Shown piece after piece: positions 1 to 40,753 of a stretch of DNA of 40,753 bases. The first letter of the stretch is position 1. Each line of letters begins with the position of its first letter. The position numbers were made by a program, and so were the translations under genes. The notes under the pieces were generated by a model that saw only the letters and a program-made list of their open reading frames with translations, did not search any database and was not told the DNA's origin. Location: positions 1-40,753 of IMG/VR virus record IMGVR_UViG_3300025864_000029; one strand, 5' to 3'. The stretch is from a virus.

Positions 1-1
1 C

Positions 2-97
2 ATGAAAACATGTGGATGGCTTTATTATGGATGTTATTCTTGTGAAGGTGATTGCATTATAGTAGTTGAAAAACAAATTGATTCGGAGATTAAATAG
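2..97 (+). CDS. Cys-containing small protein, possibly 5'-truncated
   Basis: An open frame runs from an ATG at the window edge to a TAG at 95-97 and encodes 31 residues. It carries four cysteines (positions 4, 11, 14 and 18), with a CxxC pair at 11/14. No ribosome binding site can be judged because upstream sequence is missing, so this may be the C-terminal end of a longer gene. It ends two bases before the next ATG, like the tightly packed genes downstream. I do not recognise it. Confidence 0.4.
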   Translation: MKTCGWLYYGCYSCEGDCIIVVEKQIDSEIK

Positions 98-98
98 A

Positions 99-305
99 AT
101 GAAATTCAACCCCTTAGACGAAAAACTTTTAAGCAAGAAGCAGGTTGCGGAAAGGCTCGGCTTTCGGACGTACAAGGCTGTAAATAAGCTGATAGCCATG
201 AAGAAGCTACGCAACGTCGCAATAGAGGGCTTCAGTTGCAAGTTTCGGCTTTCGGAGGTGTTGAGTATCATTAATAACAGTTTTAACAAAGGAGAGGAAA
301 AATGA
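99..305 (+). CDS. small helix-turn-helix (excisionase/MerR-like) protein
   Basis: This 68-residue basic protein starts with SKKQVAERLGFRTYKAVNKL, the usual opening of small phage helix-turn-helix proteins, followed by a predicted wing (CKFRLSEVLSII). It is probably a DNA-binding regulator or recombination-directionality-type protein. I chose the ATG at 99 because GGAG lies at 85-88 with normal spacing; a TTG at 66 would add 11 residues but has poor upstream sequence. Its core aligns with the C-terminal half of the protein at 800-1252 (shared LG[FY]R, KL and K[FY] positions), so the two appear to be paralogs. The DNA target is unknown. Confidence 0.72.
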   Translation: MKFNPLDEKLLSKKQVAERLGFRTYKAVNKLIAMKKLRNVAIEGFSCKFRLSEVLSIINNSFNKGEEK

Positions 306-604
306 TTGGTGCTATAATTGTAGCAATATTCGGATTGATTATTATTGCATGGATTATTGCTATTCGTCTATTTAAGGCAGAACAACGTATTGAGGAATTA
401 ATACGGGGTCAAAGGTTACAGGATATGACAAATAAAAGATACGATGACGCTTATGCCAATCTAGGTCATTTGATACGGTTTGCCAATGATAGGACTGTTA
501 TGCTTGCACAGTATATAAGTGCAGAGTTCCACACTGAAAAGGAACAGCGCACACCAGAGAAAACAGGCATAAGGAAAGTCAAGAAGACAAATGAAAACAA
601 GTAA
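302..604 (+). CDS. single-pass membrane protein with cytoplasmic helix
   Basis: The 100-residue product has a hydrophobic N-terminal segment (about residues 3-23, rich in I and V) followed by a charged, probably helical tail (residues 25-100) with a basic C-terminus. This suggests an inner-membrane anchor with a cytoplasmic domain. The start overlaps the previous stop as ATGA and is preceded by GGAGAGG. I do not recognise the family. Small membrane proteins in such positions are often host-takeover or exclusion factors, but nothing in the sequence shows that here. Confidence 0.68.
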   Translation: MIGAIIVAIFGLIIIAWIIAIRLFKAEQRIEELIRGQRLQDMTNKRYDDAYANLGHLIRFANDRTVMLAQYISAEFHTEKEQRTPEKTGIRKVKKTNENK

Positions 605-803
605 AAGCATACAGAATAGAATAAAACTTGAGGGTTGGCATATCGCAACTGAATCCGAAATAGCCAAAATGCGTAATCTTATTGTTAAAATGGCAACACA
701 GAAAGAAAAACTTACTGTTATTATTTTTGGCAGAAGGGCAGGCAAAACTTATTTTCAAAAACTTTTAAACGATGCTATAAATAAAGAAAAAGTCAGTAAA
801 TGA
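591..803 (+). CDS. 70-residue protein with an isolated P-loop-like motif
   Basis: The start overlaps the preceding gene by 14 bp, and the stop overlaps the next start as ATGA. Residues 41-57 read as a hydrophobic strand (KLTVIIF) followed by GRRAGKT and a helix, which is the strand-loop-helix layout of a Walker A motif. GRRxGKT resembles the ATPase motif of phage terminase large subunits. There is no Walker B and the protein is far too short for a full ATPase domain (about 200 residues). It could be a terminase remnant, a nucleotide-binding peptide or a chance match. Function is unassigned. Confidence 0.6.
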   Translation: MKTSKSIQNRIKLEGWHIATESEIAKMRNLIVKMATQKEKLTVIIFGRRAGKTYFQKLLNDAINKEKVSK

Positions 804-1252
804 GAGCCAGAGGCAGTCATATAGAAAAGCTAATCAGCTATGCCGAACTCGGCAGGATATTCGACTGTAAAACCAAACATATGACGGTGCAACTGGCGAA
901 ACAGGCGAAGCTGACTAGGGTTCCTTTGGGGATGGATAGGTACAAGTTCAGATTTGAGCAGGTGGAGAAGCTGATTGAAAGCGGTTTCATTTTTAAACCT
1001 AAGAAGCGTGGCAACCAAGGCAGTAAATGGCGTTGGCACAGGAAGAAGGTAAAAGCGGCTAAGGTTCCCGTGTTTGACCCGAAAATAACGGATAGGAAGG
1101 GTGCAATGGAGATGTTGGGATACAGGTCTAGGACTTCAATGAGGCAACTGCAAAAGGCTGGCAAACTTAAAAGTCTTACGGGCTTCGGAAAAACAGCTAA
1201 GTATAAAATTGCAGACATTGAAAGAATAATAGAGGAAAGGCAAGTAGTATGA
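800..1252 (+). CDS. tandem helix-turn-helix protein
   Basis: This 150-residue basic protein contains two consecutive excisionase-like helix-turn-helix units, at about residues 13-62 (ISYAELGRIFD...) and 95-147 (ITDRKGAMEMLGYRSR...). They are joined by a Lys/Arg-rich linker (residues 67-88) likely to contact DNA. Each half ends with a K[FY] wing strand followed by a helix. The second half aligns with the protein at 99-305, suggesting duplication. The start uses an ATGA overlap. It is a likely DNA-binding regulator that could recognise a two-part or palindromic site. No effector or dimerisation domain is visible. Confidence 0.7.
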   Translation: MRARGSHIEKLISYAELGRIFDCKTKHMTVQLAKQAKLTRVPLGMDRYKFRFEQVEKLIESGFIFKPKKRGNQGSKWRWHRKKVKAAKVPVFDPKITDRKGAMEMLGYRSRTSMRQLQKAGKLKSLTGFGKTAKYKIADIERIIEERQVV

Positions 1253-1458
1253 GCAAGCGAGTCAACAAGGTTCCAAACGGCATAATCCCAAACGTGGAGA
1301 AGGTGAATGGCGAGCGGGTTACGGAGGTTTACTTTTCGGGGCTGAATGAGAACGTTATCACCCTTGCGAAGTCGCCATGCCGTCGCAAGTCTATTGTCAC
1401 GGCAAAAAGGAAACTGCTGAAGGCGTTTGACAGGTTGGAAGTGTTGGGGGAGATATGA
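1249..1458 (+). CDS. small basic hypothetical protein
   Basis: The 69-residue product is rich in Lys and Arg and overlaps both neighbours by ATGA stop-start junctions. AGGAAAG lies just upstream of the start. Residues 40-60 (SPCRRKSIVTAKRKLLKAFDRL) look like a basic helix. I do not recognise the family. Its coupling to the upstream tandem helix-turn-helix gene suggests co-production, but no function can be inferred. Confidence 0.6.
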   Translation: MSKRVNKVPNGIIPNVEKVNGERVTEVYFSGLNENVITLAKSPCRRKSIVTAKRKLLKAFDRLEVLGEI

Positions 1459-2093
1459 AATGGTATGAGCATATCACTTGTTTATTTGAAGACCCTAGTA
1501 AGGAGTGGAAAAGGCTGATAGGGTTAGAAAAACAGCTATTGGAGATTGATATTCAGATGCTAAATATTAGGGATATGGGAGACAGGATACACAATGCGCA
1601 ATATTGGACATTTATAGAAGATAATTTAAAATCGGTTAAAAGCAAAAAGGAAAGGGAGAGCAAAATGGAATTAAAACAGGTAAAAGAAGTGATTATCGCA
1701 TTTGAGCAGGGAAAAGAAATTGAATGGCGATATGATGGAGCTAGATGGAATCATCTTGGAGGATATACCAAGGCAAGTCAAATACTGATAGATATAAATG
1801 AGAAAAACTGCGAATTTCGCATCAAACCCGAACCTCCGAAACCGCAACCGTTCGACTTTTCCTCCATGCCATTTCCATGCGTGATACGACGTAACAATAA
1901 CATACAAATCGAAGGTTTAGTTGTCTTTAAAGCAGGAGATGGCGTTTCCGCAGGCAGACAGATAGCCTTTATAACTTACAAGGAGCTGATGGATGAATAC
2001 GAGTGGCGTTCAACCTCAATAGTCAAGCGCATAACTAGCCAATGCATCGAAATGGAATTATGGAAACCCTGCACCAAGGAATCCCTCACATGA
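1455..2093 (+). CDS. hypothetical protein with phage 'FRIKPEP' segment
   Basis: The 212-residue frame starts at 1455 after GGGGGAGAT. A second strong start lies in frame at 1665 (AAAGGGAGAGCAAA before ATG, residue 71), so a 142-residue shorter product is likely or is the only real one. Residues 71-130 contain a pattern familiar from many small phage proteins: a helical start, a W-rich middle and then EFRIKPEPPKPQP. A predicted beta-rich C-terminal part follows. The first 70 residues are charged and helical and may be a separate domain. Function is unknown. Confidence 0.6.
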   Translation: MKWYEHITCLFEDPSKEWKRLIGLEKQLLEIDIQMLNIRDMGDRIHNAQYWTFIEDNLKSVKSKKERESKMELKQVKEVIIAFEQGKEIEWRYDGARWNHLGGYTKASQILIDINEKNCEFRIKPEPPKPQPFDFSSMPFPCVIRRNNNIQIEGLVVFKAGDGVSAGRQIAFITYKELMDEYEWRSTSIVKRITSQCIEMELWKPCTKESLT

Positions 2094-2257
2094 AAACCAT
2101 TACACTTGCAACCCTTGCGAAGTTATTTGGCGAACCCGAAGAACTGTACGCTTTTCACGAGCGAGTATGTATTAAAGAGGATTCCGGCATACCGCTTGAA
2201 ACGGCTATCGAGCAGACGTTGGACGAGCAGGGGTATGAAACCATGGAGGGGTTTTAA
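2090..2257 (+). CDS. small acidic hypothetical protein
   Basis: This codes for 55 residues starting at the ATG that overlaps the preceding TGA (ATGA) and is preceded by AAGGAATCC. A longer in-frame start at 2042 lies inside the upstream gene and has no binding site. The protein is helical and acidic in its second half. I do not recognise it. Confidence 0.55.
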   Translation: MKTITLATLAKLFGEPEELYAFHERVCIKEDSGIPLETAIEQTLDEQGYETMEGF

Positions 2258-2258
2258 T

Positions 2259-2432
2259 ATGCTTTGGATAATTTGGACATGCGGATGGTTTCTTGCATGT
2301 GGCTTGGAAAGTTATCTTGCAAGTTTAGAAAAGAAATTAACAAGCAATACTCCCAGAGAAGGCTCTGCGGTAATGGGATTTATTTATATGGTCGTCTGGA
2401 TAATCGGCATGATTAATTTTTGGGGGAAATAA
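2259..2432 (+). CDS. two-segment small membrane protein
   Basis: The 57-residue product has a hydrophobic N-terminal segment (residues 1-21, LWIIWTCGWFLACGL) and a second one (residues 37-55), separated by a short polar stretch with KKLTSNTPREG. A strong GGAGGGG at 2245-2251 fixes the start at 2259, one base after the previous stop. The topology resembles small holin or pinholin-like proteins, but it sits in a regulatory/early-type gene train with no lysis genes nearby, so the role remains open. Confidence 0.55.
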   Translation: MLWIIWTCGWFLACGLESYLASLEKKLTSNTPREGSAVMGFIYMVVWIIGMINFWGK

Positions 2433-2602
2433 TGGTTATCGTCAAACTCTACAAGTGCAATAGCGTCCATAACTGTGGCGACTGCGTACATGCCACTCCG
2501 CATCCGAAAACTGATTCATGCGCTTTTGACATGTGCATATACAGAGGAAGGGTATGTGATACGGAATGTAAGGTGGTAAAAGTGAAGGGTAAGCGTAAAT
2601 GA
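2432..2602 (+). CDS. Cys-rich small protein
   Basis: This 56-residue protein has seven cysteines (CNSVHNCGDC, then C...C, then CDTEC), which suggests metal binding or a compact zinc-knuckle fold. The ATG overlaps the upstream TAA (TAATG) and is preceded by GGGGGAAA. A TTG four codons earlier is possible but less likely. The C-terminus is basic (KVKGKRK). No family is recognised. Confidence 0.58.
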   Translation: MVIVKLYKCNSVHNCGDCVHATPHPKTDSCAFDMCIYRGRVCDTECKVVKVKGKRK

Positions 2603-2850
2603 AGCATTGTAAAATATGCAAGCAGTCGCACGATAAGGACGGGAAGCCGTTGAAGTTCTACTTCGGCGCAAAAGCGTGTATCCCGTGCGTGAAAGCCTAT
2701 CAGAAGGAAAGGCATAAGCAGGAGAAGGAGATGGTTGCGAATCACCCCCTAAAGCATTTAAGTCAGCAGGAGATTGCTAGGCGGTGGAATGAGAAACACA
2801 GGAGCAAGGTTACGGAAGTGAAAGAAAAACATGGGGAGAAGGTGAAATGA
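2599..2850 (+). CDS. zinc-ribbon-like small basic protein
   Basis: The 83-residue product begins MKHCKIC and has a second CIPC pair at residues 32-35. This CxxC-x(n)-CxxC arrangement fits a zinc ribbon as in the N-terminus of HNH-type or phage zinc-finger proteins. The rest is a highly charged helix (residues 36-83) with no visible HNH catalytic motif. It starts in an ATGA overlap with the previous gene. It may bind nucleic acid, but this is inference. Confidence 0.6.
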   Translation: MKHCKICKQSHDKDGKPLKFYFGAKACIPCVKAYQKERHKQEKEMVANHPLKHLSQQEIARRWNEKHRSKVTEVKEKHGEKVK

Positions 2851-2984
2851 AAGCGAAAAAACCGAAAAAGAATATTAAGAAAACAGTTGCGGAAAATAAA
2901 ATTCGCAGAGTTATTTATCCATCCATATTCGCATGGGTTGATGACAAAGACGTGGTTCACATGAAAGTTGAATTTACAATATGA
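2847..2984 (+). CDS. 45-residue basic hypothetical protein
   Basis: A short frame fills the gap exactly between two neighbours. It starts at 2847 in an ATGA overlap with the upstream stop (GGGGAGAAGGTGAA in front) and ends in an ATGA overlap with the YopX-like gene at 2981. The N-terminus is very Lys-rich (MKAKKPKKNIKK), and the C-terminal half has beta-strand character. The double overlap is the main support for it being real. Function is unknown. Confidence 0.55.
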   Translation: MKAKKPKKNIKKTVAENKIRRVIYPSIFAWVDDKDVVHMKVEFTI

Positions 2985-3382
2985 GAAAATTCAGAGTATA
3001 TGATGAAATTCAAAAACGGTATTATGATACAAACCATGACTATCTTGAACCTTTTTTAAATCAAAACGGTGAACTTTTATTTTTAGATTGGAAAGCGAAT
3101 AATGGTTGTTCTTTTATTCCGAATCAAAATAATAAAAATTATATCGTTGAATTTTCTTCGGGTTTCATTGTCAAAGGCAAAGAGGTATTTCAAGGCGATA
3201 AAGTTAAACACTCTTGCGTTTATCATGGAGAAAATTGGACACTTGAGGGGAATGTATTTCAAAATGATTCAGGAATATGGGTAATTCTTTTTAAGAATGG
3301 CAATGAGGTAGGGTTATGGGATGAAATTTACAATAAAGAATGCTGTATCGAGGTTATCGGTACAATACATGAGGGGCAATAA
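2981..3382 (+). CDS. YopX-family phage protein
   Basis: The 133-residue product has the typical YopX layout. It opens MRKFRVYDEIQKRYY, has a central G-x-E-x-F-x-GD segment (residues 66-73), then a W/F-rich strand region, and closes with IEVIGTIHEGQ. YopX proteins are common in phages and conjugative elements and their function is not established. It is coupled by ATGA overlap to the small gene upstream. No catalytic residues are known for the family. Confidence 0.78.
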   Translation: MRKFRVYDEIQKRYYDTNHDYLEPFLNQNGELLFLDWKANNGCSFIPNQNNKNYIVEFSSGFIVKGKEVFQGDKVKHSCVYHGENWTLEGNVFQNDSGIWVILFKNGNEVGLWDEIYNKECCIEVIGTIHEGQ

Positions 3383-3383
3383 T

Positions 3384-3626
3384 ATGAGTGAAAAAATAAT
3401 AAAATGGAAGCGATACGATGGTATTCAGATGAAAAGTTTTCAGCGTGGCTTTGAGGATAGAGCCGAAGATAACAAGAAATATCAAGACTTGAAAGAGAAA
3501 ATCAGCAAATACTTTAAAGACAGGGAAAATATTGGCATGGGTGTGCCTATGGGCATGAAATGTCCAGCAGTTAGGTACAAGTTATCGCCATATCAATGGG
3601 GTTTAATATCGAGGTATATGAAATGA
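3384..3626 (+). CDS. hypothetical protein
   Basis: This codes for 80 residues starting at the ATG at 3384, just after the preceding stop and 7 bp after GAGGGG. The sequence is charged and helical in the middle (residues 20-47), with a Gly/Met-rich turn (IGMGVPMGMK) and an aromatic C-terminus. No family is recognised. The stop overlaps the next start (ATGA). Confidence 0.58.
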   Translation: MSEKIIKWKRYDGIQMKSFQRGFEDRAEDNKKYQDLKEKISKYFKDRENIGMGVPMGMKCPAVRYKLSPYQWGLISRYMK

Positions 3627-3823
3627 GTAAACTTAATCCCGCACAGGAAATAGTCTTAAAAGATTTACGGGATGCTATTCAATCAGCTATCCGAAAAGTT
3701 GAGTTAAAATACCTTAAACCTATGGCGGAAGGCGAGTATGTTATTAACGGTGCGATAGTTGGCATTCCGTCTGTAATTATCGAATACGGTGGCGAAAAAC
3801 ATATTTATCCAGTGCATATATAA
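3623..3823 (+). CDS. small hypothetical protein
   Basis: The 66-residue product starts at 3623 in an ATGA overlap with the upstream gene. GAGGT sits at 3611-3615. The N-terminal half is helical, and the C-terminal half has short strands (GEYVINGAIVGIPSVIIEYGGEKHIYPV). It is not recognised and has no obvious catalytic or binding motif. Confidence 0.55.
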   Translation: MSKLNPAQEIVLKDLRDAIQSAIRKVELKYLKPMAEGEYVINGAIVGIPSVIIEYGGEKHIYPVHI

Positions 3824-3832
3824 AGGAGTGAA

Positions 3833-4192
3833 ATGATATTCATAACAAGCGTTAAAGACAAATGCAAGGATATAGCCAAGGAATATTATATATCCAACGC
3901 AATAGATATAAAAGGTAATCTAACTTCACCATTCGCACCTAGTGATTACGATATTTCATGCAAACGTGCAGTATATGAGAAATTACTTGCATTAAATGGC
4001 AAAGGAACACCCGAACAAATTAAAGAGATAACTGGCAATGCTTTTTTAACCAATTTGCGATGTGATATTTGCGAAAAATCAGTAGAGCGTGTCGCTGAAT
4101 ATGGCTGTGGAGAAGATATGCAGATATGCGAAGGCTGTTTAAGGGATGCATTAGAACAGATTGAATTATCAAAGGAGCTAGATAGCAAATGA
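3833..4192 (+). CDS. hypothetical protein with C-terminal zinc-binding motif
   Basis: This 119-residue protein follows a clear AAAGGAGTG. The N-terminal part contains the segment FAPSDYDISCKRAVYEKLLALNGKGTPEQIKEITGN, resembling helical zinc-finger-associated regions in phage proteins. Residues 78-102 have CDIC and a later CEGC separated by about 20 residues, fitting one zinc site. The role may be nucleic-acid or protein binding. Its stop overlaps the next gene by ATGA. Confidence 0.62.
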   Translation: MIFITSVKDKCKDIAKEYYISNAIDIKGNLTSPFAPSDYDISCKRAVYEKLLALNGKGTPEQIKEITGNAFLTNLRCDICEKSVERVAEYGCGEDMQICEGCLRDALEQIELSKELDSK

Positions 4193-4857
4193 GTAGCATC
4201 TTAACCCATCCCGACCAAGTTTATTACGATCCTGCAAAAAAACTGGTCAAACTTTTTTGGAACGAGAAGATAGACCATGCGCTTGCACCTGTAAACGGTG
4301 CGGAATACTACCTTCGTGCCGGTATAGCCTTTCCTGCGCTTACTGAATCGGGTGGACTTGGTTCGCCTCGTGACGTTACAGGGTTTGCCGTTATGGTAGC
4401 CTACTGCTTCGCCAACCGCAAGTATTACGTCTTTGGCGAATGCGAGTTTGAAACTATAGACCATGTGCTGAATCAGGATGACAACGGCATAGCGATACAG
4501 GGTGCTTGCAGTTTCTTCAATAAGATGTGGACTACTTACTTCTGCGATTCGTATTACTGGTCGGGTCACTCGGAAACGGTGCAGAAGTATATCTTGCAGT
4601 CGCTCCGTTCGCCTTCAATTCAGCCGAAGCCTCACTTCATCGAGATTTCCCCCGGCGTACCCGGTCAGCAACAGCAGGCGGTCTATGAACTGCTACAGCG
4701 TAGTGCAATCCATTGGAAGAAGGCTGGCAAGGTACATGAGGGGTTTCAGATGTACGATGCTAGGAATATGCAGAATGCCCCGTGCGCTGTGAAGGCTATG
4801 ATGGACTGTTTGACTGGAATGCTTCGGTTTCCGTATAAAAAGCCAATAGAGGAGTGA
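4189..4857 (+). CDS. portal-adjacent protein, function unassigned
   Basis: The 222-residue product begins MSSILTHPDQVYYDPAKKL. It is aromatic-rich, with alternating strands and helices in the middle (about residues 60-105, VTGFAVMVAYCFANRKYYVFGE) and a helical C-terminus. Because it lies just before the portal gene I considered a terminase subunit or packaging factor. It lacks a Walker A motif, and I cannot place the three acidic residues of a terminase nuclease with confidence. It is a single-domain-sized protein, coupled to the upstream zinc-motif gene by ATGA. The best description is a conserved-looking packaging-region protein of unknown function. Confidence 0.66.
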   Translation: MSSILTHPDQVYYDPAKKLVKLFWNEKIDHALAPVNGAEYYLRAGIAFPALTESGGLGSPRDVTGFAVMVAYCFANRKYYVFGECEFETIDHVLNQDDNGIAIQGACSFFNKMWTTYFCDSYYWSGHSETVQKYILQSLRSPSIQPKPHFIEISPGVPGQQQQAVYELLQRSAIHWKKAGKVHEGFQMYDARNMQNAPCAVKAMMDCLTGMLRFPYKKPIEE

Positions 4858-4861
4858 TAAC

Positions 4862-5062
4862 ATGATACAATCCTGCATAATCCATTTTGACGACGGAAGT
4901 AAGGCTATTTTTAAGGGTGAACCTGTATTCGTGGTAGGCGACAAAAGAAAAGTGGTTAAAATCCAATTCAGTGAATTGGCATATCTACCGAAAGGTAAAG
5001 AGCTTTCTTTGGAAAACTTGAAACCTTATCCCGATAAGATAAAATCTGCAAAAGTGAAATAA
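4862..5062 (+). CDS. small hypothetical protein
   Basis: The 66-residue product follows GGAGTGATAAC with the start four bases after the upstream stop. It looks beta-rich (SCIIHFDDGSKAIFKGEPVFVVG), possibly a small barrel, with a basic C-terminus (KIKSAKVK). It is the last gene before the first long gap and the structural module. No family is recognised. Confidence 0.58.
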   Translation: MIQSCIIHFDDGSKAIFKGEPVFVVGDKRKVVKIQFSELAYLPKGKELSLENLKPYPDKIKSAKVK

Positions 5063-5067
5063 TCTTC

Positions 5068-5131
5068 TTGCTTTCCTTCTATTCCGTACTATATTGTTAA
5101 AAATTTAACTTTATAAGCCACGGAGCTTGCT
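5068..5131 (+). promoter_or_regulatory. putative promoter and palindrome site A before portal
   Basis: The 69-bp gap before the portal holds TTGCTT (5068-5073), a 16-bp spacer and TATATT (5090-5095), followed directly by the inverted repeat GTTAAAAATTTAAC (5096-5109). That repeat is a one-mismatch version of the exact palindrome found at three later sites. A TATAAG lies just downstream (5112-5117). The portal ribosome site ACGGAG follows. Repetition of the palindrome in front of structural genes suggests an operator or a phage-specific promoter element. Confidence 0.55.
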
Positions 5132-7279
5132 ATGGCAAAGAAAACTGCGAAGAATACCAAAAATACTGCACACAATGAACAGTTAGAAGGAACCGATAGT
5201 TTAGGTGGATACATAGCCAATACTTTATATAGTAAATGGCGCAATAATCGTAAAGAACTTGATGAACAGTGGAATAAAAATATTTCTGCATTTCGTTCCG
5301 AGGACTTCGACAGTCCGTGGAAAGAGGGTGAAGCAGGAAACGATGGCGAGGATTGGCGTTCAAAGACCTGCATCAACATAGTCCGTAACAAGTGCATGAG
5401 TTCTTTTGCAGTTGTAATAGACCAACTTCTACAGGGTGGTAAGATACCCTATATGCTTAAAGCGGTTCACGACCCTTCCATGGTACAGATGCCCCCTGAA
5501 GCGATTGAGCAGGAAACGCTTGCGACAAAGATGAATTACGACTACATGGAGGAGCAGATACGCTTATCCAAGTCGGAAGATGAACTTATCAAAGCCGTTA
5601 AAATTGGCTCTATATATGGAGAAGTGTATGGCAAGCGGTATGTCCACAAAACCACCCGTAATTTCTACGAGAAGGACACTGACGAAAAACCGCTTGTAAT
5701 GAACAAGCCTTTTACCAAATCCGGCAAGGTTCCCAAAGAAACCACTCGCACTTTGAAAAGTTTAGGCATCAAGGCTATTACCCCTTGGGATATTTTTAGG
5801 GATATGGAAACCGACAATCTCCGTGAAGGATTCGGGATAATCCATAGGACATTCACTTCACCGCATAAGCTCCGTTCAAAAAAAGGTAGGGCATTCTATC
5901 TTGACAAGTATATTGACACCGTTTCTGATTCCGCAGAAAAATATCCCTACTTGCAGAATAAGTACACGGCAAACAGTGAAGATACCACTACTGTTACACC
6001 TGCACGTCGTTTGACTATAAACAAACTAAATACTCTTGAACAGCTTGAATACTACGGCAAAGCACCGAAAGAGTTTGTCGAGAAATTTGAGAAGATGGTT
6101 AAAAGCGACGGCATGGAAGTCGGTAATATTGCAGATGAGGATGGAGAACAGGGTGAACTCATTGAAATTATGGCGGTAGTCATCAACAGTTACGTTGTCA
6201 AGTATGCACGTACAAGTCCAGAGGACAGACCTTTCTACCGTGTGCCATGGGAAGTGAAAATAGACTCACTTGGTGCGATAGGCATAGCTGACAATATTAT
6301 GGGCTTACAGACTTCTTTAAACGGTGCAATCCGTGCATTCGAGGATAATAAGAAACTTGCCGGAAATGTCATACTTGCACTTAAAGAACGGTTGATAGCC
6401 AGTAAAATCAAATCATTTAGACCCGGAATGCGGGTTCAACTTGCAGAGGAATGCAAGTCGGCAAATGAAGCTATCCAACAGATAAAAATTGACGATGTTG
6501 CCGATGGTTATTTACCGCTTATTGCCAAATTTGAGCAGTATGCCGATGAAATGTCGCTTATCCCGAAAATATCGCAGGGGATAACGCAGAAGGACGCACA
6601 GACGGCATACGAAATCAGCGTACAGGCGCAGTCGTCTGGCAAATATCTCGGCGCAATCATCAAACACTACGACAAATACTGGATTGAGCCGTATATCACC
6701 GATATGTACGAGCAGAATATGCGTGATCCCGATGCGCCTGTTCCGAAAAGCAATTATACTATCAAGGCACTCGGTTTCTCATCATTCCAAGACCGTATTG
6801 TTCGCTTAGGTAAACTGCAACAGTTCTTCGCACTTGTAATCCAGTATCCGCAGATGCTTGATATGGTTAATCTGGAGTGGCTTATCAGCGAAATGGCAAA
6901 GGCGTTCGACCTTGACCCCGATCAACTCCTGCTACCGCTTGAACAGCGCAATCAACGTAAGAAACAGGCTGATGAAATGAATCAGATGATGCAACAGATG
7001 CAGATAAAAATGCAACAGCTTGACCTTCAAATGAAAGAAGTGGAAATACAGGCTACGCAGATGAAGGCTGAAGCCACTATGATTAAGGCTAAGTCAGGTG
7101 AAGCCAAGGTGCAAGTGGATGCACAGGAAAAAGAGCATGGAATGATGATAAATGAGCATTCTGCAAAAATGGCTGAAAATCAGCAGGCAATAGACCAACA
7201 GCAGTCACAGCAGGAAATGCAGATGCAGGCGCAACAGCAAGCACCGCAACAGGGAAACCCCGACATGGTTCAAGTGTAA
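5132..7279 (+). CDS. portal protein (podovirus-type)
   Basis: The 715-residue product has the size and layout of large portal proteins that form the dodecameric DNA channel at one capsid vertex. An N-terminal helical part (ANTLYSKWRNNRKELDEQWNKN) is followed by a long mixed core and a helical C-terminus. The final ~110 residues are a Gln/Met-rich coiled coil (MNQMMQQMQIKMQQLD onward) ending in a disordered Gln-rich tail, as in P22-like and other podovirus portals. It is followed by the scaffold and major capsid genes. ACGGAG lies upstream of the start. The portal assignment rests on length, tail composition and gene order. Confidence 0.85.
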   Translation: MAKKTAKNTKNTAHNEQLEGTDSLGGYIANTLYSKWRNNRKELDEQWNKNISAFRSEDFDSPWKEGEAGNDGEDWRSKTCINIVRNKCMSSFAVVIDQLLQGGKIPYMLKAVHDPSMVQMPPEAIEQETLATKMNYDYMEEQIRLSKSEDELIKAVKIGSIYGEVYGKRYVHKTTRNFYEKDTDEKPLVMNKPFTKSGKVPKETTRTLKSLGIKAITPWDIFRDMETDNLREGFGIIHRTFTSPHKLRSKKGRAFYLDKYIDTVSDSAEKYPYLQNKYTANSEDTTTVTPARRLTINKLNTLEQLEYYGKAPKEFVEKFEKMVKSDGMEVGNIADEDGEQGELIEIMAVVINSYVVKYARTSPEDRPFYRVPWEVKIDSLGAIGIADNIMGLQTSLNGAIRAFEDNKKLAGNVILALKERLIASKIKSFRPGMRVQLAEECKSANEAIQQIKIDDVADGYLPLIAKFEQYADEMSLIPKISQGITQKDAQTAYEISVQAQSSGKYLGAIIKHYDKYWIEPYITDMYEQNMRDPDAPVPKSNYTIKALGFSSFQDRIVRLGKLQQFFALVIQYPQMLDMVNLEWLISEMAKAFDLDPDQLLLPLEQRNQRKKQADEMNQMMQQMQIKMQQLDLQMKEVEIQATQMKAEATMIKAKSGEAKVQVDAQEKEHGMMINEHSAKMAENQQAIDQQQSQQEMQMQAQQQAPQQGNPDMVQV

Positions 7280-7280
7280 T

Positions 7281-7308
7281 TTGACTTTTAATTTTCAACG
7301 TGTATAAT
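7281..7308 (+). promoter_or_regulatory. sigma70-like promoter after portal
   Basis: TTGACT (7281-7286) and a perfect TATAAT (7303-7308) are separated by 16 bp. Transcription would begin near 7315, at the left edge of palindrome B. This is one of the two best promoter matches in the window and would drive the capsid module. Confidence 0.72.
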
Positions 7309-7312
7309 ATGG

Positions 7313-7330
7313 ATGTTAAATATTTAACAT
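7313..7330 (+). promoter_or_regulatory. palindrome site B (perfect 18-bp inverted repeat)
   Basis: ATGTTAAATATTTAACAT is a perfect palindrome whose core, GTTAAATATTTAAC, recurs at 9538 and 16088. It covers the expected transcription start of the promoter at 7281-7308. A second -10-like TAATAT lies 3 bp downstream. It is a likely operator for a dimeric regulator, phage- or host-encoded. Confidence 0.65.
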
Positions 7331-7367
7331 TTAATATGTATGGCTAGTGTCAGTATAAACAGAACAA

Positions 7368-7404
7368 CGGGGAACCCCCGAAGCGATTGGTGAAAACCCA
7401 ATGC
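7368..7404 (+). other. two leader-RNA hairpins, one with a GAAA tetraloop
   Basis: In the leader after promoter B, CGGGG/CCCCG (7368-7380) forms a short GC-rich stem. Directly after it, GCGATTGGT-GAAA-ACCCAATGC (7383-7404) forms a bulged stem closed by a GNRA tetraloop. No T-run follows, so these are not terminators. They could protect the mRNA or mark processing sites. The GGTGAAAACC unit recurs at 8210-8219. Confidence 0.5.
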
Positions 7405-7425
7405 CTACATTATATAAAAGAGCTA

Positions 7426-7683
7426 ATGAACATTCAAGAATATGATTTGCAGTCGCATGAGATAGTCGCTTTGGCAAGAGCTAGCGAAATTGACTGTGCG
7501 AAAGTCATAATGAAGATAATAACGACTAAGAGAAACCGGCTCCGCATATTACATGAGGGGCGACCACCTGAAGAAGTGAACGCTCAAGTGGCGGTTGCTG
7601 AAACGGCACAGCTTAATATGCTTAATCAGCTTATTGAGTTGCCGGATTTGGCAAAACAGTTCATAAAATCAACAGAGGAGTAA
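7426..7683 (+). CDS. small helical head-module protein
   Basis: The 85-residue product (start ATG 7426, weak AAAGAG upstream) is almost entirely helical and Ala/Leu/Ile-rich. TTG and GTG starts at 7387 and 7390 would add 12-13 residues, but they lie inside the tetraloop hairpin. Position between portal and decoration/scaffold genes suggests a minor head or packaging helper protein. I do not recognise a family. Confidence 0.6.
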   Translation: MNIQEYDLQSHEIVALARASEIDCAKVIMKIITTKRNRLRILHEGRPPEEVNAQVAVAETAQLNMLNQLIELPDLAKQFIKSTEE

Positions 7684-7688
7684 CGGCG

Positions 7689-8186
7689 ATGAATAAATTC
7701 GGGAATCCCAGCGTGTTTCATGCAGATGTAAGGTGCGAGGCTAACGCAGTTCTCGCAGGTGCGACCAACATTACAGGCAGTCTTACGATTGTAGGCAGTT
7801 CGGTCATCAAGAAAATTGTGAAAACTGTAGGCGTTGCATCATTCACAGACGGCGGTTCAACCTCTGGAACGTATGCGCTGACAGATGCTATTCCAATCGG
7901 TGCGACTGTTCTTTGCTCCAAAGTCCGTGAAGTGACTGGATTTGCAGGGGATACTACCGCCGTAATGACAATTGGTGACGGCTCGGATGCAGACCGTTAC
8001 AATACAAGCACAATCAATGTGTTTACAACTGCCGCTAATGGAGTCGCCACAGGCGTTCCGTCCGGCGTACAGTATCACGACACAGCCAAGTATCCGACTC
8101 TTACGGTTACAGGCGGAGCCGATTTCACATCCATTAAAAGTAATGGACTCGGTTCGGTCACAGTTGAAATTGACTACATAGCATAA
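7689..8186 (+). CDS. candidate capsid decoration/head-fibre protein
   Basis: This 165-residue protein is Thr/Gly/Ala/Val-rich and beta-structured (ITGSLTIVGSS, TVLCSKVREVTGFAGDTTAVMTIGDG), ending VTVEIDYIA. Low charge, absence of long helices and location between portal and scaffold favour a surface decoration or head-fibre protein forming beta-sandwich trimers. The residues 40-165 pattern of paired strands with Asp/Gly turns is typical of such proteins. AACAGAGGAGTAACGGCG precedes the start. It could also be a small tail protein, but gene order argues for the head. Confidence 0.6.
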   Translation: MNKFGNPSVFHADVRCEANAVLAGATNITGSLTIVGSSVIKKIVKTVGVASFTDGGSTSGTYALTDAIPIGATVLCSKVREVTGFAGDTTAVMTIGDGSDADRYNTSTINVFTTAANGVATGVPSGVQYHDTAKYPTLTVTGGADFTSIKSNGLGSVTVEIDYIA

Positions 8187-8293
8187 GGATGCATGAGCGA
8201 TAATTTGGTGGTGAAAACCTGACGTATAAATTACAGTCAAATTGGCGAGTAGCCACCGATTTTTACAAACAATAAAACAGGAGAGCATACAAA
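8187..8293 (+). promoter_or_regulatory. structured leader before scaffold gene
   Basis: This 107-bp gap can fold. TTGGTGG (8205-8211) can pair with CCACCGA (8253-8259), enclosing a GGT-GAAA-ACC tetraloop hairpin (8210-8219) and TGAC/GTCA. An alternative local hairpin is TGGC-GAGTA-GCCA (8243-8255). A T5 run follows at 8260-8264, so a weak or conditional terminator is possible. GCGAT followed by TTGGTG and GTGAAAACC is shared with the leader at 7383-7398. Confidence 0.45.
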
Positions 8294-9331
8294 ATGCCTA
8301 TAGATGAAACAGTTGACAAAGGACAGACCGCAGGAGCAACCGCTTCCGACACCACTACAATCACCCCTACCAATGCAGAGCAGGTCGTAAAGGAACAAAC
8401 TGCTTACGATGATGCCTTCGCACCCGAAAAACCAGTTAGCAAAGGAACCGATAAAAGCAAAGACGTTGTTATTCCCAAACCTAAATCTACAACTATAAAG
8501 GGCAAGAAAAATGAACCTGTTAAAAAGACTGCTGACGTGGTTGCTGACGACGTGGACGATAAAACTGATAAAGTCATTGCAGATGCCGACAAAGACAAAA
8601 CAACCGAGAAAACCGCACAGCAGAAACTACAGGACAGGGCAGACAAAGCCGAAGGCAAACAGACTGCCGATGAAATCGCAAAAGTGCAAGCCGATAAAGT
8701 CAAAGCTGATGCACAGGCAAAAGTAGAAGCGGATAAGGTCGCACAGGAAAAAGCGAAGGAAGTCAAACCTCCGTTTAAACTCACTCCTGAAATCTCTAAA
8801 GAGTTTCACGATGATTTGGCTAATGACCCTGATATGAAGCAGTTTGCAAGCGATTATCCTGATGAATTTAAGGTTATCACTACTGCAATGATGAAGGGTG
8901 CTACCAAAGTATTTGAGAAAATGGGAATGGGTGGTGCTACTGCTCCTACTGGTGATTTTGTCAGTAAACAGGAAATACAGGATATTCGAGGCGAACTTGC
9001 ACATTACAAATTCATGCAGGATGTTTCACGCAAGCATCCAGACGTGCAGGAAATAACAGGTTCTAAGGAATGGAACGAGTGGATTGACAAACAGCCGAAT
9101 GGTGTTAAGAAACTTGCAAGTTCCAATGATGCTGATGATGCAGGATATGTCCTTGATGCCTACAAGGAAGCCACAGGTAAACTTTCCGCACAGCAGGAAG
9201 TTGAGAAGGCTCGTGCTACCAAGGCGAAAAAAGATGCCCTGCTTGAAGATGACGATGGTGCAGGTTCCGACAATTCAACCACTAAAACAGGTGAGGACAA
9301 AAATGATTTCGGAGCAGGATTCGACGAATAA
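8294..9331 (+). CDS. capsid scaffolding protein
   Basis: The 345-residue product is highly charged and low in aromatic residues in its first half (Lys/Asp/Ala-rich helical repeats, residues 40-155). A folded helical part follows (residues 158-300, including HPDVQEITGSKEWNEWIDKQ) and then an acidic tail. This is the composition of phage scaffold proteins, which co-assemble with the capsid protein and exit before DNA packaging. It lies directly upstream of the Com-like and major capsid genes, the usual scaffold position. GGAGAG precedes the ATG. No protease domain is visible. Confidence 0.78.
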   Translation: MPIDETVDKGQTAGATASDTTTITPTNAEQVVKEQTAYDDAFAPEKPVSKGTDKSKDVVIPKPKSTTIKGKKNEPVKKTADVVADDVDDKTDKVIADADKDKTTEKTAQQKLQDRADKAEGKQTADEIAKVQADKVKADAQAKVEADKVAQEKAKEVKPPFKLTPEISKEFHDDLANDPDMKQFASDYPDEFKVITTAMMKGATKVFEKMGMGGATAPTGDFVSKQEIQDIRGELAHYKFMQDVSRKHPDVQEITGSKEWNEWIDKQPNGVKKLASSNDADDAGYVLDAYKEATGKLSAQQEVEKARATKAKKDALLEDDDGAGSDNSTTKTGEDKNDFGAGFDE

Positions 9332-9515
9332 ACGTAACCATATACCTATGGTAAACGATTCCAAGTTCAAAGATTCCGCTATTACGGTTGACATGGGCGG
9401 TGAAATACGCTGTCCATGTAACCGCTTGCTTATGAAAGGTACTTTGGCAAAAGGAAGTGCCTTTGAAATCAAGTGTCCGAAATGCAGGGAAAAATATAAG
9501 TTTAAAATTATTTGA
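9303..9515 (+). CDS. Com-like zinc-ribbon protein
   Basis: The 70-residue product ends with GEIRCPCNRLLMKGTLAKG followed by FEIKCPKCREKYKF. This is the paired-cysteine ribbon (C37, C39, C58, C61) of the Mu Com family, zinc-binding RNA-binding proteins known from Mu, where Com promotes mom translation. I chose the ATG at 9303 because AGGTGAGG precedes it; it overlaps the scaffold gene by 29 bp in another frame. An ATG at 9348 has no binding site. Placed between scaffold and capsid genes, it might regulate translation of capsid mRNA, but that is inference. Confidence 0.72.
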   Translation: MISEQDSTNKRNHIPMVNDSKFKDSAITVDMGGEIRCPCNRLLMKGTLAKGSAFEIKCPKCREKYKFKII

Positions 9516-9535
9516 AAATATTTTTATTTTATCAC

Positions 9536-9564
9536 TTGTTAAATATTTAACATTAGTGTATATT
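9536..9564 (+). promoter_or_regulatory. putative promoter with palindrome site C before capsid gene
   Basis: The exact GTTAAATATTTAAC core (9538-9551, 16-bp perfect palindrome 9537-9552) overlaps a possible -35 TTGTTA (9536-9541), with TATATT 17 bp later (9559-9564). This lies in the 135-bp gap before the major capsid gene, where an extra promoter makes sense for a highly expressed protein. Confidence 0.6.
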
Positions 9565-9586
9565 GTAATGAATTAGAGAAGAAACG

Positions 9587-9617
9587 AGTACGCCGAAGTC
9601 CATCGAGACTCTGTACT
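9587..9617 (+). other. leader hairpin before major capsid gene
   Basis: AGTAC (9587-9591) pairs with GTACT (9613-9617), and AGTC (9597-9600) pairs with GACT (9607-9610) around a CATCGA loop. This gives a two-tier hairpin in the 5' leader. No T-run follows. It may stabilise the capsid mRNA or be a target of the Com-like protein. Confidence 0.45.
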
Positions 9618-9650
9618 GGAAAATATAAAACCAATACAGGAGTAACGACG

Positions 9651-10667
9651 ATGGCAATGACGACTTATGGTAGTATTTCTGGTGGAACCGCCGGAAAAGC
9701 CGCAAGAAAGATTCTCGACAGAGGTCAGTTCTTGATGGTGGTTGAACGTTTCGGGCAGGTTGACCCGCAACCCCGAAATTCCTCGAAAACCCGTAAATTC
9801 AGAAGGTATGAATCCCTTCTCCGTGCAATGGCTCCGTTGGCTGAAGGTATTCCGCCAGCCGGACAGAAACTCACGTTCTCCGACATTGAATGCACACTTG
9901 AGCAGTTTGGCGACTCTGTTCCCCTTACTGACGTGATTGCCGATACACATGAAGACCCCGTGCTTGACCAGATAATGAAGATTTGCGGTGAACAGATTGC
10001 TGAAACCGTTGAATGCCTTCGTATCAACTTCCTCAAAGCCGGAACCAACGTGTTCTATGCTAGCGGTGTTGCATCAAGGACACTTGTGTCATCTGCACCG
10101 ACCCGTGGCGATTTCCGCAAAATCTACCGTTCGTTCAAACGGATGAAAGCGAAAGAAATCAGCGAGATAATCAAACCCAGCGGTATGATTTCCACTGAAC
10201 CTGTACGTTCAGGTTATTTTGCAATGGGTCACACCGACCTTGATTCCGATATTCGTGGAATAGCAGGGTTCATACCTGCTGAAAATTATTCCAGTGCTGA
10301 TAAGGCGCTTGAAGGTGAAATCGGGACAATCGAAGGTATCCGTATAATCCTTACGGCACTTTTTGAGCCGTGGCTTTCGGCTGGTGCTTCCGGTACGACC
10401 TATCTCGCTGGTGGAGTTGCCGTGACCGGAGCCGCCGCTTGCGACGTATATCCGTTGCTTGTAGTTGCCCGTGATGCGTATGCAATCGTACCCTTGCAGG
10501 GTAAAGAAGCTGTAAAACCTACTGTTATCAATCCCGGAACACCTTCCATCACAGACCCGAACGGTCAGATGGGCGTTGTTTCTTGGCTGACATGGCAGAC
10601 TGGTTGCATCCTGAATCAGAACTGGGTTGCCCGTCTTGAATGCGCCGCAACTGCAAATCCGACGTAA
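9651..10667 (+). CDS. major capsid protein, N4-gp56 type
   Basis: This 338-residue protein forms the icosahedral shell (HK97-fold lineage). Recognition rests on the conserved N4-gp56-type run: KFRRYESL (49-56), LAEGIPP (63-69), QFGDSVPLTD (85-94) and EDPVLDQ (101-107), then a helix with EQIAETVECLRINFLKAG. A beta-rich C-terminal half contains GFIPAENYSS and the final SWLTWQTGCILNQNWVARLE. CAGGAGTAACGACG precedes the start. The gene has its own palindrome/promoter and hairpin leader. Length fits the family (about 300-400). Confidence 0.9.
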   Translation: MAMTTYGSISGGTAGKAARKILDRGQFLMVVERFGQVDPQPRNSSKTRKFRRYESLLRAMAPLAEGIPPAGQKLTFSDIECTLEQFGDSVPLTDVIADTHEDPVLDQIMKICGEQIAETVECLRINFLKAGTNVFYASGVASRTLVSSAPTRGDFRKIYRSFKRMKAKEISEIIKPSGMISTEPVRSGYFAMGHTDLDSDIRGIAGFIPAENYSSADKALEGEIGTIEGIRIILTALFEPWLSAGASGTTYLAGGVAVTGAAACDVYPLLVVARDAYAIVPLQGKEAVKPTVINPGTPSITDPNGQMGVVSWLTWQTGCILNQNWVARLECAATANPT

Positions 10668-10695
10668 TTAATAACAACTAACGCATTTTTCAACA

Positions 10696-10726
10696 AGGAT
10701 AGGTTCAGTTGATTCTGGCTTATCCT
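10696..10726 (+). other. intergenic hairpin after capsid gene
   Basis: AGGATAGG (10696-10703) pairs with CTTATCCT (10719-10726) around a 15-nt loop, with one G-T wobble. It is followed by AATTTAAGGAG rather than a T-run, so it is probably an mRNA-stability or processing element rather than a terminator. Confidence 0.45.
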
Positions 10727-10745
10727 AATTTAAGGAGATAAGACA

Positions 10746-11468
10746 ATGGGTAAACTTGTATCAGGACTGTTTAACGGCACAGGCGCGGCAAATTATGTTT
10801 GCATCGGCTTTGTTCCTGATTTCGTTAAAGTTATAGCTGTCGGAGATACGGCAGGCGCAAATCTTGAATGGAATAGAAATATGAGGCTTGCGGCTGAAAT
10901 CGAAGGTATCCTTGATACCAACGGTGCAACTGCACTTGCCCCTGAAGTGATTACCGCAGGTATTTCACCTTATTATGGTGGCGACCTTATGACTTCCACA
11001 AATCAGACTTCGCTTGCCAATGGCGAAGGTGTCTATCTGTGGAGAGATTCCAGAGACTATCGTGCTTCTTCTTCCGCACTTGTAGGTGCAGGGGATGCGG
11101 TAGGCGGCGATCCGATTGCCAAATTCACAATGGACACAGTTGCTAACCGCACTGGTCATTTCAACGCCGATGTCGTTGGAACTTATATCGGTGCAGGAAG
11201 TAAAATTGTCATCGGTGGACGTGAGTTCATTATAACTGTACTTACAGCCGGAAACGGTATAAGTGCTGACGAAGTTACAATTTCAGCTCCTCTTAGTTCC
11301 GCACCTGCGGTACAGGCTGGCGTTATCGGGTATATCAGCAACAAGTTTGATTATGCTCCGGTTCCAATCGGCAAGTTGACTCCTGCCGGATTCAAACTTA
11401 GCATGACAACTGTTGTGAATGTAAACGACGAACTTCAGATGTTCGTTGCCGGAACTTACGACAACTAA
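10746..11468 (+). CDS. capsid-associated beta-rich protein (decoration candidate)
   Basis: The 240-residue product is Gly/Ala/Val-rich with repeated strand-turn patterns (FVPDFVKVIAVGDTAGANLEW, KIVIGGREFIITVL, KLSMTTVVNVNDELQMFVAGTY). It follows the major capsid gene and precedes a terminator, so it closes the capsid transcript. Such composition and placement suggest a cement or decoration protein. It could instead be a minor capsid subunit. No enzymatic motif is visible. AAGGAGATAAG lies before the start. Confidence 0.6.
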   Translation: MGKLVSGLFNGTGAANYVCIGFVPDFVKVIAVGDTAGANLEWNRNMRLAAEIEGILDTNGATALAPEVITAGISPYYGGDLMTSTNQTSLANGEGVYLWRDSRDYRASSSALVGAGDAVGGDPIAKFTMDTVANRTGHFNADVVGTYIGAGSKIVIGGREFIITVLTAGNGISADEVTISAPLSSAPAVQAGVIGYISNKFDYAPVPIGKLTPAGFKLSMTTVVNVNDELQMFVAGTYDN

Positions 11469-11494
11469 CTTGAAGGATGAAGATTGAGTATCAT

Positions 11495-11525
11495 GCCCCT
11501 GCGATGGCATCAAAGGGGCTTTTTT
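11495..11525 (+). terminator. rho-independent terminator
   Basis: GCCCCT (11495-11500) pairs with AGGGGC (11514-11519), with an inner GAT/ATC pairing in the loop, followed by TTTTTT (11520-11525). It lies 26 bp after the capsid-associated gene and would limit read-through into the neck genes, giving higher capsid mRNA. Confidence 0.82.
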
Positions 11526-11555
11526 AAACAATAAAATAGTAAATGGAGAATCAAG

Positions 11556-12116
11556 ATGAGCCAAGAGCTTGCAAAGGATTCGCTGATTGTCAGCAAAGAT
11601 GGAACCCCGTTCACAACCGAAAGACTCGCAAAACTATCAATTACAGGACGTAGGTTAGACCCGACCAAGTACACTATTGTTGGACATGAAGGTGGTTTTG
11701 CAATTAAACTGATTACCAAGCCGGATGAAATGCCAGTTGAGTTGAAGGATGAGAAGGGCGAAGTAGTTGACTTTGATAAGCCCAAAGAAGCGAATGTAGA
11801 AAAGTTTTTGAGAGTTCGTTTCCATGACAAGAGCAACCCGAATGATACCGACAGTGTGACTCTCGGAGTGAATGGTGAAATACTTATCGCACAGCGCAAC
11901 GAGGAGACAATCATACCTGAACGTTATGCGGAATGTGCGAGACATGCGACTTATCCGGTTTTTAAACAGTTGCCGGGCGAACGCAGGAAAATTACAGGCA
12001 AAGTTATGACATTTCCGTTTGATGTCATAGGAGAAGCTACTAGAGAAGAATATATGGCTTTGAAGAAAGAAGGCACGAAAAAGACACAGGAGGCACTTGA
12101 CCGCGCTTCCTTGTGA
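11556..12116 (+). CDS. head/neck-module hypothetical protein
   Basis: The 186-residue protein contains RVRFHDKSNPNDTDSVTLGV and a later run EETIIPERYAECARHATYPV followed by QLPGERRKI. This is the type of pattern seen in proteins located between capsid and neck genes in N4-gp56-capsid phages. It is mixed alpha/beta with no catalytic motif that I can identify. TGGAGAATCAAG precedes the ATG. It is the first gene after the terminator, so it depends on read-through or an unrecognised promoter. It may be a capsid-completion or head-tail joining protein; this is inference from position. Confidence 0.62.
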   Translation: MSQELAKDSLIVSKDGTPFTTERLAKLSITGRRLDPTKYTIVGHEGGFAIKLITKPDEMPVELKDEKGEVVDFDKPKEANVEKFLRVRFHDKSNPNDTDSVTLGVNGEILIAQRNEETIIPERYAECARHATYPVFKQLPGERRKITGKVMTFPFDVIGEATREEYMALKKEGTKKTQEALDRASL

Positions 12117-12128
12117 TAAGGAGTCGAA

Positions 12129-12740
12129 ATGCTTGAGAACATATCTGACCTTTATGATTTAGAGGGTGATGTACTGCTAGATGTACCCGGATGCCTTTCA
12201 ATTACAATACAACGTGCGTTAACACGGGTTTGCAGGGAATTAATCTACAAGTCAAATATTTGGCAGGAGGACTTGCCAATATTGGATGTTGTACTGAAGC
12301 AGACTGATTATGCGATAAGCATACCCTACAATGCGACTATAAAGAATCTTACCGATATTAAGGTAAAACAGTCAATCGTTCAAGATTTCAACAATCTCCG
12401 TTCTACGCCACAGCGTTATTACGATTACATTCCCGAAAACATACTGCGGTATAAAAGTGAAGCAGTTGCACCACAACAGTCAATGGCACTAGGCATGAGG
12501 CTTTCTGCCATATTAATACCTAATTTTAACAGCAACGCCATTCCAAAGTGGATATTTGAACGATATGCTGAAGGGTTTATTGCAGGAGCGAAAGCGCAGT
12601 TGATGGTTTCACCTAAGAAACCATATAGTAATGGCGATTTGGCAGTATTCAATCAGAATAAGTATAACGAGTTCCTTACACGTGCCTGCAATGATGCCGA
12701 ACGCCGTTTTCAGCCGCAAACCACAAGTATAGGAGCGTGA
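12129..12740 (+). CDS. neck / tail tubular A-like protein
   Basis: The 203-residue product shows the helix-strand pattern of podovirus neck (gp11/TTPA-like) proteins. An N-terminal helix has ITIQRALTRVCRELIYKSNIWQ, a strand region follows (DYAISIPYNATIKNLTDIKV), and the C-terminus has RYAEGFIAGAKAQLMVSPKK before SNGDLAVFNQNKYNEF. That last section (a helix with A-K/R-L, then PxKPY/WSN and a helix) is a familiar neck-protein signature. It probably links the portal to the tail tube. AAGGAGTCGAA precedes the start. Confidence 0.72.
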   Translation: MLENISDLYDLEGDVLLDVPGCLSITIQRALTRVCRELIYKSNIWQEDLPILDVVLKQTDYAISIPYNATIKNLTDIKVKQSIVQDFNNLRSTPQRYYDYIPENILRYKSEAVAPQQSMALGMRLSAILIPNFNSNAIPKWIFERYAEGFIAGAKAQLMVSPKKPYSNGDLAVFNQNKYNEFLTRACNDAERRFQPQTTSIGA

Positions 12741-12744
12741 CACA

Positions 12745-13386
12745 ATGACGCTGTTAGATATTATCACTAATACTCGCAGGCTTATCAAGGATGATAGGGG
12801 TACGCCTCGTTTTGACACCCTTACACTTGTATCATGGTTGAATCTAGGTTTGAATGATTTACGTACCAAGCGACCTGATGCCGGTTTTGACATTAACCAA
12901 AACGGGATAACCTCGTATGTTTTAATAGACGATACTGACGGGTACTATCAGTACACGGATTCAAGCGGTTATCAATATCTTGCCTCCATGCAATTGATTG
13001 AAGGTTGGATTAAAACGACTTATCCCGTCCTTTACATGAAGGCTTCAAGCGCATCAAATATCAATATATTCCCTACTTCTGCCGATAGGACAGCAACTAC
13101 TAATCTCATGGCTCATATAGCAGGGTGCGATACGGCAGGAATTAAAACATTGGCAGCTGATGCCGTAACGCTGGAAGGAACAGTCAGGCTTGCGAAAGCT
13201 GTGACCAGTGGGAACGTTTGGAATATCACGGCAACTGAAGCGAATATACCATGCGACGATACTTTCCATGAACCGCTTATGTATTATGTCGCATCCAAAG
13301 TATACGAACAGGACAGTGACGATACCGCAAATTCCGCACTTGCTGACAAATACTATAAAAAATATTTACAGGGGATACTTTCATGA
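12745..13386 (+). CDS. phage adaptor / head-tail connector protein
   Basis: This 213-residue protein begins with a helical RLIKDDRGTPRFDTLTLVSW and LNLGLNDLRTKRPDA, typical of small phage adaptor (gp6/DUF6682-like) proteins. A central beta-insert follows (residues 60-175), then a C-terminal helical HEPLMYYVASKVYEQDSDD segment. It likely forms an adaptor ring below the portal. Gene order beside the neck protein supports this. GGAGCGTGACACA is upstream, and the stop overlaps the next start (ATGA). Confidence 0.7.
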   Translation: MTLLDIITNTRRLIKDDRGTPRFDTLTLVSWLNLGLNDLRTKRPDAGFDINQNGITSYVLIDDTDGYYQYTDSSGYQYLASMQLIEGWIKTTYPVLYMKASSASNINIFPTSADRTATTNLMAHIAGCDTAGIKTLAADAVTLEGTVRLAKAVTSGNVWNITATEANIPCDDTFHEPLMYYVASKVYEQDSDDTANSALADKYYKKYLQGILS

Positions 13387-14141
13387 GCAGGACAATAAAA
13401 ACATACCTTGCACTTGATTTAGATACGAAAAAGGGTGTATGGACTGGTGCTGAACTAGTCTATGCTACGGTCTGCGATATTTATGTGTCTAATTATGGTT
13501 CTGCAACTGCAACTGATTTAGTGTTGGCTTTACATCACGGCAGTATACAGATTGCCACTTGCACGTTTACAGATAACAGTGATGGGTTTTTCAAGGGGTC
13601 GTTAGACCTTGATACGGTAGCATTGCAAGCCATTATGGAAACCATGGTAGAACCTGCCGATATGAAGTTTGTAGTAACTTTGCACGATACCACCAACGAT
13701 TCATGTTTGCTAGATGATTATGCACAAGTAATGAGTGACCCGTATACAGGTAGGCAGGGTGTGCCAGTATCTGCAAGTGGAGTAAGTGTGGGCGGTTCTA
13801 TAAGCAAAGCGTTATCGGGAACTACGTTTGATGCGCTGACGGTTGTCAGGAGCCACAGTGATTTCGCTCTTTATCCGCAAAACAGCAGTGATGCCACTTT
13901 AATGAGCTATACCGCAGGAATTGCGCTATCGGCTTCCACGGTGGGCGGTCAAAGTATATCTTTTGTTACCTCCGGTATTCTTACAAGCACGTCATGGACT
14001 TGGGCGAGAGGTAAAGTATTTTACACTAGCACTGGTGTACTTACGCAAACTGTACCCACAAGTGGATTCGTGCAATGTGTTGGATTTGCATATAGTGCAA
14101 CCAGCATGACGGTTAAAATTGAAATACCAATAGGAATATAG
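13383..14141 (+). CDS. tail/virion structural protein, beta-rich
   Basis: The 252-residue product has two parts. The N-terminal half is strand-rich (LALDLDTKKGVWTGAELVYA). The C-terminal half (SISKALSGTTFDALTVVR onward) ends with a repeated Thr/Ser/Val-rich fold closing TSMTVKIEIPIGI, a pattern seen in small phage head-fibre or tail proteins. There are no helices of note and few charges. It starts in an ATGA overlap with the adaptor gene. It may be a fibre, decoration or tail component. Confidence 0.6.
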   Translation: MSRTIKTYLALDLDTKKGVWTGAELVYATVCDIYVSNYGSATATDLVLALHHGSIQIATCTFTDNSDGFFKGSLDLDTVALQAIMETMVEPADMKFVVTLHDTTNDSCLLDDYAQVMSDPYTGRQGVPVSASGVSVGGSISKALSGTTFDALTVVRSHSDFALYPQNSSDATLMSYTAGIALSASTVGGQSISFVTSGILTSTSWTWARGKVFYTSTGVLTQTVPTSGFVQCVGFAYSATSMTVKIEIPIGI

Positions 14142-14151
14142 GAGAATAACC

Positions 14152-15666
14152 ATGTCAGCGAAGAAACCCTTATGCTTGTACAATGATGCAATCAAACAAA
14201 TTCAATCCGGCGATGCGCTTGATGTTGAAATTGCAGGAATGAGTTTAGTAAAAGCGGATTCTACTGATTCTACAGCAGGATATTTGAGTGCAAAAGTTGA
14301 CGGCGTTACTATAGAAGTGAACACATCCACGCACACGATGAACGTCAAATCAGACGTATATGATGCGTATGGCGCAACATCTACTCATTCAGCATTGCAG
14401 ACGGGGATTCATGGTATTTCAATAACTGCCGGAAAAGTATTATCGTCCTTGAAAACAATAACCATTACAAGTGCTGATGATACGAGCGTAATCACGTTTC
14501 CTAGTGGAACTAAAACATTGGTTGCTACAGACGGAAATATCACAGGCAGTTCGGGTTCATGCACGGGTAATGCATCAACTGTCACTACCAATGCCAATCT
14601 TACTGGCGAAGTGATTTCTACTGGAAATGCAACTGCGATAACAAATTCAGCAGTACTTGGGAAAGTTATTACGGGATTTACCTCAACTCCCGGACTTGTA
14701 CTTGCTACTGATACCATATTAGGGGCTATTCAAAAACTAAATGGAAATACCGCCGCAAGTGGAAGTGGAACTGTTACGAGCGTAAGCGTAGTTACTGCAA
14801 ATGGTGTAAGTGCGAGTGTTGCTACGGAAACAATAACTCCTGCAATTACAATCATCCTTGACGCCATTACACCATCTACAGTCAACGCTTTAACCCTTGC
14901 CAAAGCCACTACTGGATTCACTATAGCTGGTGGCGATACAAGTAAAACACTTACAGTATCCGATACGGCTTCCATATCAGGCACGAACACAGGCGACAAT
15001 GCGACAAATACACAGTATAGTTCGCTTGTTACAAATGCGACCCATACGAGTGATGCTACGGGTTCAGGCGCATTGACGGTAGTTGCGATTAACGGAACTA
15101 ATCTTGCCGGACTTGCAACAGGTGCATTAATGAATGCTACTACTACTGGCGTTCCTACAGTAATTGAACCTAGCACGTTAGGAAACATACTTACTTCCAC
15201 TGGTACGGCATGGGCAAGCTCTGCTCCTGCGCTAAAAAGGGTACTCCTTGCCTCTTTATTCGCTGTAGATGTTTCTCCTGTCGCATATATGGAGGTTACG
15301 GATTTTACAGTAGCATTGCTTGCTTCAACTCTATATCATTTTAAATATAAATGTATTATTAAAAGTAATGCCGATTACGGAGAGACAGTAAAAATTTTAT
15401 GTTCATCCACGCCTACACGAGGATTCATGAGTGCAGATGTATTAGCTGATAATGGGGCGACATTGGTTCATGATATTACTACTTATTCTAGTGGGTTAAT
15501 TATTGCGACTTCTTTTGGATGGACAATTCCACATGAAGTAATATTCGAGGGGGATATAATGACAAATGGAGCATGCAATTTGACATTTAATATAAAGTCC
15601 GAAAATGCCACCTATCCTGTGGAAATATATGCAGGGTCGTATTTAGAACTAATAAAAGGAACATAA
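14152..15666 (+). CDS. tail fibre protein
   Basis: The 504-residue protein starts KPLCLYNDAIKQIQSGDAL, a common N-terminal attachment segment of phage fibres. It continues with Thr/Ser/Gly-rich beta repeats, including GTVTSVSVVTANGVSASVA (about residues 205-225) and SISGTNTGDNAT. These repeats are typical of trimeric fibre shafts. The last ~130 residues (from about 375) have a different, more aromatic composition and probably form the receptor-binding tip or a trimerisation head. GGAGAATAACC precedes the ATG. The DUF4376-like gene follows, as fibre-associated genes often do. Confidence 0.78.
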   Translation: MSAKKPLCLYNDAIKQIQSGDALDVEIAGMSLVKADSTDSTAGYLSAKVDGVTIEVNTSTHTMNVKSDVYDAYGATSTHSALQTGIHGISITAGKVLSSLKTITITSADDTSVITFPSGTKTLVATDGNITGSSGSCTGNASTVTTNANLTGEVISTGNATAITNSAVLGKVITGFTSTPGLVLATDTILGAIQKLNGNTAASGSGTVTSVSVVTANGVSASVATETITPAITIILDAITPSTVNALTLAKATTGFTIAGGDTSKTLTVSDTASISGTNTGDNATNTQYSSLVTNATHTSDATGSGALTVVAINGTNLAGLATGALMNATTTGVPTVIEPSTLGNILTSTGTAWASSAPALKRVLLASLFAVDVSPVAYMEVTDFTVALLASTLYHFKYKCIIKSNADYGETVKILCSSTPTRGFMSADVLADNGATLVHDITTYSSGLIIATSFGWTIPHEVIFEGDIMTNGACNLTFNIKSENATYPVEIYAGSYLELIKGT

Positions 15667-15667
15667 C

Positions 15668-16054
15668 ATGAATATTCCAATCACAGAACCTGAACACACC
15701 AGATGGCATAAACGCATTGAAGTTGAAGCGAAAACCGCAGAACTTATTTCCGCAGGTTACACTTTTACTTTTGACGGCAAACAATACACGTTTAATACCG
15801 ATGCAGATGCGCTCGGAAAATTATCGGTGGCATACACGGTTGCAGTTGCGTTTCGTGCAAGCGGTACGCCGTATTCACAGCCTATGGTCATGCAGGATTA
15901 TCAGATTGTTACAATGGACAGGGATTCGATAATCAGTACATACGAGGCAATGATAGCATACGGACTTGGGCTATACGGGCAGAATGCTTCAATCCTGCAA
16001 TCATTGGAGAATTTAACTCTTGCGGAGTTACAGGTATTTATTGACCCCAGATAA
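15668..16054 (+). CDS. DUF4376-like fibre-associated protein
   Basis: This 128-residue protein contains RIEVEAKTAELISAGYTFTF followed by DGKQYTFNTDADAL, the start of DUF4376-type domains found in or next to phage tail fibres. The rest is helical (residues 40-128, ending ENLTLAELQVFIDPR). It may act as a fibre assembly factor or small fibre component; the family's function is not established. It begins one base after the fibre gene's stop, with AAAGGAACATAAC upstream. Confidence 0.66.
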   Translation: MNIPITEPEHTRWHKRIEVEAKTAELISAGYTFTFDGKQYTFNTDADALGKLSVAYTVAVAFRASGTPYSQPMVMQDYQIVTMDRDSIISTYEAMIAYGLGLYGQNASILQSLENLTLAELQVFIDPR

Positions 16055-16082
16055 TATTTTGGAGATTAATTTGTAAAAAGAC

Positions 16083-16110
16083 TTGATGTTAAATATTTAA
16101 CATCTATATT
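16083..16110 (+). promoter_or_regulatory. putative promoter with palindrome site D
   Basis: TTGATG (16083-16088) and TATATT (16105-16110) are 16 bp apart. Between and overlapping them lies GATGTTAAATATTTAACATC (16085-16104), a perfect 20-bp palindrome containing the shared core. It sits in the 82-bp gap before the gene at 16137 and probably controls the fibre/membrane gene set downstream. Confidence 0.62.
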
Positions 16111-16136
16111 TAAAACAGTAAAAACAGGAGTAGAAA

Positions 16137-16502
16137 ATGGACACGCATCTTCCGATTTTAACAACGCATGTATTCCGGGCGCAGGAGATAGACGATACCA
16201 CCGCCTATAGTCCTGCCGTAAGCCTAGTCAACGCACAGTCAAATGGATATTTCAGTATACAGTTACTCCTTACGGGTGACGGTACGCTTGCCGACCTGTT
16301 TTATCAGGTTACGATTGACGGTATAAACTTCCTAAAGCCTGTTTCCGCAAGTTCGATAGCGACCACGTTCACCAAGACAAGTGGTACAGGCTCAAACGGC
16401 AGGGATATTATCGCTTTCAATCCTGAACTTGGCGTGGCAATCCGCTTCGGTGCAACCGTATCAGGAACCGCAACACTTTCCGCAATGCTGTGTATGCAGT
16501 AA
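16137..16502 (+). CDS. small beta-rich virion protein
   Basis: The 121-residue product is Ser/Thr/Ala-rich and beta-structured (FSIQLLLTGDGTLADLFYQVTI, AIRFGATVSGTATLSAMLCMQ). It resembles small head or tail decoration proteins that form beta-sandwiches. It is the first gene after palindrome/promoter D and has ACAGGAGTAGAAA upstream. A structural role is suggested by composition and neighbours only. Confidence 0.58.
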   Translation: MDTHLPILTTHVFRAQEIDDTTAYSPAVSLVNAQSNGYFSIQLLLTGDGTLADLFYQVTIDGINFLKPVSASSIATTFTKTSGTGSNGRDIIAFNPELGVAIRFGATVSGTATLSAMLCMQ

Positions 16503-16520
16503 ACTATAGGAGTAATTACA

Positions 16521-16742
16521 ATGGCAGGAAATAAGAATTTAGGTGCATGGAGTACTCCTTCAATGATGGGTGGTGTTAATCCGTCAACTGACTTGGTAGT
16601 AAACAGCATCACAGTCGCAGGTGATGTGAAAGTGACAGACCCGACCAAAGGACTTGTCCTTACCGACTCCAATTCAGCTGAACACCGTATAACAGTCAAC
16701 ACAGATAACTCGCCTGCAATAAGCGACCCGTTAGGAGCATAA
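16521..16742 (+). CDS. small tail-module protein
   Basis: This 73-residue protein is low in aromatic residues and largely strand/turn (STDLVVNSITVAGDVKVTDP). It looks like a short fibre-like or scaffold peptide. ATAGGAGTAATTACA precedes the start, and the stop is one base before the next ATG. No family is recognised. Confidence 0.55.
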   Translation: MAGNKNLGAWSTPSMMGGVNPSTDLVVNSITVAGDVKVTDPTKGLVLTDSNSAEHRITVNTDNSPAISDPLGA

Positions 16743-16743
16743 T

Positions 16744-18057
16744 ATGAAAAAAATATCGAATTGGATCAAGAACCACATAATCGTTTCAAGTTTGGCATTG
16801 ACGCTGTTCCTTGTAGGGGCAGGTTCTACGGGATTAATAGTAAACAGTTCCAACCAATGTAACCAGATTGTCAATTTCCTGCAAAATATAACAATCGGGA
16901 AAGCCTTATATCTTGACCATAGTAAAGTATGGGATAGCGAGTTGGCTCCTGCACCATGGAGTATGGGGGGGGCACTCCCACAAGCCATCTACGTGTACAC
17001 GCAGGATTTTACGATCACGCCAGAATTCAACGGGGCAATCGTCACAAACTACGGCGCAACGACTAATATTGTAGGCACATTCCAAAGTGTGGCAACATTA
17101 AAAGCCTCAACGCCATTCAGTTGTACGTTTATCAATGAGGTCGGAGCTGCTCCTTCGGGTGGTACTATAACAACCGATGGTGCTTATACTATACATACAT
17201 TTACATCATCGGGAACACTGGTAATTCCGTCTAGCATAGTGGCAGAAGTTCTCGTAGTTGGTGGTGGTGGTTCTGCTGGTCGCGGTACTAACGCATCCGT
17301 CCCTGCTGGTGGCGGTGGCGGTGGTGGCGTGCAATACGATGCCGCAAAGCCATTAAGCGGTACGCTGATAGTGACTGTCGGCGGGGGTGGCGCAAGCGTT
17401 ATATTTGATAGAACTGTGGGTAATACCGGTGGGAGTTCCGTGTTTGCAGGATTAACTGCCACGGGGGGGCTAGGTGGATATTCAATTCTTAATCCGCTCG
17501 GAGCAGGAGGAGCGTCCGGGAATCCACAGGGTAACGCGGGTGGAACAAAAGACACTAATCAAATGGGTGGTGGCGGTGGCGCGGGAGCAGCTGGTGGCAA
17601 TGGTAACCAAGGCACTACTACTGGCGGTGTTGGTGGCGTAGGCTTGCAGTATATGGGGGCATATTGGGCTGGTGGCGGTGGTGGTGCTGGTGCAACCGGA
17701 GGAGCAGGTGGTAATGGTGGCGGTGGTCATGCCAACTCTACATTTGGAGAAGGCGGTGCAATAGCTGGCGCAGATAATACCGGTGGCGGTGGCGGTGGAA
17801 ATTATTCATCTGCGGCGGGGTCTGGTGCTGGCGGTAGCGGAATTGTCAAAGTTAAATATCTCACTCCGGCGGCATTTTCAGCAATATCCATACATCCGGC
17901 ATCTACAGATAAACTGTCCAATACAATTTCGACTCATAGTTCGGTTAAGTCGCTCTTTAAGGGCGATTTAATCAAATACCTCACGGCATCGGCATTATAC
18001 AGTCTGAATGTTGACAGTGCCTATCCCGTAGCAAATTGGGTCGATCAACTAGATTAA
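16744..18057 (+). CDS. glycine-rich adhesin-like protein with N-terminal membrane segment
   Basis: The 437-residue protein has a basic N-terminus and one hydrophobic segment (about residues 12-33). Residues 143-178 (TDGAYTIHTFTSSGTLVIP, then VAEVLVVGGGGSAG) match the start of the glycine-rich domain found in phage tail tips and adhesins. A long Gly run follows (about 170-370), which could pack as polyglycine helices as in T-even gp38 adhesins. The C-terminal ~60 residues are non-repetitive. A membrane segment is unusual for a fibre, so it may be host-membrane or surface anchored. A G8 tract lies at 16965-16972. Confidence 0.7.
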   Translation: MKKISNWIKNHIIVSSLALTLFLVGAGSTGLIVNSSNQCNQIVNFLQNITIGKALYLDHSKVWDSELAPAPWSMGGALPQAIYVYTQDFTITPEFNGAIVTNYGATTNIVGTFQSVATLKASTPFSCTFINEVGAAPSGGTITTDGAYTIHTFTSSGTLVIPSSIVAEVLVVGGGGSAGRGTNASVPAGGGGGGGVQYDAAKPLSGTLIVTVGGGGASVIFDRTVGNTGGSSVFAGLTATGGLGGYSILNPLGAGGASGNPQGNAGGTKDTNQMGGGGGAGAAGGNGNQGTTTGGVGGVGLQYMGAYWAGGGGGAGATGGAGGNGGGGHANSTFGEGGAIAGADNTGGGGGGNYSSAAGSGAGGSGIVKVKYLTPAAFSAISIHPASTDKLSNTISTHSSVKSLFKGDLIKYLTASALYSLNVDSAYPVANWVDQLD

Positions 18058-18074
18058 AAAATAAAAAGGAGCTT

Positions 18075-18668
18075 ATGAAAAAGATATTAATTTTGATGTT
18101 TATGGTTTTAAGTGTGTCGGTTTTTGCCGATTGGGCATACAAGCATAACGGCGGAAAAATAAGCCCGTTGAAAACTACTAGCAATAAAGCCGGCGAAACC
18201 ATTGCTGATTATCTGGCAAATGGATTCACGGTTACGACAGACAGGCTGGCTTTATACAATTTGCTTGTTTCGACGGGGCAAGAACAGGCGGCGATTGATA
18301 GGGGGATTATTCCTACTGCGCAAGAGAAAATCCTTGCGGAAACCGTTTTTGGGAAATTGGAAATCCGTGAAGTTTTCGATGAGATAATCCTAGTTGCCAA
18401 GGTTGATGCAGTAGCAGAAGTTCCTGCCACTGAAACAACTCCTCTGATACCTGCCGTTCAGGCCGTGGCGCAGGTCACGCTAGGCGATCTGCTCACACGG
18501 GTGCTTGCCTCCAATCCAAAATTTGCGACTTACTGGGCTGACGCTGACAGAGGCATAGACATCACTTATCCTACGGTAGTTGAGGCTCTGGCTAGTTTTC
18601 CAGTAACGCTGGATATTCCGGCTCTTAAACTGGCGATCCTTACAAATCGTCAGGCAAAAGCGAAATGA
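18075..18668 (+). CDS. exported protein with signal peptide
   Basis: The start at 18075 is set by AAGGAG with good spacing. The frame extends upstream, but inside the previous gene. The 197-residue product opens MKKILILMFMVLSVSVFADW, a classical Sec signal peptide with likely cleavage after VFA. The mature part is Ala/Thr/Leu-rich with helical and Pro-containing stretches and no recognised domain. It is probably periplasmic or cell-surface. The neighbouring genes also encode membrane or lipoproteins, suggesting a shared envelope function. Confidence 0.65.
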   Translation: MKKILILMFMVLSVSVFADWAYKHNGGKISPLKTTSNKAGETIADYLANGFTVTTDRLALYNLLVSTGQEQAAIDRGIIPTAQEKILAETVFGKLEIREVFDEIILVAKVDAVAEVPATETTPLIPAVQAVAQVTLGDLLTRVLASNPKFATYWADADRGIDITYPTVVEALASFPVTLDIPALKLAILTNRQAKAK

Positions 18669-18680
18669 AAGCGGTGAAAC

Positions 18681-19256
18681 ATGAGCGATAACGATAAAAA
18701 ACTACAGGAAGACAATAAAAAAGCCATGCTTGAGATTTATCGCGCAGAATGCGCAACGCAAACGCAGACTATCAGGCGTATCTCCGAGGAGGTTATAGCC
18801 AACTTGATTGAGAAGGGTATATGCGATGGCAAATGTACAAAACTCGTAAAATTTGCAGAACTGGACGGCAAATTAAATACAGCCAATATTGCACTTACAG
18901 ATATTAAAACCGACAGGATAACTGTTAAAAAAGATTTGGACGCACATGAACTAAAAGTGCAAGAGACACTAGTAAATCAGGAGAAAAAAGTACTTGACGC
19001 ACTCGATAAGTCTGCAAAGGAAATCAAAACGACTTACGATGCCGGAATACAGGAGTTAAAGGCAAGTATGAAAGAACTGGCAGAGGGCAGGGCGCTTGAC
19101 GACAAAGCCATATCAAATATAAATACAAAGGCAAATCTGGTAGGTTCAGGCGTACTGTTAATAATAGGGGCTTCGTGGGTGGTCTTCCTCCAATGGCTAT
19201 ACACTTTCAAAGAGAACATAATTTTGATGATCGAGGCGGTGAAACATGTCAAATAA
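18681..19256 (+). CDS. coiled-coil protein with C-terminal membrane anchor
   Basis: The 191-residue protein is charged and helical over residues 1-150, with coiled-coil character at 60-135. A single hydrophobic segment follows (about 153-176, VGSGVLLIIGASWVVFLQWLY) and a short tail. Two Cys (CDGKC, 48-52) lie near the N-terminus. The layout resembles phage membrane-tethered accessory or holin-associated proteins. GCGGTGAAAC precedes the ATG, and the end overlaps the next start by 11 bp. Function is unproven. Confidence 0.62.
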   Translation: MSDNDKKLQEDNKKAMLEIYRAECATQTQTIRRISEEVIANLIEKGICDGKCTKLVKFAELDGKLNTANIALTDIKTDRITVKKDLDAHELKVQETLVNQEKKVLDALDKSAKEIKTTYDAGIQELKASMKELAEGRALDDKAISNINTKANLVGSGVLLIIGASWVVFLQWLYTFKENIILMIEAVKHVK

Positions 19257-19404
19257 AAGCAGTTTCAAATTAGCGGACTGGCTGATGATAGGCTTACTTG
19301 CAGGAGTATTGGCGTTATTGATTTTGTCAAGCGGGTGTGCTGGATTTTATGAACGTATGTGGATGCATGATTATCATAATAACACAGGAGAAAAGGCGAA
19401 ATGA
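19246..19404 (+). CDS. 52-residue lipoprotein-like membrane peptide
   Basis: The ATG at 19246 gives 52 residues: a hydrophobic segment (13-28) ending in a lipobox-like LSSGC (C31), then a short polar tail (GFYERMWMHDYHNN). GAGGCGG lies upstream. It overlaps the previous gene by 11 bp and the next by ATGA. It would be a small lipid-anchored or single-pass peptide, compatible with an Rz1-like spanin role, but the tail lacks the usual Pro-rich content, so this is weak. Confidence 0.52.
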   Translation: MSNKSSFKLADWLMIGLLAGVLALLILSSGCAGFYERMWMHDYHNNTGEKAK

Positions 19405-19679
19405 AGTTTAGAAAGAAACCAGTAGTGATTGAAGCCAATCAATTCGAAACAAACAATGAACCTGAAAATGTAAATATGGAATTTATTGTCAAATGGATTA
19501 ACGGCAATAAAGGAATGGCAAGACACGACTCAACGGATATTTACATTCAAACCCTTGAAGGCGAAATGAAGGCAGGGGTTGGCGATTGGATTATACAGGG
19601 AGTCAATGGTGAATTTTATCCATGCAAAAACGATATTTTTAAAAAAACTTATGAACTTGTAACGGAGGAAGGAAGATGA
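19401..19679 (+). CDS. PGDYG-type small phage protein
   Basis: The 92-residue protein matches a frequent phage pattern: MKFRKKPVVIEANQF at the start and GVGDWIIQGVNGEFYPCKND near the end, followed by IFKKTYELV. The family is common in phages and prophages and of unknown function. It is soluble and beta-rich. It starts in an ATGA overlap with the lipoprotein-like gene and has ACAGGAGAAAAGGCG upstream. It is out of character with its membrane-associated neighbours. Confidence 0.78.
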   Translation: MKFRKKPVVIEANQFETNNEPENVNMEFIVKWINGNKGMARHDSTDIYIQTLEGEMKAGVGDWIIQGVNGEFYPCKNDIFKKTYELVTEEGR

Positions 19680-20029
19680 AGATTTTAACGATGGTTTTAA
19701 TGGCGGTGATGTTAATGGTGGTTTACGGATGCAACTCTGGCGGAATTACCACTACCGTAACCGAAAATGGTAAAATAACAATAACGCAGGACACGAGGGG
19801 AACAGTTCAAGATCGTGGCACTGTTCTTGGACTTGATTTACAGCTTCCAGACCCATCGGGTCTTACCGGAATGCCAGCGCTTGTTCGTATTCGGCTTGGA
19901 TATATCGCCAATGACTTTCAGGCGGTTCCATGGGGTTCAATCGCAAAACAGACTAAAGATTATATCATAGATTTCTTTGGGAGTTCGACAATTAAAGCAA
20001 CAAATGAAGCGGGATTGGAAACTAAATAA
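19676..20029 (+). CDS. lipoprotein
   Basis: The 117-residue product has a lipoprotein signal: a short basic start, a hydrophobic run and the lipobox VVYGC (C19). The mature part begins NSGGITTTVTENG and has strand-rich stretches plus a helix near the C-terminus. It overlaps the previous stop by ATGA and is preceded by CGGAGGAAG. Outer-membrane anchoring would suit an exclusion, receptor-masking or spanin-type role. There is no second membrane segment, so it is not a unimolecular spanin. Confidence 0.66.
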   Translation: MKILTMVLMAVMLMVVYGCNSGGITTTVTENGKITITQDTRGTVQDRGTVLGLDLQLPDPSGLTGMPALVRIRLGYIANDFQAVPWGSIAKQTKDYIIDFFGSSTIKATNEAGLETK

Positions 20030-20040
20030 GGAGAATTGAA

Positions 20041-20202
20041 ATGACTTTATCAATCGCTTTTTATGTGTGTATGTTGATTTACCTTATCCTTGGGATATGG
20101 GCAAGCTATCCGTTTACAAGGGCAAGTGGCGGCAGTTTACTGTTATTTCTGCTTCTGCTTATACTTGGCTGGGCACAATTCGGAGCACCTATAAAGGGAT
20201 AA
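20041..20202 (+). CDS. two-segment small membrane protein (holin-like candidate)
   Basis: This 53-residue protein follows AAGGAGAATTGAA and has two hydrophobic segments (residues 4-22 and 31-47) with a short polar turn (FTRASGG) and a tail ending FGAPIKG. Size and hairpin topology suit a small holin or pinholin. No endolysin gene is visible in the window, so the lysis assignment is tentative. A 43-bp A/T-rich gap follows before the DUF1353 gene. Confidence 0.58.
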   Translation: MTLSIAFYVCMLIYLILGIWASYPFTRASGGSLLLFLLLLILGWAQFGAPIKG

Positions 20203-20245
20203 ATTATAGATATACGGCAGTATAACTGTGTATAAATAGGTATAA

Positions 20246-20737
20246 ATGAAACCAACCCTCGTAAAAACATGCCTGTATGGGCCAAGCACGGAAAATGATT
20301 ATGAGGTGCAGATTGACTTCAATCCGAGAAGCAATCCGTATCTATGCCCTGAATATTGTCTTGTATATGAGGATGATAAATACCTGATAGGCTTAAAACC
20401 GCTTTTCGGGTCAGATGGTTTTTCGATACCGAGAGTAGTGTGGACATTAACGGGATTGACCCCGTTCGGATTAAGGACGGCATTTGCAGGATTTATCCAT
20501 GACGGGATATATCGGAGTCACCTGTTACCGCGATATGAGGCGGATAACATTCTTTTGAACATACTTTGCATTGAGCCACGTCCTAACTGGTGTCAAAGGG
20601 AAATTGCCTACAGGACGCTTAGGGCGATAGGCTTTGTGGCTTATAATAGCAAGACAATAGACGAAATGGACAAAGCACGTCAATTTGTCACAGTTATGGA
20701 AAAGCGAAAACTAAATATGAACGGTGTATTGATATGA
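20246..20737 (+). CDS. DUF1353-family protein
   Basis: The 163-residue protein carries the DUF1353 hallmarks: GSDGFSIPRVVW (residues 55-66) and FIHDGIYR (83-90), followed by an acidic ADNILLN helix and an aromatic C-terminal helix. The conserved SIPR and HD elements suggest a metal-binding or hydrolase-like fold, but the family's activity is not established. It is common in phage tail/lysis neighbourhoods. AGGTATAA precedes the start, and its stop overlaps the next gene (ATGA). Confidence 0.78.
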   Translation: MKPTLVKTCLYGPSTENDYEVQIDFNPRSNPYLCPEYCLVYEDDKYLIGLKPLFGSDGFSIPRVVWTLTGLTPFGLRTAFAGFIHDGIYRSHLLPRYEADNILLNILCIEPRPNWCQREIAYRTLRAIGFVAYNSKTIDEMDKARQFVTVMEKRKLNMNGVLI

Positions 20738-23700
20738 AAAACGCATTTGATAAATTCAACGGGATAAAACCGATAACGGATGCGGATTTACTGCCTCCGA
20801 CTTTTGCACAGACAGCGCATAATTGCAAACTGGATAGCGGTAAACTTGTACCGTATGTCGAGTCGCTTGCCGTTGCTACTTTACCTAATGCGCAGGGATT
20901 GGCAGTCACCTTTACCGACACAGGCGATTTGGTCGGACTGACAAATCATCAATTGCCGAATGGTACACAGGTTACATTCACTGTAATTGCAGGTTCTCCT
21001 GCCACTACAGGCATATCCATAAACACCGCCTACTATATTGTAAACGGTACTGCCAATTCATTTCAAGTGTCAACTGCTATAGGTGGAACTCCGGCAACGC
21101 TTACAAATAACGGTACTGGCGTGATGAATACCGATGACACACGCAATAATATCTACCCGTATAAACTTGACGGTCTATCCCTTACTTGTGGCGTGGCAGG
21201 GCAGTTATCCGACTTTCAAGCCGTTGTCAATGGTTCATTTAAGGTAACCATAGAGTCAACTGTTTATACTGTAACCTCACTTAATTTCACCAACTGCCTG
21301 TCTTTTGAGGAGATAGCCGATGCGATACAGGTGGGTTTACGTGCGGTAACTCACGGTGCTGAACTCGTGATATGGGATGATGTAAACAGGAAATTCATTA
21401 TCGCAACTGCACAGGACAGCGTAAGTGTGTTGGATGACGGCGAAACAAGTGACGGTGCTACAGATATAACGGTTACACACAGCACATCACAGGGGTATTC
21501 GCATGTTGAAAGCGGTGCAAACACCGGAAAAGTCACTGGTTACGGTAAAATGACGGGATGGGGTTCATATCCTATTATGAATTTTACTTATGCTACCGCA
21601 AGCGCAACAAATCCTACACGTCCTGCCAACCGCATTGAAATAACCGATACAAACGCAGGAATACTTGGCTGGGTGCTATCCGCCAATACTACAGGCGATG
21701 ATAAAGTGGTGCATGAGTACAATAACAGTTCCATAGGCGGATTTGTGGATGTGGATTCCGCACTTACAAACGGCTGGTCTTGGACTGTTACCGCAACTAA
21801 GACCGATGATATTTCCGCAAGTTCGTATTTTGCCTCGTATTTGCCTTGGAAGGCAATGGACAATAACCTAACCTCGTATGATGAATGGCTTGGCGCATTA
21901 AGCAAGTTTCCTGCATGGTTGCAGATTAAGTTTGCAAGAAAATATGTCATATCCGGCTTTCGTTATTATATCCGTGCTACGGCTTTAGGTGCGCCTAAAA
22001 CTATGATTTTACAGGCATCCAATGATGGGAGTGAGTGGACTGATATTCACTCGTTTACTGGCACTAATGCTACAGGTTGGAGCAGTGCTGAAACGGTAGC
22101 AACTGTCAAACAATCTGATTATTACTATTATCGTCTTTACATTGCCGACCAGTATTCTCCGAAAAACTATCCATATATAACCGAACTTGAACTATTTCAT
22201 ACTCCCGTCAGCATAGCAGGAGCGACTTACTTGAACGGTCTGACAGGTACAGGCGACATTACACAGCCATACAAGATAGACAAATGGCTGTCTTGGAGTT
22301 CCAAGGATATTGACGTTGTAAAGGCGCTTACTGATGAAGATGCCTATGACCGCATATATTGGACAGGCGACAGCAACCACAAGGATAAGCTCGTTGTATA
22401 TGCCGGAACTATGCCTAATACGCCATATATAAGGGAAATGGGTATGCCTGCACCATCAGGAGTGGGTACGCCTATTGCTACGGATATTATACCTAGTATG
22501 AAGGGCGCTACTTGCAGTTGCAGTATAGGCGGTTCAGCTACCAGTTGCCCATTGACAAAATTCACAAAAACCGATAAAGGCTACCAGTATGTTTTCCGTG
22601 CGCCTGAACAGGTTATTGCAAATGCAAGCGAAGTTGCAATTACTCCTACTATTGATTTCCCTTATGATGCAACTAAATATGCTATTGGTGCTTCTCCGGG
22701 AACTATTACCAGAACCAATATTGGCACACTTTATCCAATAAAATATACTGTTGGTGGGAGTAATGTTGATATTGGCAACTTCCAACTTGAATCCATTGAA
22801 GATGATAGTGTAATGAACGTAGTGCCTCACGTGACTCAAGCCGCTTCGGGTACAGGTGGGATTGGAGCTGGTTCAAGTTCAATTTACAGCTACGATGGTG
22901 CCGGTGTTCTTTTCTCGGTAACGAATCCCGGCAGAACATTAGACCTTGGAATCCCTGCAACGTCAGTTGCTTACACCACTACTGTCAATCCTTTTAATAT
23001 CACAGTAAACGTAAACATGAACTGGCTTATGGGGGGCAACTCCTACTTCTACTATCTTATGGCGTGGGTGAATGATATGAATGAAGTCGGACCATTATCG
23101 CCAATCAGCGCACTTTACAAACACGACAGCGATCAAGTGATGGAGTTTACGGGGATTCCAGTTGACTTTGCAGTAAGTTTTGCTAATAGCGGAGATTTGA
23201 TAACTTTAACTGCTCACGGCATTCTTAATGGTACACCCGTCATTTTTCACGGTGCAGGTGCTACAACGGCAGGATTGACAATAACTACGGTCACTTACTA
23301 TGTGATAAATGCAACTGCGAACACTTTTCAAGTATCGGCTGTCTTGGGAGGCAATGTTTTCCCGTTGACAGGTGATGGTACAGGTACAATGACAAGCGTA
23401 TTCTACCCTAAGAAACGCCTCTACCGTTCCGCAACTGGCACAGAAACCGCAGGGTTTAAATTCCTTTGCGAACTGCCTGCTTCAACAGCAACTTATACCG
23501 ACCACACCCGTGATGCCGACTTGGGTGAAGTTATGCCTGAACGAGAGAACCCTCCTGCCGGACTTAGCGGTATCGTAGTTCACCCCGGTGGATTTGCAAT
23601 CGGTTTCGTAGGCAGGTCAATATGGATGAGCGAAATAGGACTGATGCATACATGGCCTGTAAAATATATGCAAACTACTAATGCAGATGTAGTAGGACTT

Positions 23701-24447
23701 TCTATAAGTGGTAATGATACTTACATCGTGACTAAGGAATATCCTGAAATCATGTCAGGAAACAGTCCAGACGGCATGTATAAGGCGAAATTAGCCACAG
23801 CGTATCCGTGTGTTAGCAAGCGGTCAATCAAGCGTATAGGTAATGTTGTAATGTACGCAAGCATAGACGGACTTATCGCATTGCAGGGCGGTAGCGGTAA
23901 AAATATCACTTACAATGAGAATAACCCTGCAAATTCCATATACAGTCCTAAACAATGGCAAACGTTACATCCCGAAGTGGCAGTATGCGAAGTTATTGAA
24001 GGTAAATATCACATGTTTATTCACTATGCAGGAACAAGTAACCATATCATATTTGACGGCAATAATGTAACTACATGTGATGAATACGCCAACGGCACTT
24101 ATGTTGACTTGTCAGAAGGCAAGATGTATATGATACAGGATGCCGAAATAGTCAAATTCGAGGGTGGTACTGAAAATAAGACATTTATATGGCGAAGCAA
24201 GGAATTTCACGATATGAAACCGTGGTCGCCGTCATGGTTCAGAATTACGCCTAACGGGAGTGATTTAAACGTAACAATTAACTTGTACGCTGAAGGTGAA
24301 TTGGTAGCCTCCTCCACTGTCACTTCACAGGGAGCGTACAGGTTCCCTATAACTCGTATTGAACGCAAGCATTATTATGAGATAGTTTCTTCGCAAGCAA
24401 TAGATTGGTTTGCGGTTGCTGAAAACTCAAAGGAGTTGCAACAGTGA
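20734..24447 (+). CDS. tail tubular B-like protein with inserted adhesion domains
   Basis: The 1237-residue protein opens FNGIKPITDADLLPPTFAQT and has GLSGIVVHPGGFAIGFVGRS near 943, features of the podovirus tail tubular B/stabilisation family that forms the nozzle. Two copies of a beta domain lie at about 58-132 and 813-888 (shared GDLxxLTxHxxxNGT and TANxFQVS). A discoidin (F5/8 type C)-like domain lies at about 357-488 (WLQIKFARKYVISGFRYYIR, TMILQASNDGSEWTDI). The latter can bind carbohydrates and may contact the host surface. An ATGA overlap joins it to the DUF1353 gene. Confidence 0.8.
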   Translation: MKNAFDKFNGIKPITDADLLPPTFAQTAHNCKLDSGKLVPYVESLAVATLPNAQGLAVTFTDTGDLVGLTNHQLPNGTQVTFTVIAGSPATTGISINTAYYIVNGTANSFQVSTAIGGTPATLTNNGTGVMNTDDTRNNIYPYKLDGLSLTCGVAGQLSDFQAVVNGSFKVTIESTVYTVTSLNFTNCLSFEEIADAIQVGLRAVTHGAELVIWDDVNRKFIIATAQDSVSVLDDGETSDGATDITVTHSTSQGYSHVESGANTGKVTGYGKMTGWGSYPIMNFTYATASATNPTRPANRIEITDTNAGILGWVLSANTTGDDKVVHEYNNSSIGGFVDVDSALTNGWSWTVTATKTDDISASSYFASYLPWKAMDNNLTSYDEWLGALSKFPAWLQIKFARKYVISGFRYYIRATALGAPKTMILQASNDGSEWTDIHSFTGTNATGWSSAETVATVKQSDYYYYRLYIADQYSPKNYPYITELELFHTPVSIAGATYLNGLTGTGDITQPYKIDKWLSWSSKDIDVVKALTDEDAYDRIYWTGDSNHKDKLVVYAGTMPNTPYIREMGMPAPSGVGTPIATDIIPSMKGATCSCSIGGSATSCPLTKFTKTDKGYQYVFRAPEQVIANASEVAITPTIDFPYDATKYAIGASPGTITRTNIGTLYPIKYTVGGSNVDIGNFQLESIEDDSVMNVVPHVTQAASGTGGIGAGSSSIYSYDGAGVLFSVTNPGRTLDLGIPATSVAYTTTVNPFNITVNVNMNWLMGGNSYFYYLMAWVNDMNEVGPLSPISALYKHDSDQVMEFTGIPVDFAVSFANSGDLITLTAHGILNGTPVIFHGAGATTAGLTITTVTYYVINATANTFQVSAVLGGNVFPLTGDGTGTMTSVFYPKKRLYRSATGTETAGFKFLCELPASTATYTDHTRDADLGEVMPERENPPAGLSGIVVHPGGFAIGFVGRSIWMSEIGLMHTWPVKYMQTTNADVVGLSISGNDTYIVTKEYPEIMSGNSPDGMYKAKLATAYPCVSKRSIKRIGNVVMYASIDGLIALQGGSGKNITYNENNPANSIYSPKQWQTLHPEVAVCEVIEGKYHMFIHYAGTSNHIIFDGNNVTTCDEYANGTYVDLSEGKMYMIQDAEIVKFEGGTENKTFIWRSKEFHDMKPWSPSWFRITPNGSDLNVTINLYAEGELVASSTVTSQGAYRFPITRIERKHYYEIVSSQAIDWFAVAENSKELQQ

Positions 24448-24695
24448 TAAATACACTAAATATAGCCAATCAGGAACACCGCAGGGTCATTCAGTCGCTT
24501 GCGGAATATGCATCTGGCAGACGTTCTTCAATAATTGCACCAAACTATATGGAAAATATCGAATTAAGGCGTATAGTACATGGCATAGCGGATTCCAAGA
24601 GAACTGGCAAATCAGCACCGTCAACCGACAAGGTGCATGATGTTGAAACTAAACGTGTACTTGATTCGATAATAACTGAAATCGGGAGTCAATAA
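24444..24695 (+). CDS. small tail-module hypothetical protein
   Basis: This 83-residue helical protein starts with GTG in a GTGA overlap with the previous stop, and AAAGGAG is upstream. It is basic in the centre with no membrane segment. The position between the tubular B-like protein and the internal virion proteins suggests a minor virion or assembly protein. No family is recognised. Confidence 0.57.
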   Translation: MINTLNIANQEHRRVIQSLAEYASGRRSSIIAPNYMENIELRRIVHGIADSKRTGKSAPSTDKVHDVETKRVLDSIITEIGSQ

Positions 24696-24696
24696 A

Positions 24697-25146
24697 ATGG
24701 GTAATTTTTCTATGGGATCGGGTTTAATGAGTAAGCCGTACCGTGTCAATATGGCAGGTATGGATACCGCAAACCAATACGACATGGCAATCGGCGGTCA
24801 GATGCGCGGTTTGCAGGAAATGGGTGTGAATCCTATGGCTACCCAATATTCCGGTTTAATGAAATCAACCGCAATAGATGAAGCGGCTAACAAGGCGGCG
24901 AATATGACACAGGCTGGCATTATGACCGACCGTGAAAACTTCGACCGTTCCCTGCAAACGGCGGGACTGAATCAGCAGAAACAGCGTGATCAGATGGGCT
25001 GGGATATGCAAAGGCAGAATTTGGGATTGCAATATGCTCAAATGAATCAACAGAACAACCAATGGGGGCTTGAGCATCCTGTAAGAACGCAAACGCATAT
25101 AAATCTTCCCAAGCAGTACACTAGAGGCGGTCTAGGCGGATTTTAA
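24697..25146 (+). CDS. internal (ejection) virion protein candidate 1
   Basis: The 149-residue protein is Gln/Met/Asn-rich and helical. It shares a run with the protein at 25170-26585: NMAG[MV]D, then GV[NS]P, Y.GL, EA.NK, AG, D..NF and a Gln-rich coiled section ending QNN. The two are therefore paralogs. In podoviruses such helical proteins between tail and large internal protein genes form the ejectosome. CGGGAGTCAATAAA precedes the start. A Gly-rich end (RGGLGGF) is present. Confidence 0.6.
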   Translation: MGNFSMGSGLMSKPYRVNMAGMDTANQYDMAIGGQMRGLQEMGVNPMATQYSGLMKSTAIDEAANKAANMTQAGIMTDRENFDRSLQTAGLNQQKQRDQMGWDMQRQNLGLQYAQMNQQNNQWGLEHPVRTQTHINLPKQYTRGGLGGF

Positions 25147-25169
25147 TATATTAAATAACAGGTAAAACC

Positions 25170-26585
25170 ATGAGTGCATCTTTAAGTTCAATGTTACCAA
25201 GCAGAGCCAATGCCGTCAATATGGCTGGCGTGGATGCGGCTACACGGGCGCAAATGGAAGCGGAACTTCAAAAGCGTAAACTTATTTCGGCAGGCGTAAG
25301 CCCGTCATCCGGCAAATATGTCGGACTTGCCATGGCTATGGCTGAAAATGAGGCGAATAATAAGGATATGGCTATGGCGAAAGCAGGTCAACAGGCTGAC
25401 CAGCAGAATTTCGCAGGATTAATGCAGGTGGCAAAACTTTCCGAACAGGAAAAAATGGATGCGCAAAATAAAATTCAACAGGAACAGCAGCTGGCACTAG
25501 CGTATGACCGTATGGGTGTACAAAATAATCAGTTTAATATTGCATATCAAAATCAGAAAAATCAAAGACTAAATGGCGGTGGTGGTGGCATCGGTTCACC
25601 TTCAGGACTTCCATTTTCAAGCAGTTTTGACAGTGACAACACTTCACCTGCAAATCAGGCTGAAGGGATAATGCAATCTGTTAGAAGCGGTGCTGTAAAC
25701 AGGCAACCCGATATGAGAACCGCAACTGCAAGGGCAAAAACAGGCAATTCCATAGTTGATGCACAGGCGGAACAGGACGCACAATACGAACTTGCACATA
25801 CAGCCAAAGATAAAGAACGCAAGGCTATATTAAAAGACACACAGGAAAGCGAATTTCGCACTAAATATACTATACCTGAAGCTGAAGCACGTTTAAAGAT
25901 AAATCAAGCTAGAGTATCGGAAATAGACAATCCGTACAAGGATGCTAATGTGACAATGAAAGCCATTTCAAATATGACAGGTTCGCCATTATATACAGAA
26001 GAACAGCTTAATAAAAATCCATCGCTGTTTGCTGATGGTAATTTTGTCGCTTATCAAGTGCCCGGTGCGGATAAACTCGTGGTAGTTGATAAAAATTTAG
26101 ATATTAATGCAATGTTGGACGGAAGGGTTGCAAAAACTGAAAAGCCTGTTGTAGCACGGGCAAGCCTTTATTCTAATGAAAAAGGTGCAAAGGATTTAGC
26201 CGATGCAATTCTTGATGCGAATGAAACTGACCCTATGAACCCGAAATACAGAACAGATATAGCAAGACCCGGACAGCCTGAAAAATGGGTTGCTAATCAG
26301 GCAGGCAGAGAGTTAATTGCAAAACATAATCGGGAATTTAAAAATAATCCCAAAACTGACCCGTATGAGATTATTGACGAATTAAGTGCGAATAAAAAGA
26401 ATGACGGCGTTGCAGGTAAACAGGTTGCTCCTGTTGCCGATATTTCAGTACATCCTGCCTTTACAAAAGCATCTGCAATAGATAAGGCAAAAGCCCTTGA
26501 TGCGATTAAGCGAGGGGCGAAACCGGAAGATGTTGCAAAGTTGCTTTCGCAAGTGTATAATCCGTCGCAGGTTTCCGCCAAATAA
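25170..26585 (+). CDS. internal (ejection) virion protein candidate 2
   Basis: The 471-residue product repeats the ~110-residue motif of the previous protein near its N-terminus (residues 15-125), then has a Gly linker (GGGGGIG). A long charged, helical region follows, and a C-terminal part (from about 240) with mixed structure ends HPAFTKASAIDKAKALDAIK plus a short helical tail. It lies directly before the giant internal protein gene, typical for ejection protein order. The ribosome site is weak (ACAGGTAAAACC). No enzyme motif is visible. Confidence 0.62.
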   Translation: MSASLSSMLPSRANAVNMAGVDAATRAQMEAELQKRKLISAGVSPSSGKYVGLAMAMAENEANNKDMAMAKAGQQADQQNFAGLMQVAKLSEQEKMDAQNKIQQEQQLALAYDRMGVQNNQFNIAYQNQKNQRLNGGGGGIGSPSGLPFSSSFDSDNTSPANQAEGIMQSVRSGAVNRQPDMRTATARAKTGNSIVDAQAEQDAQYELAHTAKDKERKAILKDTQESEFRTKYTIPEAEARLKINQARVSEIDNPYKDANVTMKAISNMTGSPLYTEEQLNKNPSLFADGNFVAYQVPGADKLVVVDKNLDINAMLDGRVAKTEKPVVARASLYSNEKGAKDLADAILDANETDPMNPKYRTDIARPGQPEKWVANQAGRELIAKHNREFKNNPKTDPYEIIDELSANKKNDGVAGKQVAPVADISVHPAFTKASAIDKAKALDAIKRGAKPEDVAKLLSQVYNPSQVSAK

Positions 26586-26611
26586 AACGTCCGACATAAG
26601 GAAATACCGAT

Positions 26612-29600
26612 ATGACAGCTACCGATAAAGGCATAGATTTTTCGTCTGTAATACCAAAAGCCGACCCAGTTGAACAAGGTATTGACTTTTCATCCGTGAT
26701 ACCGCAGGAGCCACAGGCGAATACGGATAATGGTATTGATTTTTCAAGCGTCATACCGAAAGAGAAACCCGTTAATAAATACGGGCTTAGACTCGACGGT
26801 ACAGCAAAAGGCGACGGATTTTTCGGTGCATTGCCTATGCAGGATGGTTCAGGTAATGTTGCAAGCGAAATATCCGTAGGGGTTGGCACTGATAAATGGA
26901 GTGCCGATATTCCCACGCTTGTACCTACGCTATCCGAAGATGAGAAAACTTATCTGCTTAAAGGTGGCGACCCTAGACAGAATAAATCTATCATGCAAAA
27001 GGCTATTAAACATGCACAGGGTAGATTTGATATGGGCAAGAGCCAATATGCCGATGACAAGGAATCCCAAAAAACTGTTGCCGATTTGCAGATTAACAAG
27101 GAATCCGCCCAACCGCAGATGAAATCCACAGGCGAGATTGCCGACGAAAAGGCGAAAAACTGGCAGACTTATGTGGATGAACGCACAGGGACTAAACCTG
27201 TTACTTTTGCAGATAAGACAGGCAAGGAAACACCTTTTAAAATAACCGACGAAGCAAGTAATCCCGACCAGTCATTTTGGAATAAAATAGCTGTACGTGC
27301 CGGTAGAAGTCCTTTAAGTTTTGCGGAGCCGATAATAGACATGGTTGGCAGATATACCAATGACCCAAGACTGAAATCCCTATACGAGCGTTCAAGTCAG
27401 ATGTCAAGTGCGGAACAACAAGCTAATCCCGCAGAAGGGAATACATGGTATCAGAAAGGCGCATTAGGCGTTGCTGATATGTGGGCTCCTCTTTTGGCAA
27501 CAGTGGCGACAAGTTTAATACCGGGACTAGGAGAAGCAACGTTTGGCGGTAAACTGGCTCCGTACATGTTGGAGGGTAAAAAAGTAGTTCCACTTGCAAC
27601 AAAACTTGCAACTACGGCAGGATTGACAATTTGGGGATTAAACGGAGCGGCTGAAATCGGTAAAAAATTAAGGGATAATGGTATTACAGATGAACGGATA
27701 ATCGCACCATTGAGCATTCTCGGTGGAGCTGGTGTAGGTGCGATAATGCACTGGAATTTAAGTGGAATGCTTTTTAAACCCAAGCCCGTCAATGTAGACA
27801 CGCTTATGAATGCCGTAAATGGATTTATCTGGAATTATGATAAAACTGCAATTCAGGGTTCATTGATGATGGGTGAGCAAACTGCCATAACTGGGTTTAT
27901 GGAACAACTAGGAACTGCATTGGATAAGGATTTGAAAGGTGATGAATTTTGGAAGCATGTAGATGTGAAAAAACTTGTCATGGACAGTGGCAAGGCTGTA
28001 ATAGACGCATTGCCTACAATGATGGCATTGGGAGTCGGTGGACTTGCACACACTAAATTTACATCTGAACATGCCACACCACAGCAAAAAGCTGAATTTA
28101 AAAAGGCGATGGGCGAGCAGATGCAGGGCAAGGACTTATCCGCATTACTGCCTCCGATTGAGGTTGCGAAGAAGGAAGGGACAGTCAGCGAGGTTGCACA
28201 GGAAACGCCTGCACCGCAACCGCAAATGATTCCTGCAAGCGAACTTACTCCCGAATCCAAGTTGCATATCGCAGACGATGGTACAGTAATGAGCGAGGAT
28301 GCAAGTGGAGCAAGGACACCCGTACAGATGGCTTACAGCAAGCCGTTAGATACGCTTGCCATAGCTTTGAATAATGCAGGTGTGCCTATTGACAAGGACG
28401 GCAATCATTCACTTGCAGACGTGAAAGCTCTGCATGATAATATTGTTGCGAAATGGGCTGACTTGGGGCAGACGGGCATACCCGATACCAACACAGTTGA
28501 AAAGTTCATCACGGACAACTCGCAAAATCTGTGGTTTGCCAAGGAAAATGGGCAAAAACTTACCGAGGTGCTTACGGCTATCAGGAAAAACCGTATCACG
28601 CCTGAAGCGATTAAGGATATGTATGAGCGTAAAACGGTTGAAAAATCTGACGCTTTGACTGCAAAATCTGACGAACAGTTGACGGCTATGCGGAATGAAC
28701 TTATTGACAATCAGACTAAAGCCAATGCAAAAGGGCAACCTGTTCCTGCATCCGAGGCGAAGCAGTTGAATGACATAAACAACCTGCTCAATGTGCGGAA
28801 AAACATACCGCAGGCTGAATTACCGTTGCAGGATGAAGCAGTCAAGGGTAAGATTACTGCAAGCGAGGCGAAGCCGAAAATGGAACAGCCTGAAATTCCT
28901 GCCAATAAGTACGAAGCCCGTAAACTGCCTATCGTAGAGCCGTCAAAAACATCTACTATTATAGAGCCAAAAGAAGCAGTCAAGTTAATTCAGTCTATAA
29001 GGGCAGGAGATGAGCGTTCAAAACGCAAAGGGGAAGTCTTTAAAAATGCTGATACGGAGAAAAATGTTGGTACACTTGAAAAACGTGTAATTAATCTTTC
29101 TGATTTCAGCGAAGAAACCCTTGATTATTTACGTCAATCCACAGATGCGGATAGGGTTGAAAAATATGCTAGACAAAAAATAGACACTCCTGTATATCTT
29201 AAAATCAATGCCAAAGGGAATCTCATTATTAGCGATGGTGGGCATAGGATATTGGCGGCTATAGGCAGGGGCGATAAAACTATCAATGCTTTGGTAACAG
29301 TAGAAAAAACCATCGTTAAAGATGGACTTCCTGTAGGCGAAGAAGTCAGCAAATTACCCTTCCCTAAAGTGAAAAAGGTTATTGCTGAAGGTGAACTGCC
29401 TACGGGCAAAGAAGCGACAAGGCTACCGTTTCCAAAACCTATCAATAAGCCTATTTTTGACGGCATAAAATATCCCGACAACCGCAAGGCATCCGACATA
29501 GTTCCCGCCATGAAAGACGCACAGAAACCTGCACAGGGCGAACTTCCTGCCGGAGAAGAAGCGAAAGCATTGCCTATCGTGCCGAAAGAGGAAACACAGC

Positions 29601-32600
29601 CGGAATTGCCGAAAACACCTAAGCCTAAATTCAATATAGGCAAGCAGACTAAAGCCATTTCCGATGAAATAGACAATTCAACCCTGTATGGATACCTTAA
29701 ACGGAAACGTAGCGACACGGACGCAATACTTGACAAGGTTAAGGCAGGCATTGATGTTAAAAAAATCACAGAAGAACATAATATAGACACTGAAATTATC
29801 CCTGCTTTTAAAGACGGAAAAATAGCCGACGAAACCATGCACCTTGAAGATTTTTTACAACAGGCACTTGAGGAACGTGAAAATAAAACACAAACCATGC
29901 GTGATATGCAGTCTGCAAATAAACGTGAAAACGAGCGTTATGCCGAAATGGAAAAAGATATTAACGACAAACGTCAGTCCGACATTAAAACTTTCAGCGA
30001 AGTTGCCAAAATAACAGATGAAAAAGCGAAAGAGATAGCTGATTTAGATGAAAATAACCCCGACATGGGTATCGCATCGGTTCTTGCGGAAAACGCCAAG
30101 GATATGCCCTCTGACTCCAATCTGTTCGCATTCTACATGGACGACGTGAAAAAGGCTGTGGAAAACGGCAACACTTATAAAGGGCAGGCGACTGAAATAT
30201 TCAAGCAAGCGCAAAAAGACAACGCAGATATTAATTTCAGTAAAAATAACAGCAAGGGCGAAGGACGGATTGACAATGCACCCGAAACAGTAACTTCTAT
30301 TTATGATAGGATAAAAAAAGTCCTGCCGTTCATGCCCGAATTGGTTTCACTAAAAGACGAACTAGACCCTGCTTTCCCTGCTGATGCGAGAAGGGCGTTT
30401 GCGAAGGAAATCGGCGGTGATTCAGCTCATGCGTTTTACTATAACGGCAAGATATACTCGTTTTCCGATAACTTTTCCGCAAAGGACACGGTTAAACGCC
30501 TACTGCATGAGGGTATTGGACATGCCGGAATACTGAAGGCATTCCCCGAACTTGTTCCCGTCTTGGAAAACCTTTATAAGACAAATGAGGCTTTTAGAAA
30601 ACTTGTGGATGTCACAGGTGAAAGTAACCGTGCAGTTGCATTACAGGAAGGGTTTGCCAAGTATGCAGAATCCGGCTTGCTAAAAGAGGGGCATCCGCTT
30701 ATCCGTAAAATCCAAGGGCTGATAGCGAAGATGCTTGAAAAGATGGGTTTAGGCGAATACGCAAAGTCGTTTAACGAAACTGACATTATGGATATGATAG
30801 CCAAGTCCGTTACCGCACTAGGTGGAGATACTAAAACCTACGAGAAGGAAATAAACAGGGTGAAAGTATCAGCCGAGTTCGACAGGGTTATGAATGGCGA
30901 GAAAAATAAGGACGGGGTTAAGGAAGTTTTCAAGGGCAACACTCCTGCCGAATCCCGTGTAGCAGACATAGTAAATGGTGAACTGACTGATAAGTTAGAT
31001 GCCATGCCTGATGCAAGTGCACAGGAAAAGCACGAGGAATATGCGAAGTCTAGGGAATGGCTTGATAGGCTGTTTGGAGAGGTTAAAGCAAGCGAGAAAG
31101 ATCCTTCACGTCCGAATATAGTCCAAGGGGTTATCGAGCCAATCGCCAATGAGAAAAATGCGATTCGCAAAGAAGGTGTTCGTACTCTGAACTGGCTAAA
31201 ACCACTTCAAGATAAACTTGCGCCGTTTACCACGGTAGGTAAGCAGGAGTACGAAGTCAAATCAGATGAAGCCCTTTTTGCACAGATGAATGAATTGGTG
31301 AAGAACGTAGGCATGGATAAGGCTATCCAACTTGCCATTGCAAAAGATTCGGGCGTTTCTGAAGATGTAAGGATAGGGATACTGGCGAATGCCGTAAATC
31401 AATACTACGACATGGCAGGAGCGTTGCGTAAAAACGGCAAGGTTGCCGATGCCGATAAAAACGCTTTTGACGCTTACAGCAACGAGGCTTTACGCATTAC
31501 CCTTGAAGCACAGGGGCAGGGAACCGATTATGGTAGGGCTATCCGCTTTATGGGGCAACTGCAAGCGATAATGACTAACCCCATTGCAGTAGAAGCGAAT
31601 ATCAACCACCAAAACCGTGTCGTTAAGGAAAACTTTGTCAAGAAGCATGAGGACGTACTTGCACCTGTAATCAAAGAAGTGATATCCGACCAGAAAACAA
31701 GTGCGGTTGATAGAGCTATGGATGACATGATGAGGGCTGTCAGGGGCGATGCGGGATTGCTGTTTAGCAAGGCAAAAAAAGCCAACGAACCTGAATTTTC
31801 CTTTGCAAAGGACGTTTTCAACCTCGAACAGCAGGTGGATAACTCGAAAAAGGAAAAGACATTCGAGGAACTTGAAACAGAGCGCATAAACAAGGCTTAC
31901 AAAAAGGCTACCGAGTTGTCGCCGGAGTTGCCGTTTGATAAGACACCCGAAGGTAAAAAGATTATTGCCGAAGTAATGGCTGATGCAAAAAATAATCCCA
32001 AAAAATATGCCGATAAATTGACAAAACATAAAGGCTCTACCCTTGATAGCAGAGGCACGGAATTTGACTATGTGGCGTATGCGGTCAAAGACTCTCTTGG
32101 CGAAGTGAAGGAGATAACCTATGCAGATGATATGGGCTTCGGCTTAGAGGCAAAATCGCTTGACGAATTAAAGCAGAAAATAGGGGCATATGAAGGCAAG
32201 TCAGGTAAAAAAGGTCAGGGGATGCTGTTTAGCAAGCAGTCCGACAATGAAGCCAAGGTAGCCGAACGTGCAAGGGAATTGATACTTTCACCTAACTTGC
32301 AAGATGCCCGTAACGCAGGCAGTATCCTCGCAAATGAGTTTCAAGGCAAAGGTGTTCAACCCGTCCGTATCAAGCAGATTTTATTTGAAACCCTTACCGC
32401 CATTGCAGGAGAACGCAAGGTTGATACGAAGCCTATACTACAAAAGAACAACTTGGATGCCTCGCAAGTCAGGGATGCCATAGCGAAAAGCAACAAGCCT
32501 AGCCCTGTTGACCCACAGCAGGAGTTTGATTTCGGTAAGGATTTTATTGAAAGGGTTACTGCTAAAATCAATTTCCGTAACCGTGATATAAAAACACGCA

Positions 32601-35200
32601 AGCAACTGAAAAATGCGATTATAGCGGTTGGCGATGCTCATGTGAAGGGTATTATTTCGTCCGACCAAATTGCCGAAATATTCATGGATAAAATGAATAT
32701 CGGCAGGATTGACGACAAGGCTAAAAAGGAACTTATCGGGCTTGCAGACGACCTTTCCAAGTTTGAGCCAAATACTGCTGAATACAAGAACTTCCAGCAG
32801 GATTTAATGCAGTCCATGCAACAGGTTATCAATGACAAAATTTCACTTGACGACCAAGTTACAAGCCTGTTTTATTCATTCATGTTGTCGAGATTATCTA
32901 CACAGGGTACAAATTTAGGGGGAACTAGTATTCTTGCCGTACCTGAAACACTTCTTGAACTTATAGACATAAATCCGCTTAACCAAGGAAAATCCCTACG
33001 TAATCTGCAATCACTGTGGATGGTTCCCGAAGAAGGTTTCGCAAAAGGATTATCGGAAGGTTTGCACCATATCAAAACCGGAAAGAATATCATCCGTGAA
33101 ATTGAGAAAAAAGTAGAGGCTCCCAATGTAGGCAGAGGGTTATTCAAGGGCAAGGCGAGCTTTCTGAATAACAATGTATATGTCCAACGTGCAATGATGA
33201 GCGCAGATACGTTGATATTCAAACCGCTTCAAGGTGTAAAGGCTAGAACAGTTGCCGTTGGATTAGCCGACAAGGCTCTTAAAGAAGGCAAAATTACTAA
33301 GGACAAATATTGGGATTATGTTAAAGAGGTTTTATATCTGACCGACAATCAGAAACAGTCTGCCACAGAGCAAGCTACCCGTGAATTTGACCGTGCGAAA
33401 GAAGTGCTGTTGAAAAAGCGTGATAATCTTACTGGTAAAGTTACTGGCGTAGTTGTTTCTGAAACGAGCAAGGAAGGCATGGATATACGGAGAACATGGA
33501 TTAAGCGCAGGACTTGGGAAATAGGCGAAAGCAACCGTAATACGACACCAACCGACCACGGCACTATTGGAGATAGGAGTAAGGAATTTGGCTTAGACGG
33601 TACGCTTAACGGAGAAGGAACAGGTATTATCACTACTTCGGGAATACTGGCAGGAAAACTATCTTCTTGGAAAGTTCCAAAAGATATGCCAATGTCTGCA
33701 CAGGTTCCCATGCTTGCCGGAAAAATGACATTGAAAAATATCATAACGTTCACCCGCATCCTTGCAAATATTGCCGAATATGGACTTGACGTTGGAGCAG
33801 GCAGAGGATTCCTTACAATGGCTGTACCGTATAGCATACCGTCAGTAGTGGGATTTGATTCTAAGCCTAAACTTATATCTTGGGATAGGCGAGTGCAACG
33901 GTTGAAACGTTCTATGGCTGGCGTGGCGGGAATGACTGCATTGGGTATTCTTGCAATGGCTGGCAAAAAAGATGAAGGCGAGGATTTTGAGGGTTGGTTT
34001 GACGTTTACGGTTCCATGGTTGACGACCCTGTACGCAGAAAAAAAATGGCTACCATAGGCGCATATCCATTCTCGATACGATTTGGCAAACGTATTATTC
34101 CTTTTTCAAATATAATTCCACTCGCCGCACCATTAGCCGTTATCGGTGGCATACGTGACCGTCAGCGTGCAGGCAAATGGAAAGATACCGATTGGATGGA
34201 CAAGGCATTAGTTCCTATGATTGAAATTGGCAGAGTCACTATGAATACAGGCTTTATCAAAGGCATGAACGGCTTTGTAGATATGTTCAATCAGAATATG
34301 GGTACAGATACAACTAAGGATAAATTGGAATCATTTGCAATAAGAAGCGCAGGTAATATCGTGCCTGGTATAGCTAAGGAAGTAAGCGGTTGGTTCATGG
34401 AGAATAAAGTTGACAATAAAGATACTACCGCAAAAATATTATCGCAGATTCCCTTTTTTCAAGGGTTCGCACGTTCTTCCGTTGGCTATTTCGGTTCCCC
34501 TGTAAAAAATCATCCGTTCGGCTATTTGTCGGTCAACGCTGAAGGCTCTGACTATGAATACTTCAAACTGCTATCAGAGAAAAATGTCAAGCTAGGCAAG
34601 CCCGGCGCACCTGAAGTAAACGGCGCAATCCTAAAGGGAGAAGATGCCTACAATTACACGATAAACGCAGGTAAATATACCAAGCAGATGATTGATGCAG
34701 TCGGTTTCGACACTATCCGCAACTTTAAAAACGATAAGTGGTCAGCTAATAAGAATGAAATCATGTATAATGAGGACGGCGAAATATCGCCCGAATCCAA
34801 GACGACCACTAGGGCGAACTTACTTGTCGGTCACATGATAACCCTTGCCCGTAATCAAGGGCAGTATGAATTTGGTGAGAAAGTGCCTGACGGTGAAATA
34901 TGGATGACAAAAGAACAATTTCAGACATTCATAGGCAAATACGCTGAATCGGCAAAAAAAATACTCCCCGAATATGAAAAAAGAATACAAACCTACAATG
35001 ATGCGCATAAGGATAAACCCGTATCGTCCGAAGATGAAAAAAAGACATTCCAAAAATATCTGCTTAAAATTAAAAGCGATGCCATGAATGAAATGTGGAA
35101 GAAGGGCATGGATGCCGATGAAAGGTCGGCTTCAAAACAAAGACAGAAAGACTACTACGAAAAAGAGAAAGCAGAAAAACTTTCCGCTAAAAATCGTTGA
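26612..35200 (+). CDS. giant polyvalent-type internal virion protein
   Basis: This 2862-residue protein has three N-terminal GIDFSSVIP repeats (residues 7, 23 and 41). It then has a GDGFFG...IPTLVPTLSEDE domain (about 60-150), hydrophobic segments (about 285-370) and a ParB-like region with ISDGGHRILAAIGRGD (D875, H878, R879). An HExxGH metallopeptidase motif follows (LLHEGIGHAG, H1299, E1300, H1304), with charged helical regions separated by FSK linkers. A membrane-active stretch (about 2430-2510) and a C-terminal domain complete it. This matches polyvalent proteins that are packaged and injected to modify or protect in the new host. AAGGAAATACCGAT precedes the ATG. Confidence 0.82.
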   Translation: MTATDKGIDFSSVIPKADPVEQGIDFSSVIPQEPQANTDNGIDFSSVIPKEKPVNKYGLRLDGTAKGDGFFGALPMQDGSGNVASEISVGVGTDKWSADIPTLVPTLSEDEKTYLLKGGDPRQNKSIMQKAIKHAQGRFDMGKSQYADDKESQKTVADLQINKESAQPQMKSTGEIADEKAKNWQTYVDERTGTKPVTFADKTGKETPFKITDEASNPDQSFWNKIAVRAGRSPLSFAEPIIDMVGRYTNDPRLKSLYERSSQMSSAEQQANPAEGNTWYQKGALGVADMWAPLLATVATSLIPGLGEATFGGKLAPYMLEGKKVVPLATKLATTAGLTIWGLNGAAEIGKKLRDNGITDERIIAPLSILGGAGVGAIMHWNLSGMLFKPKPVNVDTLMNAVNGFIWNYDKTAIQGSLMMGEQTAITGFMEQLGTALDKDLKGDEFWKHVDVKKLVMDSGKAVIDALPTMMALGVGGLAHTKFTSEHATPQQKAEFKKAMGEQMQGKDLSALLPPIEVAKKEGTVSEVAQETPAPQPQMIPASELTPESKLHIADDGTVMSEDASGARTPVQMAYSKPLDTLAIALNNAGVPIDKDGNHSLADVKALHDNIVAKWADLGQTGIPDTNTVEKFITDNSQNLWFAKENGQKLTEVLTAIRKNRITPEAIKDMYERKTVEKSDALTAKSDEQLTAMRNELIDNQTKANAKGQPVPASEAKQLNDINNLLNVRKNIPQAELPLQDEAVKGKITASEAKPKMEQPEIPANKYEARKLPIVEPSKTSTIIEPKEAVKLIQSIRAGDERSKRKGEVFKNADTEKNVGTLEKRVINLSDFSEETLDYLRQSTDADRVEKYARQKIDTPVYLKINAKGNLIISDGGHRILAAIGRGDKTINALVTVEKTIVKDGLPVGEEVSKLPFPKVKKVIAEGELPTGKEATRLPFPKPINKPIFDGIKYPDNRKASDIVPAMKDAQKPAQGELPAGEEAKALPIVPKEETQPELPKTPKPKFNIGKQTKAISDEIDNSTLYGYLKRKRSDTDAILDKVKAGIDVKKITEEHNIDTEIIPAFKDGKIADETMHLEDFLQQALEERENKTQTMRDMQSANKRENERYAEMEKDINDKRQSDIKTFSEVAKITDEKAKEIADLDENNPDMGIASVLAENAKDMPSDSNLFAFYMDDVKKAVENGNTYKGQATEIFKQAQKDNADINFSKNNSKGEGRIDNAPETVTSIYDRIKKVLPFMPELVSLKDELDPAFPADARRAFAKEIGGDSAHAFYYNGKIYSFSDNFSAKDTVKRLLHEGIGHAGILKAFPELVPVLENLYKTNEAFRKLVDVTGESNRAVALQEGFAKYAESGLLKEGHPLIRKIQGLIAKMLEKMGLGEYAKSFNETDIMDMIAKSVTALGGDTKTYEKEINRVKVSAEFDRVMNGEKNKDGVKEVFKGNTPAESRVADIVNGELTDKLDAMPDASAQEKHEEYAKSREWLDRLFGEVKASEKDPSRPNIVQGVIEPIANEKNAIRKEGVRTLNWLKPLQDKLAPFTTVGKQEYEVKSDEALFAQMNELVKNVGMDKAIQLAIAKDSGVSEDVRIGILANAVNQYYDMAGALRKNGKVADADKNAFDAYSNEALRITLEAQGQGTDYGRAIRFMGQLQAIMTNPIAVEANINHQNRVVKENFVKKHEDVLAPVIKEVISDQKTSAVDRAMDDMMRAVRGDAGLLFSKAKKANEPEFSFAKDVFNLEQQVDNSKKEKTFEELETERINKAYKKATELSPELPFDKTPEGKKIIAEVMADAKNNPKKYADKLTKHKGSTLDSRGTEFDYVAYAVKDSLGEVKEITYADDMGFGLEAKSLDELKQKIGAYEGKSGKKGQGMLFSKQSDNEAKVAERARELILSPNLQDARNAGSILANEFQGKGVQPVRIKQILFETLTAIAGERKVDTKPILQKNNLDASQVRDAIAKSNKPSPVDPQQEFDFGKDFIERVTAKINFRNRDIKTRKQLKNAIIAVGDAHVKGIISSDQIAEIFMDKMNIGRIDDKAKKELIGLADDLSKFEPNTAEYKNFQQDLMQSMQQVINDKISLDDQVTSLFYSFMLSRLSTQGTNLGGTSILAVPETLLELIDINPLNQGKSLRNLQSLWMVPEEGFAKGLSEGLHHIKTGKNIIREIEKKVEAPNVGRGLFKGKASFLNNNVYVQRAMMSADTLIFKPLQGVKARTVAVGLADKALKEGKITKDKYWDYVKEVLYLTDNQKQSATEQATREFDRAKEVLLKKRDNLTGKVTGVVVSETSKEGMDIRRTWIKRRTWEIGESNRNTTPTDHGTIGDRSKEFGLDGTLNGEGTGIITTSGILAGKLSSWKVPKDMPMSAQVPMLAGKMTLKNIITFTRILANIAEYGLDVGAGRGFLTMAVPYSIPSVVGFDSKPKLISWDRRVQRLKRSMAGVAGMTALGILAMAGKKDEGEDFEGWFDVYGSMVDDPVRRKKMATIGAYPFSIRFGKRIIPFSNIIPLAAPLAVIGGIRDRQRAGKWKDTDWMDKALVPMIEIGRVTMNTGFIKGMNGFVDMFNQNMGTDTTKDKLESFAIRSAGNIVPGIAKEVSGWFMENKVDNKDTTAKILSQIPFFQGFARSSVGYFGSPVKNHPFGYLSVNAEGSDYEYFKLLSEKNVKLGKPGAPEVNGAILKGEDAYNYTINAGKYTKQMIDAVGFDTIRNFKNDKWSANKNEIMYNEDGEISPESKTTTRANLLVGHMITLARNQGQYEFGEKVPDGEIWMTKEQFQTFIGKYAESAKKILPEYEKRIQTYNDAHKDKPVSSEDEKKTFQKYLLKIKSDAMNEMWKKGMDADERSASKQRQKDYYEKEKAEKLSAKNR

Positions 35201-35236
35201 TGATAAACAGGATAAAAATATGTGATGTTTATTGCC

Positions 35237-35277
35237 TTGACAGTATTACCTTTGTAACCTATGTTACCTTTCATAAC
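35237..35277 (+). promoter_or_regulatory. strong promoter with overlapping 9-bp repeat operator
   Basis: TTGACA (35237-35242) and TATGTT (35260-35265) are 17 bp apart. Units TTACC, TAACC and TTACC start at 35246, 35255 and 35264 (9-bp period), with a degenerate ATAAC at 35273. GTAAC-CTAT-GTTAC (35254-35267) is an inverted repeat over the -10. The downstream ribbon-helix-helix protein is the obvious candidate to bind it. Confidence 0.78.
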
Positions 35278-35298
35278 AAAATAATATCGGAGTGATTT

Positions 35299-35436
35299 AT
35301 GAAAACCTACAGGCTACTTTTAGACGACGACCTGCATGCCGAAATCAAATCGGCATCCGCAAAGTCGGGCAAGACAATGAGGGAGTTTATCGTACAGGCG
35401 ATTAAGGAAGCAATTATAAAGAAAGGGAAACAGTAA
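35299..35436 (+). CDS. ribbon-helix-helix repressor candidate
   Basis: The 45-residue product is one Arc/CopG-type unit: an N-terminal strand (KTYRLLLDD), helix A (HAEIKSASAKSG), then TMREFIVQAIKEAI as helix B. Such proteins dimerise through the strand and bind repeated operators. Its promoter 60 bp upstream carries 9-bp repeats, so autoregulation is likely. TCGGAGTGATTT precedes the ATG, and its TAA overlaps the next start. It heads the operon running to the recombination genes and may control the whole module. Confidence 0.75.
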   Translation: MKTYRLLLDDDLHAEIKSASAKSGKTMREFIVQAIKEAIIKKGKQ

Positions 35437-35720
35437 TGAGTCAAAAACTACAGCCCCGATTGGTTGACTTGGTGCAGGTAAGCAAAAAATTCACCGATGG
35501 TTGGTCTAATAAAAAAGAAGCAATAATAGTTCACATGGAAGAAGAACACTATAATGTCGAAGATAGGAGAGAAATTACCGATATTGTTTGCACTTTATTT
35601 TTTCAAAATGACGGGGAGGTTTCATGGTTTCCAATTAGTCAATTAAAGGTATTAAAAAGAAATCAGCATGTTTTGCTGAAAAAATGGCAAAAAGATTTCA
35701 ATAAAAGGAGTGAGCGATAA
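35436..35720 (+). CDS. hypothetical protein
   Basis: The 94-residue protein starts in a TAATG overlap with the repressor gene, with AAAGGGAAAC upstream. A charged N-terminal half is followed by a strand-rich centre (ITDIVCTLFFQNDGEVSWFP) and a basic helix. It could be a small barrel-like nucleic-acid-associated protein, but I do not recognise it. Confidence 0.58.
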   Translation: MSQKLQPRLVDLVQVSKKFTDGWSNKKEAIIVHMEEEHYNVEDRREITDIVCTLFFQNDGEVSWFPISQLKVLKRNQHVLLKKWQKDFNKRSER

Positions 35721-36142
35721 TGTTAGACATCAAGAAAATCGAGTCGGTGGCAGTTGCAATCATGGACGTGCTTTACAGTAAGAATTTTACAGGTACAACG
35801 CTCCGTGAGGCGCAGGATGATTATTTGAAAGCATCTGACCTTGAGAAGATTGACGGTGCGCTGAACTTTTTGGGCATCCTGTCCAACCACCTTGAGCGTG
35901 AGTTCAAAATCTACACCCTTACGCAAATCCTTGAGGACGTTCTTGCCACCAAGGAATCCAAGCAGATAGCCAAGGACATTCTCGCAGGAAAGGACGGTGC
36001 TTTCAAACGTGCAAGCGATTTAGTGGTTGCAAATCAGGAGCTGATAGGCAAGACTATGAAGGAAAAGGCTGTCGGTAAGAAGGCTGTAGCTGTGAGCAAG
36101 ATGATTAAAATTGACAAGACTCCCGTCGAAAGGATTGACTGA
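35720..36142 (+). CDS. helical hypothetical protein
   Basis: The 140-residue product is almost wholly helical, with an N-terminal bundle (residues 1-95) and a Lys/Ala-rich basic end (MKEKAVGKKAVAVSKM). A good AAAGGAGTGAGCGATA precedes the ATG, and it overlaps the previous stop (TAATG). Basic, helical proteins in this position may bind DNA or a replication protein; the role is unknown. Confidence 0.6.
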   Translation: MLDIKKIESVAVAIMDVLYSKNFTGTTLREAQDDYLKASDLEKIDGALNFLGILSNHLEREFKIYTLTQILEDVLATKESKQIAKDILAGKDGAFKRASDLVVANQELIGKTMKEKAVGKKAVAVSKMIKIDKTPVERID

Positions 36143-36143
36143 A

Positions 36144-36323
36144 ATGACTAAGAAGGTTTGCGGTAGGAAAACAGAAATTTGGAGTCGCCCATGCGGCTAT
36201 TACCGTCCATTCCAAACTGTAAATCCCGATGGCACTATTGGAACCACTTTCAACAAGGGGAAGTTAAGCGAACTTAAAGACCGCAAGGTTTTCGACGTAA
36301 ATAAAACAAAACAGGAAAAATAA
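36144..36323 (+). CDS. stand-alone NrdD-like glycyl-radical peptide
   Basis: The 59-residue protein begins at 36144; a longer upstream frame overlaps the previous gene. Residues 10-51 resemble the C-terminal glycyl-radical segment of class III ribonucleotide reductase (NrdD): TEIWSRPCGYYRP (Gly18 as the candidate radical site), then FNKGK (36-40), E43 and R47. There is no room for the catalytic barrel. Similar short peptides are frequent in phages. It may supply or repair the radical site of a host NrdD, as YfiD does for pyruvate formate-lyase; this is inference. Confidence 0.65.
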   Translation: MTKKVCGRKTEIWSRPCGYYRPFQTVNPDGTIGTTFNKGKLSELKDRKVFDVNKTKQEK

Positions 36324-36326
36324 ACA

Positions 36327-36542
36327 ATGGGAAGAAAATTTGAAACATACGAGCATAGGTTAAATACTGATACGAAACCTTATTTCAAAAAAGTCGGATG
36401 CAGTATTTGCCATGATAAAACTTGTAAAACCGTGATAGAAAAAGTTGAGGAAATATCATGGTTCAGAGGCGACGATATAATAACATGGACTTGTTTAAAG
36501 TGCCATGCAAAACAAAACAAACAGGAAAGGGTTGAGAAATGA
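36327..36542 (+). CDS. zinc-ribbon small protein
   Basis: The 71-residue protein has CSIC (25-28) followed by a C33, and CLKC near residue 57, fitting one zinc ribbon with a hydrophobic middle (ISWFRGDDIITWTC). GGAAAAATAAACA precedes the ATG, and the stop overlaps the next start. It probably binds metal; the partner is unknown. Confidence 0.58.
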   Translation: MGRKFETYEHRLNTDTKPYFKKVGCSICHDKTCKTVIEKVEEISWFRGDDIITWTCLKCHAKQNKQERVEK

Positions 36543-36712
36543 AGCATCCGTGTAATTGTTGCAAAGGGTCGGGATTTGAAGTGAGGACATGTCCACGGTG
36601 TTTAGGTGCTTACGGAAAGGATTGCCGACGATGCGATAATTCGGGAGAAGTAGTTGAGGAGTGCAGAACCTGTAACGGAAACTGCGAAATTGAAACGAAA
36701 GAGGAACAATGA
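36539..36712 (+). CDS. stand-alone DnaJ-type zinc-finger protein
   Basis: This 57-residue frame lies in the gap between larger genes and overlaps the previous stop (ATGA), with AAAGGGTTGAGA before it. It contains four CxxC units (C5-C8, C18-C21, C29-C32, C42-C45), two of them followed by GxG-like or xSG residues as in CxxCxGxG. This is the pattern of the DnaJ cysteine-rich domain, which binds two zinc ions and unfolded protein. No J domain is present. It may act as a small chaperone-like or redox peptide. Confidence 0.62.
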   Translation: MKHPCNCCKGSGFEVRTCPRCLGAYGKDCRRCDNSGEVVEECRTCNGNCEIETKEEQ

Positions 36713-36768
36713 CCATCGAAACCCAATCTATAATAATAGCGTATCTGCTACTGATGATTGTAGGGTAG
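36709..36768 (+). CDS. 19-residue hydrophobic micro-ORF
   Basis: An ATGA overlap with the preceding gene opens a 19-residue frame (MTIETQSIIIAYLLLMIVG) ending in TAG, with AAGAGGAAC upstream. It would be a single membrane-spanning peptide. The overlap pattern is like that of its neighbours, but the length makes it uncertain. Confidence 0.3.
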   Translation: MTIETQSIIIAYLLLMIVG

Positions 36769-36793
36769 ATAAACAAAAAAAGGGGTAATTGAA

Positions 36794-37129
36794 ATGAAAT
36801 TTTTGACTTGCGTGATGCCGATTACATGGTTACATACCGAACATGGTTGGGGAAATGGTTATGTAGCTATTCCAAAGGAACATAAACTTTTTGGTAAAAG
36901 TTATGATTTTGCAGACGAAGCAGGAATATCCGCACATGGCGGATTGACATTTGCGGAAAACCTTAGCAATGTAAAAGATTTATTCTCAACAACAAAGAAA
37001 GACCGTGCCGATTGGTGGGTGTTCGGATTTGATACCGCACATTACGCAGACACAAAGGCGAATTGGACAGAGGATAAGGTCAAAGAAGAAACTGAATCAT
37101 TAAAAAAACAGTTGGAAAATTTAAAATAA
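36794..37129 (+). CDS. hypothetical phage protein with HGWGNGYVAI motif
   Basis: The 111-residue product opens with an aromatic segment containing HTEHGWGNGYVAIPKEHKLF and later HGGLTF and WWVFGFDTAHYAD, followed by a coiled-coil-like C-terminus (VKEETESLKKQL). The pattern is familiar from small phage proteins of unknown function. The conserved His/Asp positions hint at a metal or ligand site. AAAGGGGTAATTGAA precedes the start. Confidence 0.66.
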   Translation: MKFLTCVMPITWLHTEHGWGNGYVAIPKEHKLFGKSYDFADEAGISAHGGLTFAENLSNVKDLFSTTKKDRADWWVFGFDTAHYADTKANWTEDKVKEETESLKKQLENLK

Positions 37130-37151
37130 ACAAACAAAAAGGAGAGTTGCC

Positions 37152-38159
37152 ATGAGCGACCTAGTTAAAAGAGAGAGTGAAACCGGAATTGCCAGAACCT
37201 ACAAGTTTGAGGACTTGGAGAAAATGGCGGAAGTGCTTGCCAAATCGAAAATGTTCGGAGCGTGGGATACCAAGGATAAGGTGCTTGCCCTGTTCCTTGT
37301 CGTACAGGCTGAAAAAAGCCATCCCTGTATAGCCGTGCAGAGGTTTTTCCCCATTACCAATGCACAGGGTCAGACTGCAATAGGCAAGTGGGCAAAAGCC
37401 ATGCACATTGATTTCCAGTCATTCGGCGGTGAAATAGAGTGGCTTGTGACAAATGCGCAGGAAGCCAAGGGGTTATTCACCATGCCTGACCGTAAGCCTT
37501 TTACCTTCGGTTACACGTGGGCACAAGCGGTCAGAGCCAAACTTGTCGGCAAATCCAACTGGACTAACCATCCTGACGACATGTTGCGGAATACCGTCAT
37601 TGCAAAGGGATTGAGGGCGTACCATCCCGCATCCACTTCCTTCATGTGTTCGGAAAGTGAAGGGCTGGATAATTACGATAAAGAAGCACTTACTGGCGGT
37701 GAAGCAGGTCAAACTGGTGGCGAAGGCGAGAAGAAGCTTACTACCCCTGCGCAGGAGCTTTTCGGAGTCAAAGGGAAGGGTAAGAAGGCAAAGGAGGAAA
37801 AGGTTGTTGAGTGTACGGTAATTGTAGAACCAATACAACCTTGTGTTGAATCTACAAAGGAAACCATAGTAGGAAAAGCTATAGCTGATGCGACTATTCC
37901 ACCAGTAGAGCCAAAAAGTGAACCGGAGAAGTCTATGGAACAGGTTGCCAAGCAAGCGGCAGAGGCATCCGAGTACGTCAAGCTGATGAAGTCGCTTCCG
38001 CAAGCCAAGCTCCTAGCCTTCCTTGTCTCCATCAAGTACATCAAGCAGGGCGAAAGCTACGACAAGGTTTCTGTAACCCGTCAGCAACATGCCGTTAAGA
38101 GCTTTGCAGGGTTTAAGGCGAAGGTCGAGGCTTATGTGCCGTTCGGGCAGGGGGAGTAA
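37152..38159 (+). CDS. recT: RecT-family single-strand annealing protein
   Basis: The 335-residue protein has a RecT-like core (about 1-180). It comprises a helical start with LEKMAEVLAKSKMFG, a strand region (RFFPITNAQGQTAIGKWAKA) and WTNHPDDMLRNTVIAKGLR (137-155), the common RecT signature. The rest is a Lys/Glu/Pro linker and a C-terminal helical domain (about 270-335). RecT proteins anneal homologous single strands during phage recombination or replication. The Cas4/RecB-like nuclease at 39015 is the likely exonuclease partner. GGAGAGTTGCC precedes the ATG. Confidence 0.78.
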   Translation: MSDLVKRESETGIARTYKFEDLEKMAEVLAKSKMFGAWDTKDKVLALFLVVQAEKSHPCIAVQRFFPITNAQGQTAIGKWAKAMHIDFQSFGGEIEWLVTNAQEAKGLFTMPDRKPFTFGYTWAQAVRAKLVGKSNWTNHPDDMLRNTVIAKGLRAYHPASTSFMCSESEGLDNYDKEALTGGEAGQTGGEGEKKLTTPAQELFGVKGKGKKAKEEKVVECTVIVEPIQPCVESTKETIVGKAIADATIPPVEPKSEPEKSMEQVAKQAAEASEYVKLMKSLPQAKLLAFLVSIKYIKQGESYDKVSVTRQQHAVKSFAGFKAKVEAYVPFGQGE

Positions 38160-38160
38160 C

Positions 38161-38514
38161 GTGAAACAGGTAAAAACATTGCAGGAGTTGGCAGATACGG
38201 CGTTTGCAAAACGGGCTGTAATCTGCCCGAAAAGTTACTGTTGCAGTAAGCCTATACCGGCAGGATTCATTCTGAATATGCAGGGTGCGGAAATACTCAA
38301 ACTGCTACGTTGGGGTTTGTACGTCTACGAGCCAAAAAAGAAAACAGGCAAATGGGGCAGTATAGTTCATATCCCCATTACAAGGAAAAAGGTCGAGCAA
38401 GCGCAAAAGGATATGAATAAGGCAATGCGTAAATTTGAGGACAATATGCCGACATATACTTTATATGGAAGCAATGATGGAGTTAATTGGAAAAAATTCC
38501 TAATACAAAAGTAA
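38161..38514 (+). CDS. hypothetical protein (GTG start)
   Basis: A GTG at 38161 follows GGGGGAGTAAC and gives 117 residues; an ATG further upstream lies inside recT. The protein has an N-terminal helix, a Cys-containing segment (CPKSYCC) and a basic helical C-terminus (ITRKKVEQAQKDMNKAM). It sits between RecT and nuclease genes and may be an accessory factor. No family is recognised. Confidence 0.58.
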   Translation: MKQVKTLQELADTAFAKRAVICPKSYCCSKPIPAGFILNMQGAEILKLLRWGLYVYEPKKKTGKWGSIVHIPITRKKVEQAQKDMNKAMRKFEDNMPTYTLYGSNDGVNWKKFLIQK

Positions 38515-38545
38515 AAAAGAAAAGCATAAGGAAAGGGTTTAAGGT

Positions 38546-38743
38546 ATGAATAGAAACACACGACCAATTATCGGACAGGAGGCAATTTGCCCTGATGGAT
38601 TAGGTAGAGTTGTTTCTTTTGACGAAATATTTCCGCATGAATTTGTGGAAGTAGAAACGTACATTCACAATCGCTCATGTAAGTGGGATTGGAAAAATGT
38701 AACGTTAATAGAGTTAAAAATACAAAAGGAAAGAGGGGTTTAA
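38546..38743 (+). CDS. small beta-barrel-like hypothetical protein
   Basis: The 65-residue product (IGQEAICPDGLGRVVSFDEI, then a V/E-rich strand run and WDWKNVTLIEL) has the look of a small SH3/KOW-like barrel domain seen in phage proteins. Its start region GGGTTTAAGGTATGA is repeated at the next gene. AAGG lies before the ATG. Confidence 0.58.
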   Translation: MNRNTRPIIGQEAICPDGLGRVVSFDEIFPHEFVEVETYIHNRSCKWDWKNVTLIELKIQKERGV

Positions 38744-38746
38744 GGT

Positions 38747-39025
38747 ATGAGGGAATATCAAATTAGAAACACAGCAGATGCGCTTGCTTATATGGTAGAT
38801 TGCACACTTGCTACCGTATCTAGTATGGCGTGTCTTAAAAGTCGCAAAAAATGTGAATTTGCACGGCAGATAAGCATTGCACAAAAGGGTATAAATTGGA
38901 TGAAGGAAATGCACGTTTCCGATATATCCAACAGGGCAGAAGAAATAAATAAGAATTACAATGGCTCCGTAGAAAAGTGGACGGAACAATGGACAAAAGA
39001 AAAGGAGTCATTAAATGTTGAATAA
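38747..39025 (+). CDS. helical hypothetical protein
   Basis: This 92-residue helical protein has scattered Cys residues and a charged C-terminus. Its translation start copies the preceding gene's (15 identical bases). The end overlaps the nuclease gene by 11 bp. It has no recognised domain. Confidence 0.58.
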   Translation: MREYQIRNTADALAYMVDCTLATVSSMACLKSRKKCEFARQISIAQKGINWMKEMHVSDISNRAEEINKNYNGSVEKWTEQWTKEKESLNVE

Positions 39026-40136
39026 GGATTTTCGCCCCTCAAAGGTCGAACAATGCGTCCTATGCCCCGGATGCCTCAAAATGTGCGAGGGGATACCCCG
39101 TACAGAGTCAGAGTATGCAAAGGAAGGCACGATGTTACACGATAAGGTTGCAAAACATGATATATCAGGGCTGTCTAGCGAACAGATGATATGCGTAGAA
39201 AGATGTTTTGAGCTTATGAGTAGGCTTGCACCTGACGACGTATGGCAACATGAAATCAAAATGAACGTCGTGGATGACGAAAAGGTGGAGATACTTGAAG
39301 GAACTGCCGACCTTATCCTTATCAATGAAACTGAAAATGACAATTTTGAGTTGATTTCAAATGGAATACTCATTGACCTAAAATTCGGGCGAGGTGCGGT
39401 TACTCCTGCATCGGAGAACTGGCAGTTGAAAACATATGCAACTATGATGTTTCAAAAATATCCAATAAGTACATGCCGTTGCATAATCTTCCAGCCCCGT
39501 CTAGGCAATGCCGGATTCAGCGAAACTACTTACAGCCGTGAGGATTTGACTGATTTTCCGCTACTGCTGAAAAACATTTACGCTGAAACGCAAAGCGGTA
39601 TTCAGCTTCATGCAGGGCAGAAACAGTGCAAGTTTTGCGATGCGAAACCCACTTGTCCTGAATACGCCGTGTGGACTAAGGGTATAAGCTCGGCGGTTGC
39701 GAAGATTGAGCATACGCATGAGTTGTCCATAGAGGGCTTGCACGATGCACTCGTACAGACAAGTCAGGTGAAGGATTTCATCAAGCAACTTACGGCGCAG
39801 GTCGCAAGCATTGAGAATGTAGCTCGTGAACGGCTTATCAAGAACGAGGTAACGCCGGAGCAGATTGGCTACCAACTGAAAACCCGCAAAGGTGCAAGGA
39901 AATGTGCCGATGCACAAGGGGTATTCAATCTCCTGCATAATGTAATCCCGATTGAGGCGTTTATGTCGTGCGTGGATATAAGCATACCAGACTTGGAAAC
40001 CCTGTATGCGAAGGAGGCGAAGGGAAAGGGTTTGTTCAAGTCGCAGAAGGAGGCGGTCAAGGCGTTGGCGGATACCATTGCGCCGTTTATCAATCAAAAA
40101 CCAGACGGATTTATGTTGAAAAAATTAACAGACTAA
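39015..40136 (+). CDS. Cas4/RecB-like PD-(D/E)XK nuclease
   Basis: The 373-residue protein has the RecB-family nuclease layout. EGTMLH (H42) opens the core, GTADLI (D99) and IDLKFG (D121, K123) form the metal-binding PD-(D/E)XK centre, and NWQLKTYA (Q137) follows. Four Cys (C14 near the N-terminus, C205, C208 and C214 in CKFCDAKPTC) match the Fe-S cluster of AddB/Cas4-type nucleases. It probably resects DNA for the RecT protein encoded upstream. The C-terminal part (230-373) is helical. AAAGGAGTCATTAA precedes the ATG. Confidence 0.82.
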   Translation: MLNKDFRPSKVEQCVLCPGCLKMCEGIPRTESEYAKEGTMLHDKVAKHDISGLSSEQMICVERCFELMSRLAPDDVWQHEIKMNVVDDEKVEILEGTADLILINETENDNFELISNGILIDLKFGRGAVTPASENWQLKTYATMMFQKYPISTCRCIIFQPRLGNAGFSETTYSREDLTDFPLLLKNIYAETQSGIQLHAGQKQCKFCDAKPTCPEYAVWTKGISSAVAKIEHTHELSIEGLHDALVQTSQVKDFIKQLTAQVASIENVARERLIKNEVTPEQIGYQLKTRKGARKCADAQGVFNLLHNVIPIEAFMSCVDISIPDLETLYAKEAKGKGLFKSQKEAVKALADTIAPFINQKPDGFMLKKLTD

Positions 40137-40150
40137 GGAAGGAAACGGAA

Positions 40151-40753
40151 ATGAGTGAGGATTTTACACCGATTGAAGTGGTAGAACCCGAAACGCAACT
40201 TGCTAAAATTGTGCAGGAAAGCGGATTGGAAAAAAGCAAGGCACAGGTGCTACTGGACAACTTCTCAAACTATTTTATACTTGCCGCCGAGTGGGAAGTA
40301 AAGGCGAAAACGCTTGTCATCAAGGACGTATCGCAAAAGGCTGAAATGAAGATGGCAAGAGAGGGCAGGTTGTTCCTCAAAAGCAAACGTCTTGAAGTTG
40401 AAAAGACACGCAAGACACTTAAAGAGCAGTCGCTTCGTGAGGGCAAGGCGATTGACGGAATAGCCAATGTTCTGAAAGCTGTCATTGAGCCAATAGAAAA
40501 CTACCTTGACGAACAGGAGAAGTTTGCAGAGATAAAAGAGGCGAAGCGCAAAGAAGTTCTCAAGGCTGTAAGAGTATGCGAACTGACTCCCTATGCAGTA
40601 GATTTTTCAGCATTCAGCGACTTAGGCGCAATGGCAGACGAAACTTATGCAAGCCTATTGCAGACTTCCAAGGGTATGTACGAGGCTAAAATGGAAGCGG
40701 TTCGCAAGGTAGAAGCCGACAGGATTGCAAAAGAGGAAGCTGATGCAAAGGAA
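40151..40753 (+). CDS. RecT-neighbourhood coiled-coil protein, 3'-truncated
   Basis: The gene starts at 40151 after GGAAGGAAACGG and is cut by the window end after 201 codons. The product is charged and helical (LFLKSKRLEVEKTRKTLKEQ, IEPIENYLDEQEKFAEI), with a mixed segment around 140-180. This is the pattern of DUF1351-like proteins encoded next to phage RecT genes. The full length cannot be judged. Confidence 0.65.
   Translation, partial: MSEDFTPIEVVEPETQLAKIVQESGLEKSKAQVLLDNFSNYFILAAEWEVKAKTLVIKDVSQKAEMKMAREGRLFLKSKRLEVEKTRKTLKEQSLREGKAIDGIANVLKAVIEPIENYLDEQEKFAEIKEAKRKEVLKAVRVCELTPYAVDFSAFSDLGAMADETYASLLQTSKGMYEAKMEAVRKVEADRIAKEEADAKE

Follow-up and report, generated by a model that had tools for sequence, protein, structure and literature searches.

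Rex-type palindromes ahead of structural genes in a viral genome fragment: candidate operators for a host NAD(H)-sensing repressor

The window analysed here is a 40,753-base stretch, an IMG/VR virus record that is classed as linear and is probably a fragment. It carries four A/T-rich palindromes, all intergenic and all ahead of blocks of forward-strand genes: the portal gene, the head genes, the major capsid gene and the tail region (Table 1). By their sequence these palindromes are Rex-type operators, which is a statement about the sites rather than proof of membership in a Rex regulon. We propose, with a probability just short of even (about 0.47), that they could be operators for host Rex, a dimeric NAD(H)-sensing repressor, acting on the structural promoters.

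Table 1. Palindromic sites in the window, with the neighbouring genes and the strongest predicted promoter.
Feature	Position	Strand	Description
Site 1	5095..5110	.	TGTTAAAAATTTAACT; 36 bp gap to nearest upstream gene end, portal gene 21 bp downstream
Portal / head-tail connector gene	5132..7279	+	phrog_332 (E 5e-30), phrog_1216 (E 2e-8)
Sigma-70-like promoter, strong (predicted)	7281..7308	+	TTGACT-16-TATAAT, 11/12; just upstream of site 2
Site 2	7313..7330	.	18-bp perfect palindrome ATGTTAAATATTTAACAT; between portal gene and head genes
Site 3	9537..9552	.	16-bp perfect palindrome TGTTAAATATTTAACA; ahead of major capsid gene
Major capsid protein gene	9651..10667	+	phrog_1357 (E 2e-57)
Site 4	16085..16104	.	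20-bp perfect palindrome GATGTTAAATATTTAACATC; ahead of gene at 16137
121-aa protein gene	16137..16502	+	unknown family; downstream of site 4, before tail-fibre-assembly-like gene at 16744

The core of the palindrome, GTTAAATATTTAAC, occurs exactly at 7315-7328, 9538-9551 and 16088-16101 and with one mismatch, as GTTAAAAATTTAAC, at 5096-5109, where the palindrome is broken at two central bases. No further copy at one mismatch or fewer was found in the 40,753-base record. An earlier note on this DNA had reported these four copies, without others, and their extension to perfect palindromes of 16, 18 and 20 bp, and we recovered both. Its statement that the copies lie in the longest gaps does not hold: gaps of 107 (8187-8293), 144, 216 and 235 bp elsewhere contain none. 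At up to three mismatches, the whole record yields eight matches against 4.4 expected, so the weaker matches are at chance level; a weaker match to the motif, TGTTAAAAAAATCACA, lies at 29755 within the gene for a 2862-aa protein. The flanks differ among the four copies, which therefore represent recurrences of a short site rather than of a long repeat. The window gave no megablast match to near phage DNA records, and blastn with a 30-mer around site 4 returned chance-level matches only.

Also encoded in the window are virion structural proteins, an internal virion protein, a RecT-like protein and an exonuclease; no integrase, Rex gene or Rfam family was found in it. Candidate regulators within the window are limited to weak excisionase-like helix-turn-helix proteins. 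Two such proteins of region 1, encoded at 99-305 and 800-1252, had been put forward as the regulator, and they match, weakly, solely an excisionase/regulator family (E 0.004 and 8e-5), with nothing to link them to the palindrome. The 2862-aa protein (26612-35200) has no Pfam or PHROGs match. N4-type hairpin promoters, considered on account of this protein, were rejected because it matches no family and the palindromes are A/T-rich, identical and not N4-like. Separately, a 29-bp stretch, ATAAAA(T/C)CAA(C/T)A(G/C)AGGAGTAACG(G/A)CGATG, recurs with 86% likeness at 7663-7691 and 9625-9653, each time around a gene's start codon, and reads as a shared translation-start region.

Turning to the promoters, a -10/-35-like pair had been claimed next to or around each copy. 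Only the pair at 7281-7308 stands out, equalled by 2 of 1000 shuffles of its flanks; those at 5096, 9538 and 16088 are equalled by 25-52% of flank shuffles (249-524/1000); the pair at site 1 (TTGCTT at 5068, TATATT at 5090) is the weak one matched by 524. Relative to the starts predicted from the best forward-strand sigma-70 pairs, the centres fall at about +0.5 (site 1), +6.5 (site 2), -26.5 (site 3) and -22.5 (site 4), with site 3 covering the predicted -35 element and spacer and site 4 lying inside the predicted spacer. All four sites thus overlap the core promoter as predicted, although only the promoter at 7281-7308 beats chance. This position within the polymerase footprint fits repression better than activation, given the promoters as predicted; an activator reading was dropped since, on correct promoter calls, the sites cover the core promoter instead of standing upstream.

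Rex operators (ROP sites) are known in Clostridia, Staphylococcus and other bacteria (PMC8457756, PMC2883068), and the consensus of Clostridia is TTGTTAANNNNTTAACAA (PMC8457756). The phage motif, TGTTAA-N4-TTAACA, is the inner part of this consensus, and the phage sites depart from it at the outermost bases. Compared with the Rex repeat TTGT(T/G)AA-N4-TT(A/C)ACAA, sites 2-4 agree at 12 of 12 inner positions and site 1 at 11 of 12. The window sites resemble ROP sites in being TGT(T/G)AA-N4-TT(A/C)ACA palindromes with an A/T-rich centre, placed at promoters, here predicted ones, with one site for each; they differ in lying on a phage ahead of structural genes, rather than ahead of NAD(H) metabolism genes, and in being sequence-predicted.

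To approach a plausible host, the capsid protein was sought in bacteria by a peptide-pattern scan of 84,980 species, which gave one confirmed relative, the best, in Lentisphaerae GWF2_45_14. Within 388 genomes of its phylum, Verrucomicrobiota, seven capsid relatives were found at 35-61% identity; because this search was limited to Verrucomicrobiota, the result does not imply that such relatives are restricted to the phylum. Some of them sit in chromosomal prophages. In GWF2_45_14, G069 and G115 the capsid contig also bears, in other parts, genes that by eye look like ordinary bacterial ones (for example thymidylate kinase, histidine biosynthesis and tRNA synthetase genes). GWF2_45_14 and G248 have an integrase within a few kb of the capsid gene. 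Rex is encoded in all seven genomes with a capsid relative, and in the other Verrucomicrobiota genomes checked.

The exact motif occurs in Verrucomicrobiota upstream of ndh (two genomes), gltB (three), AtpI (two) and NuoE/hydrogenase-like genes (three), as well as upstream of phosphotransacetylase (pta) and a flavodiiron protein gene; a further exact copy lies about 540 bp upstream of a NuoF-like gene. The 16-mer of site 3, TGTTAAATATTTAACA, is found letter for letter upstream of ndh and atpI. A one-mismatch motif lies directly upstream of rex itself in GWF2_45_14 (G014) and G389, both with capsid relatives, and the rex start of G248 carries GTGAAATATTTCAC, the other Rex form; the remaining rex genes examined, which are the majority, showed no motif within 420 bp upstream. 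Bacterial copies are also found upstream of non-redox genes (adk, pgl, CorA and a TauE/SafE transporter), several fall inside genes, and the whole GWF2_45_14 genome shows no excess of the motif (12 matches against 10 for the control). No site precedes the capsid gene of the GWF2_45_14 prophage relative itself. On the contig of this prophage relative, two Rex-like sites (TGTTGACATGTTAACA and CGTTAAATATTTAACA, at 1244-1368) lie about 0.3-0.5 kb from a tRNA-His gene, perhaps near the right end of the prophage.

A matrix was built from bacterial sites alone, 13 of them picked by gene function, and so speaks to whether the motif is the same rather than to whether it belongs to Rex. With it, the phage sites take ranks 1-4 in the window, scoring 26.2, 25.1, 25.0 and 17.5 bits against 11.1 for the match that follows, and random sequence yields 0.017 matches at the score of the fourth phage site. 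In favour of Rex, the motif is identical to putative Rex sites in a phylum that harbours capsid relatives, and the sites fall within the predicted polymerase footprint, which is typical of repressor sites. Against Rex, the link to Verrucomicrobiota rests on capsid relatives at no more than 61% identity, and arrays of the same palindrome in unrelated phage contigs may point to a phage protein.

Among phage relatives, the nearest (L006, 81% capsid identity) carries TTGTTAAATTTTTAACA about 122 bp upstream of its capsid gene, a long preserved run within diverged A/T-rich flanks. The site in this capsid gap, the counterpart of site 3, reads TGTTAAATTTTTAACA. Past the portal gene of L006 the promoter, TTGACA...TATAAT, is kept and the palindrome is absent, so that one of the two syntenic sites testable there is missing. 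For relatives at 57-67% capsid identity, the records searched contain no site at all. No additional near relatives emerged from scans with the portal, exonuclease and 121-aa genes, and those matches that a scan with the 504-aa gene brought up were mostly partial and repeat-like. With the site kept in L006 at the capsid gene alone and absent at 57-67% identity, the palindrome system appears by sequence to be young or lineage-specific. The earlier note had held that scatter through coding DNA, or a lack of conservation in related phages, would count against it; there is no such scatter, whereas the more distant relatives do lack the site. Of its interpretation, a specific repeated regulatory site on structural promoters, kept at the capsid gap of L006, survives; the "dedicated" phage regulator from region 1 does not.

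Beyond these relatives, exact copies of TGTTAA-N4-TTAACA are numerous in phage contigs unrelated to the window: 13 in L041, 12 in L078 and 8 each in L027 and L116. In L041 (IMGVR_UViG_3300033463_001124), 26 sites at one mismatch or fewer lie at 193-10834 of 12.5 kb, often paired 32-35 bp apart and often 90-130 bp ahead of genes, and similar palindrome arrays are seen in L027/L116, L032 and L078. In L027, a long non-coding stretch (7200-7860) holds a second palindrome family, GTTAGT(C/T)AT(G/A)ACTAAC, amid the Rex-like ones. A phage-encoded Rex was looked for and found neither in the window nor in 17 other viral records.

Such arrays in contigs that carry no Rex gene favour an alternative that we regard as plausible but on balance doubtful, namely that the palindromes are operators of a phage-encoded dimeric repressor that shares the Rex half-site and keeps the structural promoters off in lysogeny or early infection. 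Dispersed repressor operators of this kind, as for P1 C1 and the L5 stoperators, serve a phage-encoded regulator, the L5 sites being asymmetric. The window resembles these systems in having several near-identical sites, here four, spread over a phage genome as for one regulator, and differs from them in that no phage regulator gene was found in the fragment, where the weak excisionase-like proteins are the only candidates. The genome is incomplete, so the gene for such a repressor may be missing, and phage repressor-operator pairs diverge fast, so that conservation limited to the nearest relative is usual for them. A phage repressor would, however, make the match to Rex sites of the hosts of related phages a coincidence.

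The palindromes could also act as RNA, as hairpins in 5' leaders or between transcripts that influence mRNA stability or processing, which we consider improbable. Sites 1, 2 and 4 do fold better than shuffled sequence (z -4.0, -4.9 and -7.6), and sites 1 and 2 lie at the 5' end of their transcripts as predicted. Any palindrome folds, however, and the folding energies here are low in magnitude (-2.6 to -7.0 kcal/mol). Site 3 does not differ significantly from shuffles (z -1.6), the predicted starts lie downstream of sites 3 and 4, and the copies share an identical primary sequence that RNA pairing does not need.

Viral contigs contain 102 stretches with the 16-mer; two control palindromes gave 68 and at least 120. 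Single occurrences were rejected as a sign of function because the controls are equally common. That the sites are functionless A/T-rich repeats, arisen by chance or neutrally, would agree with these counts and with the syntenic site lost in L006 but is very improbable, given three exact copies and a fourth, all intergenic, against about 0.017 comparable matches in random sequence, the capsid site retained in L006, and the excess of loci with at least two sites: this motif has 14 such loci among 102, the first control 1 among 68 and the second, among the matches listed for it, 3 among 120, with loci retrieved by a 16-bp word and some sharing a contig.

Returning to host Rex, NAD+ strengthens and NADH weakens DNA binding by Rex, and bound Rex represses (PMC2883068); from this published behaviour, the four promoters would be expected to stay off when NADH is low and to open when it is high. 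Rex bound to TGTTAA-N4-TTAACA, at about -35 to +15, would obstruct RNA polymerase at the promoters of the portal, head, capsid and tail genes as long as NADH stays low. A rise in NADH, for example towards the end of infection or once respiration or fermentation has stalled, would release Rex and allow the structural genes to be transcribed. Replication would multiply the sites and might titrate Rex, tying late expression to genome copy number. Binding, repression, NADH dependence, titration and a host that carries such a Rex are steps that we infer.

A second candidate element lies in the capsid leader: a hairpin of the form GA-[4-bp stem]-C..GA loop at 9597-9610, 40 nt upstream of the start codon. 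Its stem varies on both sides among relatives, with compensatory changes (AGTC/GACT, AGGC/GCCT, GGAC/GTCC, GTGC/GTGC and GGCT/AGCC), and the hairpin lies 34-57 nt upstream of the capsid start in the leaders of L006-L009, L013, L014, L016, L022, L207 and L210. A simple rule detects it in 11 of 18 leaders and not in the other seven, and it has no Rfam match; it is possibly a translational or structural RNA element. Directly upstream of the leader, and overlapping the gene that precedes the capsid gene, 9303-9515 encodes a 70-aa zinc-ribbon protein that resembles Mu Com (PF10122, E 0.0013, below the curated cut-off), and many relatives have similar cysteine-rich reading frames at this place. Mu Com acts on the mom leader. 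A translational switch is therefore a lead to follow.

Host regulators that read metabolic state are known at phage promoters. Host PhoB binds cyanophage promoters and responds to phosphate, as shown by gel shift, and the same report warns that predicted boxes in phages cannot be relied on unless binding is tested (PMC10976474). The window sites are alike in that phage promoters would read a host regulator that senses metabolic state; they are unlike in that the regulator is a proposed repressor, the targets are four structural operons, and the case is known from sequence alone. The mom gene of Mu is controlled by OxyR and Dam (PMC2909390), likewise a host redox regulator on a late phage gene, but there a single gene is controlled by a different protein family in a methylation-dependent manner. 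Rex sites at phage promoters were not described in the literature searched, whose coverage is incomplete.

Somewhat more tentatively than for the operators themselves, we propose that in this lineage, related to Lentisphaeria prophages, virion production may be gated by NADH/NAD+ through host Rex and by copy number through titration, with the other array-bearing phages perhaps having arrived at this independently. If true, one known protein with a simple chemical signal would connect the decision to build virions with the host's energy state, and redox gating of phage development would become directly testable.
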